Assembly (NCBI RefSeq): GCF_900103285.1
Contig: NZ_FNGS01000001.1
Location: 1 to 64,000, forward strand
Direction of reading: 5' to 3'
Origin: Siphonobacter aquaeclarae
GTDB lineage: Bacteria; Bacteroidota; Bacteroidia; Cytophagales; Spirosomataceae
DNA length: 64,000 nucleotides
This document shows positions 1 to 64,000 of the stretch, one piece after another. The position numbers and the translations under genes are program-made. The notes below the pieces were generated by a model. That model made no database searches. It saw nothing but the letters and a program-made list of their open reading frames with translations, and was not told the origin of the DNA. The first letter of the stretch is position 1. The number at the start of each line of letters is the position of its first letter.

Positions 1-854
1 TCCTGATGCGCATACAGACCCGTCAGGTACAGCCGGGTATTGTCGGGCGAAAACGAGACGCCGTATTGTCCCGTAAAATTTCCCAGGCTGCGCGCGTTGG
101 TGATTTCTCCTTTGCCGGCATCGAAATCAAATACCTCAAAAGGACGATCTGTTCCGTAAACAGCGGCCGCCAGCATTTTTCCGTTCGGGGAGGCTTTGAG
201 ATAGCCCATCGACTCAGCATCGCTGACTTTTCCTTTCGCATGAAAACTGCCCACCGCCATCCGTTTGCTTTCGGTGATGCCTTCCGACGTCAGCAGATAG
301 ACCAGAAAAGCGTCACTGTTCCAGGCATGGGCAAGAATCCAGTAGTCGTGCCCGTTGGCATGCGGAACGGCTGTCAGTTTCTCCGTCGTCATCGACTCAA
401 GCAACCGGTTCTTCTCCGTGACATCACCCAGGCCGTTACGGAGCCGGGTGTCTACCACCGAGTAATGGAGGCCGCCGTCGGGGCCGTCGTCATAGGCTTT
501 GACAGAAAAAAGGTAATACTGCCCCTCCCGGCCCGGAAAGGGAACGATGAGTGCAGACTGGGTGGAGGTCGGACTTCCTTTCAGACCAGTTCCGTTGGGA
601 AGTAACTGATGGTCTTTTCCCCAGACGCTCACGCCGTCGGAGTAAAAGAGGAGCTGCCCGCTTTGGGCGTCCGAAACAACGGCGCTTCCTTCCAGTTGCC
701 GTATCCGGCTTGCTTCTCCGGCCTGAGACAATCCGGACCCGAAGCGAAAGAAGGAGTAGTTACCGCATGCCCAGTGATCGGTTTCGTGCTGGGCAAAGCA
801 GGGACTGCTCACCGACAGCCACCAGGTGCCTGCGAGGAATAAAAACTGTTTCAT
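1..854 (-). CDS. Gliding-motility/T9SS-type surface protein, N-terminal part (3' end outside window)
   Basis: Reading the minus strand from the ATG at 854-852 gives 284 codons with no stop before the window edge, so the gene is cut at its 3' end. The product begins with a signal peptide ending in PCFAQ at about residue 22. It then shows the signature N-terminal repeat of Bacteroidota surface proteins annotated as gliding-motility-associated C-terminal-domain proteins: LLFYSDGVSVWGKDHQ, then LPNGTGLKGSPTSTQSA, then a YYLFSV strand and SPDNTRLYLTG. This part folds as a propeller-like repeat. In the family a C-terminal type IX secretion sorting domain follows, which cannot be seen here. The role is probably a secreted or surface-anchored protein; no enzymatic activity is evident. 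The divergent neighbour is the WYL regulator at 1136. Confidence 0.8.
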   Translation of the reverse strand, partial: MKQFLFLAGTWWLSVSSPCFAQHETDHWACGNYSFFRFGSGLSQAGEASRIRQLEGSAVVSDAQSGQLLFYSDGVSVWGKDHQLLPNGTGLKGSPTSTQSALIVPFPGREGQYYLFSVKAYDDGPDGGLHYSVVDTRLRNGLGDVTEKNRLLESMTTEKLTAVPHANGHDYWILAHAWNSDAFLVYLLTSEGITESKRMAVGSFHAKGKVSDAESMGYLKASPNGKMLAAAVYGTDRPFEVFDFDAGKGEITNARSLGNFTGQYGVSFSPDNTRLYLTGLYAHQ

Positions 855-1082
855 AGAGAGATTTGGTTGGTAATTTCAGTGGAGAACGGAGTTGAATATT
901 TTCCGGAACGAAACCGAATGGTGCCGGCGGTCTGGTGTAAGGAAGGGTTTTGAAGGAGATAACGTACTTTGTTTTACCTTTCGATACCGGCTTCATAGGT
1001 TTGGTTGGACAGGAGGAACAATCAAAGAAACACAATAGGTAAAAAATCTCATATTATTTTCAAAAAAATATCAAAAGGAAAT

Positions 1083-1109
1083 GACTGACCGGCGGAGACC
1101 CGGTCAGTC
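1083..1109. promoter_or_regulatory. Perfect 10-bp inverted repeat in the 281-bp divergent intergenic region
   Basis: GACTGACCGG at 1083-1092 and CCGGTCAGTC at 1100-1109 are perfect inverted copies separated by 7 bases. The element ends 26 bases before the ATG of the WYL regulator. It has no T-run on the plus strand, so an operator (possibly for autoregulation) or a 5'-UTR hairpin is more likely than a terminator. The rest of 855-1135 shows nothing that I recognise. Confidence 0.45.
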
Positions 1110-1135
1110 GCTTCGGAAAAATCGGTTGATTAACG

Positions 1136-2092
1136 ATGGAAATAACCAGGCGGTTTGACCGCATTCTGCGGTTGTTTTTTGTGCTTCAGTCCCGGTCTGT
1201 GGTCAGCATCGAAGAGCTGCAAAACCGTTTTGACGCAAGCAAGCGAACCATTTACCGCGACCTGAACGCGTTACAGGCGGCTGGTGTGCCTATCGTTCAG
1301 GAACACGGAGTGGGTTATTCCATTATGGAAGGATACCGGATTCAACCGTCCCGGTTCACACCCGAGGAAATTCTGAGCCTGACTATTGCAGAAAAGGTCA
1401 TGCAGGGGCATCAGACGCAGTTTATCAAAACGAACTTTGAATCGGCCCTTACCAAGATCAAAGGGTCTTTTGAGTTGCGGCAGAAAGACCAGGTTCAATC
1501 CCTGGAAGACAAGCTTCTGTTCGCGGATCAGACCCGGACCACCGAGTACCTTCCGGATATTATCGACGTCCTTCTGAAAAGTACCGTCACACAAAAAATA
1601 GCGCATATCCAATATATAAAAAGCAGCGGGACGGATGCCGTAAGCCGAGAGATAGAGGCTGTCGGCGTGTTTTACCAGAACCAGTTCTGGTATGTACTGG
1701 CTTATTGTCACCTGAGACAGGATTATCGGAATTTCAGGCTCGACCGTATCCGCGAAGTGCGGCTTTCGGGGAAGGGGTTTACCCGAAAACACCCGCCGGT
1801 CGACGAACTGCGCAGGCAGGATATAGCAGCTTATGCCACCCGGATCGTGATCCACGTCGACCGGGAATTTGCACACTACCTCTTTTGGGAACGGCAGGTA
1901 TTCGGTTATGAACGCGAAGAGCGGGTGGATGGGCACGTAGTGATGTATTTCACCTGCCGCATGCATCCGACGGCGTTCGTCCGCTGGTTCCTGAAGTATG
2001 TAGACATCGGCCATATTGCCGAGCCGGAAGGTTTGCAGGAGGAAGCACTGGCAATTGTCCGGGCGGGATTAAAACGAAACCCCGTCGCCTGA
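1136..2092 (+). CDS. HTH/WYL-domain transcriptional regulator (YafY/DeoR-like)
   Basis: This 318-residue protein has an N-terminal winged helix (about residues 5-60, with the recognition-helix motif SKRTIYRDLNALQ) typical of HTH_11/DeoR-type regulators. A WYL ligand-sensing domain follows at about 140-215, containing FWYVLAYC and NFRLDRI. A C-terminal WCX-like extension completes the usual YafY architecture and length. WYL domains bind small ligands or nucleic acids and adjust DNA binding; the ligand here is unknown. The gene stands alone between divergent and convergent neighbours, and an inverted repeat just upstream (1083-1109) could be its own operator. Its target cannot be inferred from context. 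Confidence 0.85.
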   Translation: MEITRRFDRILRLFFVLQSRSVVSIEELQNRFDASKRTIYRDLNALQAAGVPIVQEHGVGYSIMEGYRIQPSRFTPEEILSLTIAEKVMQGHQTQFIKTNFESALTKIKGSFELRQKDQVQSLEDKLLFADQTRTTEYLPDIIDVLLKSTVTQKIAHIQYIKSSGTDAVSREIEAVGVFYQNQFWYVLAYCHLRQDYRNFRLDRIREVRLSGKGFTRKHPPVDELRRQDIAAYATRIVIHVDREFAHYLFWERQVFGYEREERVDGHVVMYFTCRMHPTAFVRWFLKYVDIGHIAEPEGLQEEALAIVRAGLKRNPVA

Positions 2093-2125
2093 CGAGGCGT
2101 ATTGGATAACCTGCGGAGAACGGTT

Positions 2126-2728
2126 TTACGGCTTGCCCGGCCGGCGAAACGCTTTTGGCATCAGCCCTTCCGTCCCGTTCCGGATGATTTCGTCAATCCG
2201 GGTATGTCTCGTTTCAGGCGTTTTGGCCAGAACGAGCCATTGCAGAAGTACTTTTTGGGCTGATGGGCTCAGTTTGCTGAAAAACAGCTTCGCTTTCGGG
2301 GCCGGTATCAACGCCTCCCGCAGATCTTTGGGTACTTTCAGCGCTTCCACCGAATCGAGCAGCGTCCAGGAGCCGTTCTGCCGGGCGACTTTGATACAGG
2401 CGAGGCCCGCGGGTTTCATTAAGCCGCTGGCGATCAGTGTTTTCACCTTTTCCTTGTTGATCTTTGACCAGGTACTCCGGGGCTTCCGCGGGCTGAAAAA
2501 CTGGGCGTAACGCTGTTCATCCAAAGACCGCGCGGTACTGTCTATCCACCCGAAACACAGGGCTTCGTCTACTGCATCGCTCCAGCTCAGGGTGCGGGAG
2601 CCCGTCTGTTTCTTGTAGTTAACAAGCCAAACCCCGGTTTTTTCGGCGTGGTTTTCTTCCAGCCAGGCTCTCCATTCCGCCTTGCTTTCTACATAGAGCA
2701 GATCCGCTTCGTCGATAATTCTGTTCAT
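2126..2728 (-). CDS. YdeI/OmpD-associated family protein
   Basis: A 200-residue protein of the YdeI/OmpD-associated family. It carries the conserved N-terminal block around DEALCFGWIDSTARSLDE, followed by FSPRKPRSTWSKINKEKV, and a helical C-terminal part with the R-H-T-RIDEII block typical of the family. Family members are often annotated as bacteriocin-protection proteins, but the biochemical role is not established. The start at 2728 (MNRIIDEAD) is preferred over an in-frame ATG 60 bases upstream, because the conserved domain begins here and the upstream stretch has no family similarity. It lies 59 bases downstream of the RidA gene on the same strand, so the two are probably co-transcribed. 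Confidence 0.8.
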   Translation of the reverse strand: MNRIIDEADLLYVESKAEWRAWLEENHAEKTGVWLVNYKKQTGSRTLSWSDAVDEALCFGWIDSTARSLDEQRYAQFFSPRKPRSTWSKINKEKVKTLIASGLMKPAGLACIKVARQNGSWTLLDSVEALKVPKDLREALIPAPKAKLFFSKLSPSAQKVLLQWLVLAKTPETRHTRIDEIIRNGTEGLMPKAFRRPGKP

Positions 2729-2787
2729 TTTAGTCAATAGTAAAAATACCCCGGGCCAACGGTAGTCAACCCAGGGTGGTGAAGTCA

Positions 2788-3180
2788 TTATTTTACGACG
2801 GTAGCTTCGAGTTCAATCGTCAATCCGGCAAACAGGCCCTTTACCTCAATGAGCGAGGTAGCCTGCCGGACGTCGTGTTCGGCGATCCACTCCTGATACA
2901 AATCGCCACAGGTCGCGAAAAAATCAGTAGTCGATGTAGTATAAACATTCAGCCTGACGATGCCGCTGCAGGCATATCCGGCCTCGCCGATCAGTTGTTC
3001 GAGGTTGTGGAATGTTTGCGTCAGCTGTTCCCGCATTGCTGCGGCGAGCGGTGCTCCGTTGGCGTCAATAGCAGCCTGGCCGGAGCAGTAGAGCGTGCCG
3101 GAGGGTTGCCGGATCTCGACAGCTTGTACAGAATTCGTGTTTTTACCCCAAGCCCACGGGTCGATGGTTCTTTTTTCCAT
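2788..3180 (-). CDS. RidA/YjgF/YER057c/UK114 family protein
   Basis: A 130-residue protein of the normal length for the RidA superfamily, cytoplasmic (no signal peptide). RidA-type members hydrolyse reactive enamine/imine intermediates released by PLP enzymes. The residue matching the catalytic arginine of that group is present as Arg105 in HDVRQATSLIEV, followed by the usual C-terminal IELEATVV strand. The N-terminal GTLYCSGQAAID matches the family's SGQ block. It could belong to a subfamily without deaminase activity, so the exact reaction is not assured. It is first in a minus-strand pair with the YdeI-like gene. Confidence 0.85.
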   Translation of the reverse strand: MEKRTIDPWAWGKNTNSVQAVEIRQPSGTLYCSGQAAIDANGAPLAAAMREQLTQTFHNLEQLIGEAGYACSGIVRLNVYTTSTTDFFATCGDLYQEWIAEHDVRQATSLIEVKGLFAGLTIELEATVVK

Positions 3181-3214
3181 GATTCGTTATTGAATAGTTC
3201 ATTGGATGCAAGTA

Positions 3215-3228
3215 TCAGTCCGGACTGA
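3215..3228. promoter_or_regulatory. 14-bp perfect palindrome in the 3181-3509 intergenic region
   Basis: TCAGTCCGGACTGA reads identically on both strands and lies 35-48 bases upstream of the RidA start codon, within a 329-base divergent intergenic region. The position fits an operator for the RidA/YdeI pair. Nothing else in 3181-3509 is recognised. Confidence 0.4.
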
Positions 3229-3509
3229 CGCTGCAAAGCAAGGATTGGCTGGTGACAGCTGTTTGTCACACTTTTTTGAGAGGGTGACATTTTTTGCCGT
3301 GTATGGACCAGACAGGTTGTTTCTCGGATCACGGAAAGCCGGTATACCCAATACGCTCTGTTAGCAAAAGAAAGTACCTGAACCGATACCGGCTACCCCA
3401 ACTGATCCGCTAAACCGGTATGCTAAGATGATACAGTCACCCGCCAACATGGTAGACATTTCCCCCTGGAAGCCGATATAATTTTGTCAAGCCTGAATTG
3501 ACTGATTAC

Positions 3510-4020
3510 ATGACGCGCATTCTCTTCCTTCTGTTTGCTGCTTTGCCGTCGTTTGCCCGAACGGGACAAACTGTCACATTGGTTTTTCCCGATCATTCGC
3601 GTGTGCGCTTCGGCGTTGGAAAAGTAAGAGAGGCTTTGACGACAGCCGGATACCACGTTGTTCCGTCGCGCGGGAAAACTCGTATTGTTGTGACATTCAA
3701 AGCAGTATCCGCTGATTCGGTCGGCTGGCCGGGAAAGGAGGGATTTTTCCTCGAAAGAAAATCGGGAAAAAACCTCGTTGTACGCGGGGGAGACGCGTCA
3801 GGCGCACTCTACGGCTGCCTGGAGCTCGCGGCGCGTATCCGTGAAAGCGGAAAAATTCCTGAAACCTTGCTGGTAAAAGATCAACCCGAAATGGTCCTGC
3901 GAGGCACCTGTATCGGGGATGCATACGCTCCGATTCGGCAAAGGCGTTTGCCTGTTGCTTGGCTTTGTTTCGGGAAACGAAGACCTGCGCACCCGCGAAA
4001 TCCGCACGAATGTTGACTGA
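3510..4020 (+). pseudogene. Decayed glycosidase-like gene: N-terminal domain joined out of frame to a C-terminal tail
   Basis: The ATG at 3510 starts a signal peptide (MTRILFLLFAALPSFA), followed by a domain resembling the N-terminal alpha/beta domain that precedes catalytic barrels in GH20/alpha-glucuronidase-like enzymes: GFFLERKSGKNLVVRGGD, then GALYGCLELAARI and DQPEMVLRGTCIG. Such enzymes are usually several hundred residues longer. After residue ~140 the open frame turns into a short arginine/proline-rich nonsense tail that stops at 4016. From about 3918 the neighbouring frame reads LRFGKGVCLLLGFVSG and then LRTREIRTNVD with its stop at 4018-4020. That looks like a genuine protein C-terminus. 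I infer an internal deletion that removed the catalytic domain and shifted the frame. It sits 3 bases before the next glycosidase gene, so it was probably part of the same operon. Confidence 0.7.
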
Positions 4021-4023
4021 TTC

Positions 4024-5565
4024 ATGAGAACCTCTTTCCTCTTTTTGCTGCTTTTCGCGGGAACGCTGTCGGTGCAGGCCCAACGTCTGTATGTACTCAA
4101 TGGCGACCGTCTCCGGAAAAACGTGGCGTATTTCAATGCCGTCGACGCCGAAGAAGCGGTGAAGAACTACGTACCCAATGCCGCCTCGTACGACTGGCTG
4201 ATGGCGAATGTCCCTCTTTTCGACTGCCCCGATTCGGTATTGCAGACGGTATATGATTTCCGGTGGTGGTCACTCCGCAAACACCTCAAGGAAACACCTG
4301 ATGGTTTTATTTTCACCGAATTCATTACCAAAGTCAACCACGCCGGCAAGCACAATGCCATCAGCAGCGCGCTGGGGCACCATATCTACGAGGGGCGCTG
4401 GCTGCGGAATCAGCAGTACCTGGACGATTACATCCGTTTCTGGCTGTATGTCGACCCGAAGCATAGCGTGCAGCGTTTCCATGCGTTCAGCAGCTGGATC
4501 GACGACGCGGTGTATGCCCGTTACCTCGTGCAGCCCGACGGGGAATTTATCCACCAAAATCTCCCCGCGCTGGCAGCAGACTACCGCCGGTGGGAAGAAG
4601 AGCGGTGCCTGCCGGGTGGGCTTTTCTATCAGTTTGATGTAAAAGACGCCATGGAGGAATCAATCAGCGGTTCCCGCAAAGAGAAAAACCGACGTCCGAC
4701 GATCAATAGTTATATGTTTGGCAATGCGCTGGCAATCAGTCGCATGGCGAAGCTTATCGGGAACGATTCCCTTCAGGTAGTTTATAAAAAAGAAGCGGAC
4801 CGGCTGCAGAAACTGACTGTTGACAGCCTGTGGGACGCCCGGGCAGTATTCTTCAAAGTTAAAAAGGAAAAAGGCGGCTTCGCCGACGCGCGCGAAGCGA
4901 TCGGGTACATTCCCTGGTACTTCAACCTGCCTGCCGATAAGCCGGAGTATGCTGCCGCCTGGGACCAATTGACAGACGAAAAAGGATTCCGCGCGAAATG
5001 GGGACTGACGACTGCCGAGCGCCGCCACCCGCTTTTCCGGACGCATGGCTCCGGCCACGGATGTGAGTGGGACGGCCCCGTCTGGCCCTATGCTACTACC
5101 CAAACGCTCAAAGCCCTCGCCAATCTTTTGGATAATTACCGCCACCACGGTACAATGACCCCGCCCGTGTTTTACGGAGAGCTGCTCCGGTATGCCCGCT
5201 CCCATACCCTTAACGGGCATATCTATCTCGGTGAGTATCAGGATGAAAAGACGGGAGAATGGCTCAAAGGAGATATTCCGCGAAGCAAGTTTTACAACCA
5301 CTCCGGCTTTGCGGACCTGGTCATCAACGACCTGATTGGTATTCGCCCCGCTGAGGGAAATAGTCTGGATATCAAGCCATTACTGCCTGAAAACACGTGG
5401 GACTGGTTTTGCCTCGACGGCGTACCCTATCACGGCAGGACGCTGACGGTGCTGTACGACCGCACCGGCCGGAAATACGGAAAAGGAAAAGGATTTTTGG
5501 TTTTTGCCGATGGAAAAAAAGTGGCACAGGCCCGGACGGTCCGCCCGCTTCGGGTTACTCTCTAA
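4024..5565 (+). CDS. Secreted MGH1-like (GH63-type alpha/alpha barrel) glycoside hydrolase
   Basis: A 513-residue protein with a signal peptide (MRTSFLFLLLFAGTLSVQAQ) and an (alpha/alpha)6-barrel of the mannosylglycerate-hydrolase/GH63-like clan. Supporting motifs are CEWDGPVWPYATTQTL, GEYQDEKTGEW and FYNHSGFADLVINDLIGI, followed by a C-terminal beta segment. Proteins of this type often occur in loci for plant cell-wall polymers with rhamnose or fucose side chains; the exact linkage cleaved here cannot be read from the sequence. It follows the decayed gene by 3 bases and overlaps the start of the GH28 gene by 62 bases, so translation is tightly linked. Confidence 0.75.
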   Translation: MRTSFLFLLLFAGTLSVQAQRLYVLNGDRLRKNVAYFNAVDAEEAVKNYVPNAASYDWLMANVPLFDCPDSVLQTVYDFRWWSLRKHLKETPDGFIFTEFITKVNHAGKHNAISSALGHHIYEGRWLRNQQYLDDYIRFWLYVDPKHSVQRFHAFSSWIDDAVYARYLVQPDGEFIHQNLPALAADYRRWEEERCLPGGLFYQFDVKDAMEESISGSRKEKNRRPTINSYMFGNALAISRMAKLIGNDSLQVVYKKEADRLQKLTVDSLWDARAVFFKVKKEKGGFADAREAIGYIPWYFNLPADKPEYAAAWDQLTDEKGFRAKWGLTTAERRHPLFRTHGSGHGCEWDGPVWPYATTQTLKALANLLDNYRHHGTMTPPVFYGELLRYARSHTLNGHIYLGEYQDEKTGEWLKGDIPRSKFYNHSGFADLVINDLIGIRPAEGNSLDIKPLLPENTWDWFCLDGVPYHGRTLTVLYDRTGRKYGKGKGFLVFADGKKVAQARTVRPLRVTL

Positions 5566-7102
5566 GCTGATTCCGGTACTCTGGCTGACAGCCGGTATGG
5601 TTTCGGCGCAGCAATACGTCGATGTGACGCGTTTCGGCGCCCGCCGGGACAGCAGCCAGTTAGCGACAACGGCTATCCGGAAGGCGATCGAAGCAGCGGC
5701 AAAGGTCGGCGGCGGAACGGTCTATTTCCCGCCGGGTCTGTACAAAACAGGTCCTATTCACCTGAGAAGCCACATTACCCTGCTGATCGACGCCGGTGCG
5801 GAGATTCATTTTTCGGATGATTTTGACCAGTACCTGCCCATGGTACCGTCCCGTTGGGAAGGTACCGACGTGATCAATTTTTCCCCGCTGATCTATGCCG
5901 ATCACGCCGAAAATATCGCCATCCAAGGACGGGGATTATTACATGGGCATGGACGAAAATGGTGGCACTATTCCGAAGTAATCGTCAAGAATTCGCCAGG
6001 GTCGAAATGGCAGGACGAATTCCATCGTCTCAACAAAGACGTATTACATCCGGATTTACCGGGGTGGGTGGAAAGAGGCTTTCTACGTCCTCCGTTTATC
6101 CAGTTCATGCATTGTAAAAATGTGCAGATAGAAGGAGTCACGATTACGAACTCTCCCTTCTGGACGGTCAACCCCGAGTATTGCGACAACGTGACGGTTT
6201 CGGGAGTAACGATCGACAATCCCCAATCGCCCAATACCGACGGCATCAACCCTGAATCCTGTAAGAATGTGCATATTTCAAACTGTCACATCAGTGTCGG
6301 GGACGATTGCATCACCATCAAATCAGGCAAGGACAGATCCGGCCGGAAAAGCAATGTACCCGCTGAGAATCATACGATTACAAACTGTACCATGCTCTCG
6401 GGGCACGGAGGCGTCGTGATCGGCAGCGAGATGTCGGGCGGGGTGCGGAACATCGTGATTTCCAACTGCATTTTCGACGGAACGGACCGCGGCATCCGCA
6501 TCAAAACCGCCCGCGGTCGCGGCGGGGTAGTGGAAGACATCCGCGTCGACAACGTCATCATGCGGAATATCCGGGAGCAGGCCGTCGTCCTCGACACGCA
6601 ATACGTCAAAACAAACCCCGAACCTGTTTCCGGGCGGACACCCGCCTTCCGGCGGATTCACCTGTCGAATATATCCGCCAGCGGTAAACAGGCCGGGTAC
6701 GTCAACGGACTGGAAGAAATGCCGGTTGAGGATATCAGTTTTACCGGATTGCGGTTCCGAACCGAAACCGGCTTTGTACTCGGAAATGCCCGGCAGGTTG
6801 TTTTCCGGGATGTTACGCTGACCACAACACAAGGTCCCGCCGTGACAGCCGATCGCGTTTCCGGCTTGGAAATCAACGGATTAAGGACGGAGAAGGCAGT
6901 AGCAGGCGCTCCCGTTATCGACCTGAAAAATGTGACAGAAGCCCTCGTTTCCGGGTTATTTCTCCCGGCATTAGCGGACGTCTTCCTGCGCGTCAGCGGA
7001 TCGGAAAGCGCGGGTATTGTCGTTACCGGAAATCACCTGAAGAAGGCAATCATCCAACGCGAACAGGAAGTACCTGCCGACGCCATTGCCCGGCTTCCAT
7101 GA
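5504..7102 (+). CDS. GH28 polygalacturonase-type glycoside hydrolase
   Basis: GH28 enzymes cut alpha-galacturonic acid linkages in pectin. All four catalytic-site blocks of the family are intact: NTD at 244-246, GDD at 266-268, GHG at 300-302 and RIK at 332-334, within a right-handed parallel beta-helix of repeated short strands. The N-terminus carries a signal peptide ending near AGMVSAQ (~35), so the protein is periplasmic or secreted. The chosen start (5504, or the in-frame ATG at 5510) lies inside the preceding gene. No later ATG would retain the signal sequence's positively charged N-region. The 532-residue length is normal for exo-type Bacteroidota members. Its stop overlaps the GH95 start as ATGA, implying translational coupling. 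Confidence 0.92.
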   Translation: MPMEKKWHRPGRSARFGLLSKLIPVLWLTAGMVSAQQYVDVTRFGARRDSSQLATTAIRKAIEAAAKVGGGTVYFPPGLYKTGPIHLRSHITLLIDAGAEIHFSDDFDQYLPMVPSRWEGTDVINFSPLIYADHAENIAIQGRGLLHGHGRKWWHYSEVIVKNSPGSKWQDEFHRLNKDVLHPDLPGWVERGFLRPPFIQFMHCKNVQIEGVTITNSPFWTVNPEYCDNVTVSGVTIDNPQSPNTDGINPESCKNVHISNCHISVGDDCITIKSGKDRSGRKSNVPAENHTITNCTMLSGHGGVVIGSEMSGGVRNIVISNCIFDGTDRGIRIKTARGRGGVVEDIRVDNVIMRNIREQAVVLDTQYVKTNPEPVSGRTPAFRRIHLSNISASGKQAGYVNGLEEMPVEDISFTGLRFRTETGFVLGNARQVVFRDVTLTTTQGPAVTADRVSGLEINGLRTEKAVAGAPVIDLKNVTEALVSGLFLPALADVFLRVSGSESAGIVVTGNHLKKAIIQREQEVPADAIARLP

Positions 7103-9894
7103 AAAAAATACTCGCTTTAGGCTGCTTGCTGTTTGCCGTCGCGACGGTGAATGGCCAACCTTACCGCCTCTGGTACCGGCAACCGGCCGTTAAATGGACG
7201 GATGCCCTGCCCCTGGGAAACGGCCGGATCGGCGCGATGGTGTTTGGCGGTACCACTAACGAACGGATTCAGTTTAACGAAGAGACGCTCTGGACGGGCG
7301 CCCCGCGCGATTACAACCGTCCCGGCGCATCGGCATACCTCGCGCCGATCCGCAAATTACTTTCCGGGGGAAAACAAAAAGAGGCAGAAGAATTGGCCCA
7401 GACGCATTTCATGGGCCTGAAAAGCGAGGAAGAAAGCCGGGACGTCTGGCTGAAAAAAGTCCGCTCCGGTGCCGGAATTCCCGGTAATCCGGCTGACCCG
7501 GAGGACGATGACGGCACTTGGGCGACCATGCCTGTCCCCGCCTACGAGGGTTGGGAGAGCGTTGGATACGAAGGCCTCGACGGGGCCGTCTGGTTCCGGA
7601 CAACGTTTGAACTACCCGCCGGCTGGCAGGGTAAAGACCTGATACTGGATCTGAATCGGGTTCGGGATCAGGATGTTACGTACATCAACGGCGTCAGGGT
7701 AGGGGAGACCACCGGTAGCGAACCCCGCAAATACCGATTGCCGAAGGAGGCGCTGCGCCCGGGCCGGAACCTCCTCGCCATACAGGTTCTCAATTTCTTT
7801 GATAAAGGAGGCATCGGAGGATACAAGGATACCTCCCGGCACATCGGTATCTACCCTGCCGACGTACCGGCTGGAGACAAGCTATCCCTCAACGGCCACT
7901 GGAAATTCCGGATTCAGGACGACGACCCGCCGGCGGTGGGGAAGTACCAGGCGGACTACCAGCCCTTTGGCGACCTGATCATCCGTATGCCTGATCTCGG
8001 TAACGTGGCAAACTACGAGCGGGAACTCACCCTGGAAGATGCGGTTTCCCGTACCCGTTTTCAGGCAGGAGGAGTAGGGTACCTCCGGGAAGTATTTGTG
8101 AGCCAGCCGGATCAGGTACTGGCGGTACGGCTTTCAGGAGACCGTCCGGGAAAGGTATCTTTCGATGCCATTCTCAAAAGCCCGCACGAAGGATTTTCGA
8201 CCCGGAAAATCGACGACAATACACTGGCGCTCCGCGTGGCCGTCCGCAAAGGGGCGCTATTTGGTGAAAGCTGGCTACGGATTGAAGCAAACGGAGGTCG
8301 TATCCTGGTTACCGATACCTCGGTTTCCGTATCCGGCGCCGACGATGCCCGCCTGTATCTCACCGCGGCGACCAATTTTGTCGATCCGCACGATATTTCC
8401 GGCAAGCCGGACCGTACCTGCGCGCGGGTTCTCGGCGCGTTGTCCGGCAAATCCTGGGAAGTACTGCGCGGGCGGCATATCCGGGAGTACCGAGCGTATT
8501 ACGACCGGCTGACTATGGCCTTTGGAGAAGAGACGGATCCGAAACCGACCGACGAGCGCCTGGCCCGTTTTTCCGAATCGCCCGATCCGTCGTTTATGGC
8601 CCTGTATTTGCAGTATGGCCGGTATTTACTCATCGCAGCGTCGCGGCCGGGTACACAACCGGCCAATTTGCAGGGTATCTGGAACGAGTTGCTCTCGCCA
8701 CCGTGGGGAAGCAAGTATACCACGAATATCAACCTCGAAATGAATTACTGGCCGGCAGAAGTACTGAACCTTCCGGCGCTGCACGAGCCTCTGTTCATGA
8801 TGATTAATGAACTGATAATCAATGGAAAAGAAACTGCCAGGAAGTACTACAACGCCCGGGGCTGGGTATTGCACCACAACACGGATCTCTGGCGGGGAAC
8901 GGCCCCGATCAACGCCTCGAACCACGGTATCTGGGTGAGCGGCGCGGCGTGGCTCTGCCAGCATCTGTGGGAGCATTATCTGTTTACGGGAGATGTCGTT
9001 TTTCTTCGGGAGAAGGGCTATCCGGCGATGAAAGAGGCTGCCGGATTTTTCTGTGATTTTCTGGTGAAAGACCCCGCAACGGGCCGGTTGATCAGTACTC
9101 CCTCCAACTCGCCGGAAAACGGCGGACTCGTGGCCGGTCCGACGATGGACCACCAGATCATCCGAACCCTGTTCCGCAATACGGCCCGTGCGGCGGAGGT
9201 ACTGGGCGCTGATGATACATTCCGTCAGGAGCTGTTGAAAAAAGAGCAGCAACTGGCGCCCAACCGCATCGGCCGGTACGGGCAGTTGCAGGAGTGGCTG
9301 ACCGATCTGGACGATACCACTAACCGCCATCGCCACGTATCGCATCTGTGGGGCGTGCACCCGGGAGACGACATTACCTGGCACAAATCGCCGGAGCTGA
9401 TGCGGGCCGCGCGGCAGTCGCTGACGTACCGGGGCGACGAAGGTACCGGCTGGAGCCTGGCCTGGAAAATCAATTTCCGGGCGCGCTTTCTGGAAGGAGA
9501 GCATGCGTTGAAACTGGTCCGCCTGCTGCTGCGACCGACTTCCGGATCAGGAGGTTCGTATACCAACCTGTTTGACGCGCATCCGCCGTTTCAGATCGAC
9601 GGCAACTTCGGTGGTGCGGCGGGTATCGCTGAAATGCTCCTGCAAAGCCACGACGGAGCCATTGACCTGCTGCCTGCTTTGCCGGCTCTTCTGAAAGACG
9701 GAAAGGCAAGCGGTCTGCGCGCCCGTGGCGGCTTTGAGCTGGAGTATGCGTGGAAAGACGGCCGGCTGACAACGCTCCGTGTCAGATCCCTGGCCGGACA
9801 ACCCTGCCGCCTCCGGTATGCAGGCCAGGAAACGACGTTTTCGACCGAAAAAGGAAAAACCTATGAACTGGATGGCGCCCTGCGCCGCCGGTAG
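7099..9894 (+). CDS. GH95 alpha-L-fucosidase-type enzyme with an inserted beta-sandwich domain
   Basis: GH95 enzymes remove terminal alpha-1,2-linked L-fucose (some act on L-galactose). The family pattern is clear: N-terminal LWYRQPAVKW and IQFNEETLWTGAPRDYN, then the asparagine pair in NINLEMNYWPAE near residue 545, the general-acid glutamate in SPENGG near 673, HVSHLWGVHPG, and GDEGTGWSLAWK near 778. A signal peptide precedes position ~20. Unusually, about 170 residues (~112-285) are inserted between the THFMG block and YQPFGDLII. The insert contains WFRTTFELPAGW and YINGVRVGE, a GH2/galactose-binding-like jelly roll. This explains the 931-residue length, longer than typical. It is the last gene of the glycosidase run and probably trims fucosyl side chains before GH28 action. 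Confidence 0.9.
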   Translation: MKKILALGCLLFAVATVNGQPYRLWYRQPAVKWTDALPLGNGRIGAMVFGGTTNERIQFNEETLWTGAPRDYNRPGASAYLAPIRKLLSGGKQKEAEELAQTHFMGLKSEEESRDVWLKKVRSGAGIPGNPADPEDDDGTWATMPVPAYEGWESVGYEGLDGAVWFRTTFELPAGWQGKDLILDLNRVRDQDVTYINGVRVGETTGSEPRKYRLPKEALRPGRNLLAIQVLNFFDKGGIGGYKDTSRHIGIYPADVPAGDKLSLNGHWKFRIQDDDPPAVGKYQADYQPFGDLIIRMPDLGNVANYERELTLEDAVSRTRFQAGGVGYLREVFVSQPDQVLAVRLSGDRPGKVSFDAILKSPHEGFSTRKIDDNTLALRVAVRKGALFGESWLRIEANGGRILVTDTSVSVSGADDARLYLTAATNFVDPHDISGKPDRTCARVLGALSGKSWEVLRGRHIREYRAYYDRLTMAFGEETDPKPTDERLARFSESPDPSFMALYLQYGRYLLIAASRPGTQPANLQGIWNELLSPPWGSKYTTNINLEMNYWPAEVLNLPALHEPLFMMINELIINGKETARKYYNARGWVLHHNTDLWRGTAPINASNHGIWVSGAAWLCQHLWEHYLFTGDVVFLREKGYPAMKEAAGFFCDFLVKDPATGRLISTPSNSPENGGLVAGPTMDHQIIRTLFRNTARAAEVLGADDTFRQELLKKEQQLAPNRIGRYGQLQEWLTDLDDTTNRHRHVSHLWGVHPGDDITWHKSPELMRAARQSLTYRGDEGTGWSLAWKINFRARFLEGEHALKLVRLLLRPTSGSGGSYTNLFDAHPPFQIDGNFGGAAGIAEMLLQSHDGAIDLLPALPALLKDGKASGLRARGGFELEYAWKDGRLTTLRVRSLAGQPCRLRYAGQETTFSTEKGKTYELDGALRRR

Positions 9895-9897
9895 GCA

Positions 9898-10776
9898 CTA
9901 CTTCGTTTTGTTGAAGTATTTTTTCTTGTACTCCATAGGCGTCACGCCGGTGACTTTCTTGAAATGCCGGTAGAAGTTGGAGACGTTGTTGAACCCGCAG
10001 TCGAAGCAGATGACTTCCGTCGGAACCTTGTCTTCCACCAGTGCCCGACAGGCATGGCTGATGCGGATTTCAATCAGAAAATCATAATACGTTTTGTTCG
10101 TCATCATCTTGAAGTACCGGCAGAACGACGTGACGCTGAGGTTACTGATCGATGAAATCTCCGCCAGCGTAATCTCCTTGCGGTAATTCGCCAGGGTATA
10201 ATTGCATACCTTATTGAGCCGCAGCGTATCGGATTCGTTGGATTGATAGAAGACGTTGTGACCGTTGACGATGGTCGAGTACTCGTCCGTTTCCGCCAGA
10301 ATCTTGAGGATGGAAAGTAGCAGAATAATCCGGTCGAGGTTAGTGGCTGCCGCTGCCGCCTGCATCAGCGGAATGAGTCTTTCCCGCGCTTCGCCTTCGA
10401 TGACCATGCCGCTTTTCGCCTTTTCATAGAGGCGGGGCAGGAGGTAGGCTTCCGGTAGCCGGAGCAGAAAATCGCCCAGGCAGTTCGGCAAAAACTGCAG
10501 CACAATCACTTCAATATGCAGGTCGGGATCATTTCGGAAGTACTCGTCGGAGCTGCGCCAGGTATGGGGCAGGTTTTCGCCGACGAAGACAATCTCCCCA
10601 TGCGAAAAGTTGCTGATATTATCTCCGATAAACCGCACGCCTTCTCCCCGGACGATGTAGTGCAGTTCGAGCTCCGGATGGTAATGCCAGATATTTTTAA
10701 AATGCGGTAACTGGTTGTGCCAGACCGTAAAGGAGGTCTCCGGACTGGCCGTTACCTTGCGAAAAAGAGGTTTCAT
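9898..10776 (-). CDS. AraC-family transcriptional regulator with cupin sensor domain
   Basis: This 292-residue regulator has an N-terminal cupin half (about residues 15-110; HYHPELELHYIVRGEG and PHTWRSSDE). It ends in an AraC double helix-turn-helix: ITLAEISSISNLSVTSFCRY and the second HTH ending FYRHFKKVTGVTPMEYKKK. The start at 10776 (MKPLFRKV) is chosen over an ATG 51 bases upstream because the cupin begins here. It converges with the GH95 gene (3 bases between stops) and is divergent from the DUF3826-SusC-SusD operon. It is therefore the natural candidate sensor for sugars released by this locus, in place of a hybrid two-component or ECF system. Confidence 0.9.
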   Translation of the reverse strand: MKPLFRKVTASPETSFTVWHNQLPHFKNIWHYHPELELHYIVRGEGVRFIGDNISNFSHGEIVFVGENLPHTWRSSDEYFRNDPDLHIEVIVLQFLPNCLGDFLLRLPEAYLLPRLYEKAKSGMVIEGEARERLIPLMQAAAAATNLDRIILLLSILKILAETDEYSTIVNGHNVFYQSNESDTLRLNKVCNYTLANYRKEITLAEISSISNLSVTSFCRYFKMMTNKTYYDFLIEIRISHACRALVEDKVPTEVICFDCGFNNVSNFYRHFKKVTGVTPMEYKKKYFNKTK

Positions 10777-10974
10777 CGTCAATCGGTCAAGAGGGAAAAC
10801 CTTTCCGAAAAAGGTCTGTCGTAACAAGAGACGGCTGCCGGAGAAACTTTCCCTGTTGTTTGGGAGAACCGGAGATTCTTCTCTTCAATGCCGTATCACC
10901 CGGCATTTCTGTGGCATAGCCCCGTTTTTTACAGAAAATGCCGATTATTGACGGCAAATATAACAATATGGGTA

Positions 10975-10999
10975 TATTATATGATAATTTCATATAGTA
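10975..10999. promoter_or_regulatory. AT-rich dyad in the araC-like / DUF3826 divergent intergenic region
   Basis: ATATGA (10979-10984) and TCATAT (10990-10995) form an inverted repeat with 5 spacer bases, extended by further pairs on both sides with one mismatch. It lies about 90 bases before the DUF3826 start in the 309-base divergent region 10777-11085, which is otherwise AT-rich. It could be a binding site for the adjacent AraC-type regulator. A weak -7-like GAAATTTG occurs at 11040-11047. No strong promoter was recognised. Confidence 0.35.
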
Positions 11000-11085
11000 A
11001 CTTGGCAATAACCAGCACAAAACCAGGGCCGTTCCGGGAGAAATTTGTACTATCCTATTGAAAAATAGAACAAGAACAGAATCAC

Positions 11086-11718
11086 ATGAATCTTCGAATC
11101 GGTTTTTTGGGATGGTGCCTGCTGCTGGTGAGTGCAAGCGGTGTACGGGCGCAGGACGACGCCTACACGCGGGTGATCACAGAGCGTGCCGCAAAAATTA
11201 CAGCGACACTCGGGCTGACGGACGCGGGCAAAGCCGACCGCGTCACGCAGCTGATCGCCGGCCAGTACCGCCGGCTGAATGACCTGCAGGAATCCCGGAA
11301 AACAGAGGCTGCTGACCTGAAAGCCAAAGAAGCCCCGGCCGCAGAAATGACCGCCCTTGAAACCCGCACGGAAAAAAAACGGAACGAACTACATGACGTA
11401 TATATTAAAGCGTTGTCGTCTGAACTGACGGCTGCGCAGGTTGATCAGGTCAAGGATGGAATGACCTACCGCGTACTGCCGATTACCTATCAGGGCTACC
11501 TGGACATGCTTCCGAACCTCACCGCCGAGCAGAAATCGCAGATACTCAGCTACCTGACCGAAGCCCGCGAGCATGCGATGGACGCTGAAACGTCCGAGAA
11601 AAAACACGCCTGGTTCGGCAAATACAAAGGCAAAATCAACAACTACCTGTCTGCCTCCGGTATCGACATGAAAAAAGCCGGGCAGGAATGGCAGGAGCGC
11701 CGCAACGCGCGTCACTGA
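11086..11718 (+). CDS. DUF3826 domain-containing exported protein
   Basis: A 210-residue protein with a signal peptide ending in GVRAQ (~23), followed by a charged, helix-rich body: repeated Lys/Glu/Ala segments, an AEQKSQILSYLTEAREHAMD helix and a C-terminal FGKYKGKINNYLSASGID block. This matches the DUF3826 family, found next to SusC/SusD genes in Bacteroidota loci, often pectin-related. The function is unknown. The predicted helical-bundle nature and export suggest a periplasmic accessory or binding protein, not an enzyme. It is the first gene of the operon, 41 bases before the SusC gene. Confidence 0.8.
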   Translation: MNLRIGFLGWCLLLVSASGVRAQDDAYTRVITERAAKITATLGLTDAGKADRVTQLIAGQYRRLNDLQESRKTEAADLKAKEAPAAEMTALETRTEKKRNELHDVYIKALSSELTAAQVDQVKDGMTYRVLPITYQGYLDMLPNLTAEQKSQILSYLTEAREHAMDAETSEKKHAWFGKYKGKINNYLSASGIDMKKAGQEWQERRNARH

Positions 11719-11759
11719 TACCCTCACTCCTGATACTACGCTAAACTTCTCTGGTAACG

Positions 11760-14700
11760 ATGAATCGAATTCTACCCAAACGGGCAGACCGGCGGATCGC
11801 CCTTCTCTGCCTGTCTGCGCTGCCCCTGCTTTGCCCGCCGCTCCGGGCGGAGACGGCGGGCGACCCTCACGCAGGCAGTCGCCTGTCGGTCAGCCGTCCC
11901 ACCGAAAACATCACCGGGTCGGTCAAAGACAAGAACGGCAAGGGTATTCCCGGCGTCAGCATCCTGATCAAGGGAACCAAAACCGGTACCGTTACAAACG
12001 CCAACGGGATCTTCAATATCAACCTGCCAACCGGAAAGGAAACCCTGATTATCAGTTCAGTAGGGTATAAAGTACAGGAAGTATCGGCCAACGGGCAAAC
12101 GACCATCGAGATCGTGATGGAGGAAGACGCCGCCGCGCTGGACGAAGTGGTGGTCGTGGGATACGGTACCCAGAAAAAGATTCACCTGACGGGCGCGGTC
12201 GCGACAGTCGACATGAAGAAAGTACAGGACCTGCCCGTCGGCAGTCTGTCGGCGGCGCTGGTTTCCCAGATGCCGGGTGTAGGGGTTTCCGGCGGAACGA
12301 GCCGCCCCGGAGACAATGCGCAGATTACTATCCGCAACCCGATTGTTTTGTCGAAAGACGGAGGCACGCTTCGGCCGCTGTATGTCATTGACAACGTGGT
12401 CCGGTCGGAAGACGATTTTAACCTCCTCGACGTCACCGAAGTAGACCAGATTTCCGTCCTCAAAGATGCCGCTGCTGCGATTTACGGCGCGCGGGCCAAC
12501 CAGGGCGTGGTCGTCATCACGACCAAAAAGGGAAAAGCCGGAGCGCCTAAATTCAGCTACAGCGGTTCCTATGGGATTTCGGACGCGGCGATGCTGCCGA
12601 AGATGATGAACGGATACGAGCTGGCTACGTATACCAACGACTACAATTTCGCCGGTGGCAAAGCCGCTTCGGACCCGTTGATTTACAGCCCGGATGAGCT
12701 CGATTACTTTAAGAAAAATAACCTGGACTGGCTCCGCACCGCGTGGAAGCCTTCGTCGGTACAGCGTCATGCGCTGAACGTGAGCGGAGGAAATGAGCGG
12801 TCGACCTACTTCGCCAGCGTATCCTACAACAACCAGGACGCTAACTTCGACAACGTCAACGCCGATAAATGGACCTTTCGGGCGGCGGCCGATGTCAAAG
12901 TAGCCAAAGGGTTCAAAGCCGGTCTGATCGTGGCCGGAGACCTGTCCCAGAAACGCATGTACTTCCTCAAGCAGGGTGGTGAAAGCCCGGAAAAAGACAT
13001 GCAGAGCCTGCTTTATACGGCGCAATTCAAGCCTGCTTATGTAGACGGACTCCCGGCGCTGACGACGAACTCCTCCGGTTCAGCGAGCGAAAACTTCCAC
13101 TTTTTCGAAGTGCAGAAAGGCAATAACTACACCATGACCCGGAACACGGGCCTGAACGTGACTGCCAACCTGGAGTACGACATGCCGTTTATCCCAGGCC
13201 TGAAGGCGCGGCTGCTTTTCAACAAAACGATGGACAATAACTTCGGGAAGCAGTACGGCACGAAATACAATGTCTATACCTTCAACATGCTCGGCGACCA
13301 CAAGCATATCTACGGCGGTGGGGTGAAGAGTATCGTATCCCTCAACAACGGCGACCGCATCCGCATTAACCCCGGGTATACCGATTCCTATCAGTTCAAC
13401 GGATACCTGAATTACGACCGGGAATTCGGTAAACATGCTATTTCAGCGATTGCATTCTTCGAGCAATCCGAGACGTCGGTCGACGGTACCACCGCCATGA
13501 TTGAAGGCATTATTCCCGACGGTCTCGACAACATGGGCTACGGGACGGGTACCAATACCGTGACGGAGGTGGCGTCGGAATCAGGGACGCTGTCGTTTGC
13601 CGGGCGGGTCAACTATGTCTATGACGGCAAGTATCTGGCTGAACTGGCCATCCGCCGGGATGCGTCTACCAACTTCGCACCGGACAAGCGCTGGGGTACC
13701 TTCCCGTCGCTCTCCCTGGGCTGGGTGATGTCGGAAGAAAACTTCTTCAAATCGAACATACGCTTCGTTAATTTCCTGAAAATCAGGGCGTCAATCGGGA
13801 TGCTGGGCGGAGACGCCACCCGGGCTTACAACTGGATTTCCAGCTACTCCACGGCGCAAACCGGCAAGGGCCCCGTATTCGGCGGGAACGCGGACCGGAC
13901 CATCGTCTTCACCACGAAAAACGCGATGGCCAACCCCAATGCCCGCTGGGACGACAACACGAAGTACAACTTCGGTATTGACGCTCAGTTCTTTAACGGA
14001 CGCCTGTCGACCAACCTCGACGGGTTCTACGACCACCGCTACAACATGCTGACGGCGATTTCGTCGTCGGTACCACTGACCGTAGGGGCGTCGCTGCCTT
14101 CGGAAAACTATGCGTCGGTAGACGGTTTCGGGGGAGAATTTTCGGTGAACTGGAACGGCTCCTTCCGCAAAGACTGGAGCTACCGGATCGGCGGGTTCTT
14201 CTCCTGGAGTGATAACAAACAGATCAGGGTGGACGTCGACAAAGGTTTCGTCGGCACCTACCGCGACCCCAACGGTCGCTCCACCGACCGGGGTATCCTC
14301 GGCTACCGCTATGCCGGTATGCTGCGTAGTCAGGCGGATGTTGACGCGCTGCTGGCAAAGTATCCCAGCTACACCATTGAAGGCGTAGCGCCCAAACCGG
14401 GTATGCTGTACTACCAGGACGTACGCGGGCTGAAGACCTTCAGTGCCGACGGCACGGTGAGCTACGGCGCACCCGACGGCAAAATCACCGAAGAAGACAA
14501 GGAATGGCTGACGCCCAAACAGAGCAACCACTTCGGCCTGGGTCTCAACTTCTCGACGAGCTATAAGAAACTGTCCTTCTCGTTTGTCATGGGCGGAAGC
14601 TTTGGCGGCAGGGCCATGATCGAAAGCGCCGCCAGAGGCTGGAATACCAGCGCGCAGGTCAACGCCATCACCAATGTGCCGTTTTTCCTGACGGACCACT

Positions 14701-14999
14701 GGACGCCTGAAAACCCGAACGCGACGTATGGCAGCCCGTACTACCGCGGCCAGAATCAGCTGGATTCCGATTTCTGGTTCAAGAATTCGTTCGAACTATC
14801 GGTCCGGAACGCGAACCTGTCGTATGAGCTGTCGCCCACCGTGGCCCGCAACATCGGCGTATCCGGCGTGCGGTTGTACCTGGTGGCGACAAACCCGCTC
14901 AACCTGTACAATCCCTATAGTTACAAAACCTATTCCGGCAATTACGATGCATACCCCGTGTTGCGGTCGTTCTCCCTCGGTATCAACCTGAATCTGTAA
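11760..14999 (+). CDS. SusC/RagA-family TonB-linked outer-membrane transporter (pectin-type locus)
   Basis: A 1079-residue SusC-like transporter: signal peptide ending about residue 30, then a carboxypeptidase-regulatory-like beta-sandwich at about 50-125 (ITGSVKDKNGKGIPGVSILI). The TonB-box/plug junction follows at LDEVVVVGYGTQKKIHLTG, then the plug with LYVIDNVV and the conserved AAAIYGARANQGVVVITTKK, and a 22-strand barrel. SusC proteins import oligosaccharides in a lid-and-barrel complex with SusD. It has no STN domain, so it is not expected to signal through a FecR/ECF pair. This agrees with the AraC-type regulator next door. It is followed 16 bases later by its SusD partner. Confidence 0.95.
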   Translation: MNRILPKRADRRIALLCLSALPLLCPPLRAETAGDPHAGSRLSVSRPTENITGSVKDKNGKGIPGVSILIKGTKTGTVTNANGIFNINLPTGKETLIISSVGYKVQEVSANGQTTIEIVMEEDAAALDEVVVVGYGTQKKIHLTGAVATVDMKKVQDLPVGSLSAALVSQMPGVGVSGGTSRPGDNAQITIRNPIVLSKDGGTLRPLYVIDNVVRSEDDFNLLDVTEVDQISVLKDAAAAIYGARANQGVVVITTKKGKAGAPKFSYSGSYGISDAAMLPKMMNGYELATYTNDYNFAGGKAASDPLIYSPDELDYFKKNNLDWLRTAWKPSSVQRHALNVSGGNERSTYFASVSYNNQDANFDNVNADKWTFRAAADVKVAKGFKAGLIVAGDLSQKRMYFLKQGGESPEKDMQSLLYTAQFKPAYVDGLPALTTNSSGSASENFHFFEVQKGNNYTMTRNTGLNVTANLEYDMPFIPGLKARLLFNKTMDNNFGKQYGTKYNVYTFNMLGDHKHIYGGGVKSIVSLNNGDRIRINPGYTDSYQFNGYLNYDREFGKHAISAIAFFEQSETSVDGTTAMIEGIIPDGLDNMGYGTGTNTVTEVASESGTLSFAGRVNYVYDGKYLAELAIRRDASTNFAPDKRWGTFPSLSLGWVMSEENFFKSNIRFVNFLKIRASIGMLGGDATRAYNWISSYSTAQTGKGPVFGGNADRTIVFTTKNAMANPNARWDDNTKYNFGIDAQFFNGRLSTNLDGFYDHRYNMLTAISSSVPLTVGASLPSENYASVDGFGGEFSVNWNGSFRKDWSYRIGGFFSWSDNKQIRVDVDKGFVGTYRDPNGRSTDRGILGYRYAGMLRSQADVDALLAKYPSYTIEGVAPKPGMLYYQDVRGLKTFSADGTVSYGAPDGKITEEDKEWLTPKQSNHFGLGLNFSTSYKKLSFSFVMGGSFGGRAMIESAARGWNTSAQVNAITNVPFFLTDHWTPENPNATYGSPYYRGQNQLDSDFWFKNSFELSVRNANLSYELSPTVARNIGVSGVRLYLVATNPLNLYNPYSYKTYSGNYDAYPVLRSFSLGINLNL

Positions 15000-15015
15000 C
15001 CGGACTTCAAACAGC

Positions 15016-16794
15016 ATGACGATGAAAAAAGGATATTTCGGGCTTCTGATCGCTGCGGTGGCGCTGGCCGGATGCAAAGACGTACTCAATAAAACAGACC
15101 TTTCGGCGGCTGATCCGTCGATTATCTTCAGGGATTCGGCCCTGGCGACGCTCAGCCTGAACTACGTGTACGACCAAAACCTGCCTGCCTGGGGCGGCCC
15201 GACGGCCACTACCAGCCTCGGCGGCAGCAGCTATACCGACGAATCATACGGCGAAAGCAAGTACCTGGAAGGGTCGCTGACGGTCACCGACGTCACCGAC
15301 TTCGGAACCGCTCTCAACGCTACCAACAGCTACGGGAAGATCCGTACCATCAATTCCTTCCTCCAGGATTTGAAAAACGGAACGATCAAAGGCGGTACCC
15401 GCAATCGCCTCCTCGGCCAGGCGCTGTTTTTCCGTGCGTGGCGGTATTTCGAACTGGTGAAACTATACGGCGGCGTTCCGCTTGTGCTGACGCCCCAGGA
15501 GGCTGTCGGCGTAGAAGCACGGGAAGCGGCGTTTCTCCCGAGAAATTCCACGTCGGACTGCTACAAACAAATCTCGGCGGATCTGGATTCCGCCATCGCG
15601 TACCTGCCCGCGAAGTGGAGCAATCCGGCGGTCGACTGGGGCCGCATTACCAGTGGCGCCGCCGCCGCGCTCAAAGGCCGGGTACTGCTCTATGCCGCCA
15701 GCCCGCAGTTCAACCCGAACGACGTAACAGACAAGTGGAAAGCCGCGTATGACGCCGGCAAGCAGGCTGTCGCCATTCTCTCGGCTAATGGCGGCGCGCT
15801 GCATGCTTCCTTCGATCAGATGTGGTTTCAGGAGCAAAGCAACCCGGAGGCGGTCTTTATCACCGGATACAATACCTCTTCCGGCGACCAGGCGAAGAAG
15901 AACAACGGCTACGACAACGCGACCCGCCCGAAGTACACCGGAACCGGCGGTGGCTCGAACCAGCCGTCCTGGGAAATGGTCAAAGCCTTCCCGATGCTCG
16001 ATGGTAAAAAGCCCGGAGAATCGACGAAATACGCCTACTCCGATTCAACCTTCTTCAAAAACAGAGATCCCCGTTTCGAGAAAACCATTGCCTATAACGG
16101 CTCTACCTGGCCGCTCAACGGCAACGCCGGGTACCGCCTCTGGACGTATTATGTCGGGGGAAAGACTACGGAGTCGTCGGCTACCAACACCGGTTTCTAT
16201 ACGCGGAAAGCCATCAATCCGACGCTGGAAGCCAGCCAGGTACAGTATGCCGGAACCGACTGGATCGAAATCCGCTATGCCGAGGTACTGCTGAACCTGG
16301 CGGAGGCAGCGGTCGGTATCGGTCAGCTGGAAGAAGCCTATACGCAACTGAAGGCGATCCGGAAGCGGGCGGGTATCGAAGCGGGTACCGACGGGCTGTA
16401 TGGCCTGAAGGCAAGCATGACCCGCGCCGAACTATTCGACGCTATCCTGTATGAACGCCAGATCGAATTTGCGTTTGAGGGAAAACGTTTCTGGGATCTT
16501 CGCCGCTGGAAACGCATTGAAAAAACCCTGAACGGAAAGCGCCGGACAGGGGTGACGGTTGATCTGAAAGCGTCTGTCGACGCCGGTACCTTCCTCACCA
16601 TCCGCGACGGACTGAAGCTCGAAGAAGCCTATTCCAACTACTTCACCATCACGGTCAAGAACCTCGATACGAAGTACGCCATCAACTGGAAAGACAGTTA
16701 TTACTATTTCCCGATTCCGTCGTCTGCCATTGACAACAATCCAAAGCTGATTCAGAACTCGGCCTGGGGCGGCGGATTCGACCCGCTGCAGTGA
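15016..16794 (+). CDS. SusD/RagB-family outer-membrane lipoprotein
   Basis: A 592-residue SusD homologue that binds glycans at the cell surface and closes the SusC barrel. The lipobox is VALAGC, with the cysteine at residue 21. The C-terminal hallmarks FAFEGKRFWDLRRWKR and YYYFPIPSSAIDNNPKLIQN are present, as are the tetratricopeptide-type helices around LLGQALFFRAWRYFELVKLY. Start codons at 15016 and 15022 are both possible; the second gives the more usual MKK beginning. It directly follows the SusC gene and is followed by a strong terminator, so it ends the DUF3826-SusC-SusD operon. Confidence 0.94.
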   Translation: MTMKKGYFGLLIAAVALAGCKDVLNKTDLSAADPSIIFRDSALATLSLNYVYDQNLPAWGGPTATTSLGGSSYTDESYGESKYLEGSLTVTDVTDFGTALNATNSYGKIRTINSFLQDLKNGTIKGGTRNRLLGQALFFRAWRYFELVKLYGGVPLVLTPQEAVGVEAREAAFLPRNSTSDCYKQISADLDSAIAYLPAKWSNPAVDWGRITSGAAAALKGRVLLYAASPQFNPNDVTDKWKAAYDAGKQAVAILSANGGALHASFDQMWFQEQSNPEAVFITGYNTSSGDQAKKNNGYDNATRPKYTGTGGGSNQPSWEMVKAFPMLDGKKPGESTKYAYSDSTFFKNRDPRFEKTIAYNGSTWPLNGNAGYRLWTYYVGGKTTESSATNTGFYTRKAINPTLEASQVQYAGTDWIEIRYAEVLLNLAEAAVGIGQLEEAYTQLKAIRKRAGIEAGTDGLYGLKASMTRAELFDAILYERQIEFAFEGKRFWDLRRWKRIEKTLNGKRRTGVTVDLKASVDAGTFLTIRDGLKLEEAYSNYFTITVKNLDTKYAINWKDSYYYFPIPSSAIDNNPKLIQNSAWGGGFDPLQ

Positions 16795-16807
16795 AAATCG
16801 GTTTGTA

Positions 16808-16846
16808 TAAAAAGCCCTCGGACGCGTTGTCTGAGGGCTTTTTTGT
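16808..16846. terminator. Bidirectional intrinsic terminator
   Basis: AAAAGCCCTCGGAC and GTCTGAGGGCTTTT form a 14-bp stem with one wobble pair around a GCGTT loop, flanked by A and T runs. It lies between the SusD stop (plus) and the metallopeptidase stop (minus), and can end both transcripts. Confidence 0.9.
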
Positions 16847-16863
16847 GGTGTATCAGGCTGGAA

Positions 16864-18267
16864 TCAGCGGGAGTTTTCTGCCGGAAAAAGCGCCAGCAGG
16901 TCCTGAAGGCTATTGGAAGACGTCAGAAACCGTTCTTCAAAAGCTTTGAATGCATTGGGGTCGATCCCGCTATTGAGCAGGCTTTCCCGGAAAAAGACGT
17001 AGTCGGTTTTGGCACCGGAGGTATGAAGAACGCCGGACAACCATTGCCAGATCCGTTCCTGCCCGAATTCCTGCTCCAAAGCGGTCATCAGCAGCGGAAT
17101 ATACTGATACCGGTAAGTATGATTAACCTCGTTTGTGTTGGAAATACGTCCGAGCGGAACAAAAGAGGTCAGTTTCCGGCTGGCTTCGACATACTGGCTT
17201 ATCTGCCGGTCGTAGTAGGATTTTCCGACAAGATCCCGGACGGCGAGCAGCGACATATATTCCGTCATACCCTCCAGAAAGGCCCAATGCAGCGTGGAAT
17301 TGGGTCTGAAAACGGAACCGAAATAGTAGTGCCCTAGCTCATGCGCCAGAAAGGAAAGACGGGCAGAGTCGGAAATGGTCATTGTTTTTTCGTCGACCAG
17401 CGTATTCAGCCAGTTATCCGGACTGACGGAGGCGATCGTCGGATAGGTAACGAACATCCAATTGTTGCGTTTGGACACCGGGGTGCTGGCCAGCAGCGTA
17501 ATGTCGGTTCCGTAGGGAATTTGAAGATGTTCTTCGTAGTACTTTCGGAACTTCGTAAACCAGCCGTCCACGACAAGTGCCTGCCCGGCAGTGAAAGTGG
17601 TATTGACAAGCCAGGTATTCCGCTCTTTCTTAAAATCAAAATCGCCGGCAAAAAGCATCAGGGGGTAGGGAGTTGTGGTCTGAAAGCGGACCTCCGGGCC
17701 ATACTGAGGCGCGGAGCCATTGAGGTAATGGGCTTTGGCGCCGGGGGTGTGAAAGGTCAGGTCATAGGTGACATCGGTATAGGCCCTTCCTTCTTCGGGA
17801 TCGAGGATGACCGGGTACCAGACGGATTGTTCGGTAGCCCGGATAGTCTGTCCGTTGAACGCGATATTGCCTTTCCAGTCACCCCGCTCGCTGCGCAGAG
17901 CCGGATCGTCATGAACAGGAAACGCGCCTACATAGCTGATCCGAAACCGGCCGGGCAGGTAGCGGCCTTTTCCATCCGGTGCAGGAAGCCAGTACTCGCA
18001 GCTTTCGGCTGATTTCCCGGTGTCACAGGCCCGCTGGAGGCTGTAGTTGAAGGTGTTGGTACTGTCGCGCAGGAAGCGGATCGCCATGCCCGTATTCAGG
18101 CGGAGGAAATAGCGATTGGCAGTAGGCAGGCCGGAGACTTCCAGGTCGGCCCGGAGGGTACCGTCTTTCAATGAAATGAATACATTTCCGGAGATATGCG
18201 GCGTCTGAGCTTCTGCACAGGTTCCGGTCAGAAACAGAATAAAAAAACAGAAAAGAGAGCGTGTCAT
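16864..18267 (-). CDS. Exported M1-like gluzincin metallopeptidase
   Basis: A 467-residue protein with a signal peptide (TRSLFCFFILFLTGTCAEAQ). An N-terminal beta domain of about 200 residues is followed by a thermolysin-like catalytic part. The zinc motif is HELGH with exactly 18 residues to the second glutamate in FLEGMTEY, the HExxH-X18-E spacing of the M1 aminopeptidase family. The chain is shorter than classical M1 enzymes (which often have another helical domain), so it may be a distinct periplasmic subgroup. The start at 18267 is chosen because it opens the signal peptide; an upstream in-frame ATG adds an arginine/proline-rich stretch with no signal character. It is divergent from the GH29 gene. 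Confidence 0.8.
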   Translation of the reverse strand: MTRSLFCFFILFLTGTCAEAQTPHISGNVFISLKDGTLRADLEVSGLPTANRYFLRLNTGMAIRFLRDSTNTFNYSLQRACDTGKSAESCEYWLPAPDGKGRYLPGRFRISYVGAFPVHDDPALRSERGDWKGNIAFNGQTIRATEQSVWYPVILDPEEGRAYTDVTYDLTFHTPGAKAHYLNGSAPQYGPEVRFQTTTPYPLMLFAGDFDFKKERNTWLVNTTFTAGQALVVDGWFTKFRKYYEEHLQIPYGTDITLLASTPVSKRNNWMFVTYPTIASVSPDNWLNTLVDEKTMTISDSARLSFLAHELGHYYFGSVFRPNSTLHWAFLEGMTEYMSLLAVRDLVGKSYYDRQISQYVEASRKLTSFVPLGRISNTNEVNHTYRYQYIPLLMTALEQEFGQERIWQWLSGVLHTSGAKTDYVFFRESLLNSGIDPNAFKAFEERFLTSSNSLQDLLALFPAENSR

Positions 18268-18413
18268 ACAACAGTCTGGCCGCTGTCGGGCGGGCAGGGA
18301 AAGGACAAGGAATCGGCCGGAATGTTGCATAAGGCCATCCTTTCGACACAGGAAACACAGATTCTCCGCACGCGGTACAAACCGGAACCGCAGAATAATC
18401 CATCCCCGTCAGC

Positions 18414-18427
18414 GAAATAGCTATTTC
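18414..18427. promoter_or_regulatory. 14-bp perfect palindrome upstream of the GH29 gene
   Basis: GAAATAGCTATTTC is a perfect palindrome 48-61 bases before the GH29 start codon, in the 207-base divergent region shared with the metallopeptidase gene. The position fits a repressor or activator site. No regulator gene lies next to it. Confidence 0.4.
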
Positions 18428-18474
18428 CGGACACCGGCCGAAGAGGGATTTTGGCGGACTCATTCTGATGCTCT

Positions 18475-19722
18475 ATGAAAAAAACGCTCTGTTTCTGCTT
18501 GCTCCTGTTGATGGCCGGCTCCGTCCGCGCGCAGGAAAAAACGCCCCCGGCCGCCCTCGACCGTTTTATGGATCACCGCTTTGGTCTGTTTATTCACTGG
18601 GGGCCTGTTGCGCTCAGGGGTACGGAAATCGGCTGGAGCCGCGGTACATCCGTACCGGTTGGCGACTACGACAATCTCTACGAAGAATTCAACCCGACAC
18701 TGTTCAACGCTGAAAACTGGGTGCTGGCTGCGAAAAATGCCGGGGTTAAGTACCTGACGATCACTGCAAAACACCACGACGGTTTCTGCCTCTGGCCGAC
18801 AAAAACCATGAACTATTCCATCGCGCATTCACCGTTCAAGCGGGATGTCGTCGGTGAACTCGCCGCTGCCTGCCGAAAACACGGTATCCATTTCTGCATC
18901 TATTTTACGGTGCTGGACTGGCATGACCCGGATTATCCGGTGCATTTGCCCGACGGCAAGGGCATCGACCCGAAAAGCGATATGAAACGCTTTGTGGGAC
19001 GTATGAAGGCGCAATTGAAAGAGCTCGTTACCAACTACCACCCCGAAATGCTCTGGTTTGACGGCAACTGGGAATCGCCCTGGACCGAAGATCTCGGCAA
19101 GGACATCTATGCCTACCTGAAATCGCTCGATAAAAATGTTGTCATCAACAACCGCCTCGGCAAGGGCAAGCACCCGGAGCTGGGCAACGGAACGGTAGGG
19201 GATTATGCCACACCGGAGCAGTTCGTCGGCGCATACAATCCCGGTATTCCCTGGGAATCGTGCATTACAATCTGCCAGCAATGGGCCTGGAAACCAAACG
19301 ACAAGCTTAAGTCAACGGATGAATGCCTCAAGACGCTGGTGAAGACCGTCGCCGGCGGGGGTAACCTGCTTTTCAACGTAGGTCCGATGCTCGATGGGCG
19401 GATTGAACAGCGGCAGGTGGACCGCCTCGCCGAGATGGGTGCCTGGCTGAAAAAGTACGGAGAGGCGGTTTATGGCACACGCGCGGGCTTGAAAGCGCCG
19501 GACAGCGTGTGGGCGTCGACCGTGAAGGGAAACAAGGTATACGTCTTCGTACTCGATCCGAAAGCCCGGAAGATCGTACTGCCGGCAGGCGTGAAAGTAC
19601 GCCGGGCCGGGTTTATCGGTGGTGCAGCCGTAACGCTGGGCGAAGAGAGCGGCGCGCCGGTACTGACCCTGCCCGCGCAACTGCCGGACCCTGTATGTTC
19701 GGTGATTGAACTGGAGCGGTAA
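18475..19722 (+). CDS. GH29 alpha-L-fucosidase, exported
   Basis: GH29 enzymes are retaining alpha-L-fucosidases. The 415-residue protein has a signal peptide ending in GSVRAQ and the family blocks FMDHRFGLFIHWGP, KYLTITAKHHDGFCLW, and the nucleophile aspartate in MLWFDGNWE (about residue 196), followed by GGGNLLFNVGPMLDG. The short C-terminal beta domain is present. The acid/base position in this family is variable and cannot be assigned by eye. It is monocistronic, and together with the GH95 gene gives the window two distinct fucosidase types, probably for different fucose linkages. Confidence 0.94.
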   Translation: MKKTLCFCLLLLMAGSVRAQEKTPPAALDRFMDHRFGLFIHWGPVALRGTEIGWSRGTSVPVGDYDNLYEEFNPTLFNAENWVLAAKNAGVKYLTITAKHHDGFCLWPTKTMNYSIAHSPFKRDVVGELAAACRKHGIHFCIYFTVLDWHDPDYPVHLPDGKGIDPKSDMKRFVGRMKAQLKELVTNYHPEMLWFDGNWESPWTEDLGKDIYAYLKSLDKNVVINNRLGKGKHPELGNGTVGDYATPEQFVGAYNPGIPWESCITICQQWAWKPNDKLKSTDECLKTLVKTVAGGGNLLFNVGPMLDGRIEQRQVDRLAEMGAWLKKYGEAVYGTRAGLKAPDSVWASTVKGNKVYVFVLDPKARKIVLPAGVKVRRAGFIGGAAVTLGEESGAPVLTLPAQLPDPVCSVIELER

Positions 19723-19750
19723 GGCGACGGGACGGGGCAAGGGGCTTGTG

Positions 19751-20065
19751 TTAAGCGCTTTGTCCCATGCTCTCCAATTGGCGGAAGATCGGAATCATCG
19801 CCTGGCCTTTGGGCGACAGGGCATATTCGATGTGGAGCGGCTTCAGCGCGACGACGGTTTTCACGAGCAGCTCCTGATCTTCAAGTTCCTTCAGCGCCGT
19901 CGAGATGGATTGTTTGTTAGAGCCTTCGAGCTGGCGGAGGAGGGAGTTGAAACGTACGGGGCCGTCGACCGCCAGGCGGAAAATCTGAGGTTTCCACTTT
20001 CCGGAGAGCTGTTTCAACAAGGTTTCTGCCGGACAATCGGACTGGGGAGCCTGGGTTTCTTTCAT
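19751..20065 (-). CDS. HxlR-family transcriptional regulator
   Basis: A 104-residue winged-helix protein with the HxlR pattern: a cysteine near the N-terminus (SDCPAETLLKQLSGKWK), then the recognition region RFNSLLRQLEGSNKQSISTA and the wing YALSPKGQAMIPI. In studied members (YodB, HypR and relatives) the N-terminal cysteine senses electrophiles or oxidants. Cys11 here occupies the corresponding position. It is divergent from the DsbA-like gene across 254 bases containing a GTCAG-A-CTGAC dyad. A redox-responsive repressor controlling that oxidoreductase is a reasonable inference. Confidence 0.85.
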   Translation of the reverse strand: MKETQAPQSDCPAETLLKQLSGKWKPQIFRLAVDGPVRFNSLLRQLEGSNKQSISTALKELEDQELLVKTVVALKPLHIEYALSPKGQAMIPIFRQLESMGQSA

Positions 20066-20183
20066 CGCTTGGTAGTTGAAAATCAGCAGGTAAATGATAC
20101 GAACTGCCGGCTTTTTCCGGCACTGCTGATCGGGTAACGTATCATTCCGACCGATAAATTTCCGGTCAGAAAAAAATGACTAA

Positions 20184-20214
20184 TTGACTGGTCAGACTGA
20201 CATCACGAACTTTG
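20184..20214 (+). promoter_or_regulatory. Candidate promoter with overlapping dyad for the DsbA-like gene
   Basis: TTG at 20184-20186 and GAACTTTG at 20207-20214 are separated by 20 bases, one mismatch from the Bacteroidota TTG/TAnnTTTG promoter. The spacer contains GTCAGACTGAC (20191-20201), an inverted repeat around a central A, where a bound HxlR dimer would block polymerase. Confidence 0.55.
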
Positions 20215-20319
20215 CCGCATCGTTCAACTACGTAATTATTTATTGGCGGTAATTATCCAACCCGCGTTTTCTTCCCGCCTGATTGAGAGAGGACCACGTG
20301 CAGTCAGAAACCCTTCGCG

Positions 20320-21237
20320 ATGATGAATAAGCCATCCACCAATCCGCTTTTGTGCGACATTGAGTCGGGTATGTGTGAAATGCCCGAACCGATTGTCGAA
20401 ACAACAAAAAACGTTGTTTCGGCTGAAAAAAAACCACTAAAGGTAATTTATTATACCGATCCGATCTGCTCTTCCTGCTGGGGCATTGAGCCGCAGTTAC
20501 GGAAGCTCAAACTGGAATACGGGCACGCACTCGATATTGAATACCGGATGGGCGGCCTGCTGCCTGACTGGAGCTATAACAGCGGCGGAATCAGCAAGCC
20601 TTCGGATGTGGCGCATCACTGGGACGAGGTAAGCGCGTATTACGACATGCCGATCGACGGCGACGTCTGGCTCGAAGACCCCCTTGATTCGTCGTATCCG
20701 CCGTCGATTGCTTTCAAAGCGGCGCAGCTGCAGGGTGCGAAGAAGGCCATCGCCTTTCTCCGCAAAATCCGGGAAATGGTCTTCCTGCAAAAAAAGAACA
20801 TTACCCGGCCCGAATACCTCCGCGCAGCGGCGGAAGCCGCCGAACTGGACGTGGATCGGTTTGAACAGGATTTCCCCGGACGTGCCCGGGAACTCTTCCA
20901 GGAAGACCTGGCCCTGGCCCGGCAATTGGGCGTCCGGGGTTTTCCGACGATGTTTTTCGTCGACGAAAACGGGCAAATGGAAAAAGTCTACGGAACCAAG
21001 CCTTATGCGGTTTACGAGCAGGCCTTACTCGGACAGGCGCCGGCAGTCCGCAAGGCACCCTACGCGACAAACTGGGAAAGCCTTTTTGCCGTGTACCCGA
21101 CCCTGACGTCACGTGAGTTTGCCGAACTGGCGGAAACAGCCCGGAAAGACGCCGATCCTTTCCTGCAGCAACTCGCCGACGCCGGCGCGCTGGAGAAAGA
21201 AGGAAGCAAGAACGGGGTACTGTGGAAGAGAAAGTAA
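20320..21237 (+). CDS. DsbA-family (FrnE/SpxH-like) thiol oxidoreductase
   Basis: A 305-residue protein with a thioredoxin fold interrupted by a helical insertion. The active site CSSC lies at residues 50-53 in YYTDPICSSCWGIEP, and the cis-proline loop is GVRGFPTMFFVD near 206. This matches the DsbA/FrnE-like group that also includes the ClpXP adaptor SpxH. No signal peptide is visible, so it is probably cytoplasmic, in keeping with SpxH or 2-hydroxychromene-isomerase-like relatives and not periplasmic DsbA. The N-terminal 35 residues contain two extra cysteines. Starts at 20320 and 20323 are equivalent. It is divergent from the HxlR regulator and followed by a terminator. Confidence 0.82.
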   Translation: MMNKPSTNPLLCDIESGMCEMPEPIVETTKNVVSAEKKPLKVIYYTDPICSSCWGIEPQLRKLKLEYGHALDIEYRMGGLLPDWSYNSGGISKPSDVAHHWDEVSAYYDMPIDGDVWLEDPLDSSYPPSIAFKAAQLQGAKKAIAFLRKIREMVFLQKKNITRPEYLRAAAEAAELDVDRFEQDFPGRARELFQEDLALARQLGVRGFPTMFFVDENGQMEKVYGTKPYAVYEQALLGQAPAVRKAPYATNWESLFAVYPTLTSREFAELAETARKDADPFLQQLADAGALEKEGSKNGVLWKRK

Positions 21238-21255
21238 AACCCGCATCTCGTTGAT

Positions 21256-21290
21256 AAACGCCCGGCCTTCACGGTCGGGCGTTTTGTTTT
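21256..21290 (+). terminator. Intrinsic terminator after the DsbA-like gene
   Basis: A 12-bp stem (AAACGCCCGGCC with GGTCGGGCGTTT, one wobble pair) around a TTCAC loop is followed by a T-rich tail, 18 bases after the stop codon. Confidence 0.9.
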
Positions 21291-21332
21291 ACGGAGTTTC
21301 GCTAGTAGCTTAAGTAGCTGAACAACAGGTGG

Positions 21333-22607
21333 TTATTTGCCGTTGACAAGCGTCTGCCGCCGGTCCGGTCCGACGGATACATATGAAATCGGTACTTCCA
21401 GGCTCGATTCCAGCAGTCTGATGTAGTTTTTCAGCTGATCTGGCAGGTCGGTAACCGAGGAAACCTGCGTCAGGTCTTCTGACCACCCCGGCAGTTCGGT
21501 AAATACCGGTTCGGCCTGCGCGCAGTCATACGGCATGTAGTCGATCAATTCACCCTCTACCCGATAATGCGTGCAAACCCGGAGAAACGGGAGACCGCTC
21601 AGTACGTCCGCTTTGGTCAATACCAGTCGGGTGACGCCATTGAGCCGGATGGCGTATTTCAACGCAGGAAGATCGAGCCAGCCGGTTCGCCGCGGGCGAC
21701 CGCTCACGCTGCCAAACTCCCGTCCGTTGTGCCGGAGGGTCTCGCCGGTTTCATCGTCAAGCTCGGTCGGAAACGGTCCGCTGCCTACCCGGGTAGAGTA
21801 TGCCTTGACAACGCCAATGACCTCGCCGATCTGCCGGGGAGCTACGCCGAGGCCTGTACACGCGCCGGCGGCGGTCGTATTGGACGACGTCACAAACGGA
21901 TACGCGCCGAAATCAACGTCCAGGAGCGTACCCTGAGCGCCTTCTGCGAGAATCTTTTTTCCCTGGCGGAGGTACTCGTCCACCACCCGGTCGGCATCCA
22001 CCAGCGGAAACTGCCGGAGCAGCGCAACGGCCTCGAAAAATGCCTGCTCTTCGGCTTCAAAATCAGGCATTTGCCGGTATAGCGCCTGCAGGGTATAGGC
22101 ATGCTGCGCCGATAGCCGACGGTAGCGTTCCGGAAAATCCGGCCGGACAATATCGCCGATACGCAGGCCGTTCCGTCCGGCTTTGTCGCGGTAGGCGGGA
22201 CCGATGCCTTTGAGGGTGGAGCCGATTTTCCCGTCGGCGAGTTGGCGTTCGGATGCGGCGTCGAGCAGGCGGTGCGTCGGCAGAATCAGGTGAGCACGCC
22301 GGGAAATAAGCAGCTTCTGTGACGCAAGCAGGTCGTACCCGGCGGCTTTGAGGCGGTCCAGTTCCGCTTTGAGACCGATGGGGTCGATCACCACACCATT
22401 CCCGATGAGGTTGACGGTATTTCCGAAAAAGATTCCGGAGGGAACCGTATTGAGGACGAATTTCTTTCCGTCAAATTCCAGCGTATGACCGGCATTGGGA
22501 CCGCCCTGAAACCGGGCAACCAGGTCATAATCGGCACTGAATACATCGGCAAGTTTTCCCTTGCCTTCGTCTCCCCACTGGAGACCGAGTAATACGTCGA
22601 CAGCCAT
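21333..22607 (-). CDS. purA: Adenylosuccinate synthase
   Basis: PurA joins IMP and aspartate using GTP to give adenylosuccinate, the first committed step to AMP, in the cytoplasm. The 424-residue length is standard. The N-terminal P-loop GLQWGDEGKGKLAD carries the catalytic aspartate, followed by GPNAGHTL with the catalytic histidine. Further matches are GSTLKGIGPAYRDKAGRNG, TRVGSGPFPTE, GRPRRTGWLD and the guanine-binding TKADVLSG. It is a housekeeping gene among accessory loci. Its leader (22608-22701) contains two small hairpins with the same loop, and a Crp-family gene lies upstream on the same strand. Confidence 0.97.
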   Translation of the reverse strand: MAVDVLLGLQWGDEGKGKLADVFSADYDLVARFQGGPNAGHTLEFDGKKFVLNTVPSGIFFGNTVNLIGNGVVIDPIGLKAELDRLKAAGYDLLASQKLLISRRAHLILPTHRLLDAASERQLADGKIGSTLKGIGPAYRDKAGRNGLRIGDIVRPDFPERYRRLSAQHAYTLQALYRQMPDFEAEEQAFFEAVALLRQFPLVDADRVVDEYLRQGKKILAEGAQGTLLDVDFGAYPFVTSSNTTAAGACTGLGVAPRQIGEVIGVVKAYSTRVGSGPFPTELDDETGETLRHNGREFGSVSGRPRRTGWLDLPALKYAIRLNGVTRLVLTKADVLSGLPFLRVCTHYRVEGELIDYMPYDCAQAEPVFTELPGWSEDLTQVSSVTDLPDQLKNYIRLLESSLEVPISYVSVGPDRRQTLVNGK

Positions 22608-22629
22608 GCTGATTGGTTTTGATAGTCCG

Positions 22630-22674
22630 GCCCTTCGGAAAGGGCAATAGAAATCCGTGCAACGCGGACGTTGC
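22630..22674 (-). promoter_or_regulatory. Two consecutive hairpins with identical UCCG loops in the purA leader
   Basis: Read on the minus strand, GCAACG-TCCG-CGTTGC (22674-22659) and GCCCTT-TCCG-AAGGGC (22645-22630) are two perfect 6-bp stems, each capped by a UNCG-type tetraloop. They lie 23-67 bases before the purA start and after the Crp-family stop. They may act as a processing or attenuation element, or partial terminator, between the two genes. Confidence 0.45.
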
Positions 22675-22701
22675 TTTATGAAACAGCCGTTCAGGGAAAA
22701 G

Positions 22702-23271
22702 TCAGGGGATATTCCGGCGTATCCGGCTCAGCGACGAAGGAGTAATGCCGAGAAACGACGCCAGCATCGCCTGTGGTACGCGGTTGGCGAGGCCGGGATA
22801 GTGTTCCAGAAACGTCAGGTACCGGGTCTGGGCATCCTGGACGAGCATATTGCCCGTCATCTTTAGCTTGTTTTCGAGAACGTAGTACGTGATTTTATGA
22901 AAGAGGTCGTGCCATCCCGGTATTGTGGAGGAAAGCTCCGTAAATCCTTCCTTCGAAAAGAGAATCACCCGACAATCGGTAATGGCTTCGATGTACTCGG
23001 CAGAAGGAGTTTCGTCCCGGAAACTATTGATATCCACCACAAAACGATTCTCATAAACAAAATAGCGGGTATAACTGTCGCCGGTTTTGTCGTAGTAGCA
23101 TACCCGGAAAACCCCGTCCGTGACATACCCGATATGCCGGGATATTTTTCCCGCTTCCGCGAAGTAACTTCCTTTCGGATAGGACTTGACGGTTGCCAGG
23201 TTTCGTATTCTTTCGCCATCTGTCTCGCTGAGATGGCCAAACTGGCGTAAGTAGGCAATCAGGTCTTCCAT
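22702..23271 (-). CDS. Crp/Fnr-family transcriptional regulator
   Basis: A 189-residue protein with a cyclic-nucleotide-binding-like beta-roll (about residues 25-115, YPKGSYFAEAGKISRHIGYV) and a C-terminal HTH (AMLASFLGITPSSLSRIRR). This is the form common in Bacteroidota, where the effector is usually unknown. No cysteine cluster for an Fe-S centre is visible. The start at 23271 (MEDLIAYLRQ) is preferred to an ATG 42 bases upstream because the domain starts here. It lies 94 bases upstream of purA on the same strand, but the hairpins between make co-regulation uncertain. Confidence 0.85.
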   Translation of the reverse strand: MEDLIAYLRQFGHLSETDGERIRNLATVKSYPKGSYFAEAGKISRHIGYVTDGVFRVCYYDKTGDSYTRYFVYENRFVVDINSFRDETPSAEYIEAITDCRVILFSKEGFTELSSTIPGWHDLFHKITYYVLENKLKMTGNMLVQDAQTRYLTFLEHYPGLANRVPQAMLASFLGITPSSLSRIRRNIP

Positions 23272-23412
23272 ACGTCGATAGCCGAAGCAAGGCAGGCGTT
23301 GTTTCGGCTGCAAAATTCAGACAGGGAAGAGAATGTTGTATTGCCAATTGGCAAAAAATAGGCGGAGGGAGAGTACTTCGCATCCGTAGGTATCAGAAAG
23401 AACCCCAAAACA

Positions 23413-23449
23413 GCGGCGCTCACAGGAAGGTATCTCCTGTGAGCGCCGC
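23413..23449. terminator. Perfect 15-bp hairpin in the 23272-23610 intergenic region
   Basis: GCGGCGCTCACAGGA and TCCTGTGAGCGCCGC are perfect inverted copies around a 7-base loop. On the minus strand the stem is followed by TGTTTTGGGG, weakly terminator-like, and it lies about 160 bases after the metallophosphoesterase stop. The length and perfection also fit a REP-type palindrome. The rest of the 339-base gap shows no gene that I can support. Confidence 0.55.
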
Positions 23450-23610
23450 GTGGAACAGACAGCTGCCTCATCGTTTTCCCCGTCGGCCGGGCAACATCCC
23501 ATACCGTTTATTCCGGAGATCGAGGATCAGTACGGACCGGAGAAACAGCGTATTTCCAGTCATACCGAAACCGGCAGCAACAACAGCATTTACCTCGAAT
23601 GATAGCGGAT

Positions 23611-24408
23611 TTATCCTTTGACTTCAAACGTATTGACGGCGTCTTTGCTGTCGGGGTTTACCTGGTAAATGAGAATCTCTCCATCTGCGAAGACTTCCAC
23701 GATCCGGTACCCGGAATAGGGAACGCCCCAGCTTCCGGCAATGTGCCCGTCGAAGAAATAGGCTTTGCCGTTTTTTTCCTTGACACCGTCTTCGGCATGG
23801 TCGTGGCCGTGGAATACGCCCCGGAGATTAGCCTGTTTGCTGAAGAGATCCACCAGTTCGGGGCAGTCGATACCGTATTGTGTCCACTTCACGGGCGTGA
23901 TGTGCATGAAGACGAAGAGGTGCTTTTTGTGATCGTATTTGGGTAGGTTTTCACGTACCCAGCTCATGTCCGGGCAGATGTATTTGCCGGTGACGTCGGC
24001 TGTATTGAGGACCAGAAAACCGCAGTCTCCGTACTCGAAACCATAATGCCAGGGTTTGCCCCAGGTTTGCTGCCAGGCATCTTCCGGCACCATATCATGG
24101 TTGCCGTGGCTGATGTAATACGGCATTTTCAACCCGTCCCATACTTTTTTTACTTCGGGAAGGAGGCGGGCGTCGTTGTGGAAAATATCGCCGTTGAGGA
24201 AGAAAAAGTCCGGCGCTTCCTGGTTCAGGCGGTCCACCATCGCCTGGTGCCGGTCGGTAAACGGTGTGTTCGGTTCGCCGTAGTGCCCGTCTGATGCCGT
24301 CGCAAAGCGCAACACGGGTTTTTTGCCAAAAGGAATGGCAAGTGCATCGATTCCGGTGAGGAGAGTACCGCCTACGGTCAGGCGGAGAAAATTGCGTCGG
24401 TTGAGCAT
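23611..24408 (-). CDS. Tat-exported metallophosphoesterase (paralogue 1)
   Basis: A 265-residue calcineurin-like phosphoesterase. A twin-arginine signal (NRRNFLRL plus a hydrophobic stretch) occupies the first 25 residues. The five metal-binding blocks are present: DGHYG, NGDIFHN, SHGNHDM, FVFMHITPVKW and FHGHDHAED. The enzyme therefore hydrolyses a phosphate ester in the periplasm; the substrate is unknown. It is the second of two adjacent, clearly homologous copies (157 bases apart), downstream of the SusD/SusC locus on the same strand. This suggests removal of phosphate from an imported or surface-processed substrate. Confidence 0.88.
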   Translation of the reverse strand: MLNRRNFLRLTVGGTLLTGIDALAIPFGKKPVLRFATASDGHYGEPNTPFTDRHQAMVDRLNQEAPDFFFLNGDIFHNDARLLPEVKKVWDGLKMPYYISHGNHDMVPEDAWQQTWGKPWHYGFEYGDCGFLVLNTADVTGKYICPDMSWVRENLPKYDHKKHLFVFMHITPVKWTQYGIDCPELVDLFSKQANLRGVFHGHDHAEDGVKEKNGKAYFFDGHIAGSWGVPYSGYRIVEVFADGEILIYQVNPDSKDAVNTFEVKG

Positions 24409-24565
24409 AACAGAGGTTGACGTTTGCCTCCGAAATAGACGCTTTTTTCGAAGGCAGCCAAATACCCGCGGAGTTTTTAACCGTATTATAAAGCAGAAGT
24501 GCCGGAATCAAATCCGGTCGTCTCAAAAGATAACGTAATAACTATACGTCAATAAAACCTGCTCT

Positions 24566-25423
24566 TTATCCTACTTTGACCGGTTTAGGAATGACAAACT
24601 GATTGACGCGTTGGGTGACTTCCGGGTTAACCTGAAATGTTTCGATTTCGCCATTGGAATAGACCTCAACTACCCGGTACCCGGAGTAAGCCGTACCCCA
24701 GCTGCCGCAGATATGGCTGTCGAAAAAGTAGGGTTTGCCGTTCTTTTCCTTGTAGCCGTCTTCGGCATGATCATGCCCGTGGAAGATTCCCCTCAGATTG
24801 GCTTGCTGACTGAACAACGCTACGATCTCCGGACAGTCAATACCCCATTGCGTCCATTTCATCGGCGTGATGTGCATAAAAACGAAGAGGTGTTTCTTGC
24901 CTTTGTATTTCTGGAATGTTTCCCGGGCCCAGGCAACATCCGGACAGATATAATTCCCCTTAATATCAGACGTATTGAGCATCAGAAACGCAGTATCGCC
25001 TTTCTCGAACGCATAGTGCCAGGGAGTACCCCAGGTCTGTTGCCATACCTCTTCCGTTACCATGTCATGGTTTCCGTGGGTGACGTAGTACGGCATCGTC
25101 AATCCGTCCCAGACCTTTTTGACTTCAGGAAGAAAAGAAGGTTTGTCGTGGAAGAGGTCGCCATTGACGACAAAGAAATCGAGCTGGTGATTTATTTTTT
25201 CCTGGTTGAGCCAGCCGATGAGTTTTTGGTGCGTTTCCTCGTAAGGGGTTTTCGGTTGGCCAAAATGACCGTCAGACGCAGTCGCAAAGCGCAGCAAAAG
25301 AGATCTTTTTTCCGGCTCTTCCGGGGTGACTGTCTCAGATCGACAACCCGTCAAAGCATATTCGGTACTAATCAGGACAACCCCTTGCAAAGTAAGGGTG
25401 AGAAAATTTCTCCGGTTGAGCAT
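24566..25423 (-). CDS. Tat-exported metallophosphoesterase lipoprotein (paralogue 2)
   Basis: A 285-residue paralogue of the next gene downstream, with the same block order (DGHFG, NGDLFHD, THGNHDM, FVFMHITPMKW, FHGHDHAED). The N-terminus has the twin-arginine motif NRRNFLTL followed by a lipobox (YALTGC), so this copy is predicted to be a membrane-anchored lipoprotein while its neighbour is soluble. The start at 25423 is chosen because it opens the Tat motif; an upstream ATG adds 11 residues without signal character. A 157-base gap with the SusD terminator separates it from the SusD gene, so it probably has its own promoter. Confidence 0.87.
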   Translation of the reverse strand: MLNRRNFLTLTLQGVVLISTEYALTGCRSETVTPEEPEKRSLLLRFATASDGHFGQPKTPYEETHQKLIGWLNQEKINHQLDFFVVNGDLFHDKPSFLPEVKKVWDGLTMPYYVTHGNHDMVTEEVWQQTWGTPWHYAFEKGDTAFLMLNTSDIKGNYICPDVAWARETFQKYKGKKHLFVFMHITPMKWTQWGIDCPEIVALFSQQANLRGIFHGHDHAEDGYKEKNGKPYFFDSHICGSWGTAYSGYRVVEVYSNGEIETFQVNPEVTQRVNQFVIPKPVKVG

Positions 25424-25527
25424 ATAGTTTAAGTCAGGGGGGTAGTAAATCTTCACACAAGATCATAATTTTTTTTTGAACTAGGCTAATAATTAGTAGT
25501 GAATCCATGCACCAACACTGAAAAGCG

Positions 25528-25562
25528 AAACGCCGACCTGCAACGAATTGCGGCCGGCGTTT
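25528..25562 (-). terminator. Intrinsic terminator after the second SusD gene
   Basis: On the minus strand, AAACGCCGGCC pairs with GGTCGGCGTTT (one mismatch), with an inner GCAA/TTGC stem, followed by CGCTTTTCAG. It lies 19 bases after the SusD stop and separates it from the metallophosphoesterase pair. Confidence 0.75.
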
Positions 25563-25580
25563 TCAGGTATTCTCCGGGTA

Positions 25581-27254
25581 CTACCAGCCCGGGTTCTGCG
25601 GAGCGAGTTTCGGATTGAGCGTCAGCTCCTGCGTTGGGATTGGATAGAGGTACATTTTGTCGTTCCAGGTACGCGCCGATACGCTCGTGTAAATGCGGAT
25701 GTACTGGTTGGCGTCCACCACAACGCCCGAAATCTGGCTGGCAGGGTACTGCGCCCGCAGTTCCGGCGTGAGTTTCATTCCCAGAATCGTCTCCGGATTT
25801 TCGATGAGCTTGCCGGCTTTCCACCGAAGCAGGTCGTCCATCCGGAAACCGTCAGCAGCCAGCTCGACACGGCGCTCGCGGCGGATTTCGTCGAGCAGCG
25901 CCGGCAGTGCCGGGAAATCAGAGCCAGGGTCTTTGGCAACGTCTGCGGTGAGTTTCGGCATGCCGACGCGGGCACGGATTTTGTTGACCGTACGGTCCAG
26001 CAGCGCCTGGTCTGCCTGCCCGAGTTCTGCCTTCGCTTCGGCCAGTATCAGCAGGGTTTCGGCATAGCGGAAGATGAAGAGGTCGAGGGTAGACTGGTTC
26101 GCATTCCACTGCGCGAGGTCCGGAGAGCGGCCCTTGATGACCTGGTAGCCGGTAGGGGCAAGGCTCGTGCCGATGCGCGGCAGGTTGATGGTATCCTTCG
26201 TGCCGGTAGCGCCGATCTGGAAGACAAACCCCTTGGTACCAATGAGTTGCTTGTAGCGGGGGTCGCGGTTGGCGGCTTCGTCGTCGGGGGTATTGTCGCC
26301 TTTATAGAGCGGACTGAGCTTCGTCGGCAGGCCGTCTTTCATCAAAAATGCCCGCGCAAAGTTCTTGCTGTACCCCGTGCCGGATTCTCCCAGCTGGCGG
26401 GTCAGGTTATGCATCAGGATATCCTTGAGGTACCGCATCGGCAGAATCGCCTCCTTGTTGGTATTCAGTTCTTCCTGGATAAAAAGGTTGTAATAGTCGG
26501 TATTGGGGTTTCCGGTACTCCAGATGTCATACAGGCCGGATCCTGCAACCAGCTCCGCCGCCGAAACAGCCTCCTGCAGAAACTTCTGCTCGTCTCCGAG
26601 TGCCTGGTACTTCCGGAAGGTACCTTCCCACAGCGAAATACGGGCTTTGAGTGCGGCAGCGGCGTATTTGTGGAGCCGGCCCGCTTCGGCGTCTTTCGGC
26701 AGCGGAAGGTTTTCGACGGCATAGTTCAGGTCCGCCAGTACGGAATCCATCACAACCTTGTGTGAATTCTTCGGATCGTACAGCTCGGCAGACTGATCGT
26801 TGAGGTCCTTGCTCAGCCAGGGTACATCGCCGAACTGCACCACTTTCCGCCAGTAGGTATAGGCGCGGAAGAAACGGATTTCGCCGGCGTATTTGGCTTT
26901 GATGGCAGACGACGCGTCGGCTTTTCCGTACCGGTTGAGGAAGAAGTTGAGGTTGCGCTCATTCGTCCATGACCAGCCGCCGCCGGAAACCGGCACGATG
27001 TATTGCCCCGACAGGAATACATCCTGGGAGTTAGGAACGAAGTTGTCCGACCCGCTTTCCGACTGATAGCTCCGCTGCACCGGCAGCATGGTATAGAACT
27101 GGTTGCAGTACAGCTTGAGGTCGCTTTCGTTTTTAAAGAAGGTAGGTTCGGTGATCGAACTCTGCGGGAACCGGTCGAGGAAGTTCTCGTTCCGGCAGGA
27201 AGCCATTGTCAGTGCCGACGCGGCAAGGAGGAATAAGGATTGATAGCCTTTCAT
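25581..27254 (-). CDS. SusD/RagB-family outer-membrane lipoprotein (ECF-controlled locus)
   Basis: A 557-residue SusD homologue with lipobox LTMASC (cysteine at residue 20), followed by FLDRFPQSSITEPTFFKNES, a typical N-terminal SusD block. The RFFRAYTYWRKVVQFGDVPW helix and the C-terminal YLYPIPTQELTLNPKLAPQN are also present. The RRERRVELAADGFRMDDLLR stretch matches the substrate-lid helix region. It binds a surface glycan for its SusC partner, which lies 15 bases upstream on the same strand. Confidence 0.94.
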   Translation of the reverse strand: MKGYQSLFLLAASALTMASCRNENFLDRFPQSSITEPTFFKNESDLKLYCNQFYTMLPVQRSYQSESGSDNFVPNSQDVFLSGQYIVPVSGGGWSWTNERNLNFFLNRYGKADASSAIKAKYAGEIRFFRAYTYWRKVVQFGDVPWLSKDLNDQSAELYDPKNSHKVVMDSVLADLNYAVENLPLPKDAEAGRLHKYAAAALKARISLWEGTFRKYQALGDEQKFLQEAVSAAELVAGSGLYDIWSTGNPNTDYYNLFIQEELNTNKEAILPMRYLKDILMHNLTRQLGESGTGYSKNFARAFLMKDGLPTKLSPLYKGDNTPDDEAANRDPRYKQLIGTKGFVFQIGATGTKDTINLPRIGTSLAPTGYQVIKGRSPDLAQWNANQSTLDLFIFRYAETLLILAEAKAELGQADQALLDRTVNKIRARVGMPKLTADVAKDPGSDFPALPALLDEIRRERRVELAADGFRMDDLLRWKAGKLIENPETILGMKLTPELRAQYPASQISGVVVDANQYIRIYTSVSARTWNDKMYLYPIPTQELTLNPKLAPQNPGW

Positions 27255-27269
27255 GTCGTTTCGGGATTA

Positions 27270-30200
27270 TCACAGTCCAAATTGAATACCGGCAGAAACC
27301 GCCCGGTTGAGGGGATACACCGCCTGGTTGACGGTTTCCGGATCGAGCGCCTTGTAGAACGAAGTGATTTCGAACAGGTTCTGGCCTGTTACATACACCC
27401 GCACGTTTTGCAGCTTGAGCCGGTCGGTGACGGCTTTCGGCAGGGAGTACCCGAGTGAGATATTCTTCAGACGGGCATAGGCGGCGTTTTGGAGGTACTT
27501 GGTTTGGGTGGCGAAGTTTCCGCCGCCGCCAAAGCGCTGCCGGGGATAGTAGGCGTTGATGTTGTCCGGCGTCCAGTAGTTGAGGTGGTGAAGGAGGGGC
27601 ACATTCCATTCACTCGTAAAACCCCAGAACTCCCGGCCACCCACAGCCATATCCCGCTTGCCCACTCCCTGAATGAGGAAGGAGAAATCGAAGTTCTTGT
27701 ACCGGAGATTGGCGTTTACCCCGAAAACATAGCGCGGTGTACTGTTACCAATGATCCGCTGATCGCCGGGATTGCCAACCGTATTGTCGCCACGCGTGAT
27801 CTTTCCGTCTCCGTTAAGGTCTTTGTACTGAATATCGCCTGCGAGCCAGGTGCCGGAAAAGAGTTGCTTCTGGTCCGCTTTCGCAGCGGCGTCGTCTGTC
27901 TGGAAGAAACCGACGGTTTCATAGCCCCAGATTTCGTTGAGATTCTGGCCTTCGTAGTAGTTTGATCCACCAAACGTCTTGGTTGAGTTCAAGTCGTACT
28001 TGGTGATTTTCGTCTTGTTGTCAGAAAGGGATAACGTCACGTCATACGACCAGTCGCTGTTGATCCGGTCACGCCAGTTCGCACTCAATTCCCAGCCTTT
28101 GGTGATCAAATTGCCGGCATTGCGACTCGGAGGTGAGGTGCCGAGGATTCCGGGAAGAGGAAACGCGCCGACGATCATATCGCGGGTTTCGCGGGTATAC
28201 CAGTCGAATGAGCCAGTCAACCGGTTCCGGAAGAAGCCAAAATCTACACCGAAATCCAGTGTCGAAACCTTCTCCCAGGTAAAGTTGGAACTTACCAGAC
28301 CCGGCGTACCTACGCCGATACCCAGCTGGCTGCCCATGACATAGTTGACCTGACCAGCTGACATTGTCGGGAGATAGGGATAGTTGCCAAGGCTTCCGGT
28401 TGCCTGATTCCCCAGCTTCCCGTAAGAAGCCCGGAGCTTGAAGTCGCTGATGGCATTGCGGAGCGGGGCAAAAAAGGCCTCGTCCGATACCCGCCAGCCT
28501 ACTGAAGCCGAGGGCAGGAACACATACCGGTTGTCACGCGGGAAGCGGGAGGTACCGTCATACCGGCCGTTGATTTCCACGAGGTACTTGCCGGCGTAAT
28601 CGTAGTTGAGGCGAAAGAACGTACCGCTTACGGCCCACTCGCCGCGGCTGCCGCCGACGGTCGGGTTGGGATCGTTGTTGAGGTTGATCGCCGGCATTGT
28701 CTGGTCGATCAGGTTTTTGGCAGAAGCGGAATAGTATCGCGTCTGCTTCAATTCCTGGTTAAACCCGACCATACCCTTGAAATTATGCTTGTCGGCCAGC
28801 GTTTTTGTATACTCCGCATAGGCGTTGACAGCGGTGTAATAGTCGTTGTTGTTCTCTTCCGTCACACGGCTCGGGCGCGACCACGGAAACGTACCCAGCA
28901 GCACGCCGTTTGCCCCGTATTCGTTGTATTCTTTCCAGTGGCGGATGCTGTTGGCATTGTATCCGTTCCAGGTATAAGTCGAGACGATTTGCAGCCCCGG
29001 CAGCGGACGAAGGGTAACGCCGCCGGTCAGCCAGAGGTCGTTCGCCGTCGTCACATACCGCCCGTTCAGCTTCGCCAGTGCGATCGGGTTGGTAAAGCTT
29101 CCCTGCCCGGCAAAGTTGCCGTCGGGGTGATACACCGGCATGATCGGCCGGAGGTCGTTGCTGAGCCAGCTTTCGGCGGTACCGCCGGTATTGGCGGGAG
29201 TAGGCCGGTTGTTGTCAGTCCGGTTGAGGTTCAGGCGGAAATTCAGCGTCAGCCAGGAATTGACGTCCGAGTTGATTTTCAGCCCGGCGTTGTACCGCTT
29301 GTATACCTCTTTGTTTACTTCAATCAGACCTTTCTGATTCAGATAACCGAGGGAAGCCGAAAAAGACGTTTTGCCTTCTCCGCCGGAAAGCGAAAGGGTA
29401 TGGTCTGTCATCGGCTCCCAGCCGTTGTACTGCTCCTTGATCCAGTCGGTGTTCCCGACGTACCGGTACTTGGAAGGATTGGCGGGGTCGATGTACACCG
29501 GCAGGTTATGGGCCGGGTCGTTGAAGTACTTCTGAGCGTTTTCAACATCCAGGTCCGTGAATTTTTCCGTAGCCTGGGCGCCGTTGGTTTTCGCGCCGGT
29601 GGCATCGGCTTCGCGGTGCATGCGGATGTAGTCTACTGAATTGACATACTTCGGCAGGCGAGTAGGTGTCTGCATCGTCACCGAGCCGGAATAGCTCACC
29701 CGGAGCGGCGCGTTTTTCTTCGGCATTTTGGTGGTAATGAGGATGACACCATACGCGCCCCGTACCCCGTAGATCGCTGCGGAAGCGGCGTCTTTCAATA
29801 CCGTGACGCTGGCGACGTCCTGCGGGTTGATCAGGTTGGGGTCCATCTGAACACCGTCGACCAATACCAGCGGATCGCTGCCGTTGATCGAGCCCGTTCC
29901 GCGGACGTTAAACGTAGCTCCACGGCCCGGCGCGCCGCTGTTGACGTTGATATTCAGGTTGGGAACCAGCCCCTGAAGCCCTTGAGCCAGATTGACGAGC
30001 GGGCGGCTTTCGAGTACCTCACCACCGACGGAAGCGACGGCCCCGGTGAGGTTTGCCTTGGTTTGCGTACCATAACCCACCACGACTACTTCGCTGAGGG
30101 CTTTCAGGCCGGGTTTCATGCTGACAGTCAGAGTAGTGCGATTACCGACCGTAATTTCCTGTGTTTCGTATCCGACAAAGCTGAAGACGAGCGTTCCGTT

Positions 30201-30749
30201 TTCGTCCGGAATAGCAATGCGGAATTCGCCGGAAGCATTGGTCGTGACGCCGCGGATGGAGCCTTTGAGGACGACGGATACGCCCGCCAGGGCTTCCCCG
30301 TTTTCCGCGGTGACCTTTCCGGAGACGGGCCGCTCTTCTGCCTGAGAGGTTTCTCCGTATGACTTCGACGACAACGGACCGGGCGTGTTGACCGCCTGCG
30401 GCGTCAGAATAATCTGCCGGCCGGCTACTTCATACCGGATTTTGATAGGTGTGAACAAGCGGTCGAGTACATCCGCGAGCCGCTCGTTCTGAGAGGTAAG
30501 TGAGATACGCTGATCGGCCTGTACGGCCTTGGGACGGTAGGAAAACCGGACGTTGGTTGCCCGCTCAATTTCGCTCAGTACCTGCCGCAACGGCTGATTG
30601 GCGACCCTGATATTCACCGATTGATTGAGAATGTCCTGCGCGCCTACCGGCCCGGCGTGCGTGACGCCCTGGAAGACAACACCAACGGCCAAGGGCGTCA
30701 GCGAAGTCCTGAGAAGGAGTGAGAAAAGACAGAGTAGCGAGTTCCGCAT
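27270..30749 (-). CDS. SusC/RagA-family TonB-linked transporter with N-terminal STN signalling domain
   Basis: At 1159 residues this is longer than the other two SusC proteins because it has an STN (secretin/TonB N-terminal) domain at about 45-115 (LRQVLSEIERATNVRFSY, LADVLDRLFTPIKIRYEV). A carboxypeptidase-regulatory-like domain follows (VSGKVTAENGEALAGVSVVL), then the plug after LSEVVVVGYGTQTKANLTG with VLVDGVQ and AAIYGVRGAYGVILITTK, then the barrel. STN domains contact a FecR-type anti-sigma factor in the periplasm. The adjacent FecR and ECF sigma genes make a complete trans-envelope signalling set, so substrate binding here should induce its own locus. Confidence 0.95.
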   Translation of the reverse strand: MRNSLLCLFSLLLRTSLTPLAVGVVFQGVTHAGPVGAQDILNQSVNIRVANQPLRQVLSEIERATNVRFSYRPKAVQADQRISLTSQNERLADVLDRLFTPIKIRYEVAGRQIILTPQAVNTPGPLSSKSYGETSQAEERPVSGKVTAENGEALAGVSVVLKGSIRGVTTNASGEFRIAIPDENGTLVFSFVGYETQEITVGNRTTLTVSMKPGLKALSEVVVVGYGTQTKANLTGAVASVGGEVLESRPLVNLAQGLQGLVPNLNINVNSGAPGRGATFNVRGTGSINGSDPLVLVDGVQMDPNLINPQDVASVTVLKDAASAAIYGVRGAYGVILITTKMPKKNAPLRVSYSGSVTMQTPTRLPKYVNSVDYIRMHREADATGAKTNGAQATEKFTDLDVENAQKYFNDPAHNLPVYIDPANPSKYRYVGNTDWIKEQYNGWEPMTDHTLSLSGGEGKTSFSASLGYLNQKGLIEVNKEVYKRYNAGLKINSDVNSWLTLNFRLNLNRTDNNRPTPANTGGTAESWLSNDLRPIMPVYHPDGNFAGQGSFTNPIALAKLNGRYVTTANDLWLTGGVTLRPLPGLQIVSTYTWNGYNANSIRHWKEYNEYGANGVLLGTFPWSRPSRVTEENNNDYYTAVNAYAEYTKTLADKHNFKGMVGFNQELKQTRYYSASAKNLIDQTMPAINLNNDPNPTVGGSRGEWAVSGTFFRLNYDYAGKYLVEINGRYDGTSRFPRDNRYVFLPSASVGWRVSDEAFFAPLRNAISDFKLRASYGKLGNQATGSLGNYPYLPTMSAGQVNYVMGSQLGIGVGTPGLVSSNFTWEKVSTLDFGVDFGFFRNRLTGSFDWYTRETRDMIVGAFPLPGILGTSPPSRNAGNLITKGWELSANWRDRINSDWSYDVTLSLSDNKTKITKYDLNSTKTFGGSNYYEGQNLNEIWGYETVGFFQTDDAAAKADQKQLFSGTWLAGDIQYKDLNGDGKITRGDNTVGNPGDQRIIGNSTPRYVFGVNANLRYKNFDFSFLIQGVGKRDMAVGGREFWGFTSEWNVPLLHHLNYWTPDNINAYYPRQRFGGGGNFATQTKYLQNAAYARLKNISLGYSLPKAVTDRLKLQNVRVYVTGQNLFEITSFYKALDPETVNQAVYPLNRAVSAGIQFGL

Positions 30750-30898
30750 AGTGGTATACGTTTAGGCATTCGGACAAAAGAATCCTGTTCCTTCGCCGGG
30801 CGAAGGAGGAGAGAGAAGGACAGAGGGTGAGCGAATAAGATTACCGGACGGGGGAGGCGTTGTTCTTCATAAAGCGTAACTGGAAGTGGTTAAAGGAA

Positions 30899-31954
30899 TT
30901 ACTCGGTACAACCTGATCCGCTGACAACAATCTGGGCGTCAACAACCTGGTACGTCGCGCCGATGACTTTGCAGAGGACGTTCAGTTTTTCGAACAATAC
31001 TTCATCGGTCAGGGACGTCGTGATCCGGCATCGGGCAAAGACCTCTTCGTCGTACACGATCCGGACACCGTAGGCTTTTTCCAGCGCATCGAAAATCTCG
31101 GAAAGCGGAGCGTCGTCGAACACAAACCGTTTCAGGTTCTCCTTCGGCACCAGAATCCGCGGGTCCTGAATCAGCCCGCGGCTGAGTTGCAGCTCCTCCC
31201 GGAGGAAGGAAGCCTGCTGGTTGGGCGTCAGAAGCAAACCGGCGCTCTCCGGATGAGGACCGGCGGCTTCACTGGGGTACACGGCTACTTTTCCGGTGCG
31301 AACCTGGACCGTCACGCGCGGGTCGCGCTCGTAGGCCGTTACGCGGAAACTGGTGCCTAATACTTTGGTAACCAGTCCGTTGGCATAAACAAAGAACGGA
31401 TGCGCGGGGTCTTTCCTTACCTGAAAAAACGCATCGCCCGAAAGGTAGACTTCCCGCCGCTCGCGAAACGTTGTATCGAACCGGAGCGTACCTGACGGCT
31501 CCAGGCTGACCGTACTGCCGTCACTCAGGGTGATGATCTGCACCTGTGTGCCGGTGTTGCGGATTTCCCGGGTTGCGCTGCCGGAAACGGACGCGACCAT
31601 TTCCCGTACCTTTTCCACCGGTTGTCCGGTATCCCAGATAAACCAGCCGGCTACCAGGGCAATACCCGCGGCGGCCCACCAGAGGGGCCGGAACCGGCGG
31701 ACCGGCTGCGGCCGGATTTGGCCCTGCACGCGTTGCCAGAGATCCGTGACGTCGCTTTCCGGAACGTCCGGGTAAAACTGCGCCATCTCCCGGATGCGGC
31801 GGCGGGCTTCATCCATCACCGGTACCAGGTGTGGATGTGCCGACGCGACCTGCTGCCAGTACCGGTTTTGTCCGGCGTCGGGATATTTTACCCAGCGAAC
31901 GAACGCATCGTTCTCCAGAAAATCATCCAGGCTGTAATCGGCAAACGGGTCCAT
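30899..31954 (-). CDS. FecR-family anti-sigma factor
   Basis: A 351-residue inner-membrane anti-sigma factor. The N-terminal cytoplasmic part (about 1-88, with DLWQRVQGQI) is followed by one membrane segment near 90-107 (PLWWAAAGIALVAGWFIW) and the periplasmic FecR domain (LSDGSTVSLEPSGTLRFD, VYLSGDAFFQVRKDPAHPFF, VLGTSFRVTAY). A C-terminal STN-like DUF4974 domain follows (FDDAPLSEIFDALEKAYGVR). It relays occupancy of the SusC STN domain to the ECF sigma factor encoded 78 bases upstream. Confidence 0.93.
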   Translation of the reverse strand: MDPFADYSLDDFLENDAFVRWVKYPDAGQNRYWQQVASAHPHLVPVMDEARRRIREMAQFYPDVPESDVTDLWQRVQGQIRPQPVRRFRPLWWAAAGIALVAGWFIWDTGQPVEKVREMVASVSGSATREIRNTGTQVQIITLSDGSTVSLEPSGTLRFDTTFRERREVYLSGDAFFQVRKDPAHPFFVYANGLVTKVLGTSFRVTAYERDPRVTVQVRTGKVAVYPSEAAGPHPESAGLLLTPNQQASFLREELQLSRGLIQDPRILVPKENLKRFVFDDAPLSEIFDALEKAYGVRIVYDEEVFARCRITTSLTDEVLFEKLNVLCKVIGATYQVVDAQIVVSGSGCTE

Positions 31955-32032
31955 CCGGTCGTAAGGGTTTCAAGGATTAGATACAGCGACCATACGGCGT
32001 GTACTCACCTATTCCCGAAAATTTTTTAAAAA

Positions 32033-32650
32033 TCAGACAGGCTGTGAAAACAGGAGAAGAAGTATGGCAGAAGGCAACTGTCCGCGAAGCTGGCGGACGG
32101 CGCGGAAGAGCAGGTTGCGGGCCGACTGCTCATTGACTTTCATGATGCGGGCGATCTCTTCCGTCGAAAAATCATGGTAATACCGAAGCTGGATCACTTC
32201 CTGCTGGCGGACCGGCAGGCGTTCCAGCGCAGCCTGTAACCGGGTCAGCTCCCGGTGCCGGTGTTCGGTTTCTACCCAGGTGGGTTCGGCGTCGACACCG
32301 TCGGGAAACCATTCCTCAGACAGGACGCCGTCGACCGTCGGAATGAGCCTGTTGGATTCAATAGACCGTAAAATGCGGTTCCGAAGCGATTTATACAGGT
32401 AAAAACGAGGCTCCTGTACATGGCCGAGCCGGTCCCGGTGGTTCCAGAGATGAACAAAAAGGTCCTGAAGGTGGTCCTGCACCAACTGGCGGTCGGACGA
32501 AATGCGGTAGCCATACCGGAGCAGGTCGCGGACATAAAAATTATAGAGTTCCGCAAAAGCACCCTTTTGCTGATAGGCGTCCCAGATCTGCTTGTCGTCT
32601 GCCATTCGTGACCGGTTGTTTCCCGGAAAAGACCCCGTTGAGTCGTTCAT
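32033..32650 (-). CDS. ECF-type RNA polymerase sigma factor (FecI-like)
   Basis: A 205-residue sigma-70 factor of the FecI-like Bacteroidota group. Region 2 lies at about 25-95 (LLRYGYRISSDRQLVQDHLQ, LFVHLWNHRDRLG), and region 4 at about 140-195 (LERLPVRQQEVIQLRYYHD, STEEIARIMKVNEQSARNLL). The start at 32650 is chosen because GGAAAGAGT lies directly before that ATG. A longer reading would begin inside the terminator of the next gene, and a shorter one (32605) lacks a ribosome-binding site. It should direct transcription of the SusC/SusD pair downstream. Confidence 0.9.
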   Translation of the reverse strand: MNDSTGSFPGNNRSRMADDKQIWDAYQQKGAFAELYNFYVRDLLRYGYRISSDRQLVQDHLQDLFVHLWNHRDRLGHVQEPRFYLYKSLRNRILRSIESNRLIPTVDGVLSEEWFPDGVDAEPTWVETEHRHRELTRLQAALERLPVRQQEVIQLRYYHDFSTEEIARIMKVNEQSARNLLFRAVRQLRGQLPSAILLLLFSQPV

Positions 32651-32682
32651 ACTCTTTCCGGGAAAAAAATGAATAATCCCAA

Positions 32683-32722
32683 GAACAAAAAAGGACGGGT
32701 AACGCCCCGTCCTTTTTTGTTC
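32683..32722. terminator. Perfect 17-bp bidirectional terminator
   Basis: GAACAAAAAAGGACGGG and CCCGTCCTTTTTTGTTC are perfect inverted copies around TAACGC, with A and T runs inside the stem. It lies 14 bases after the esterase stop on the minus strand and separates that gene from the sigma factor. Confidence 0.9.
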
Positions 32723-32736
32723 CGTACCTGAAATCA

Positions 32737-33555
32737 TCAGGACTTCGGTTTATTGAAAAACTGCTGCATGAAAAGCAGCTGGTACGAAATGGCGTTGTTC
32801 CAGTACGGCCAGTTGTGGCCGCCGGGACGGGTGATGTAGTCGTGGACGATGTTGCGCTCCAGCATTTTCTCGTGCAGGTTGTTGTTGACCCGGAAAAAGA
32901 AATCGTCGGTACCGCAGTCAATGATCAGCGCGATGGAATTCGGTGTAATCAGGTGAAGCTGATTGATAACCGTATTCTGTTCCCAGCGCTCCGGATTCTG
33001 GGCGTAGGTGCCGAGTCGTTTCGCCATATCCCAGTTGTTGGGGAAGGGGCGGATGTCTACGCCGCCGCTCATGCTGCCGGCTGCGCCAAAAACATCCTGA
33101 TGCCGGATACCGAGATACAGCGCCCCATGACCGCCCATACTCAGGCCTGTAATACCCCGGGCGGAACGGTTTTTGATGGTTTTATACTTGCTGTCGACCC
33201 AGTTGACAAGTTCTTTCGAAACATATGTTTCGTATTTCCAGGCCGGGTCTACGGGGCTGTCCCAGTACCAGGAGGAGAAGTTGCCGTCGGGACAAACGAG
33301 GATCATCTGGTATGTATCAGCAGCGGTGCGGAAGGCGGCGGATTTTTTAACCCAGTCGCTGTAATTGCCGCTATACCCGTGAAGGACATAAACAACAGGA
33401 TATTCCTTGCCGGACGAATAGGAATCCGGTGTAAGCACGACCGCTTTGATGGTTTTATTCATCGAGGTACTGAACGTCTCAACGGTATCGATTTTGGCGG
33501 CGGAGACGCCGAGGGTTGCCAGCAGGCAGAGAACAGCTATGTACAGGGTTTTCAT
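32737..33555 (-). CDS. Exported alpha/beta-hydrolase esterase (esterase D/acyltransferase-like)
   Basis: A 272-residue protein with a signal peptide ending near LGVSAAK. Catalytic elements of the esterase D-like alpha/beta-hydrolase group are visible: oxyanion-region VVYVLHGYSGN, nucleophile serine in GLSMGGHG, acid aspartate in IDCGTDDFFF and catalytic histidine in RPGGHNWPYW. Similar enzymes in polysaccharide loci remove acetyl or feruloyl groups. The substrate here is not determined. The start at 33555 opens the signal peptide; the longer reading adds 16 residues without signal character. It appears monocistronic. Confidence 0.85.
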   Translation of the reverse strand: MKTLYIAVLCLLATLGVSAAKIDTVETFSTSMNKTIKAVVLTPDSYSSGKEYPVVYVLHGYSGNYSDWVKKSAAFRTAADTYQMILVCPDGNFSSWYWDSPVDPAWKYETYVSKELVNWVDSKYKTIKNRSARGITGLSMGGHGALYLGIRHQDVFGAAGSMSGGVDIRPFPNNWDMAKRLGTYAQNPERWEQNTVINQLHLITPNSIALIIDCGTDDFFFRVNNNLHEKMLERNIVHDYITRPGGHNWPYWNNAISYQLLFMQQFFNKPKS

Positions 33556-33663
33556 AAGAAGAGGACAAAATAAACGACCGGCAAGATAGTCGATTTTCGA
33601 CACGGGAAGCTGATTTTACCTGGGGGAATGACCGTCGTCATGTACAGGTATTACAGGAATAAA

Positions 33664-33671
33664 TAGCTTTG
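33664..33671 (+). promoter_or_regulatory. -7 promoter element TAGCTTTG for the PhnA-type gene
   Basis: TAGCTTTG is an exact match to the Bacteroidota -7 motif TAnnTTTG and ends 24 bases before the ATG at 33696. No clear -33 TTG is present. It overlaps a small AATAGC/GCTATT hairpin. It argues against the upstream ATG at 33669 as the start. Confidence 0.5.
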
Positions 33672-33695
33672 GGGCTATTTTCTTACTTGATACCA

Positions 33696-34253
33696 ATGAA
33701 TATGACACAAGATGTTTGCGTGCTGTGCGGAAAGAACGAAGACCTGAGTAGCTATGAAGTACCCCCGGCCGGCCACGCCGCCGGTGAAGTAGTACTATGC
33801 CGCCCCTGCCTCGATCAGATTGAACGGAAGGCGGAGCTCACGCCGGACTACTGGCGTTTTTTGCCGGATGCCATGTGGAGTGAAGTTCCGGCGGTACAGG
33901 TATTGGCCTGGCGGATGCTTACCCGCCTGAAAAACGAAAGCTGGGCGGCAGAAGCGCTGGACGTATTGTACCTCGACGAAGAAACCGAAGCCTGGGCCAA
34001 AGCGGTAGGGGAGGAAGACGACTTTGTAGCCGGTCTGGTGCACCGCGACAGCAACGGCGCGATCCTCCAGACCGGAGATACGGTGGTACTGACAAAAACA
34101 CTCGATGTCAAAGGCAGCCAGATCAGCGCGCGGATGGGAACGGTGGTGAAGAACATCCGCGTCGTCGAAGACAACGCCGAACAGATCGAAGGGAAAGTCG
34201 AAGGTCAGCAGATCGTGATCCTGACAAAGTATGTACGGAAGCAGAACGTATAG
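33696..34253 (+). CDS. PhnA-domain protein (zinc ribbon)
   Basis: A 185-residue cytoplasmic protein with an N-terminal four-cysteine zinc ribbon (CVLCG and LCRPCLD), a helical middle part, and a C-terminal PhnA domain with the conserved DSNGAILQTGDTVVLTKTLD and GQQIVILTKYVRK. Despite the name, PhnA-type proteins are not established phosphonate-degrading enzymes; their role is unclear. The start at 33696 is placed after the -7 element; ATG at 33702 is an alternative. The gene is divergent from the esterase and is followed by the long repeat region. Confidence 0.85.
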   Translation: MNMTQDVCVLCGKNEDLSSYEVPPAGHAAGEVVLCRPCLDQIERKAELTPDYWRFLPDAMWSEVPAVQVLAWRMLTRLKNESWAAEALDVLYLDEETEAWAKAVGEEDDFVAGLVHRDSNGAILQTGDTVVLTKTLDVKGSQISARMGTVVKNIRVVEDNAEQIEGKVEGQQIVILTKYVRKQNV

Positions 34254-34280
34254 CGTGTGACGGTAGTTTGCGGGAGAAGG

Positions 34281-34742
34281 GTTTACAGTTTTCGGTTTTC
34301 AGTTTACAGTTTTCAGTTTGGAGGACGGAGCAGGTCGCCTGTCGTGCGTAGCATTCGCTACGCACTTTTTAATTGGCTTGGGCCTACGATAGCTATCACT
34401 CTGTGGCAATTTACGACCTGTCGTTTTGAGACGGCGTGGGTCGCCCGCCGTGCGTAGCATTCGCTACGCACTTTTTATTTGGCAGGCTGCGCCTGCTGCT
34501 GCCGCTTACCTGCAGATAATTTACGGTCTGTGGTTTTGAGATGGAGCGGGCGACTACACCCCGAAACGACAAGCAATCAACAACCTATGAGAAAGACAGA
34601 CAGTAGCAGTAGGCATAGCCAACCAACCAAAAAGTGTGAAGCATTAAAAAGTACAGAACGAATGCTACCCACGACAGGCGACCTGCTCCGTCCTCCAAAC
34701 TGAAAACTGAAAACCGAAAACAATAAACTGAAAACAGTAAAC
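34281..34742. repeat. Composite inverted-repeat element A with heptad (GTTTNNN/NNNAAAC) ends
   Basis: The element starts 27 bases after the PhnA-type stop. Its left end is six heptads GTTTNNN (34281-34322; NNN = ACA, TCG, TCA, ACA, TCA, GGA). Its right end is seven heptads NNNAAAC (34694-34742). Inside these ends lies a further inverted copy of about 37 bases, beginning GGACGGAGCAGGTCGCCTGT on the left (from 34323) and repeated in reverse complement at about 34657-34693, with one mismatch. The element fills most of the 910-base gene-free stretch 34254-35163. From 34743 to 35163 I see no gene, only the AT-rich upstream region of the SusC gene with a TTGAAC/GTTCAA dyad at 35064-35088. Confidence 0.8.
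34321..34540 (+). repeat. Tandem ~106-bp repeat, two copies, each with a GTGCGTAGC hairpin and T-run
   Basis: Two copies of GTGCGTAGC-ATTC-GCTACGCAC followed by five T (34344-34370 and 34450-34476) lie 106 bases apart. They share flanking segments such as TTTACG-N-CTGT-GTTTTGAGA at the 3' end of each unit. A degenerate third unit begins at about 34540. Each hairpin by itself looks like a short intrinsic terminator. The unit is nested inside element A. Confidence 0.75.
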
Positions 34743-35163
34743 ACCAACCAATCCTTTCCAACGCTATCAAAAATAGTATTTTCCCAATATGCTCTTTCAT
34801 TTATCAGGTGATCTGAAAATAGTGCTTGGTATTCTCATCGGCATTCTTCTACATTTGCGACACAAGACTACTTTTTCTATAGATTTAATCATGTTTAGAA
34901 TGTCGTCTGCTCTGCTTCGTCCGAATGCCGCCTGTTCTGCTTCGCCCGCCTCCTTCGCCGGAATGGCGTGTTGTTGCTGACCGATTTCCCTTTTCTCTCC
35001 CGAACCTTCTCAACAAACACCTGTGAAACAGAAAGCGCCCGTTCGCTTTCTCATTTTATCTACTTGAACTATATATTCTATCGTTCAAATAGTGTTTAAT
35101 TGTCGAATGCATGGCATCCGACCGGAATGCTGCATGCTCAAATCATCCCAAATGAGGAAAAAA

Positions 35164-38100
35164 ATGAAGGAACGTATACGGTATCTGCTGTTGCTTTCTG
35201 CTGTATTTCTGACAGCCGCCGCCGGCGCCCAGACCAAGTTGAACGGGAAAGTCATCGACTCCCGCACCCGCCTCCCGATCGCGTACGCGTCGATTTCCCT
35301 CAAGGGAAGTACCAACGGCTCCGTGACGAAAGAAGACGGAAGTTTTGAAATTGTTACCTACAAAGCCCTGCCGGCGACGCTCATTGTACAAAACGTCGGG
35401 TATGAGCGGCGTGAAGTGGAAGTACGCGAACTGCCGGTGACCATCGAGCTGACCGAAACGTCGCAGGCCCTGCAGGAAGTAGTAGTTATCGGGTACGGAA
35501 CCCAGAAGAAAAGCGATATCACCGGATCGATCTCCACGCTGCCCGCCCAGGCGCTGAAACAGCCCATCAGCTCGTTTGACAGGGCATTACAGGGTGTCGT
35601 CGCAGGGGTACAGGTGACATCAGTGGCCGGCCAGCCCGGCGCGGCGGTTTCCATCCGTATCCGTGGCGGTAACTCCATCAACGGGTCGAACGAGCCGCTC
35701 TACGTCATCGACGGTTTTCCGGTATATAACAGCAACTCCGACGCCGATGCCGGCGTGACGACAGGACCGAATATCAACGCACTGTCGACCCTCAACCCCG
35801 CCGATATCGAATCCATCGATATCCTCAAAGATGCCTCGGCAACAGCTATTTACGGCTCTCGCGGCGCGAATGGCGTCGTCATTATCACGACGAAAAAAGG
35901 GAAAGCGGGGCAACACTCCTTTACCTATGACGGGTATTACGGGGTGCAGGATGTAGTCCGGACAATACCCCTGCTCAATGCACAGCAATGGGCCCTCCTC
36001 AAAAACGACGCACGCCTCGACTCCGGCAAGCAGCCGGCCTTTACCCAGACCCAGATCGACAGCCTCGGGCAACCGGGCGTTGGGACCGACTGGCAGCGGG
36101 CAGCCTTCCGGACGGCGCCTATCCAGAGCCACAACCTGAGTTTTACGGGAGGTGACGACAAAACCCGCTTCGCCGTTTCCGGCAATTATTTCAAACAGGA
36201 CGGCGTACTGGCCAATACAGATTTTGAGCGGTATTCCTTCCGTATCAACATGGACCGGACGTTCACCTCCAAATTCAAACTCGGTACCAATCTCACTGGC
36301 AGCAAAACGAAGGCGCAGGTAGCTCCGGCAGGCGTTGTCGGCAACCTGCTGCAAATGCCGCCCACTGTCCCGCTATACGACGCCACCGGCAGCTATACCC
36401 TCCGCAGCATCTACGATACGCCCCTCGGCAACCCCATCGCCACGCTCAACCGGCAGCTCAACGAAACCGTTTCCTATCGTGGTTTTGGTAATGCGTACGG
36501 CGAGTATCAACTGGCAGAAGGCCTGACCGCCAGGATTTCCGCGGGGATCGATGCGCTGGTGACGAAACAAAACCGATACCTGCCGTCTACCCTGTACGAA
36601 GGGGCGTCCTACAACGGACTTGGCTCAATCGGAACGAAATTCGCCATCGGCTGGCTCAACGAAAATACCCTCAGCTACCGCAAAAGCCTCGGTGCCAACC
36701 ACCAGCTCGACGCCGTCGTAGGGTACACCCAGCAAACTTCCACGACGGAAAATACGGTCGCTTCCGCCTCCAACTTTGTCACCGACGCCTTTCAGCACAA
36801 CAACCTCGGCGCCGGGACGACCCTCCAGACGCCCAGTTCAAATGCCTTCAGCTGGGCGCTGCAGTCCTTCCTGGGCCGGGTGAACTATACCTTCCGCAAC
36901 AAATACCATTTCACCGTATCCGCTCGTGCGGATGGTTCGTCCCGTCTCGGGAAAAATCATAAATGGGGATATTTTCCGTCTGCCGCATTTTCCTGGAATG
37001 TCAACCGCGAAGAGTTTATCAAAGCCCTGCCGCAGATCAGCAACCTGAAGTTCCGGGTCAGCGCCGGCGTCACCGGAAACCAGGAAATCACGCCGTATTC
37101 GTCGCTCGCCCAGGAAAGCTACTACTCCTACATCATCGGAAATACGCTGGTGGCAGGTTACGCTCCTTCGGGAGTAGCCAACCCGGATTTGAAGTGGGAG
37201 TCGACTTCGCAGTACGACGCGGGCATCGATCTCGGATTGCTCAAAAACCGGATCAGCATTACCCTGGATGCGTATTACAAAGTCACCAGGGATCTCCTCC
37301 TGAATGTACCGCTGCCCTATACCACCGGGTATTCCAGCGCCTTGCAGAACTTCGGAAAGGCTGAAAACAAGGGTATTGAGCTTTCGTTGAATACGGTCAA
37401 TTTCGAAGGAAAATTCAACTGGACAAGTGCTTTTGTCTTCTCCGCCAACCGGAACAAGGTACTCAGCCTCGGCCCGGGCGTGACGTCCATCATCTCCGAC
37501 CCGTCGCTTGCACGGGTAGGGGAGGCGCTGGGATCGTTTTACGTCTACAAAACGAATGGTATTTTTCAGTTGACGGATGACGTCGCCAGCCTGCCGCGCC
37601 TCAGCGCCAAAGACAAGGCCGGCAGCCAGCGGTATGTGGACGTCAACGGAGACGGAACCATTACCCAGGCCAATGACCGGGTGATCGTCGGCAATGCCCA
37701 GCCGAAGTTCATCGTCGGGTTGACAAACACATTCAACTATAAAAACTTCGACCTGACCTTCCTCTTCCAGGGACAATACGGTAACAAGGTCTACAACGTC
37801 AACAAAGCCAACCTGGAGCTCGGAACAGGATACATCGGCGCGTCGACGACGATGCTCGACCGTTGGACGCCGACCAACCCGAGCAATACCATCCACCGCG
37901 CGATTGAAGAACCTGCGATCGTCATCTCGGACCGCTTCATCGAAGACGGGTCTTACCTCCGTCTGAAGAACATCAGCCTGGGGTACTCGCTGCCGTCGAG
38001 CCTGACTTCCCTCCTGAAAGTCAAGCAGGTACGCTTCTATGTTTCGGGGCAAAACCTGGCTACCTGGACCAACTACACCGGCTATGATCCGGAGGTAAGT

Positions 38101-38193
38101 TCCAACGGGCAAAGCTCCCTGACGCCGGGCGTCGACAATGCAGTCTATCCCAACAGCAAAACCGTACTCGGCGGATTAACCGTCACATTCTGA
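35164..38193 (+). CDS. SusC/RagA-family TonB-linked transporter (sulfatase locus)
   Basis: A SusC-like transporter of 1009 residues from the chosen start. ATG 35164 is preceded by GAGGAAAAAA, a good ribosome-binding site, and opens a clean signal peptide ending in AAAGAQ; the longer frame adds cysteine-rich non-signal residues. It has the carboxypeptidase-regulatory-like domain (LNGKVIDSRTRLPIAYASI) and no STN domain. The plug follows LQEVVVIGYGTQKKSDITG and contains LYVIDGFPVYN and ATAIYGSRGANGVVIITTKK; the barrel ends in GGLTVTF. It leads the sulfatase operon, so it presumably imports a sulfated compound or its fragments. Confidence 0.95.
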   Translation: MKERIRYLLLLSAVFLTAAAGAQTKLNGKVIDSRTRLPIAYASISLKGSTNGSVTKEDGSFEIVTYKALPATLIVQNVGYERREVEVRELPVTIELTETSQALQEVVVIGYGTQKKSDITGSISTLPAQALKQPISSFDRALQGVVAGVQVTSVAGQPGAAVSIRIRGGNSINGSNEPLYVIDGFPVYNSNSDADAGVTTGPNINALSTLNPADIESIDILKDASATAIYGSRGANGVVIITTKKGKAGQHSFTYDGYYGVQDVVRTIPLLNAQQWALLKNDARLDSGKQPAFTQTQIDSLGQPGVGTDWQRAAFRTAPIQSHNLSFTGGDDKTRFAVSGNYFKQDGVLANTDFERYSFRINMDRTFTSKFKLGTNLTGSKTKAQVAPAGVVGNLLQMPPTVPLYDATGSYTLRSIYDTPLGNPIATLNRQLNETVSYRGFGNAYGEYQLAEGLTARISAGIDALVTKQNRYLPSTLYEGASYNGLGSIGTKFAIGWLNENTLSYRKSLGANHQLDAVVGYTQQTSTTENTVASASNFVTDAFQHNNLGAGTTLQTPSSNAFSWALQSFLGRVNYTFRNKYHFTVSARADGSSRLGKNHKWGYFPSAAFSWNVNREEFIKALPQISNLKFRVSAGVTGNQEITPYSSLAQESYYSYIIGNTLVAGYAPSGVANPDLKWESTSQYDAGIDLGLLKNRISITLDAYYKVTRDLLLNVPLPYTTGYSSALQNFGKAENKGIELSLNTVNFEGKFNWTSAFVFSANRNKVLSLGPGVTSIISDPSLARVGEALGSFYVYKTNGIFQLTDDVASLPRLSAKDKAGSQRYVDVNGDGTITQANDRVIVGNAQPKFIVGLTNTFNYKNFDLTFLFQGQYGNKVYNVNKANLELGTGYIGASTTMLDRWTPTNPSNTIHRAIEEPAIVISDRFIEDGSYLRLKNISLGYSLPSSLTSLLKVKQVRFYVSGQNLATWTNYTGYDPEVSSNGQSSLTPGVDNAVYPNSKTVLGGLTVTF

Positions 38194-38202
38194 GGAATTT
38201 CC

Positions 38203-39624
38203 ATGAAAAAAATACTCCCGATACTGGCCCTGCTCGCGGTGGGAACTTCCTGCACGACGCTCGACGAAACCCCGAAATCCTTCGTTTCGGAGGAGCAGTT
38301 TTTCCAGACCCAGGCGGATGCCGTCGCTGCGGTTAACGCCATTTATTATTGCCTCAACTATTCCGGTCAGACGCCGTACAACGTCCTGTTTTCGACGGGT
38401 ATGGACATGATGAGCGACGACGTCCAGCCCGGGCCGGGCGCCACCAACGCCGACGTCCGCTCCCAGGCCATTCTCTCGCATTCGTCGACCGGCCTGCGGA
38501 TTTACCAGATCTGGCAGCAACATTATACCGCGATCAACCGGGCCAACATCGCCGTCGACCGTATTCCTTCCGTCGCCTTCGACGAAACCCTGAAAAAGCG
38601 GCTGATTCTGGAGGCGAAGTTTCTCCGGGGACTATTCTACTTCAACCTGGTACGGCTGTATGGCGATGTGCCGCTGGTGCTGCACCAGACGAAATCCCTG
38701 AATCCGGAGGATATCTATGTGGCACGGACTTCGACCGACGAAGTATATAAACAAATCGTTTCCGATCTGACTGAGGCAGAGGGATTACCAACGTCGTACA
38801 GTGCGACAGACGTAGGTCGTGCGACAGCCGGCGCTGCCAAATCCCTCCTTGCCAAGGTATACCTGACCCGTTCGGACTGGGACAACGCCGCCAAAAAGGC
38901 GGAAGAAGTCATCAACGGGCCATATGGTTACGACCTTTTCGCCAACTATGCCGACGTCTTCAACGTCGCCACCAAAAACGGAAAGGAGCATATCTTCTCC
39001 GCTCAGTTCAAAGGCAATACCAACTCGCACGGCAACAGCCAGGCGCTGCGGGAGGCGCCGACGGGTATCACCGGTGTCAACGGCAACTACGCCGAGCAAC
39101 CGGGAAACGGTGTATACCAGCTTTTTAGCGGAAAAGACAAGCGCCGGGATGTAACGTTCATCACGTCGATCACGAGCCCGACGACAGGCAAGACGACCGT
39201 CATAGATCCCCACTTCCACAAATACTGGGACAATTCGGTACCGGGTAACCTGACGGAATCGAGTGCCAATGTGCCCATTCTCCGGTTTTCCGACGTTCTG
39301 CTGATGCATGCGGAGGCGCTCAACGAAAAGAGCGGTCCGACGACAGACGCCTACAAATCCTACAACCGCGTACGTGTACGCGCCGGGCTGGATGCATTGT
39401 CGGGGTTGTCGAAAGAGCAGTTCCGGGATTCAGTCTACCTCGACCGGCGCAAGGAGCTCGTCTTCGAATACTCCCGCTGGTTTGACCTCATCCGGACCAA
39501 ACGCATGGTCTCCGCCCTTCAGAAAATCGGCAAAACCAACGCGTCCGAAAAACATTACCTCTATCCAATTCCCCAGTACGAAATCGACAATAACCCGAAG
39601 ATGAAGCAGAATCCGGGATGGTGA
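38203..39624 (+). CDS. SusD/RagB-family outer-membrane lipoprotein (sulfatase locus)
   Basis: A 473-residue SusD homologue beginning 9 bases after the SusC stop. Its lipoprotein signal ends in AVGTSC (cysteine at residue 17). Typical blocks are EAKFLRGLFYFNLVRLYGDV, LDRRKELVFEYSRWFDLIR and the C-terminal HYLYPIPQYEIDNNPKMKQN. It is shorter than the other two SusD proteins in the window. Its stop is followed within 8 bases by heptad repeat element B, which separates it from the first sulfatase. Confidence 0.94.
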   Translation: MKKILPILALLAVGTSCTTLDETPKSFVSEEQFFQTQADAVAAVNAIYYCLNYSGQTPYNVLFSTGMDMMSDDVQPGPGATNADVRSQAILSHSSTGLRIYQIWQQHYTAINRANIAVDRIPSVAFDETLKKRLILEAKFLRGLFYFNLVRLYGDVPLVLHQTKSLNPEDIYVARTSTDEVYKQIVSDLTEAEGLPTSYSATDVGRATAGAAKSLLAKVYLTRSDWDNAAKKAEEVINGPYGYDLFANYADVFNVATKNGKEHIFSAQFKGNTNSHGNSQALREAPTGITGVNGNYAEQPGNGVYQLFSGKDKRRDVTFITSITSPTTGKTTVIDPHFHKYWDNSVPGNLTESSANVPILRFSDVLLMHAEALNEKSGPTTDAYKSYNRVRVRAGLDALSGLSKEQFRDSVYLDRRKELVFEYSRWFDLIRTKRMVSALQKIGKTNASEKHYLYPIPQYEIDNNPKMKQNPGW

Positions 39625-39631
39625 GAAACGG

Positions 39632-39703
39632 GTTTTCTGTTTGCGGTTTTCTGTTTTCGGTTGGGCATCCCTGACTGAAAACAGAAAACCGCAAACTGAA
39701 AAC
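39632..39703. repeat. Inverted-repeat element B with heptad arms
   Basis: Four heptads GTTTNNN (39632-39659; TCT, GCG, TCT, TCG) are followed by a short centre containing GGGCATCCC and then four heptads NNNAAAC (39676-39703). The two arms pair at 28 of 30 positions (39631-39660 with 39675-39704). It lies between the SusD stop and the first sulfatase start and could form a very stable RNA hairpin inside the operon mRNA. Confidence 0.85.
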
Positions 39704-39718
39704 CAAAACCTGACTCCA

Positions 39719-41983
39719 ATGCAAGCACGATATACATTACCTCTCCTCACCCTCCTCGCTCTGCCGGCAGCAGCGCAGCACGATCCCGTGCAGAAGTATG
39801 AAGGGAAAATCGGTCGTACTGTTGCCGAAACCCGGCAATGGTGGCCGCAACGTACCCGGGCGCAGAAAGGCGCCCCCAATGTGGTCTGGATTTTGCTGGA
39901 CGACGTCGGTTACGGCGCAATCAGCACCTTCGGCGGCCTCATCCGCACCCCGACGCTCGACAGCCTCGCCAACCAGGGACTGCGGTATACCAATTTCCAT
40001 ACCACCGCCATCTGCTCGCCCACGCGGGCAGCCCTGCTGACGGGGCGGAACTCGCATTCCGTCCACATGGGCCTCTTTCCGAATACGGCCATCGGCACGC
40101 CGGGATATGACGGATACATGCCCTTCGAGAAGGCTACAGCAGCGGAAATTCTCCGGGAAAACGGATATAATACGTATGCCGTCGGCAAATGGCACCTCAC
40201 GCCGCCGTCTGACCAGACAGCCGCCGGGCCGTTTAACCGCTGGCCGACCGGCCGCGGTTTCGACCACTACTACGGTTTCCTGGGCGGTGCGACCGACCAG
40301 TGGCACCCCCTTCTCTGGGAAGATACCCGGAAGGTGGAGCCGGAAGCGGACGGCCGTCATTTTACCACGCGGATTACGGACAAGGCCATTTCCTATATCG
40401 CCGAACAAAAGGCGGTATCCGCCGAAAAGCCCTTCTTTCTGTATTATGCCACCGGCGCGGGGCACTCGCCTCACCACGTCGCGAAAGAATGGACTGAGCC
40501 CTATAAAGGACTCTTCGACGGGGGCTGGGACGCCTACCGCGAAAAGGTACTGGCCCGCCAGATCAGCCTGGGCGTCGTGCCGAAGGGAACGACCCTGCCG
40601 CCCCGTAACCCGGGCATCAAAGCCTGGGATAGCCTTCCGGCGGATGAGAAAAAATTGTACGCCCGTTTCATGGAAAACTACGCAGGTTTCCTGACGCATA
40701 CCGACTATGAAATCGGTCGCCTGGTACAGTACCTCCACAAAATCGGACAGCTCGATAATACGCTGATTTTCATATCAGTAGGAGATAATGGTGCGAGTAA
40801 GGAAGGCACGTTTGTCGGGATCGTCAACGGCAATACGCCCGGTCAATCCGAAGAGGAGCGCCTTCGCCGCAACATCGAAAACATCGACCTGATCGGGACG
40901 GAAGCCTCGCAACCCAACTACCCCCTGGGCTGGGCCATGGCGGCCAATACGCCCTTCCGCTACTGGAAGCAGGACGCCAACTCGGAAGGCGGAACGCACA
41001 ATCCCCTGATTGTTTTCTATCCGAAAGGTATTCAGGAAAAAGGCGGTATCCGGACGCAATACAGCCATATCATCGATGTATTGCCGACGACGCTTGAACT
41101 AACCGGCGCGAAGGTACCCTCCCTCCTCAATGGCTATCCGCAGGAACGTATCGAAGGTACCAGCCTGGCCTACAGCCTGAACAACACCGCGCTCGCTTCC
41201 CGTCATACCGTTCAGCACTATGAAATCCGGGGATCCCGCTCGATTTACAAAGACGGCTGGAAGGCCGGTACCCTGCACAAATCCGGCGACGATTTCGCCG
41301 GCGACAAATGGGAGCTGTACCACCTGTCGGAAGACTTCAACGAGCTGCACGACCTCGCTTCACAGCATCCCGACAAGCTCAAAGAGCTCCGGGAACTATT
41401 TGACAGTGAGGCGGATAAGTACAATATCTATCCGCTGAAAGACGGCTCCGAAAAAGACCTCGACTTCTCGCACCTCTACCAGCGGGACGGCGCGACGCGC
41501 ACCGTATTGTACCCCGAAGCGCCTCAGGTATTCGGCATCGCCAGTCCGCTGCCTGTACATAAATCCTACACCATCACGGCTGAAACGGAGCTGAGCAAGG
41601 GAACGCAGGGCGTCATCCTGGCGGTAGGCGGTCGTTTCAATGGCTTAAGTCTCTTCGTGCAGGACGGAAAGCTCCAGGTAGCCCACGCCACCGGGCAGAA
41701 GAAGTACCTGCTGGCGTCGGCGAGGCCGGTGCAACCCGGTAAGGCGACGGTTCGGCTTGTCGTCAACTACCAGAATGCGAAAGGCCCGGAAGATCCTGCC
41801 GGTACGCAGCAGTTGTTTGTCAACGACGTCAAAGTCGCCGAAGGCCCCATCGTCAAAGCGCAGGCCGCGATCCGGAGCACCGACGAAATCAACGTCGGCC
41901 GCGACCTCGTCACCCAGGTCTCCGACCGGTACAAGGGCCCGTTCCCGTTTACGGGGAAGATTGAGAGAATCGTAATCGAGTGA
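39719..41983 (+). CDS. Arylsulfatase 1 (AtsA/AtsD-like, with C-terminal beta-sandwich)
   Basis: A 754-residue S1-type sulfatase hydrolysing a sulfate ester. The start at 39719 opens a signal peptide (LLTLLALPAAAQ); an upstream ATG lies inside repeat B. The metal-binding WILLDDVGYG and the formylglycine motif CSPTRAALLTGRN (Cys type) are intact, with KWHLTPPSDQ, RGFDHYYGFLGGATDQW and GDNGASKEG. After about residue 580 a LamG/concanavalin-like domain follows (NGLSLFVQDGKLQVAHATG). The substrate is unknown. It is a close paralogue of the sulfatase at 43273, and the two flank the hydroxylase and two small membrane-protein genes. Confidence 0.93.
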   Translation: MQARYTLPLLTLLALPAAAQHDPVQKYEGKIGRTVAETRQWWPQRTRAQKGAPNVVWILLDDVGYGAISTFGGLIRTPTLDSLANQGLRYTNFHTTAICSPTRAALLTGRNSHSVHMGLFPNTAIGTPGYDGYMPFEKATAAEILRENGYNTYAVGKWHLTPPSDQTAAGPFNRWPTGRGFDHYYGFLGGATDQWHPLLWEDTRKVEPEADGRHFTTRITDKAISYIAEQKAVSAEKPFFLYYATGAGHSPHHVAKEWTEPYKGLFDGGWDAYREKVLARQISLGVVPKGTTLPPRNPGIKAWDSLPADEKKLYARFMENYAGFLTHTDYEIGRLVQYLHKIGQLDNTLIFISVGDNGASKEGTFVGIVNGNTPGQSEEERLRRNIENIDLIGTEASQPNYPLGWAMAANTPFRYWKQDANSEGGTHNPLIVFYPKGIQEKGGIRTQYSHIIDVLPTTLELTGAKVPSLLNGYPQERIEGTSLAYSLNNTALASRHTVQHYEIRGSRSIYKDGWKAGTLHKSGDDFAGDKWELYHLSEDFNELHDLASQHPDKLKELRELFDSEADKYNIYPLKDGSEKDLDFSHLYQRDGATRTVLYPEAPQVFGIASPLPVHKSYTITAETELSKGTQGVILAVGGRFNGLSLFVQDGKLQVAHATGQKKYLLASARPVQPGKATVRLVVNYQNAKGPEDPAGTQQLFVNDVKVAEGPIVKAQAAIRSTDEINVGRDLVTQVSDRYKGPFPFTGKIERIVIE

Positions 41984-42067
41984 GTTTGGAGTTTAGGGTT
42001 TGGAGTTTAGGGTTGAACGAATCCAACCTAACCCCAAATCCTAAACTCCAAACCCTAAACTCCAAAC
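41984..42067. repeat. Inverted-repeat element C with heptad arms
   Basis: Four heptads GTTTNNN (41984-42011; GGA, AGG, GGA, AGG) begin directly after the sulfatase stop codon. A short centre and then five heptads NNNAAAY follow (42033-42067; CCT and TCC alternating, with CCCAAAT first). The arms pair almost perfectly over about 28 bases. It lies between sulfatase 1 and the first small membrane-protein gene. Confidence 0.85.
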
Positions 42068-42076
42068 CCCAATCAA

Positions 42077-42202
42077 ATGACCACCTCCGACCTCTCCCTC
42101 CTCACCAAAAAAATCGCTGTGGGGCTTGTTCTGCTGCTCGTGTCCGTGCTGATCATTTTCGGCGGGCTATGGGCCACACAATACCTGCTTTGGGAAAACT
42201 AA
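42077..42202 (+). CDS. Small single-pass membrane protein, 41 residues
   Basis: ATG at 42077 opens a 41-codon frame whose middle is a clear membrane segment (KIAVGLVLLLVSVLIIFGG), with a polar N-terminus and a short aromatic C-terminus (TQYLLWEN). It lies just after repeat C and 12 bases before another small membrane-protein gene. I do not recognise a family. The uninterrupted hydrophobic span and tight spacing favour a real gene over chance; no clear ribosome-binding site is visible. Confidence 0.6.
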   Translation: MTTSDLSLLTKKIAVGLVLLLVSVLIIFGGLWATQYLLWEN

Positions 42203-42214
42203 ACACCTGCCGCT

Positions 42215-42370
42215 ATGAAAATGGAACCCCGGGTGGCCCGGCGGATTTTCCGGAATGCCCTCCTCAGCCTGCTGCTGTATGCGCTGCCGGTGCTGCTCAT
42301 GTTCGCGACGTTTTACGTCACCGGCGAGCGCCCCTGGCGACAGGCAGCAAAAACACACCAATCCCGCTAA
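42215..42370 (+). CDS. Small single-pass membrane protein, 51 residues
   Basis: ATG at 42215 opens a 51-codon frame with a basic N-terminus (EPRVARRIFRN), one hydrophobic span (ALLSLLLYALPVLLMFATFY) and a basic C-terminus. It ends 3 bases before the hydroxylase gene. No family is recognised. With its 41-residue neighbour it may be an accessory subunit of the membrane-bound hydroxylase, a proposal based only on position and topology. Confidence 0.6.
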   Translation: MKMEPRVARRIFRNALLSLLLYALPVLLMFATFYVTGERPWRQAAKTHQSR

Positions 42371-42373
42371 ACC

Positions 42374-43276
42374 ATGATCATGTTCTTCGAAGCCCTCTTC
42401 AAAAACCTGAGTACCTGGGGATTACCCACGCTGGTACTCCTGCTTGGTCTGGTGGAGTTTTCCCTCGGCCTGTACAAGAAACACTGGAACCGGAACGAGA
42501 TTCTTCTCGATATAGCCTGCTTCACGATTCCGAAGCTCGTCGTCCGCCCGCTCGTCGCCTATTTCGGGCTGAAAGTACTGCCGCTGGTTTTTCCGGGGTA
42601 TAAAGACGCGTTTGAGTGGGTACCGTTCTGGTGGGGATTTCTGATCCTCTGCGTGGCCGACGACCTGACGCAATACTGGTACCACCGCCTGCACCACGAA
42701 ATACCCTTTCTCTGGCGGTTTCACCGGACGCACCATTCGGCGCCGTACATGGGTATGTCGATGGCCAGCCGGCAGAATATCATTTACACGCTGTTCTTTT
42801 CGCAGACCTATGTGACGACGACCCTTGTATACCTGGGGTTGGGCTATCCGGCGCTGTTTGTGAAGGGTATCAAATCGATCATTACCACGCTCGCCCACTC
42901 CAGTATTCCCTGGGATAAACCTTTGTACGAACGGCGCTGGCTGCACCCGGTAGCCTGGGTACTGGAACGTCTGATTTCCACGCCGGCAACGCACCACGCG
43001 CACCATGCTGATACGTCGGACGACGGCGTCGGCTACTACAAAGGCAACTTCGGCAATATGTTCTTTTTGTGGGATATCCTTTTCGGAACCGGACTGATCA
43101 CGCGGCAGTACCCCGCTTCGTATGGTATCAAGTCGTATCAGCAGGAAGAATGGTACGCCCAGTTTCTCTGGCCCATTCTCAAATCCCGGAAAGAAGGCAG
43201 CGAACTGGCACCCAACGGGCCGATGGTTCAGGAAGACGAGCCCGCCCTTCTCCCATCAACCCCGCAACCGGCATGA
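42374..43276 (+). CDS. Fatty-acid-hydroxylase / sterol-desaturase superfamily membrane enzyme
   Basis: A 300-residue integral membrane protein with four or more hydrophobic helices. It has the histidine clusters of the di-iron hydroxylase superfamily: HRLHHE, FHRTHHS and the C-terminal TPATHHAHHA. Members hydroxylate or desaturate lipids or isoprenoid-like molecules using molecular oxygen. The length is standard. Its place between two paralogous arylsulfatases, overlapping the second by ATGA, is unexpected for a polysaccharide locus. It could mean that the sulfated substrate is lipid-like, or that the enzyme modifies the cell's own lipids when the locus is induced. Both are inference. Confidence 0.88.
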   Translation: MIMFFEALFKNLSTWGLPTLVLLLGLVEFSLGLYKKHWNRNEILLDIACFTIPKLVVRPLVAYFGLKVLPLVFPGYKDAFEWVPFWWGFLILCVADDLTQYWYHRLHHEIPFLWRFHRTHHSAPYMGMSMASRQNIIYTLFFSQTYVTTTLVYLGLGYPALFVKGIKSIITTLAHSSIPWDKPLYERRWLHPVAWVLERLISTPATHHAHHADTSDDGVGYYKGNFGNMFFLWDILFGTGLITRQYPASYGIKSYQQEEWYAQFLWPILKSRKEGSELAPNGPMVQEDEPALLPSTPQPA

Positions 43277-45540
43277 AAAAACGATATCTTTTTGTTACCG
43301 GCGCATTGCTGACTGCCCTTGGCGCAGCTGCGCAGCATACGCCCGTTCAGCCCTACAAGGGGTCAGAAGGCAAAACCCTGGCCGATACCCGGCAGTGGTG
43401 GCCTGAGCGGGCGAAGGCAGCCGGCCCGAACGTCGTCTGGATTTTGCTGGACGATGTAGGATTCGGCGCCATCAGTTCGTTCGGCGGCCTGATTCAGACA
43501 CCCGAACTGGACCGGCTCGCTCAAAACGGCCTCCGCTACACAAACTTCCATACGACGTCGATCTGCGCACCAACCCGCGCCGCGCTCCTCACCGGACGGA
43601 ACCATCACTCCGTTCACATGGGCCTGTTTCCGGAAAATGCAGTCGGCACTCCCGGGTACGATGCGCAGATTCCGTTTGAGCAGGGAACCGTCGCCGAAAT
43701 CCTGAAAGAAAACGGCTACAATACGTTCGCCCTCGGAAAATGGCACCTGACACCCCTGGCAGACCTGACACCTGCCGGGCCGTTTAACCGCTGGCCAACG
43801 GGCAGGGGCTTCGAGCATTTTTACGGATTCCCCTCACGCGGCAGCACCGACCAGTGGCACCCGGAGCTCTGGGAAGATACCCGCCGGGAGAAGGATCAAC
43901 AGGGCCGCCATCTCAACCAGCTTCTTGCCGACAAAGCCATCCACTACATCGGCGCGCAGAAATCCGCCAATCCGGACAAGCCTTTTTTCCTGTACCTGGC
44001 TACCGGCGCCGGCCACGCGCCTCATCAGGTCGCGAAGGAGTGGTCGGACCGCTACAAAGGCAAGTTTGACGGCGGCTGGGATAAATACCGGGAGGAGGTA
44101 CTGGCCAACCAGATTCGCCTGGGTATTGTCCCGAAAAACACGGTACTGCCGCCCCGTAACCCGGGGATCAAGGCATGGGACAGCCTTCCGGCAGACGAGA
44201 AAAAGCTGTTTGCCCGCTTCATGGAAGTATACGCCGGATTTTTGTCGTATACCGATTACGAAGTGGGGCGCGTTGTCCGCTACCTGGAGGAAATCGGGCA
44301 ACTGGACAATACGCTCATTTTTGTTTCGGTGGGAGATAACGGCGCGAGCAAGGAAGGGACTTTTGTCGGCGTTGTAAACAACTATGGAACAGACCTTTCG
44401 GAAGAAGAAAGACTCCGCCGGAACATCGCCGACATCGACCTCATCGGTACCGAATATGCCAAGGCCAACTATCCCCTCGGCTGGGCCGCAGCTACGAATA
44501 CCCCCTTCCGCCAATGGAAACAGGACGCGAATACCGAAGGCGGCACCCGTAATCCGCTGATTGTCCATTACCCGGCCCGCATCCGGGAGAAGGGCGGTAT
44601 CCGGAAGCAGTACAGCCACGTCAATGACCTGCTGCCTACGACACTCGAACTGGTTGGCGCACAAATCCCGGCATCCATCAACGGCTACCCCCAGCAGCCG
44701 CTGGAAGGGACGAGCCTGGCCTACAGCATCGACAATGCCTCGGCCAAAGACCGCCACACGCTGCAATACTATGAAATTCTGGGAACGCGGTCGGTCTACA
44801 AGGACGGCTGGAAAGCCGGTACCCTGCATGTCAAAGGTCAGGATTTTACGCAGGACAAATGGGAACTGCACCACATAGAGGAGGACTTCAATGAACTGCA
44901 CGATCTGGCCGCTGCCCAGCCGCAGAAACTTGCCGAACTGCGCGGGGTATTCGAAGCCGAAGCGGCCAAACGCCATATCTATCCCCTGAAAGACGGAACC
45001 ATACCGACCTTCGGCCCAACGGCTTACAAGGACCGGCAAACCCTGACGCTATACCCCGGCGGGTCGACCATCGTCGATATCGCGAATCCGCTCGCCGGTA
45101 AAAAGGCCTTCCGGATTGCGGCGGACGTGGAGATTCCGTCCCACGGCGCCGAAGGCGTCCTGCTCTCCCGCGGGGGCCGGGCGGGAGGGCTCAGCTTTTT
45201 CGTCAAAGACAAAGCGCTGTATTTTGCATACAACGTCGGCGATGGCGGCACGTTCGTCGTCCGCGCCGACCAACCGCTCGCTCCCGGCCGGCAATCGGTT
45301 CAGGCAGAGCTCGTTCCTGACGGCAAAGGCGGAACCCTCAGCCTCTCGGCCAACGGTAAACCTCTCGGATCCCGGGTACTTCCGCGGTTGTACGGGAACC
45401 TGTACCTTCACGAAGGACTGAATCTTGGATTCGACGACCTGACGCCTGTCACGGACGCGTATGTCGTGCCGTTTGCTTTCACCGGAACCCTGCACAAAGT
45501 CACGATCGACCTTCCGTCTCCCGAACAAAAAGGAAAATGA
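43273..45540 (+). CDS. Arylsulfatase 2 (paralogue of arylsulfatase 1)
   Basis: A 755-residue S1-type sulfatase. The start at 43273 overlaps the hydroxylase stop (ATGA) and opens a signal peptide ending in LGAAAQ; the longer frame has no signal. Motifs WILLDDVGFG, CAPTRAALLTGRNHHS, KWHLTPLADL and GDNGASKEG are intact, and a C-terminal concanavalin-like domain is present (GLSFFVKDKALYFAYNVG). It shares its whole domain order and most blocks with arylsulfatase 1, so the pair arose by duplication with the three-gene membrane cassette between them. Cys-type: it needs a formylglycine-generating enzyme, which is not encoded in this window. Confidence 0.93.
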   Translation: MKKRYLFVTGALLTALGAAAQHTPVQPYKGSEGKTLADTRQWWPERAKAAGPNVVWILLDDVGFGAISSFGGLIQTPELDRLAQNGLRYTNFHTTSICAPTRAALLTGRNHHSVHMGLFPENAVGTPGYDAQIPFEQGTVAEILKENGYNTFALGKWHLTPLADLTPAGPFNRWPTGRGFEHFYGFPSRGSTDQWHPELWEDTRREKDQQGRHLNQLLADKAIHYIGAQKSANPDKPFFLYLATGAGHAPHQVAKEWSDRYKGKFDGGWDKYREEVLANQIRLGIVPKNTVLPPRNPGIKAWDSLPADEKKLFARFMEVYAGFLSYTDYEVGRVVRYLEEIGQLDNTLIFVSVGDNGASKEGTFVGVVNNYGTDLSEEERLRRNIADIDLIGTEYAKANYPLGWAAATNTPFRQWKQDANTEGGTRNPLIVHYPARIREKGGIRKQYSHVNDLLPTTLELVGAQIPASINGYPQQPLEGTSLAYSIDNASAKDRHTLQYYEILGTRSVYKDGWKAGTLHVKGQDFTQDKWELHHIEEDFNELHDLAAAQPQKLAELRGVFEAEAAKRHIYPLKDGTIPTFGPTAYKDRQTLTLYPGGSTIVDIANPLAGKKAFRIAADVEIPSHGAEGVLLSRGGRAGGLSFFVKDKALYFAYNVGDGGTFVVRADQPLAPGRQSVQAELVPDGKGGTLSLSANGKPLGSRVLPRLYGNLYLHEGLNLGFDDLTPVTDAYVVPFAFTGTLHKVTIDLPSPEQKGK

Positions 45541-45608
45541 AGATCGCCGGGACTGTCCCATGCTGAATCAGAACTACCTGCCGGATCCAACCGGCCAACG
45601 GACACACT

Positions 45609-47405
45609 ATGTTACGACGATTGCTGATCACACTCTTGTTTCCCGTGTTTGCGGCGCAGGCCCAACACGATCGCCCGAATATCCTCTGGATCGTCAGCGA
45701 AGACAACGATCCGTTTCTGGGATGCTATGGCGACGCCTTCGCGACGACGCCCAACCTCGACCGGCTAGCATCGCAGGGGATACTGTTTGAAAACGCGTTT
45801 TCGACGGCGCCGGTCTGCGCGCCGTCCCGTAATACGCTGATTACCGGCATGTACCCGCCTGCGCTGGGCACCGAGCACATGCGGAGTACCTATCCCGTAC
45901 CGGCCTTCGTGAAGTTCTTTCCCAGATACCTTCGCGAAGCGGGATATTACACCACCAACAACGCGAAAAAGGACTATAACACGACGGATCAGCTGGAAGC
46001 GTGGGACGAATCCAGCGGGAAGGCGACCTATAAAAACCGGCCGGAGGGAAAGCCGTTTTTCGCTGTATTTAACCTGAATGTTTCGCATGAAAGCTCACTG
46101 CATGAGCCATTGCCGACGCTGAAACACGATCCGGAAAAAGTCCCGCTGCCTCCCTACCACCCGGCTACCAACGAGCTGAAGCACGACTGGGCGCAGTACT
46201 ACGACAAAATTCAGACCATGGACGAGCAGGCGGGCAAGCTCCTCGCCGAACTGGAAGAGGCTGGCCTGGCCGACAATACCATCGTTTTTTACTACAGCGA
46301 TAACGGCGGGGTGCTGGCCCGCAGCAAGCGGTTTATGTATGAATCAGGACTGCGTGTTCCGCTGATTGTCCGTTTCCCGAAAAAATATGCCCACCTCGCT
46401 CCGCAGGGGGCAGGTACCCGGACGGATCGGCTGGTGACGTTTCTGGATTTCGCGCCGACGGTACTTTCCCTGGCGGGCCTTCCCGTTCCGGCTTATTTTC
46501 AGGGAAAGGCTTTTCTGGGGAAAGAACGGCAGCCGGAAGTACCATATGTCTTTGGTTTCCGGGGACGTATGGACGAGCGGATTGACTTTTCCCGTTCGGT
46601 GCGTGACAAACGTTTCCGGTACATCCGCAACTACCTGCCGCACAAAATCTATGGTCAGCACCTGGAATACCTCTGGCGCGCGCCGTCGGTACGCTCCTGG
46701 GAAGCCGAGTACAAGGCTGGCCGGCTGAATGAAATACAATCCCGTTTCTGGAAGGAAAAGTCGTCGGAAGAGCTCTACGATGTTGCCGCCGATCCGCACA
46801 ACATCCGGAACCTCGCCGATAACCCCGCCTATCGGAAAGACCTGCTTCGCTTGCGGAAAGCCAATGACAACCAGGCGCTTTCCGGGAAAGACGTCGGGTT
46901 CATTCCCGAAGCGATCCTCGCAACCATAGCCGAAAAACAGCCTTTGTACGACTATGCCCGCAGCGGGCAGTATGACGCCGCGAAAATCATCCGCATTGCC
47001 GGTATCGCTTCGGATCGCAAAGCCGATCCGGCGCCGCTGAGAGCGGCATTGGGCGACAAAGATCCGGTAGTCCGGTACTGGGCAGCGACTGGCGCGACAA
47101 TCCATCGCGATAAAGCCGCTGAAAAACAGCTTCTTCCCCTTCTTTCAGATCCGGAGGCCGCCGTGCGGATTGCCGCTGCCGAAGCCCTGTTTCACCTCGG
47201 CCGGAAAGACGAAGCGCTGACTACCCTCACGGAAGCGCTGAAGGACCCCGTGCGACCGGCCCGTCTGCAGGCCCTGAACGTCCTCGAAACCCTGGGAGAC
47301 GCCGCCCGGGTCGCGCTGCCTGTTGCGCAGACGCTCACGGGCGGTCCGGCCGACAACTACGATTCCCGCGCAGCCAAAACGTTACTCGAACACCTGAAAA
47401 AATGA
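45609..47405 (+). CDS. Sulfatase 3 with C-terminal HEAT-like repeats
   Basis: A 598-residue sulfatase. Signal peptide ending FAAQAQ, metal site LWIVSEDNDPFLGCYG, formylglycine motif CAPSRNTLITGMYPP and VFYYSDNGGVLARSKR. The last ~130 residues contain alternating helices resembling HEAT repeats (LSDPEAAVRIAAAEALFHLG, PARLQALNVLETLG), a feature of one S1 sulfatase subgroup related to N-sulfoglucosamine sulfohydrolases. The substrate is not certain. It starts 68 bases after arylsulfatase 2 and overlaps the next sulfatase by ATGA. Confidence 0.9.
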   Translation: MLRRLLITLLFPVFAAQAQHDRPNILWIVSEDNDPFLGCYGDAFATTPNLDRLASQGILFENAFSTAPVCAPSRNTLITGMYPPALGTEHMRSTYPVPAFVKFFPRYLREAGYYTTNNAKKDYNTTDQLEAWDESSGKATYKNRPEGKPFFAVFNLNVSHESSLHEPLPTLKHDPEKVPLPPYHPATNELKHDWAQYYDKIQTMDEQAGKLLAELEEAGLADNTIVFYYSDNGGVLARSKRFMYESGLRVPLIVRFPKKYAHLAPQGAGTRTDRLVTFLDFAPTVLSLAGLPVPAYFQGKAFLGKERQPEVPYVFGFRGRMDERIDFSRSVRDKRFRYIRNYLPHKIYGQHLEYLWRAPSVRSWEAEYKAGRLNEIQSRFWKEKSSEELYDVAADPHNIRNLADNPAYRKDLLRLRKANDNQALSGKDVGFIPEAILATIAEKQPLYDYARSGQYDAAKIIRIAGIASDRKADPAPLRAALGDKDPVVRYWAATGATIHRDKAAEKQLLPLLSDPEAAVRIAAAEALFHLGRKDEALTTLTEALKDPVRPARLQALNVLETLGDAARVALPVAQTLTGGPADNYDSRAAKTLLEHLKK

Positions 47406-48859
47406 AACGCTACTCTGCCTTTCTCCTCCTTTGGATAGGGGGGCTGGGCGCGGCCTTTGGTCAGACAAGGCCCGCCACCCCCAATATCCTCCTTATTTAT
47501 ACGGATGACCAACGTTACGATGCCCTCAGCGTCGTGCAGCAGGAACAGGGCGCGGCCGCACGCTTTCCCTGGTTCCGGACACCGAACCTCGATCGCCTCG
47601 CGCAGGAAGGGGTTCGGTTCCGGAATGCCTTTGTCGTCAATTCGTTGTGCTCGCCGAGCCGGTCGACCATGCTCAACGGCCGCTACAACCACCTCAACGG
47701 CATCGCCAACAACCACACCCCGCTGACGGATACGACCATTACCTATGCCACCGAACTCCGCAAGGCCGGGTACCGGACGGCCTTCTTCGGCAAGTGGCAC
47801 ATGGGCAATGAAAAGGGTAAGCGCCCGGGATTCGATTATTCCTTCAGCTTCATCGGTCAGGGAAGGTACCAGGATTGCCCGTTCGAGGAAAACGGCCAGC
47901 CGGTACAGACGCAGGGATGGGTAGACGACGTCTCCACCACGCATGCCATCGACTACCTGCAGCAACACCGCAAAGGGCCGTTTTTCCTGGCGCTGGGCTT
48001 CAAATCCGGGCACGGGCCGTTTCAGCCTGCCGCGCGGAATGCCGAAGCCTATGCCGATGCCGTCCTGACACAGCCGGACAACGAACTCGAATCCGCGCCG
48101 TACCGTGGTAAAGTGGAAACCGGCCGGAAAAATGCGGCTGCCGCAACCCCAACCGGGAACTGGACCGAGAAAAACGATAAGAAAATCCGCGACTATTTCC
48201 GCACGCTGAAAGGCGTGGATGAGAACATCGGGCGGGTACTACAGGCGCTGGATTCCCTGAAAATCAGTGACAATACGGTGATTGTCTTTACGAGCGATAA
48301 TGGCTTTTTCTTCGGAGAACACAGTCTCGCCGACAAACGGGCCGCTTACGAAGATGCCATCCGCGTGCCCCTCCTCGTCCGGTATCCGGCGCGGTTCCGC
48401 CCGGGAAAACGCATCGACAAACTGGTATTGAACCTGGACATCGCGCCGACGATCCTCGACCTGGCAGGCGTGAAAGCGCCGGCATCGTTCCAGGGCAAAA
48501 GCTGGGTACCCCTGGCAGAAGACAAGCCGGCGGCCTGGCGCACGTCGTTTCTCTATGAATACTTCTACGAAAACGGTTTCAATACCCCCACGATCAAGGC
48601 CGTACGAACCGAAAACAGCAAGCTGATTCTGTACCCGGGACAGGAAGACTGGTCGGAACTGTACGACCTCCGCGCCGATCCCCGGGAAAAGAAAAACCTG
48701 TACTCTACTGCTGAAGGAGCGAAGCTCAAAACGGCTCTCACCAAAGAAATAAGCACACTGGAAAAAGCCACCGGCTACACGGATCCCGCCTATGCCGATC
48801 CGAAGCCGGTAGATGCCCAGGGCCGGTACATTCCCCCCAAAACGGAAACACTTCCATGA
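47402..48859 (+). CDS. Sulfatase 4
   Basis: A 485-residue sulfatase with a short signal peptide (GGLGAAFGQ). Motifs ILLIYTDDQRYDAL, CSPSRSTMLNGRYNHLNG, FFGKWHMGNE and VFTSDNGFFFGEH are intact. The N-acetylglucosamine-6-sulfatase/mucin-desulfating type is the nearest recognisable group, judged from the NGRYNHLNG extension and the C-terminal FLYEYFYENGFNTPTIKAVR block. It has 4-bp overlaps with both neighbours, showing strict co-translation. Confidence 0.9.
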   Translation: MKRYSAFLLLWIGGLGAAFGQTRPATPNILLIYTDDQRYDALSVVQQEQGAAARFPWFRTPNLDRLAQEGVRFRNAFVVNSLCSPSRSTMLNGRYNHLNGIANNHTPLTDTTITYATELRKAGYRTAFFGKWHMGNEKGKRPGFDYSFSFIGQGRYQDCPFEENGQPVQTQGWVDDVSTTHAIDYLQQHRKGPFFLALGFKSGHGPFQPAARNAEAYADAVLTQPDNELESAPYRGKVETGRKNAAAATPTGNWTEKNDKKIRDYFRTLKGVDENIGRVLQALDSLKISDNTVIVFTSDNGFFFGEHSLADKRAAYEDAIRVPLLVRYPARFRPGKRIDKLVLNLDIAPTILDLAGVKAPASFQGKSWVPLAEDKPAAWRTSFLYEYFYENGFNTPTIKAVRTENSKLILYPGQEDWSELYDLRADPREKKNLYSTAEGAKLKTALTKEISTLEKATGYTDPAYADPKPVDAQGRYIPPKTETLP

Positions 48860-50448
48860 AAAAATGCCTGCTCGGGCTGCTCCTGCTGGCTTCCGGCGCG
48901 ACTTTCGCCCAGAAAAAAGCCGAGCGCCCCAATATTATTCTGGTGATGGTCGACGACCTGGGCTTCTCCGATTTCGGCGCCTATGGCTCAGAAATCCGGA
49001 CGCCGACAATCGACCGGCTTGCCGCCGAGGGCCTCCGCCTGCGGGAGTTTTACAATAATTCCATTTGCGCGCCGACGCGGGCGTCGCTCATCACCGGGCA
49101 GTACCCGCACAAGGCCGGGGTGGGGTATTTCAACGTCAACCTCGGGCTGCCGGCCTACCAGGGCTGGCTCAACCGGGAGTCGCTTACCTTCGGCGAAGTG
49201 CTGAAGCAGGCCGGGTATACGACGTTTCTTTCGGGGAAATGGCACGTTGGGAACGATAGTCTCTACTGGCCCAATCAGCGCGGTTTTGACCGGTTTTACG
49301 GGTTTATCGGCGGAGCGAGCAACTATTACGACATCCATCCGTACACCGAAAAGGTACCACCCGTCGAACTCGTCGAAAACAACCGCCGCCTGAACCTGGA
49401 GCCCGGCAAGTACCTGACAGATGAGATCACCGGTCACGCGATTTCCTACATCCGGGAGGCGAAAGACAAGCCATTCTTCCTCTACCTGGCCTATAATGCG
49501 CCACACTGGCCCTTGCAGGCGCCGGCCGAGGATATCGCCCGGTACAAGGGCCGGTATGCCATTGGCTGGGACTCGCTCCGGCAGGAACGCCTGACCCGGC
49601 AGATTCGCCTGGGTATTGCCGATCCGAAGCAGGCTGTTGCCGCCCGGGATCCGGAAGTGGTGGAATGGCAAAGCCTTACCTATGACGAGCAGCAGCTCTG
49701 GCAACGGAAGATGGAAGTATACGCTGCCATGGTGGATCGCGTTGATCAGAACCTGGCACGTCTTCTCGGAGAATTGCAGCGCCTGAAAAAAGACAAAAAC
49801 ACGCTGATCGTACTGATTTCTGACAATGGCGCCCAGGGCGGGTTGAATCAGACCGGTCGCCGCCGCCCGCGCAATTCCGGCCCGATCGGGTCGTCGGGAT
49901 CGTACGATTACCAGGAACAGAACTGGGCGTACGTCTCCAATACGCCATTCCGCAACTACAAAGCCACACCGTATGAAGGCGGAATCAGCGCGCCGTTTAT
50001 CGCCTGGTATCCCGGAAAAATCAAAGCCGGGACGATTGCCAAAGGAACCGGCCACCTGATTGACCTCGCACCGACGTTTTACGACCTGGCCGGGGCAACC
50101 TACCCAACCGCATTCAACGGCGTCAAAACCCATGCACTACCGGGCAAAAGCCTGAAAAACCTGCTGCTCGACGGAGCGCCGCTCCCGGGCGAACGACCCC
50201 TTTTCTGGGAGCGGGCCGGTAACCGGGCCGTCAGGAAGGGCAAGTGGAAAGTAGTCTCAATTTTCCCACAAAACCGCTGGCAACTGTTTGATATCGAGAC
50301 GGATCGCGGGGAGACGACCGACGTCGCCGCGCAACACCCCGACATCGTGAAAGACCTCGACGCCGAGTATGAACGCTGGGCGGTGCAGAATGATGTCGAG
50401 AAATACGAAAAATTACGTCCCCAAACCCCCGGCCGCCGAATCGAATGA
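48856..50448 (+). CDS. Arylsulfatase 5
   Basis: A 530-residue AtsA-like sulfatase: signal peptide ending GATFAQ, metal site ILVMVDDLGFSDFGAYG, formylglycine motif CAPTRASLITGQYPHKAG, KWHVGNDSLYW, ISDNGAQGGLNQTG and the C-terminal HLIDLAPTFYDLAGATYP block. It is a tandem duplicate of the next gene: block order and much of the wording are the same (for example LAYNAPHWPLQAPAEDIARY here and LAYTAPHWPLQALPEDIARY there). ATGA overlaps occur at both ends. Confidence 0.92.
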   Translation: MKKCLLGLLLLASGATFAQKKAERPNIILVMVDDLGFSDFGAYGSEIRTPTIDRLAAEGLRLREFYNNSICAPTRASLITGQYPHKAGVGYFNVNLGLPAYQGWLNRESLTFGEVLKQAGYTTFLSGKWHVGNDSLYWPNQRGFDRFYGFIGGASNYYDIHPYTEKVPPVELVENNRRLNLEPGKYLTDEITGHAISYIREAKDKPFFLYLAYNAPHWPLQAPAEDIARYKGRYAIGWDSLRQERLTRQIRLGIADPKQAVAARDPEVVEWQSLTYDEQQLWQRKMEVYAAMVDRVDQNLARLLGELQRLKKDKNTLIVLISDNGAQGGLNQTGRRRPRNSGPIGSSGSYDYQEQNWAYVSNTPFRNYKATPYEGGISAPFIAWYPGKIKAGTIAKGTGHLIDLAPTFYDLAGATYPTAFNGVKTHALPGKSLKNLLLDGAPLPGERPLFWERAGNRAVRKGKWKVVSIFPQNRWQLFDIETDRGETTDVAAQHPDIVKDLDAEYERWAVQNDVEKYEKLRPQTPGRRIE

Positions 50449-52088
50449 ACTACCTGAAGATACTCATTGCCCTGACGCTTCTCACCGGGCAGCAGGCCCT
50501 GGCACAGTCCCGCAAACCCAATATTATCCTGATTCTGGTGGACGACATGGGCTACTCGGACCTCGGCGCATACGGCTCCGAAATCCGCACGCCTCACATC
50601 GATCGTCTGGCCCGGGAGGGCCTGAAACTGAAGGAGTTTTACAATAATTCCATCTGTGCGCCGACGCGTGCCTCACTCATCACCGGCCAGTATGCCCACA
50701 AGGCCGGCATCGGCTACTTCGATGTGAACCTGGGCCAGCCTGCGTATCAGGGATTTCTGAACCGGGAATCGCTGACGTTTGGCGAGGTACTCCGGGAAGC
50801 CGGGTACTCAACGCTGCTTTCGGGGAAATGGCACGTCGGAAAGGATAGTCTCTCCTGGCCGAAACAGCGGGGATTTGACCGGTTTTACGGGATTCTCGGC
50901 GGCGGAGCCAACTACTTTGATGCCGGTCCGCTTGCAACGGGCAGGCCGTCGCCGGTGACACTGCTGGAAGACAACCTGCGTATCCGGCCGGAACCGGGTT
51001 CCTACTATTTCACCGATGAAATTACCCGGCATGCGGTCCAGTTTCTTGACGAGCAGCAGAAGGAGGACAGGCCCTTTTTCCTTTACCTCGCCTATACCGC
51101 GCCGCACTGGCCGTTGCAGGCCCTGCCCGAAGATATCGCCCGGTACCGTGGCAGGTATGACGCCGGCTGGGATGCCATCCGTAAGGAGCGTCTAGCGCGC
51201 CAGGTGCAGTTGGGGATTATTTCTCCGGAGCAGGCAAAAGCAGCCGCTGAGCGTGATGCCGAAATTCCGGATTGGGATAACCTGACATTCGAAGAAAAAC
51301 AGCTCTGGAAGGCGAAAATGGAGGTATACGCCGCTATGCTGGATCGCGCGGATCAGGGAATCGGCACGGTACTGGAGAAAGTACGTCAACTGAAAAAGGA
51401 TGACAATACGCTCGTATTGTTTCTCTCGGATAATGGCGCACCGGCCGAGGACGTCGCCCACTGGGGTAACCGCGCCGGCCGGAATACAGGTCCGGTAGGA
51501 ACGGCCGGTTCGTTCGAAGCGCAGGGGAAAAACTGGTCGTACGTCTCGAATACGCCATTCCGTTCGTTCAAGTCGTTCGCTTACGAAGGCGGAATCCGGA
51601 CGCCGTTTGTCGCCTGGTTTCCGGGAAAGATACCGGCAGGACGCCTCGAGCGGGGCACCGGCCACCTGATCGATATCGCGCCGACGCTGTATGAAGTCGC
51701 GGGAGCGAAGTATCCTCTTGATTTTCAGGGAAAAAGAACCAATACCCTTCCCGGAAAAAGCCTCACGGGGCTGCTCTTCGGCTCCGGCGGATGGAACGAT
51801 CAGCGGCCACTGTTCTGGGAATGGGCCGGAAACCGGGCCGTGCGCCGCGGCAAGTGGAAGCTGGTGTCGATCTACCCGTCGTATCAGTGGGAACTGTACG
51901 ACCTGGACCAGGACCCGGGCGAAACGCGCAACGTCGCGCAGCGGAACAGCAACCTGGTCGACGAGCTGTCCCTGCTCTATTTTCAATGGGCGAAAGAAAA
52001 CGACGTCGTCGACTACGACAAAATCAAGCCGAAACAACCGCTTCTTCCTGTCCCTAAAAAGCCTGCTACCGGCAGCCGAAACTTCTGA
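50445..52088 (+). CDS. Arylsulfatase 6 (tandem duplicate of arylsulfatase 5)
   Basis: A 547-residue AtsA-like sulfatase with signal peptide ending QQALAQ, ILILVDDMGYSDLGAYG, CAPTRASLITGQYAHKAG, KWHVGKDSLSW and FLSDNGAPAEDVAHWG. It differs from its neighbour mainly in the region around GGGANYFDAGPLATGRPSP, near the entrance of the active site, so the two may prefer different sulfate positions on related substrates. It ends 5 bases before the interrupted propeller gene. Confidence 0.92.
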   Translation: MNYLKILIALTLLTGQQALAQSRKPNIILILVDDMGYSDLGAYGSEIRTPHIDRLAREGLKLKEFYNNSICAPTRASLITGQYAHKAGIGYFDVNLGQPAYQGFLNRESLTFGEVLREAGYSTLLSGKWHVGKDSLSWPKQRGFDRFYGILGGGANYFDAGPLATGRPSPVTLLEDNLRIRPEPGSYYFTDEITRHAVQFLDEQQKEDRPFFLYLAYTAPHWPLQALPEDIARYRGRYDAGWDAIRKERLARQVQLGIISPEQAKAAAERDAEIPDWDNLTFEEKQLWKAKMEVYAAMLDRADQGIGTVLEKVRQLKKDDNTLVLFLSDNGAPAEDVAHWGNRAGRNTGPVGTAGSFEAQGKNWSYVSNTPFRSFKSFAYEGGIRTPFVAWFPGKIPAGRLERGTGHLIDIAPTLYEVAGAKYPLDFQGKRTNTLPGKSLTGLLFGSGGWNDQRPLFWEWAGNRAVRRGKWKLVSIYPSYQWELYDLDQDPGETRNVAQRNSNLVDELSLLYFQWAKENDVVDYDKIKPKQPLLPVPKKPATGSRNF

Positions 52089-52093
52089 TACGC

Positions 52094-53089
52094 ATGAAAA
52101 AATTGCTTCCGGTGGTATTCGCGCTGATTGCGACGGGCGCTTTTGCCCAGCGAATCACCTTCCGCCGCTTCGCGGATAACCCCATTATCCGGCCCGAACA
52201 GCTGCCGGGTACCGATGGGGAAAACATCAACGGCCCTAGCCTGATCCGGGTGCCTGACTGGCTGCCGGGAAAGCTCGGAAAGTACTACCTCTATTTTGCG
52301 CATCACAACGGGCATTACATCCGGCTGGCCTATGCCGATGATCTCAAAGGTCCCTGGAAGATTCACGAACCCGGCACCCTCCGCCTGGACGAGTGCGCCT
52401 GCAAAGGTGAACCCGGTGATTTGCTGGGAAAGAGCAAGCATATCGCGTCGCCGGATGTATTTGTGGATGAGGCGAACCGGCAGCTCGTCATGTATTTCCA
52501 TTGCCCGATCTACGCGTCAGGCGACAAAGGAAAAAAAGCCAGCTATACGCAGCTGACACTTCGGGGTACTTCCGGTGACGGCCTCCGTTTCAGGGCGGAT
52601 ACGACCCGGCTGGGTGAATCCTATTTCCGGGTATTTGAGTGGAAAGGGGCCTTTTATGCGCTGTCCCGGCTGGGGGTTCTGCACCGGTCTCCGGACGGCA
52701 TCGCACGGTTTGAAAAGGGCCACAATCCTTTTGATAAAATCCAGCATCCGTCTACGCTGCGCCATGCGGCGCTCTACCGCAAGGGCGACCGGCTCTGGGT
52801 ATTTTACAGCCGCATCGGCGACACGCCCGAACAGATTTATGCTTCGGTGATACCCCTGACAGGCGACTGGACAACCTGGACGCCCTCCCCGCCGCAGCCG
52901 GTTGCGCTACCGGAAAAAGACTACTAAGGTGCAGATTTGCCGCTTGCCGCATCGAAAGAAGGCCTGTCGTTGCAGCGGGTCCGGCAACTACGGGACCCGT
53001 ATGTGTTTGGGGAAAACGGGAAGTTATACCTGCTGTATTCCGTCGCCGGCGAGAAAGGAATTGCCATCGGCGAGCTGACGGTCGACTGA
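52094..53089 (+). pseudogene. Exported five-bladed-propeller (GH43-like) protein gene interrupted by one in-frame stop
   Basis: The frame opens with a signal peptide (ALIATGAFAQ) and continues as a beta-propeller of the GH43/GH32-like type (IRLAYADDLKGPWKIHEPGT, GKSKHIASPDVFVDEANRQL, GDRLWVFYSRIGDTPEQIYA). At codon 278 (52925-52927) it meets TAA. The same frame then continues without interruption to TGA at 53087-53089, reading GADLPLAASKEG and RQLRDPYVFGENGKLYLLYS. That is the expected last blade and closing strand of such a propeller. One G-to-T change (GAA to TAA) explains it. Either the gene recently lost its last blade, the stop is read through, or it is a sequence error. A catalytic role is not proven; a sugar-binding propeller is possible. 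Confidence 0.85.
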
Positions 53090-53192
53090 TACCAAAGTTG
53101 TTTTCAATCTGGCTGAAAAATAATAACCTATTAAATCTATAGATAAACAAGTTTTAACAAGTTTCTTTGTCGAACGAAAAAACACGATCCGC

Positions 53193-53891
53193 ATGAAAAC
53201 CCTCTTCGCTTTGCTCGCTTTCGCATGGGTATGGCCTGTTGCCGCCCAAACCCGCGAACCGTTATTGTCTTTCGATGAATTCGAAACCCGCCTGAAAAAA
53301 GCCGGCGCCGATGCCCAGATTCTGGATGCCCGGTCGGAAGAAGAATACATACAAAACCACCTGATCGGCGCGGTCAGCGTCGCAACCGAAGCCGACTTTC
53401 AGCAAAAAAGCGCCCGTCTGAGCAAAGAAAAGCCGGTATTTGTTTACTCGATCGGAAACGGCCGCAGCGGCAAGCTGGCGAAGGAACTGAAGGAAAAGGG
53501 ATTCCGGGAAGTATATGAACTGCCGGGCGGCCTCAGCAAATGGATCGGGTCGGGCAGACCGGTGGAGTCGACCGTTGGCCCCGGCCTTTCACTTGCCGAA
53601 TACACGGCCAGCCTCGGTCCGGACGATCTCGTGCTCGTTGACTTCGGTTCCCGGTACTGCGGTTCCTGCAAACGCCTCGCGCCGACCGTCGAGGAAGTAA
53701 AGAAAGAGCAGGCAGGCCGCGTCAAAGTCATTACCATCGAAGCGTATGACAACAAGTCGCTGACCAAAGAAGTAGGCGTAAACGCGCTGCCGACGCTGAT
53801 TCTGTATAAAAACAAGCAGGTTGTCTGGCAGAAATCAGGCGTAACGCCGAAGGCGGAAATCGTCGCGGCGCTGGCTGAAAATTCGCTTTGA
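53193..53891 (+). CDS. Exported rhodanese-thioredoxin fusion protein
   Basis: A 232-residue protein: signal peptide (about 1-19), a rhodanese-like domain at about 24-123 (QILDARSEEEYIQNHLIGAV, VYELPGGLSKW), and a thioredoxin domain at about 128-230 with the redox motif YCGSCKRLAP (Cys156, Cys159) and cis-proline in VNALPTLILYKNK. In the rhodanese domain the catalytic cysteine is replaced by Ser86 (VFVYSIGNGRSG), so sulfur transfer is unlikely and the domain may serve binding. Periplasmic thiol reduction or isomerisation for the many secreted sulfatases is a plausible role (inference). A 103-base gap with a 10-bp AACAAGTTTT/AACAAGTTTC direct repeat precedes it, perhaps an internal promoter. 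Confidence 0.85.
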   Translation: MKTLFALLAFAWVWPVAAQTREPLLSFDEFETRLKKAGADAQILDARSEEEYIQNHLIGAVSVATEADFQQKSARLSKEKPVFVYSIGNGRSGKLAKELKEKGFREVYELPGGLSKWIGSGRPVESTVGPGLSLAEYTASLGPDDLVLVDFGSRYCGSCKRLAPTVEEVKKEQAGRVKVITIEAYDNKSLTKEVGVNALPTLILYKNKQVVWQKSGVTPKAEIVAALAENSL

Positions 53892-53919
53892 GCCGGGTTC
53901 ATTCAAAACGACGTCTTCC

Positions 53920-55293
53920 ATGAGAAAACGAGTACTTTTCTGTTCGCTCCTCGCCCTTTTCTCCGCAGCGCACGCACAGAAAAAGCCGAATATTATCCTG
54001 ATTGTAGCCGACGATCTCGGCTGGAACGATGTCGGGTACCACAACCCCGCAATTGTTTCTCCCAACCTGAACGCCCTGGCGGAAAAGGGAACGGAGCTGC
54101 GGCGGTTTTACGTCGCTTCGATTTGCAGCCCGACCCGCTCCGGTCTGCTTACCGGTAAGTATCCCGACCGGTTCGGTATCCGGAACGAGGTCATCCGCCC
54201 GAACCGGATCGGCGGTCTGCCGCTTTCCGAACAAACCCTGGCCAATGTCCTCGACAAAGCGGGGTATACCCGGCGCGGGGCTTTCGGCAAGTGGCACCTC
54301 GGGCATTCCGACAAGCGCTATCACCCGCTGCAACGCGGATTTACCTCGTTTTACGGGCATTATAACGGCGCGATTGATTATTTCACGCATTTCCGGAACG
54401 GTGCGCTGGACTGGCACCGCGGCTATGAAGCAAGCCGGGATACCGGCTATTCGGTGGCGCTGGTGGGTAATGAAGCTGCGAAGTTTATCCGGGAGTCGGC
54501 CGGCAGCCCGTTCTTCGCTTATGTAGCGTTCAACGGCGTCCATGCGCCCAACCAGGCGCGGAAGCAGGATCTGCTCCGGAATGGATATGATCCGGCCGGT
54601 ACCCGTTTGGAGGGAAAATCAGGAGAGGGAGCGGAGTACAACACCGCCGACTACGGGCAGCGCGGCCGGGGTAATACCCTTCGCCAGACGTTCTCGGCGC
54701 AGGTGACGGGTCTCGATGACGCCATCGGAACGATACTTCGTGCGGTTGAGGACAAAGGCATCGCCGACAATACCCTGATCTGGTTTTTGAGCGATAACGG
54801 CGGTACGCCGACCTTCGGCGGCAACAACGACCCCCTCCGCGGCGTCAAGAATACCGAGTGGGAGGGAGGCGTGCGCAGTACTTCGCTGATCTATTGGAAA
54901 GGAAAGATAGGAGGGGGAAAGAAAGTGGATGAAGTAATTGCCTTCATCGATGTACTCCCGACGCTTGCGGCGTGGACCGGTGCACAAATACCCGCCGGAC
55001 TCGACGGCATCGATGCCCGCTCGGCTATTCAGGGGAAGGCTCTGCCTGACCGTATTCTCTTTCTCGGGCGGGAAGCCGCCGTTTCCAAACGATGGAAGCT
55101 GAACCAGGGGCAGTTCTTTGACCTGCAGGCTGATCCTTCGGAAAAAAAGAACGTAGCGGAAGAGTATCCGTCTGAATATAAGACCTTTACAGAAGCGCTG
55201 ACGTCCTTCAAGAAATTTGTTCAACCTTTTTCCCTTGCTGCGCAGCCGGCCGGCTGGCGGCCGCCTGAAAACTGGACTATCGCCGAGCCCTGA
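53920..55293 (+). CDS. Sulfatase 7 (arylsulfatase B-like)
   Basis: A 457-residue sulfatase with signal peptide ending SAAHAQ. The metal site ILIVADDLGWNDVGYHNPAI, formylglycine motif CSPTRSGLLTGKYPDRFG, FGKWHLGHSDKRY and FLSDNGGTPTFGGNNDPLRG resemble the arylsulfatase B (N-acetylgalactosamine-4-sulfatase) type, including the GWNDVG wording and the LRGVKNTEWEGGVRSTSLIY block. The substrate in bacteria of this group varies. It follows the rhodanese-thioredoxin gene by 28 bases. Confidence 0.92.
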   Translation: MRKRVLFCSLLALFSAAHAQKKPNIILIVADDLGWNDVGYHNPAIVSPNLNALAEKGTELRRFYVASICSPTRSGLLTGKYPDRFGIRNEVIRPNRIGGLPLSEQTLANVLDKAGYTRRGAFGKWHLGHSDKRYHPLQRGFTSFYGHYNGAIDYFTHFRNGALDWHRGYEASRDTGYSVALVGNEAAKFIRESAGSPFFAYVAFNGVHAPNQARKQDLLRNGYDPAGTRLEGKSGEGAEYNTADYGQRGRGNTLRQTFSAQVTGLDDAIGTILRAVEDKGIADNTLIWFLSDNGGTPTFGGNNDPLRGVKNTEWEGGVRSTSLIYWKGKIGGGKKVDEVIAFIDVLPTLAAWTGAQIPAGLDGIDARSAIQGKALPDRILFLGREAAVSKRWKLNQGQFFDLQADPSEKKNVAEEYPSEYKTFTEALTSFKKFVQPFSLAAQPAGWRPPENWTIAEP

Positions 55294-55320
55294 TGCTTTT
55301 GACCGCTTACTTTCTCTGAT

Positions 55321-56715
55321 ATGAAACGACTCCTGATTCCGGCGTTGCTGCTGGCCGCCCTGAGCTCCCGGGCCGAAGAACAGCCGCCGAAAAAGTACAA
55401 CGTATTGTTTATCGCTGTAGACGACCTCAACAATGATCTCGGGTGCTACGGCAATACTTTCGTGAAGACGCCGAACATCGACCGGCTCGCGCGGCGGTCG
55501 GTGAAATTTGACCGGGCATACACGCAGTTTCCGCTATGTAGTCCGAGCCGCTCGTCGCTGCTGACGGGCCACCGGCCGGACGTGACGGGTATTTATGAAT
55601 TGCAGACGCATTTCCGGAAAAACCTCCCGGACGTTGTCACGCTTCCGCAGCTTTTTAAAAATAACGGCTTCTTTGCCGCCCGGATCGGGAAAATATACCA
55701 CTACGGCGTACCGGGGCAGATCGGTACGGATGGCCTCGACGACCCGATTTCCTGGGAACGGGTCGTGAATCCGAAAGGCAGAGATAAAACGGAAGAGTCG
55801 CTCGTCAAAAACCTGACGCCGGGCCGTGCCCTGGGCAGCGCCCTCTCGTGGCACGCGGCAGAGGGGACAGACGAGGAGCAGACGGATGGCCTTATTGCCA
55901 CCGGAGCGATTCAGATACTGGAAGAAAAGAAAAACGAACCGTTCTTTCTCGCAGTGGGCTTTTTCCGTCCTCATACGCCCTATGTAGCCCCGAAAAAGTA
56001 CTTTGATCTGTACGATGTAAACCGGATTCCGCTGGCAAAGGAAATACCGAACGACCTGGACGATGTACCGGACGCGGCGCTGTTTACCAAGCCGTCGCAC
56101 TGGGGTCTCGGCGAACCCGAGCGCCGGGAAGCGCAGAAAGGCTACTACGCCGCGGTGTCGTTCATGGACGCGCAGGTGGGGCGGGTGCTCGACGCGCTCG
56201 ACCGCCTCAAACTGGCTGATAATACGATAGTTGTACTCTGGAGCGACCACGGGTACAACCTCGGCCAGCACGGTCAATGGATGAAGCAAAGCCTGTTTGA
56301 AAACTCTGCCCGGGTGCCGCTGATCGTTTCGGTACCGGGAGGCGTGAAGGGAAAATCGTCCGGAAGAACGGTGGAGCTGGTTGACCTGTACCCGACGTTG
56401 GCAGAGCTCTGTGGTCTCCAGGCCCCGAAAGACCTGGAAGGAAAGAGCCTGGTGCCGCTTTTGAAGAATCCGGCGGCAGCGTGGGACAAGCCCGCTTACA
56501 CCCAGGTACGGCGAAATCAGCTTTTTGGCCGGAGCGTCCGGACGGAGCGGTGGCGGTACACGGAATGGGATGGCGGAAAGGCCGGCGCTGAGCTGTATGA
56601 CCACGAAAAAGATCCGGAAGAGTTCACCAACCTCGCTGCTGCGCCTGAACAGGCGAACCGGGTGAAAGAACTGGCCGCGTTGTTGAAAAAAGGGTATCCG
56701 CTGGCGAAGGAATAA
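55321..56715 (+). CDS. Sulfatase 8 (iduronate-2-sulfatase-like)
   Basis: A 464-residue sulfatase of the iduronate-2-sulfatase-like S1 group: LFIAVDDLNNDLGCYGN, CSPSRSSLLTGHRPDVTGIY, ARIGKIYHYGVPG, FFRPHTPYVAPKKYFDLYD, and WSDHGYNLGQHGQWMKQSLF. The signal peptide is short (LLLAALSSRAEE). In characterised relatives this group removes 2-O sulfate from uronic-acid-containing glycans or fucose-containing algal polymers; which applies here is unknown. It is the last gene of the cluster and is followed by a terminator. Confidence 0.93.
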   Translation: MKRLLIPALLLAALSSRAEEQPPKKYNVLFIAVDDLNNDLGCYGNTFVKTPNIDRLARRSVKFDRAYTQFPLCSPSRSSLLTGHRPDVTGIYELQTHFRKNLPDVVTLPQLFKNNGFFAARIGKIYHYGVPGQIGTDGLDDPISWERVVNPKGRDKTEESLVKNLTPGRALGSALSWHAAEGTDEEQTDGLIATGAIQILEEKKNEPFFLAVGFFRPHTPYVAPKKYFDLYDVNRIPLAKEIPNDLDDVPDAALFTKPSHWGLGEPERREAQKGYYAAVSFMDAQVGRVLDALDRLKLADNTIVVLWSDHGYNLGQHGQWMKQSLFENSARVPLIVSVPGGVKGKSSGRTVELVDLYPTLAELCGLQAPKDLEGKSLVPLLKNPAAAWDKPAYTQVRRNQLFGRSVRTERWRYTEWDGGKAGAELYDHEKDPEEFTNLAAAPEQANRVKELAALLKKGYPLAKE

Positions 56716-56744
56716 AGGCAGCCGTCGAACTGAAAAGCCAAAAA

Positions 56745-56780
56745 AACACCCTCCAGCAATGCCAGGGGGTGTTATTCTTT
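56745..56780 (+). terminator. Intrinsic terminator ending the sulfatase operon
   Basis: AACACCCTC and GGGGGTGTT pair (one wobble) around a 10-base loop and are followed by ATTCTTT, 30 bases after the last sulfatase stop. Confidence 0.8.
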
Positions 56781-56969
56781 AAAAAAAGCATCCGTTAATG
56801 AATACTTTTCCTTAACCGGTGCAAAGAAAAAGGACGAGGAATAAAGTTTAATACCAATAATTAAGTAAGATCTCCTTTTACTTAACCCTATTCTTTCGGC
56901 TTTTGAAGCGCGTGAAGCGTCAGACGACCCGCCAACGCGGGAAGTCCCGAGGCTCCGATCCCAAACAAA

Positions 56970-57000
56970 AATCCCCGCCTGCTAAAAGCTGGCGGGGATT
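56970..57000 (-). terminator. Strong hairpin with a T-run only on the minus strand, no gene in front
   Basis: AATCCCCGCC (56970-56979) and GGCGGGGATT (56991-57000) form a perfect 10-bp stem. Only on the minus strand does a T-run follow (ATTTTTGTTT), so it should end a leftward transcript. No minus-strand protein gene lies to its right, so a small RNA from about 57000-57200 is possible. The rest of 56781-57328 holds no gene that I can support. Confidence 0.5.
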
Positions 57001-57328
57001 CTACGAATTGATGGGACCTCCCTCCTGCTGTTTCCGATCAAAAACCAATGGCGGGAACAGGTTCCGTACTCAAAGGTCGTGACTAGTCGTTTCAGCGCAG
57101 GTTGGAGAAAACAGTTTAAATATATCAGATAAGACCTATAGATGAATCATAATAATTGAATTTTATCCGTTATTCCTATTAAGTGTATATGCTTATTGTC
57201 CGGTCAAAAGCTTTTTAAGAGACCTACGCGGGGTATTACCTGCGGGAATTGGGTGGGCAAAACCGTCCGGCGTAGCTGATTATTCTTCCGGTAAAAGGCT
57301 TCAGAAGAAAATGTGGCGGGATCATCGT

Positions 57329-57336
57329 TATATTTG
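57329..57336 (+). promoter_or_regulatory. -7 promoter element TATATTTG for the TonB-dependent receptor
   Basis: TATATTTG matches the Bacteroidota -7 motif exactly and lies 52 bases before the ATG at 57389. It excludes the upstream ATG at 57311 as a start. No -33 TTG is obvious. Confidence 0.5.
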
Positions 57337-57388
57337 TTTGTATATATCGAGAGTGCCGCCACGACCTCCCCCGACTCGTTCCCTTCTG

Positions 57389-59953
57389 ATGATCCCTTCT
57401 GCTCTCGTCTGGTTACACCTGTCAGCTTCGGCGATTCGCCCGGATACCCTTCCTCGGCGCGATACGATCCGTGTGAATGAATTGGCGGAAATTGTCATAT
57501 CGGCTTCCCGTGTACCTGAATCGGTGCTGAAATCTCCGGTAAGTATCGACGTACTGGATGCCCGCCGCATCAGACTTTCTGCCCAGCCGTCTTATTTCGA
57601 TGCGATAGAAAATATCAAGGGAGTTCAGTTACTCACCTCCAGTCTCGGCTTCAAGGTTTACAATACCCGTGGCTTTGCAGCTACAACCAACGTCCGTTTT
57701 GTGCAGCTTGTCGACGGGCGCGACAACCAGGCGCCGCATATCGGCGCGCCGATTGCCGCCGCCCTGGCTCCGTCGGATCTGGATATTCAGCAGGTGGAGG
57801 TATTGCCCGGAGTCGCTTCGGCGCTATACGGCATGAACGCGCTGAACGGTATGGTGAATATTCTGACACGAAATCCTTTTGATTATCAGGGTCTTAGCGT
57901 AGGGCAGAAAACGGGAGTGAACCATGTCGGCAGTTCCGCCGCATCGGCGCAGGCGTATTCCGAAACCAGCCTGCGGTATGCACAGCAATGGAACAGGCGA
58001 TTTGCTTTCAAGGTCAACCTCGTTTACCAGCGGGGGTATGACTGGGTGGCGGATAACCGGTCTGACCTGAACCCGAACGGCAATGCTTCGCTGCAGCTTT
58101 TCGGGCGGGACAACCCCGCCTATGATCCCGTCAGCGGATACGGAAACGAGGCCGCGAACCGTCGCACGCTCACCCTTGGCGGAAAACGCTACAGCGTCGG
58201 CCGGACAGGGTATTACGAGGACGAAGTAACAGATTACCACTTACAGAATTTACGGGGAGACATCGCCCTGCATTACCGGATTTCGCCGACCGTTGAGCTG
58301 GTATATGCTTACCAGGCCGCGACCCTCAACAACGTCTACCAGCGTACCAATCGCTTCCGCCTGGAAAATTACCGGCTGGATCAGCACAGCCTGACCCTGA
58401 CGACGCCCTCCGTGCAAATCCGGGCGTACAGGTCCCGCGAAAACACCGGCGATTCCTATAATATCCGGTCGATGGCCGAGAATATCGACAAATCGTTCAA
58501 GACAGATAATCAATGGTTTGCGGACTTTACGAGCCAGTTTAATACCGATACCAAAAACGGTCTGGCGGTGCCGGATGCGTTGCGTAATGCCCGCTCCGTT
58601 GCCGATCAGGGACGGCCCGTTCCCGGGACGGCGGCATTTAATAACCTGATCGGCAAACTCCGGGATATCAATAACTGGGACATCGGCGCGGCGCTCCGCG
58701 TGAAATCGTGGATGTATCACGTTGAAGGCCAGGTAGAACCGACGCGGGTACTCTGGCGGCAGTTTCGCGACAGGACCGGCGTCAGTATTCAGGCAGGGTT
58801 TGATTTCCGGCGGTATGTGGTGTATCCGGACGGCAATTACTTCATCAACCCGACCGAGCCGGACAAAAACCTGGTTTATGGTAAAACCGGTGGGTTTGTT
58901 TCGCTCAGCCGCACGTTTTTTGCGCAGAAATTAAAGGTAGCCGGGTCGTTTCGTGTCGACAAAAATTCCTATTTCGATGCCCGTTTTAATCCGAGAGTAT
59001 CTGCTGTTTATTCACCTTCGGAAGGGCATAGTATCCGGTTGTCGTATCAGAACGGATACCGTTTTCCTTCGCTTTTTGAAGGCTTTACGAATATCAATTC
59101 CGGCGGGGTAAAACGGGTAGGCGGGCTGCCGGTTATGTCGCGGGGGATTTACGAAAAAGCGTATCTGGTGACCTCCATCAATGCCTTTCAGTCTGCGATT
59201 ACGGCCGATGTAAATACGAATGGTTTAACGACCGAACAGGCTATCCAAAAAAACAAAGCACTGCTGAATCCAAGTCCCTACACGTACCTGAAACCGGAAC
59301 AGGTAAACAGCGTCGAGACGGGATACCGGGGGATGCTGCTAAGAGGCCGGTTGTATCTGGATGTCGACGCCTATTATACTGCTTACCGGAACTTCATCGC
59401 CCAGGTAAATGCCAACCTGCCGCGGGGAACGAATCCGGATTCTCTCGCCTACTATTTTTCGTCTTCCGCGACGCAGGAACGGTATCGGCTTTGGACAAAT
59501 TCCCAAACCAGGGTATTCAATTACGGCGTGAGTGCGGGAATCCGGTATTCCCTTGGCGGAGACTGGTCCGTTGCCGGAAATGCTTCGTTTGCGCAGCTGG
59601 ACCGGGTGGATAAGGGAGACGGTCTCGAAAGCGCCTTCAATACGCCGAAATGGATTACCAACCTGAGTATTACCAACGGAAACCTCTGGAAGGGCCTCGG
59701 GTTTTCGGTAAACTACAAGCACCAGGATGCATTTTTGTGGCAATCTGAGCTGGCCACAGGAACCGTCGCCGCCATCAACACCCTCGACGCACAGGTAAGC
59801 TACCGTATTCAGGCGTGGAATATGCTGCTGAAAGCCGGCGGTACGAACGTTACCAACCGGCCTTACTACACCTTTATCGGCGGTCCGGCCGTAGGCGGGT
59901 TTTACTATACAAATGTGGTGTGGGAGTGGGGAAGAACTGTTGGAAAGAAGTAG
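57389..59953 (+). CDS. TonB-dependent outer-membrane receptor (not SusC type)
   Basis: An 854-residue TonB-dependent receptor from the start at 57389. It has a TonB-box-like stretch LAEIVISASRVPESVLKSPV and a plug with VQLVDGRDNQAPH, VEVLPGVASALYGMNALNGM and NILTRNP. The 22-strand barrel contains RLSYQNGYRFPSLFEGF and TYLKPEQVNSVETGYRG, and ends in a terminal region (FYYTNVVWEWGRTVGKK). It lacks the carboxypeptidase-regulatory-like domain and a SusD partner, so siderophore, vitamin or metal-complex uptake is more likely than glycan uptake; the ligand is not identifiable. The signal peptide is weak in this reading (MIPSALVWLHLSASA). Confidence 0.9.
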   Translation: MIPSALVWLHLSASAIRPDTLPRRDTIRVNELAEIVISASRVPESVLKSPVSIDVLDARRIRLSAQPSYFDAIENIKGVQLLTSSLGFKVYNTRGFAATTNVRFVQLVDGRDNQAPHIGAPIAAALAPSDLDIQQVEVLPGVASALYGMNALNGMVNILTRNPFDYQGLSVGQKTGVNHVGSSAASAQAYSETSLRYAQQWNRRFAFKVNLVYQRGYDWVADNRSDLNPNGNASLQLFGRDNPAYDPVSGYGNEAANRRTLTLGGKRYSVGRTGYYEDEVTDYHLQNLRGDIALHYRISPTVELVYAYQAATLNNVYQRTNRFRLENYRLDQHSLTLTTPSVQIRAYRSRENTGDSYNIRSMAENIDKSFKTDNQWFADFTSQFNTDTKNGLAVPDALRNARSVADQGRPVPGTAAFNNLIGKLRDINNWDIGAALRVKSWMYHVEGQVEPTRVLWRQFRDRTGVSIQAGFDFRRYVVYPDGNYFINPTEPDKNLVYGKTGGFVSLSRTFFAQKLKVAGSFRVDKNSYFDARFNPRVSAVYSPSEGHSIRLSYQNGYRFPSLFEGFTNINSGGVKRVGGLPVMSRGIYEKAYLVTSINAFQSAITADVNTNGLTTEQAIQKNKALLNPSPYTYLKPEQVNSVETGYRGMLLRGRLYLDVDAYYTAYRNFIAQVNANLPRGTNPDSLAYYFSSSATQERYRLWTNSQTRVFNYGVSAGIRYSLGGDWSVAGNASFAQLDRVDKGDGLESAFNTPKWITNLSITNGNLWKGLGFSVNYKHQDAFLWQSELATGTVAAINTLDAQVSYRIQAWNMLLKAGGTNVTNRPYYTFIGGPAVGGFYYTNVVWEWGRTVGKK

Positions 59954-60052
59954 TGTCGGTTCCGATTGCCGCTGGAAACTGCCCGGCTTTTTCACAACAA
60001 TAGGCAATCCCGGAAAAAGAGGTTACATTTATGAGAATTCGGACTGATCCGG

Positions 60053-60095
60053 ATTCTCTGAAATGCTTCGTATCCAGGATACCGGTTCAGAGAAT
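60053..60095. promoter_or_regulatory. Nested double inverted repeat upstream of the ImmA/IrrE-like gene
   Basis: ATTCTCTGAA (60053-60062) and TTCAGAGAAT (60086-60095) are perfect inverted copies. Within them GTATCC-A-GGATAC (60070-60082) is a second perfect dyad. It lies about 90 bases before the next start codon and has no T-run, so a double operator or a structured leader is more likely than a terminator. Confidence 0.5.
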
Positions 60096-60184
60096 ATCTT
60101 ACCTATCCGGCTTTTTACAGGTCTGAGGCCTTTTCTTCCGGAAGCGCAACCTACCTTTTCTTCTCTCTTACTCAAGGTCAGGTT

Positions 60185-60994
60185 ATGAGCAGGAACATAA
60201 CAGGAATGGTCATTGAATTGGCTGATGTTCTTTCGATGGAATTCAGCAGGGGTGGCGCGACCAATTTGCTGGATATCTGTGAAAAGGAATATATTGAAAT
60301 GGTGGAGGATGACTACGGTATGGCCTTTGACAGCATGCTGATCAGAAATGCGGACCGTACCGCGATTCACCTCAATACCGGCCGCGGAATCCGGTCTGAT
60401 AATCACCAGGGGCGTATTGCCATTGCGCATGAATTGGGTTGCTACTTTATTGACTTGCTCGAAAACGATCCCACAGCGGGAACGTTGTTCATGCATGTGC
60501 TGAAAACGGAAGTCATTTATTCCGACTGGGCGGAGAAAACCGCGGAGCACTTCGCGCAACGCCTGTTGATACCGGTCGCCGATTATACCGATAACCGGGA
60601 GGCATCCGAATTTTCAATGGAAGTAGTGAAACGGGTATCCGAAAAATGTGACGTCAGCCTGATTTTTACGCTGCTCAGTATTTTGGAAGCAGGTAGCTAT
60701 CCGCTGATGGCGGTGTTCTCCAGGAATCAGCAAATATGCGGGTCGACCAGAAGTATCTGCTTTCCCGGCCTTGAAAATAAGTTCCGGCGATGGAGTCCTC
60801 TTCCCGCCGGTAATCCGGAGGAGCAGGATGATGCGCAGCCGAAGGAGTGTTACTCAGTCGTCAAAAAAGGAGATATGGGGAGTTGGTTTAAATACGGCGA
60901 ACTGCTTTCCGAAAGTCAGTTATTTGAACAGCGGCTTTATTCGAAGGAATTTGACCTTTCTGTTAACCTGCTTTGGTTTGAAGGAAACGGATAA
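60185..60994 (+). CDS. ImmA/IrrE-like (M78) protein with altered zinc ligands
   Basis: The first ~130 residues of this 269-residue cytoplasmic protein match the ImmA/IrrE peptidase fold: IHLNTGRGIRS, then the helix GRIAIAHELGC, then TAEHFAQRLLIP, which corresponds to the usual E-A-N-x-F-A-x-x-LL-x-P block. The canonical HExxH is HELGC here (His82, Glu83, Cys86 in place of the second histidine), and the position of the usual third ligand appears to be Thr119. It therefore probably has lost, or changed, metal-dependent proteolysis. The C-terminal half (~140-269) is not recognised. No partner HTH repressor gene of the ImmR type lies beside it. Confidence 0.7.
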   Translation: MSRNITGMVIELADVLSMEFSRGGATNLLDICEKEYIEMVEDDYGMAFDSMLIRNADRTAIHLNTGRGIRSDNHQGRIAIAHELGCYFIDLLENDPTAGTLFMHVLKTEVIYSDWAEKTAEHFAQRLLIPVADYTDNREASEFSMEVVKRVSEKCDVSLIFTLLSILEAGSYPLMAVFSRNQQICGSTRSICFPGLENKFRRWSPLPAGNPEEQDDAQPKECYSVVKKGDMGSWFKYGELLSESQLFEQRLYSKEFDLSVNLLWFEGNG

Positions 60995-61123
60995 TCCGGC
61001 TGGCTGAAACAACCGGGCGGATGTTTTTACTCATTCGGAAAAACGTATCGATGCCGGATTAGTACTCCGTCGAATCGGTCGGCAGACGCTGTAGTCCGGC
61101 AAAAAACGAGGAATAAAAAGCAA

Positions 61124-61150
61124 AGGCGATGCCGGTTAAAAGCATCGCCT
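61124..61150 (-). terminator. Intrinsic terminator of the cold-shock gene
   Basis: On the minus strand AGGCGATGC and GCATCGCCT form a 9-bp stem around a 9-base loop, followed by TTGCTTTTTATT, 24 bases after the cold-shock stop. Confidence 0.85.
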
Positions 61151-61174
61151 TCACACACTATATTGATTGGATAA

Positions 61175-61366
61175 TTAGATAACCTTCACGTTAATGGCAC
61201 TCGGGCCTTTCTGGCCTGCTGTTACTTCATAGGTAACGGCGTCGTTTTCCCGAACCTGGTCAATCAGACCGGATACGTGAACAAAAACATCCTGACTGCC
61301 ATCTTTAGGCGCAATAAAACCAAAACCTTTGGATTCATTGAAAAACTTTACTATTCCTTCCTGCAT
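61175..61366 (-). CDS. CspA-family cold-shock protein
   Basis: A 63-residue single cold-shock domain, an RNA/ssDNA-binding chaperone. Both RNA-binding motifs are present: KGFGFI (RNP1) and DVFVHV (RNP2), after the usual start [11 protein letters not shown]. The start at 61366 is chosen because the domain begins there and a good promoter lies just upstream; a longer frame would run through that promoter. It has its own terminator. Confidence 0.95.
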
Positions 61367-61390
61367 TTTATTTTGATAAGAAATGAGGTG

Positions 61391-61420
61391 TAAAGGTAAG
61401 TGTATTATTTTGATAATCAA
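61391..61420 (-). promoter_or_regulatory. Promoter of the cold-shock gene
   Basis: On the minus strand TTG (61420-61418), 19 bases, then TACCTTTA (61398-61391) match the Bacteroidota promoter TTG-N19-TAnnTTTG with one mismatch. The ATG follows 25 bases later, so the leader is short, unlike the long leader of E. coli cspA. Confidence 0.65.
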
Positions 61421-61600
61421 GGAGTTTTGAATAATTATCGGCCGAGGGGCCCGAAATGGAAATAAAGCATAAATAAATAGGATATGCGACAAAATGGCCT
61501 CACATTTGTCGGTTGAGCTTGCTGGAATTGGTTTTTCCGATCGCGGTGAAAAACGCGTATCTGATCTGGATACGCGGGCTGATACTATACAAAATCATTT

Positions 61601-62035
61601 ATGGCAAGAGCAAAAGAAACATCGTCAAAAAAGGAAAATGCAAAGCGGAAAAGTCTCAAAAAGCTAGAGAAGCAAAATAAAAAGGAGATACGGAAATCAT
61701 CGTCCGACAAAGGGAAAAGTCTGGAAGAAATGTTGATGTATGTCGACGAAAACGGCAATTTGTCTTCCAGCCCTCCGGGCGTGAAAAAAGCGACTGAAAA
61801 CAAACCGGAAAGGCCTGCAGCCGGCCCTGTACAAATGAGGCATACCGGCATTCTGGAGCGTTTTAATGAGTCAAAAGGATACGGTTTTATCAAAGATCAA
61901 TTAACCAGAAAAACAGTTTTTGTACACGTTCATAATGTCGACGGGACGTTACAGGTAAATGACATGGTGGAATTTGAGGTACAGGAAAGTCCCAAAGGAG
62001 CCGCAGCCGTAAAAGTCCGGAAAATCTCGGTTTAG
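61601..62035 (+). CDS. Cold-shock-domain protein with lysine-rich N-terminal extension
   Basis: A 144-residue protein of a type common in Bacteroidota. It has a basic, probably disordered N-terminus (Lys/Glu-rich, about 1-45), a short LEEMLMYVDENGNLSS block, and a C-terminal cold-shock domain with RNP motifs KGYGFI and TVFVHV. It probably binds RNA; the basic tail may add affinity or dock to ribosomes. Its leader contains a CGCGTATC/GATACGCG hairpin (61554-61576). It is divergent from the single-domain cold-shock gene. Confidence 0.9.
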   Translation: MARAKETSSKKENAKRKSLKKLEKQNKKEIRKSSSDKGKSLEEMLMYVDENGNLSSSPPGVKKATENKPERPAAGPVQMRHTGILERFNESKGYGFIKDQLTRKTVFVHVHNVDGTLQVNDMVEFEVQESPKGAAAVKVRKISV

Positions 62036-62071
62036 CGACCGGGCTTTCTCTGTCCGGCGGTCTCATTCGCG

Positions 62072-62105
62072 CCGGAAAACGCAACGTTTCTCCGGCACGA
62101 ATGAG
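62072..62105. terminator. Long hairpin between convergent genes
   Basis: CTCATTCG (62072-62079) and CGAATGAG (62098-62105) flank further pairing GCCGGA/TCCGGC and AACG/CGTT with single mismatches, giving a stem of nearly 16 bp. It lies between the cold-shock-domain gene and the convergent propeller gene and probably serves both as a terminator, although the T-run is weak. Confidence 0.65.
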
Positions 62106-62129
62106 GTACTGATTCCTGTTGAAGGAATG

Positions 62130-64000
62130 TCAGGGCTGAATCAGTTTGTGGTAGACTGCCATGTAGTAGGGCAGCAGGAAAAACGTTCCCTCGTGTTCGT
62201 CCTGGCCGTCGCCTTCGGTCATTTTGAGTGCAAATCCGTCGCGATCCTGCCGGACGTGCCCGCGCTCGTCGATTGGAAGCGCATAGCCGTCGGTACGCCA
62301 GCCTTTGGTCGGGTCCTGCCGCGGCATGGGATCCAATACGACATCCAGCCGGTGGGTATTATCCATCGCGTAGCCAATTAAGTCCAGCGGTATTTGCTGC
62401 AGGTTTTCAACGATGAACGCCGGATTGTTGGATGCTTTGTAGTGGTCCTGAACGACCGACGGCGCATAGAGATGATTTTCTGAAAACAGGTTTTTCCCTT
62501 CGAAATACTTCTGGTCAGCGAGTGCAGTAAACCCATTGGCAGACGACTGGTAGATGGCATCCCAAAACGCATTTTTTTGCTTGCTGACATGCAGCCAGGC
62601 ATTTTCCAGCGCCTGACGGTACATCAATAACAAAGAAGGATCGGTTTCGTATTTGATCAACCCGTAAAGGCTCATCAGGCAGAGGTTATGGTCCCACGAA
62701 ACGACGTTTTCGGGCGGAAAATACTCTTTCGGGTGAAGGGAGAAAATGTGGTAATTATGCTGCTTCCGAAGCTTATCTGCTTCGAGATCATACTTGCCGT
62801 CGCCGGTTACATGTTTCGCGACATTGAGAAAGGACAGCATCATCATCGAGTTCAATCCCCGCTGATCGTAACCGTATACGGAGTGGAAATATTCCGGCGA
62901 GAAATTACCCCATCGGGTTACTTTTCCGTCGTGGTCAACCAGCTTATAACCATGACGAATCATGTGGTCCGTTATGGCGGCAACGACCTTTTGAGCAGCC
63001 TTTTTTTCTTCGCTGGTTTCGGCTACCAGATCATAATAAACCCCGTAAAAGAAGAAATGACCTGCCAGTTCGTCTGAGCTGGTGTCGCATTTCCACCGGT
63101 ACTTTCCGTCTTTGCTTAACGGAAAACGGGGATAAATATCTTTCCACATCGGGTCTGATTCCTGCTGGCGCTTGTTGTATGCGTGACCGTATTGTTCGTT
63201 GACCGGTTCGGGCCAGTCAACCGGAATAATAACCCGCGCCGGGAAACCGGATTCGTGCGTAATATCGACCAGCCATTTGCAGGATTTAAAACAACGGTCA
63301 GCGAGCGCTTTCGCCTCCGGGTCGCGCGTGGCGGCATACCGGAAGGCCTGGGCCGCACCATACATGGCAGTATACATGCCATCGTTATCGGAAATGGCGT
63401 GTTCTGAACTTTCAATAGCGAAGCGTTTGGTCAGATGGCTGTGGGTAATAAAGCCCATGCGGTTGTGCCGCTGTTCAACCTGCTGTGTGAAATAGTCCGC
63501 CTTCTGCTTCAAAGTCAGAGAGGTAGGCGTAATGCAGCCAACGCCGTTGTCGGTTGCAAACCAGGCTGTTCCGTCTTTCCCTACGGCGATTTCGTTCACG
63601 TAGTCGCCGGGAAGCCAGCGCCGGCTGAAGCGGTACTTAAACACCCCGTTTTCGAATTTAATGGCGCCCCGGGTAGTACCAAACCAGACGCTGCCATCGG
63701 GCGCGGCGACGCCGCAGGTGAACTGATTATACGGCAGTCCTTCTTTGCCTGTAAACAAGTGCCAGTCGTTTCCTTCGAGGTACCCCACGCCTTCTTCTGC
63801 CGCGAACCACAGGCGATTCCGGGAGTCTACCAAAACTACAGATACATGCCGCAGCGCCCAATTATAGGTGTTGTTGGATGGAAATAGCCGCTCGGTTTTT
63901 TTGCCGGTCCGGCGATAAAGTCCCTTTTCCGTACCAAGTATCTGAGCGTTTTTCCAGGAAACAGAAGAGAGAACTTTCGCGCCTTCCACGAGGGATAAAA
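62130..64000 (-). CDS. Two-component-regulator-type propeller fused to a large helical domain (5' end outside window)
   Basis: The reading frame is open to the window edge (a GTG at 63989 is probably internal), so the N-terminus is missing. The visible N-terminal ~170 residues contain propeller blades of the two-component regulator type: LWFAAEEGVGYLEGNDW, VWFGTTRGAIKFENG, AWFATDNGVGCI. The following ~440 residues are helix-rich with repeated aromatic motifs (DNDGMYTAMYGAAQAFRYAA, SSDELAGHFFFYGVYYDL, VVSWDHNLCLMSLYGLIKYE). They resemble an (alpha/alpha) toroid as in glycosidases or lyases, but no family catalytic motif is certain. No histidine-kinase domain follows, so it is not a standard hybrid two-component sensor. 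It might be an exported sensor or enzyme. Confidence 0.7.
   Translation of the reverse strand, partial: LSLVEGAKVLSSVSWKNAQILGTEKGLYRRTGKKTERLFPSNNTYNWALRHVSVVLVDSRNRLWFAAEEGVGYLEGNDWHLFTGKEGLPYNQFTCGVAAPDGSVWFGTTRGAIKFENGVFKYRFSRRWLPGDYVNEIAVGKDGTAWFATDNGVGCITPTSLTLKQKADYFTQQVEQRHNRMGFITHSHLTKRFAIESSEHAISDNDGMYTAMYGAAQAFRYAATRDPEAKALADRCFKSCKWLVDITHESGFPARVIIPVDWPEPVNEQYGHAYNKRQQESDPMWKDIYPRFPLSKDGKYRWKCDTSSDELAGHFFFYGVYYDLVAETSEEKKAAQKVVAAITDHMIRHGYKLVDHDGKVTRWGNFSPEYFHSVYGYDQRGLNSMMMLSFLNVAKHVTGDGKYDLEADKLRKQHNYHIFSLHPKEYFPPENVVSWDHNLCLMSLYGLIKYETDPSLLLMYRQALENAWLHVSKQKNAFWDAIYQSSANGFTALADQKYFEGKNLFSENHLYAPSVVQDHYKASNNPAFIVENLQQIPLDLIGYAMDNTHRLDVVLDPMPRQDPTKGWRTDGYALPIDERGHVRQDRDGFALKMTEGDGQDEHEGTFFLLPYYMAVYHKLIQP

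Follow-up and report, generated by a model that had tools for sequence, protein, structure and literature searches.

Inverted heptad arrays beside gene 3′ ends in Siphonobacter aquaeclarae and in a second genus of its class

The three elements of the window

The window, a stretch of 64,000 nucleotides (64 kb) from Siphonobacter aquaeclarae, carries three intergenic elements, each composed of a left array of GTTTNNN units and a right array of NNNAAAC units, which lie downstream of a PhnA-domain gene, a SusD-like gene and a sulfatase gene, respectively.

33696..34253, plus strand: PhnA-domain (YjdM) gene, upstream of element 1
34281..34322, plus strand: left array of element 1, six GTTTNNN units (ACA TCG TCA ACA TCA GGA)
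34344..34365, no strand assigned: palindrome GTGCGTAGCATTCGCTACGCAC followed by T5, nested in element 1
34450..34471, no strand assigned: second copy of the GTGCGTAGCATTCGCTACGCAC palindrome followed by T5, nested in element 1
34694..34742, plus strand: right array of element 1, seven NNNAAAC units
38203..39624, plus strand: SusD-like gene, upstream of element 2
39632..39659, plus strand: left array of element 2, four units (TCT GCG TCT TCG)
39676..39703, plus strand: right array of element 2, four units, with a predicted sulfatase start codon 15 nt downstream
39719..41983, plus strand: sulfatase gene, between elements 2 and 3
41984..42011, plus strand: left array of element 3, four units (GGA AGG GGA AGG)
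42040..42067, plus strand: right array of element 3, four units, the exact inverse of its left array

The elements begin 27 nt (element 1, PhnA-domain gene), 7 nt (element 2, SusD) and 0 nt (element 3, sulfatase) after the preceding plus-strand stop codon, in agreement with a sequence-only reading of this DNA that had placed each start within 27 bases of a stop, and the right array of element 3 ends 9 nt short of the next predicted start. Six runs of at least three GTTT (or AAAC) at a 7-nt step are present in the window, all of them arms of these elements (34281-34319/34697-34742, 39632-39656/39679-39703 and 41984-42008/42043-42067), against a mean of 0.02 and a maximum of 1 in 100 order-1 Markov sequences; the three intergenic inverted GTTTNNN/NNNAAAC pairs first proposed from the letters are thus real. 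Lag-7 self-similarity exceeds a z of 4 in three of the 24 window spacers of at least 35 nt, which are exactly those of elements 1-3.

The inverted arms span 93 nt at 88% identity in element 1 (34281-34373/34643-34735, the right heptad array being the outer part), 31 nt at 94% in element 2 and 31 nt at 97% in element 3. As RNA, the two short elements fold with −52.8 kcal/mol (z −10.3) and −51.5 kcal/mol (z −9.2), values equalled by none of 200 shuffles; taken by itself, the left arm of element 1 shows no RNA fold beyond its shuffles (z −0.6). The arms of each element had been described as matching each other, which holds exactly for element 3 (four of four triplets) but only by half for element 2 (two of four, the other two each one base off), while the arrays of element 1, with six and seven units, pair only in a shifted register. 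An Rfam search of positions 30000-46000 returned 10 matches, all under the gathering threshold and nine of them to microRNA hairpin models. By reading, GGG tracts are absent from elements 1 and 2 and from most arms, the exceptions being AGGG- and GGGCA-type units and, in part, element 3.

The class in the genome and its absence from sister sites

Across 1.66 Mb of this genome, 25 inverted GTTT..AAAC pairs were found, 24 of which adjoin a gene 3′ end. Of the latter, 22 lie within 30 nt of the stop codon (median 7), whereas 16.7 are expected when each element is placed at random within its own spacer (0 of 2000 placements reach 22), and in 15 of the 17 tandem GTTT cases the stop codon is nearer than the next start. 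Both the frequency and the stop-codon association, which the sequence-only reading had put forward as a check, are far above control. No opposite-polarity pairs were found in the searched 1.66 Mb; a repeat tagged AAAC7(rev), considered as an opposite-polarity array, turned out on inspection to be an ordinary A/T-rich hairpin.

GTTT/AAAC is, however, not the rule that it had been taken for, since the same genome contains other families with an identical layout, namely the heptads TARGCTN and GGGCANN and the nonamer TCTGTGNNN. This layout opens, on the coding strand and just after a stop codon, with a G/T-rich left arm of 7-nt units, which faces an A/C-rich inverted right arm that often precedes the next start. 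Most of the elements separate convergent or co-directional genes; divergent pairs seldom have one between them. A sequence-blind census of spacers of 35-250 nt returned a lag-7 z above 4 in 20 of 416 tandem spacers (only a few percent), 15 of 90 convergent spacers and 0 of 94 divergent spacers, with 0-3 spacers per class at the control lags 5, 6, 8 and 9 (Fisher P 0.003). Heptad runs do occur in 4 of 81 divergent spacers longer than 250 nt, and divergent placement was recorded for 2 of 12 TARGCTN repeats and 3 of 22 nonamer repeats. Heptad hairpins are under-represented, yet present, between divergent genes.

No clear SusD orthologue was found in the genus, the best full-length matches in other species having 42-43% identity, and for this reason the comparison with sister species (18 loci) drew on three elements elsewhere in the genome instead of the three sites of the window. 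The conservation in close relatives looked for by the sequence-only reading was not borne out at these loci: the element was missing and the site empty in all five sister species (15 of 15 loci). At bacA-truB, the sisters have neither the element nor a substitute. The flanks of the empty sites are too divergent to define a junction or the target-site duplication by which a MITE is recognized. Among relatives, the GTTT pattern matches 14 of 29, a count to be read beside the reversed-pattern control, which is also frequent in some of them (G002, 90+16; G003, 19+45; G011, 39+24 against 4+4).

One site, many sequences in a second genus

A second genus of the class, g35, which is taken by inference to be Flavobacterium, shows the same placement. 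Of its 41 elements, 40 adjoin a gene 3′ end, at a median of 6 nt from the stop and with 25 of the 40 at 4-6 nt, and 35 of the 41 are flanked by co-directional genes, mostly in short spacers; many co-directional spacers of less than 100 nt are nearly filled by a heptad element. Two spacers, fbaA-accD and metH-metF, were selected because one genome carried a GTTT element there, and in them 7 is the best lag in 26 of 28 (pooled z 29.9) and 19 of 22 (pooled z 19.2) testable genomes, respectively. At these loci, a lag-7 z above 4 was obtained for 40 of the 51 focal spacers and for 2 of the remaining 105 spacers (P 1e-24). The fold is unusual (z below −3) in 21 of 28 fbaA-accD spacers but only 9 of 22 metH-metF spacers, and in several spacers (L282, L289, L290) period 7 is carried by a single arm and the fold is unremarkable.

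The sequences that carry this period are diverse, with 25 heptad spacers at fbaA-accD falling into 17 sequence clusters and those at metH-metF into six. RNA duplexes between the two arms of one fbaA-accD spacer average 19.3 kcal/mol; permuting the right halves lowers this to 9.8 ± 1.25 kcal/mol, with none of 5000 permutations reaching the observed value, and the same permutation at metH-metF gives P 0.0026. A left half forms its strongest duplex with the right half of its own spacer in only 8 of 17 cluster representatives at fbaA-accD and 2 of 6 at metH-metF. By reading, one spacer (L248) combines two arms from different families. Close relatives can differ by whole-family replacement, as do G246 and G170, which share the accD family and have different metF families, whereas arrays of one family at the same site are in some cases a single heptad apart in length; 7-nt indels were seen in 4 of 12 compared same-family pairs, alongside indels of other sizes. 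Both arms switch family together between species, and the site outlasts the sequence. The earlier proposal that period and pairing are conserved without sequence therefore applies more widely than the window shows.

At the level of single residues, the matching of the arms had also been proposed, and it stands above permutation in S. aquaeclarae (0 of 2000 permutations as good) but not in three g35 genomes, whose arm triplets are no better than permuted arms (P 0.76, 0.08 and 0.25). Neither genome set has an excess of G.U over A.C on the sense strand (18:25 for 17 tandem elements of S. aquaeclarae; 19:18 for 35 tandem elements of g35), which counts against selection on RNA pairing, as such selection would leave one. 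Polarity is nearly invariant, with G on the left and C on the right in 35/35, 23/25 and 15/16 heptad spacers, a tendency also found in non-heptad spacers (divergent, 78 to 13; tandem and convergent, 263 to 180). What is conserved is the period, the G-left/C-right polarity, the inversion and the site, not the sequence.

Precedents, origin and role

The claim that no described element class follows such a rule was too strong. According to the available portion of Rehm 2015 (PMC4692102), two Xanthomonas genomes have 70 and 75 pairs of GGGAATC heptamer arrays in convergent inverted orientation; many of these repeats lie on the coding strand no more than 50 bp from a stop codon, and they are under-represented between divergent ORFs; their neighbours are mostly the same in two species while length and sequence vary, and no role is assigned there. 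The likeness lies in the 7-nt tandem unit, the convergent inversion, the proximity to stops and the under-representation between divergent genes. The Xanthomonas unit, however, is single, contains GGG tracts and is read as quadruplex-forming, whereas GGG tracts are missing from most of the present units, one site can be occupied by many families and the arms co-vary. In Geobacter metallireducens, arrays of 7-9 nt units fall into classes 1-3, of which classes 1 and 2 are paired on opposite strands at variable distance, and the class 2 unit TCTCCGTS[Y] is similar to the nonamer of this genome; that account, as far as its accessible text goes, includes neither a stop-codon rule nor sequence turnover at a fixed site (PMC2700814). 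TAACTGA direct repeats of Beggiatoaceae, Cyanobacteria and some Bacteroidetes are intergenic heptamers of one fixed unit with one inverted case, lie mostly just before start codons, where they resemble a lone right arm of the present elements, and have been proposed to bind a post-transcriptional regulator, in the part of MacGregor 2015 seen (PMC4679880). The P6b stem of the Nostoc trnL intron is likewise built of 7-nt units (TDNGATT or NNTGAGT) whose classes have been repeatedly swapped at one place, but it lies within a self-splicing intron and, in the portion consulted, comprises two classes only (Kaasalainen 2015, PMC4476775).

Stop-proximal inverted heptamer pairs were thus already described, and it is the sequence-free conservation of the site that seems new; a search of titles and abstract openings in the open-licence literature returned no paper on sequence-free heptad hairpins in Bacteroidota. 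In most sampled g35 species, a heptad array stands in the same operon spacer with its sequence replaced many times, which separates the conserved 7-nt step, inversion, G-left polarity and stop-side place from the letters. The role of heptamer repeats, on which the closing remark of Rehm 2015 (PMC4692102, seen in part) records no agreement, becomes directly testable at a single spacer. An autocorrelation test groups such elements, whereas sequence-based or Rfam-based searches would leave them ungrouped.

The two alternatives offered by the sequence-only reading, a repeated generating process or selection on structure, are the explanations still live. The reading favoured here, tentatively and with somewhat less than even confidence, is that the elements are cistron-boundary heptad hairpins, that is, slippage arrays inverted at birth whose stem is kept by selection. 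Replication slippage in 7-nt steps would generate the arrays, and foldback or template switching would add the second arm as an inverted copy of the one already present, an origin that would account for family-level pairing without residue-level compensation. After birth, the arrays would slip and drift independently, and elements would be replaced wholesale. Selection may then retain the stem for a role at the RNA level as a boundary between cistrons, either shielding the upstream mRNA 3′ end or insulating two reading frames, with transcription not ended; the A/C-rich 3′ arm would provide no intrinsic-terminator U-tract and would leave the leader of the next start poor in G. The placement beside stops, the persistence of the period at two operon spacers, the co-varying arms, the polarity, the 7-nt indels, the short co-directional spacers nearly filled by an element and the scarcity of U-tracts speak for this reading. 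It is weakened by the missing G.U excess, the unmatched g35 triplets, the modest best-partner counts, the one-armed and mixed-family spacers, the heptad runs between divergent genes, the G-left lean of non-heptad spacers, the small share of tandem spacers with an element, the empty sister sites, the indels of other sizes and the way in which the two focal spacers were chosen. A stronger version, which is unlikely on present evidence, holds that these are elements without a fixed sequence, an active process writing both arms at particular operon boundaries and occasionally rewriting them in a new heptad dialect, under selection that preserves the hairpin whatever its letters.

Selection for the hairpin may also be dispensable. 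That mutation alone, by slippage and foldback, lays down functionless arrays wherever a spacer tolerates them is a possible, if doubtful, explanation, under which the rarity between divergent genes would reflect purifying selection against promoter disruption and the persistence in operons the inheritance of a fast-evolving tandem repeat. It would fit the proposal that heptamers correspond in size to the DNA segment that the polymerase grips, as cited in the available parts of Rehm 2015 (PMC4692102) and MacGregor 2015 (PMC4679880). Several of the observations above agree with it, including the missing wobble asymmetry, the lack of residue-level compensation in g35, the 7-nt indels, the sites empty in 5/5 sister species at three loci and the heptad runs inside long divergent spacers, as do arrays with one arm and expansions confined to one arm, for example 12 GTTTTCG units opposite a mixed partner. 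It is opposed by the polarity, fixed in GTTT pairs and in heptad spacers generally, by the peak of g35 stop distances at 4-6 nt, by the co-variation of arms across 17 clusters at one site, and by the concentration of the period in focal spacers (40/51) over neighbouring ones (2/105).

REP/BIME elements are short palindromic repeats at gene 3′ ends with a fixed REP sequence and a RAYT (Y1) transposase. The present elements share the 3′-end location, but have no conserved palindrome sequence and no consistent Y1 transposase partner. It is improbable that they are dispersed mobile cassettes, copied in a REP- or MITE-like manner by ectopic gene conversion or a mobilising activity into genome-specific dialects, even though each genome has many copies of few families, whole families are replaced (G246/G170 at metF) and many GTTT elements have a GTT-loop-AAC inner boundary, a feature that one of the search patterns itself demanded. 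No common core was seen beyond the unit, and no Y1 transposase link emerged among 13 genomes: G246 has elements and no Y1 match, G085, G316 and G010 have matches and no GTTT array, and this genome (G000) has one match. Integron attC sites are of the form GTTRRRY/RYYYAAC; they were considered for the GTT/AAC boundary and dropped, their polarity being reversed.

Binding arrays for an oligomerising DNA- or RNA-binding protein, by analogy with the paired 7-9 nt arrays of G. metallireducens, which the accessible text interprets as predicted sites of a global regulator (IHF/HU) (PMC2700814), would suit the regular 7-nt step, the 4-nt anchor and the inverted pairs, but are very improbable given that the anchor differs between species at one site (17 clusters at fbaA-accD). 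Least probable of all are transcription terminators, as most right arms (by reading, those of most of the 25 elements) are followed by no T-tract, the polarity is reversed (T-left, A-right) and 35 of 41 g35 elements separate co-directional genes, for the most part in short spacers, despite the 3′-end position and convergent pairs, and despite the exceptional C7 716644 element, which has A5/T5 tracts on its two sides, as a bidirectional terminator would, and at whose gene the sister species carry hairpin-plus-T sequences.

GTTT pairs in the window and across the genome

The window contains six runs in which GTTT or AAAC occurs three or more times, spaced exactly 7 nt apart (0.02 expected), and these are the six arms of three elements and no others, in agreement with the sequence-only reading of three inverted repeats in which GTTTNNN arms face NNNAAAC arms.

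Inverted-repeat elements of the window
34281-34742, plus strand: element 1, arms of 93 nt, starting 27 nt after the stop of a PhnA-domain gene
39632-39703, plus strand: element 2, arms of 31 nt, starting 7 nt after the stop of a SusD gene
41984-42067, plus strand: element 3, arms of 31 nt, starting 0 nt after the stop of a sulfatase gene

The measured distances (27, 7, and 0 nt) also confirm that each starts within 27 bases of a plus-strand stop codon. The claim that the arms of each element match holds for all triplets of element 3 and incompletely for elements 1 and 2. The RNA folds of the two short elements (2 and 3) have z-scores of -10.3 and -9.2. Element 1 encloses, at 34344-34365 and 34450-34471, the palindrome GTGCGTAGCATTCGCTACGCAC or a close variant of it, each time trailed by T5-T6; similar palindromes with T5-T6 lie inside the element at 487687-488062 of contig C7, so that two long heptad elements hold such palindromes, which resemble a terminator swallowed by the repeat. 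Elements 2 and 3 are positioned between genes of what looks like a locus for the use of a sulfated glycan (35164-45540; SusC-like, SusD-like, two sulfatases, and a fatty-acid hydroxylase, all in the same direction).

Across the 6.19-Mb genome, (GTTTNNN)3GTTT has 242 forward and 208 reverse matches and its reversed pattern none, while the paired GTTT..AAAC pattern has 84 matches and the opposite polarity (AAAC arrays left, GTTT right) none, all matches being overlapping. A run caller applied to 1.664 Mb (the window plus 800 kb each of C7 and contig C14) returned 25 pairs, 9 arrays without a partner, and no pairs in the opposite order. Relative to the flanking genes, 17 pairs are tandem (including the C7 639396 element, whose far side runs into a predicted gene and which becomes convergent under a looser overlap rule), 7 convergent, and 1 divergent, a shortage of divergent pairs with P 0.022 by spacer number and 0.0022 by spacer length. 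A gene 3′ end adjoins 24 of the 25, and 22 of these 24 begin no more than 30 nt from the stop codon (median 7), compared with a mean of 16.7 and a maximum of 21 when elements were placed randomly within their own spacers (2000 trials); the proposed stop-codon association thus withstands the control. Of the 17 tandem elements, 15 lie closer to the stop than they do to the start that follows. The inverted repeat of some elements (C14 345895-346214, C7 487657-488092, and C7 716634-716712) extends outward beyond the heptads; in the C14 element and the one at C7 487657-488092 it takes in the stop codons of both convergent genes.

The heptad period, which the sequence-only reading sought at homologous loci of sister strains, did not recur in sister species: for three other elements of this genome, at bacA-truB, a phosphoglucomutase gene, and a SpoU methylase gene (Pfam), arrays are present at 0 of 15 loci in five other species of the genus vs 3 of 3 here. 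In the sisters, the next coding sequence begins no more than ~20 nt from the stop at the bacA locus, and hairpin-plus-T sequences resembling ordinary terminators stand at the phosphoglucomutase locus. The elements are therefore gained and lost over time.

Two heptad spacers followed over related genomes

The paired GTTT pattern matches 17 of 296 sampled genomes in 5 of 140 genera, namely this genome, G009 of the same family, G140, G282, and 13 of the 17 genomes sampled from g35, another genus of the class, taken for Flavobacterium. Summed over the 296, there are 252 forward matches and 15 of the reversed pattern, the latter spread over nine genomes. The 41 g35 elements (all sites of G170, G246, G096, and G284, and 11 of 13 listed in G273), which include orthologous sites and are hence not independent observations, are tandem in 35 cases, convergent in 5, and divergent in 1. 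A 3′ end adjoins 40 of them, with a stop distance of 4, 5, or 6 nt in 25 (exactly 6 nt in 16; median 6). Several occupy orthologous sites despite ~41-84% identity at fourfold-degenerate positions of the flanking genes.

The strongest data come from two operon-like spacers followed over about 30 g35 genomes, whose neighbors in G170 encode, by Pfam, a class II fructose-bisphosphate aldolase and a carboxyl transferase (fbaA-accD), and a B12-dependent methionine synthase and a methylenetetrahydrofolate reductase (metH-metF). For fbaA-accD, 31 of 31 genomes matched, giving 30 loci and 28 testable spacers (those of 17 and 35 nt omitted); lag 7, the self-similarity at a 7-nt shift, is best in 26 of the 28 (pooled z 29.9; lags 14 and 21 show harmonics), and the fold z is below -3 in 21. 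For metH-metF, 28 of 31 genomes matched, with 27 loci having a spacer and 22 testable (0, 1, 5, 298, and 506 nt omitted; the two metF spacers L273 and L279, which have another upstream gene, counted); lag 7 is best in 19 (pooled z 19.2), and the fold z is below -3 in 9. A lag-7 z above 4 occurs in 40 of 51 focal spacers vs 2 of 105 other spacers of the same loci (P 1e-24). At metH-metF, L272, L281, and L285 carry a GC-rich inverted repeat with CCCCCTTCGGGGG-type arms, without a heptad array, which L275, L283, and L284 partly share.

The units read at the focal spacers include GTTTMAR, ATTTNAG, TTATGAG, AATTGAT, ATCGTAT, GTTGNNN, GTTRGAA, GTACGAA, GGTNNNN, GTCATAAA, and AAAACCT, among others. 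By local alignment, at a threshold set by us with the background well below it, the 25 fbaA-accD heptad spacers fall into 17 clusters and the 16 at metH-metF into 6, some clusters having related units. The focal spacers were picked for a GTTT element in G170, whose cluster accounts for only four of the 25. When each cluster is represented by a single spacer, duplex formation between a left half and its own right half at fbaA-accD amounts to 19.3 kcal/mol vs 9.8 ± 1.25 kcal/mol with permuted right halves (0/5000), and metH-metF gives P 0.0026; the own right half ranks first among all partners in 8 of the 17 fbaA-accD clusters and 2 of the 6 metH-metF clusters. Both arms thus tend to change jointly, and the idea that period and pairing are conserved without sequence is borne out. 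Of 12 pairs of same-family orthologues picked by us, 4 differ by an indel of exactly 7 nt, and indels of other sizes are also present.

Proposed origin and retention of the arms

At the level of single residues, triplet agreement between arms in this genome is 66 vs 46.2 ± 4.8 when arms are swapped between elements of the same class (0/2000), and in three g35 genomes it is no better than permuted (P 0.76, 0.08, and 0.25). There is no sense-strand excess of G.U over A.C mismatches (19:18 in g35, 18:25 in this genome). On both counts, pairing is not policed base by base. Family-level co-variation without residue-level compensation is the expected trace of an event in which both arms are born together, whereas slow compensatory evolution would leave the opposite. 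Both arms may be written at once, by a slippage array combined with foldback or a template switch, and would then slip and drift independently. Decay of this kind fits a one-arm expansion (12 GTTTTCG units opposite a mixed arm, in the 1.664-Mb set), the lone arms of L282, L289, and L290, and the mixed-family pair of L248, the last four being g35 focal spacers.

Mutation alone does not easily account for the fixed polarity, the stop distance of 4-6 nt, or the two hot spacers, and for these reasons we favor a stem retained at the spacer for a boundary function at the RNA level, the step from kept to function being inferred. Transcription terminators are unlikely, given the reversed polarity, the absence of T-tracts in most elements, and the many elements in short spacers between co-directional genes.

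Other repeat families and described relatives

GTTT/AAAC is not the general heptad rule, since TARGCTN and GGGCANN arrays occur in the same genome, the former among the period-7 inverted repeats of C7 and the latter in the list of spacers. A sequence-blind scan of 800 kb of C7 found 45 inverted repeats, with a best period of 7 in 20 and of 9, consisting of TCTGTGNNN, in 19. In a motif-free autocorrelation census of 35-250-nt spacers, 20 of the 416 tandem and 15 of the 90 convergent spacers exceed a lag-7 z of 4, and none of the 94 divergent ones does (35/506 vs 0/94, Fisher P 0.003), with just 0-3 spacers per class at lags 5, 6, 8, and 9. Among spacers above 250 nt, a windowed score finds heptad runs in 4 of 81 divergent spacers, compared with 7 of the 107 tandem and 3 of the 25 convergent ones; among TARGCTN and nonamer repeats, 2 of 12 and 3 of 22, respectively, are divergent. 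Divergent spacers are thus not wholly free of heptad runs. In 35 of 35 short heptad spacers, the balance of G over C is higher on the left side than on the right, a lean that is partly a general property of spacers, as non-heptad ones also show it (263 to 180 in tandem plus convergent, 78 to 13 in divergent).

Related arrays have been described. In Xanthomonas, GGGAATC arrays (70 and 75 inverted pairs) lie near coding-strand stop codons, are under-represented between divergent genes, and have been given no role (Rehm et al. 2015, PMC4692102); like the present elements, they are stop-adjacent inverted heptamer pairs sparse in divergent spacers. Other reports describe paired arrays of 7-9-nt units in Geobacter metallireducens (PMC2700814), TAACTGA arrays mostly directly ahead of start codons (MacGregor 2015, PMC4679880), and a Nostoc trnL P6b stem alternating between two heptad classes (PMC4476775). 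In view of the Xanthomonas and Geobacter accounts, the remark that no described element class follows such a rule goes too far. In our view, all of these are parts of one picture, namely a G-rich arm after the stop and an A/C-rich arm before the start, with the sequence free. Literature searches among open-licence papers showed, in titles and abstract beginnings, no precedent for this unification or for many families at one site.

TTTGNNN arrays, the reversed control pattern, are common in their own right in the relatives G002, G003, and G011, which suggests further heptad families. The period-9 class, TCTGTGNNN facing NNNCACAGA, forms near-perfect hairpins (22 in 1.66 Mb of C7 and C14, for example C7 102768-102842 in L036), 13 of them between convergent genes; unlike the GTTT pairs, these hairpins are split 16 to 6 between the two polarities. 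A further inverted-repeat family, CCGGTGGTTGAGC...GTCGAAACCA, distinct from these, has several copies, one inside a heptad element.

Copies of the CCGGTGGTTGAGC...GTCGAAACCA family
C7 94239-94597
C7 218914-219003
C7 423859-424698
C14 488564-488655
C14 496607-497014
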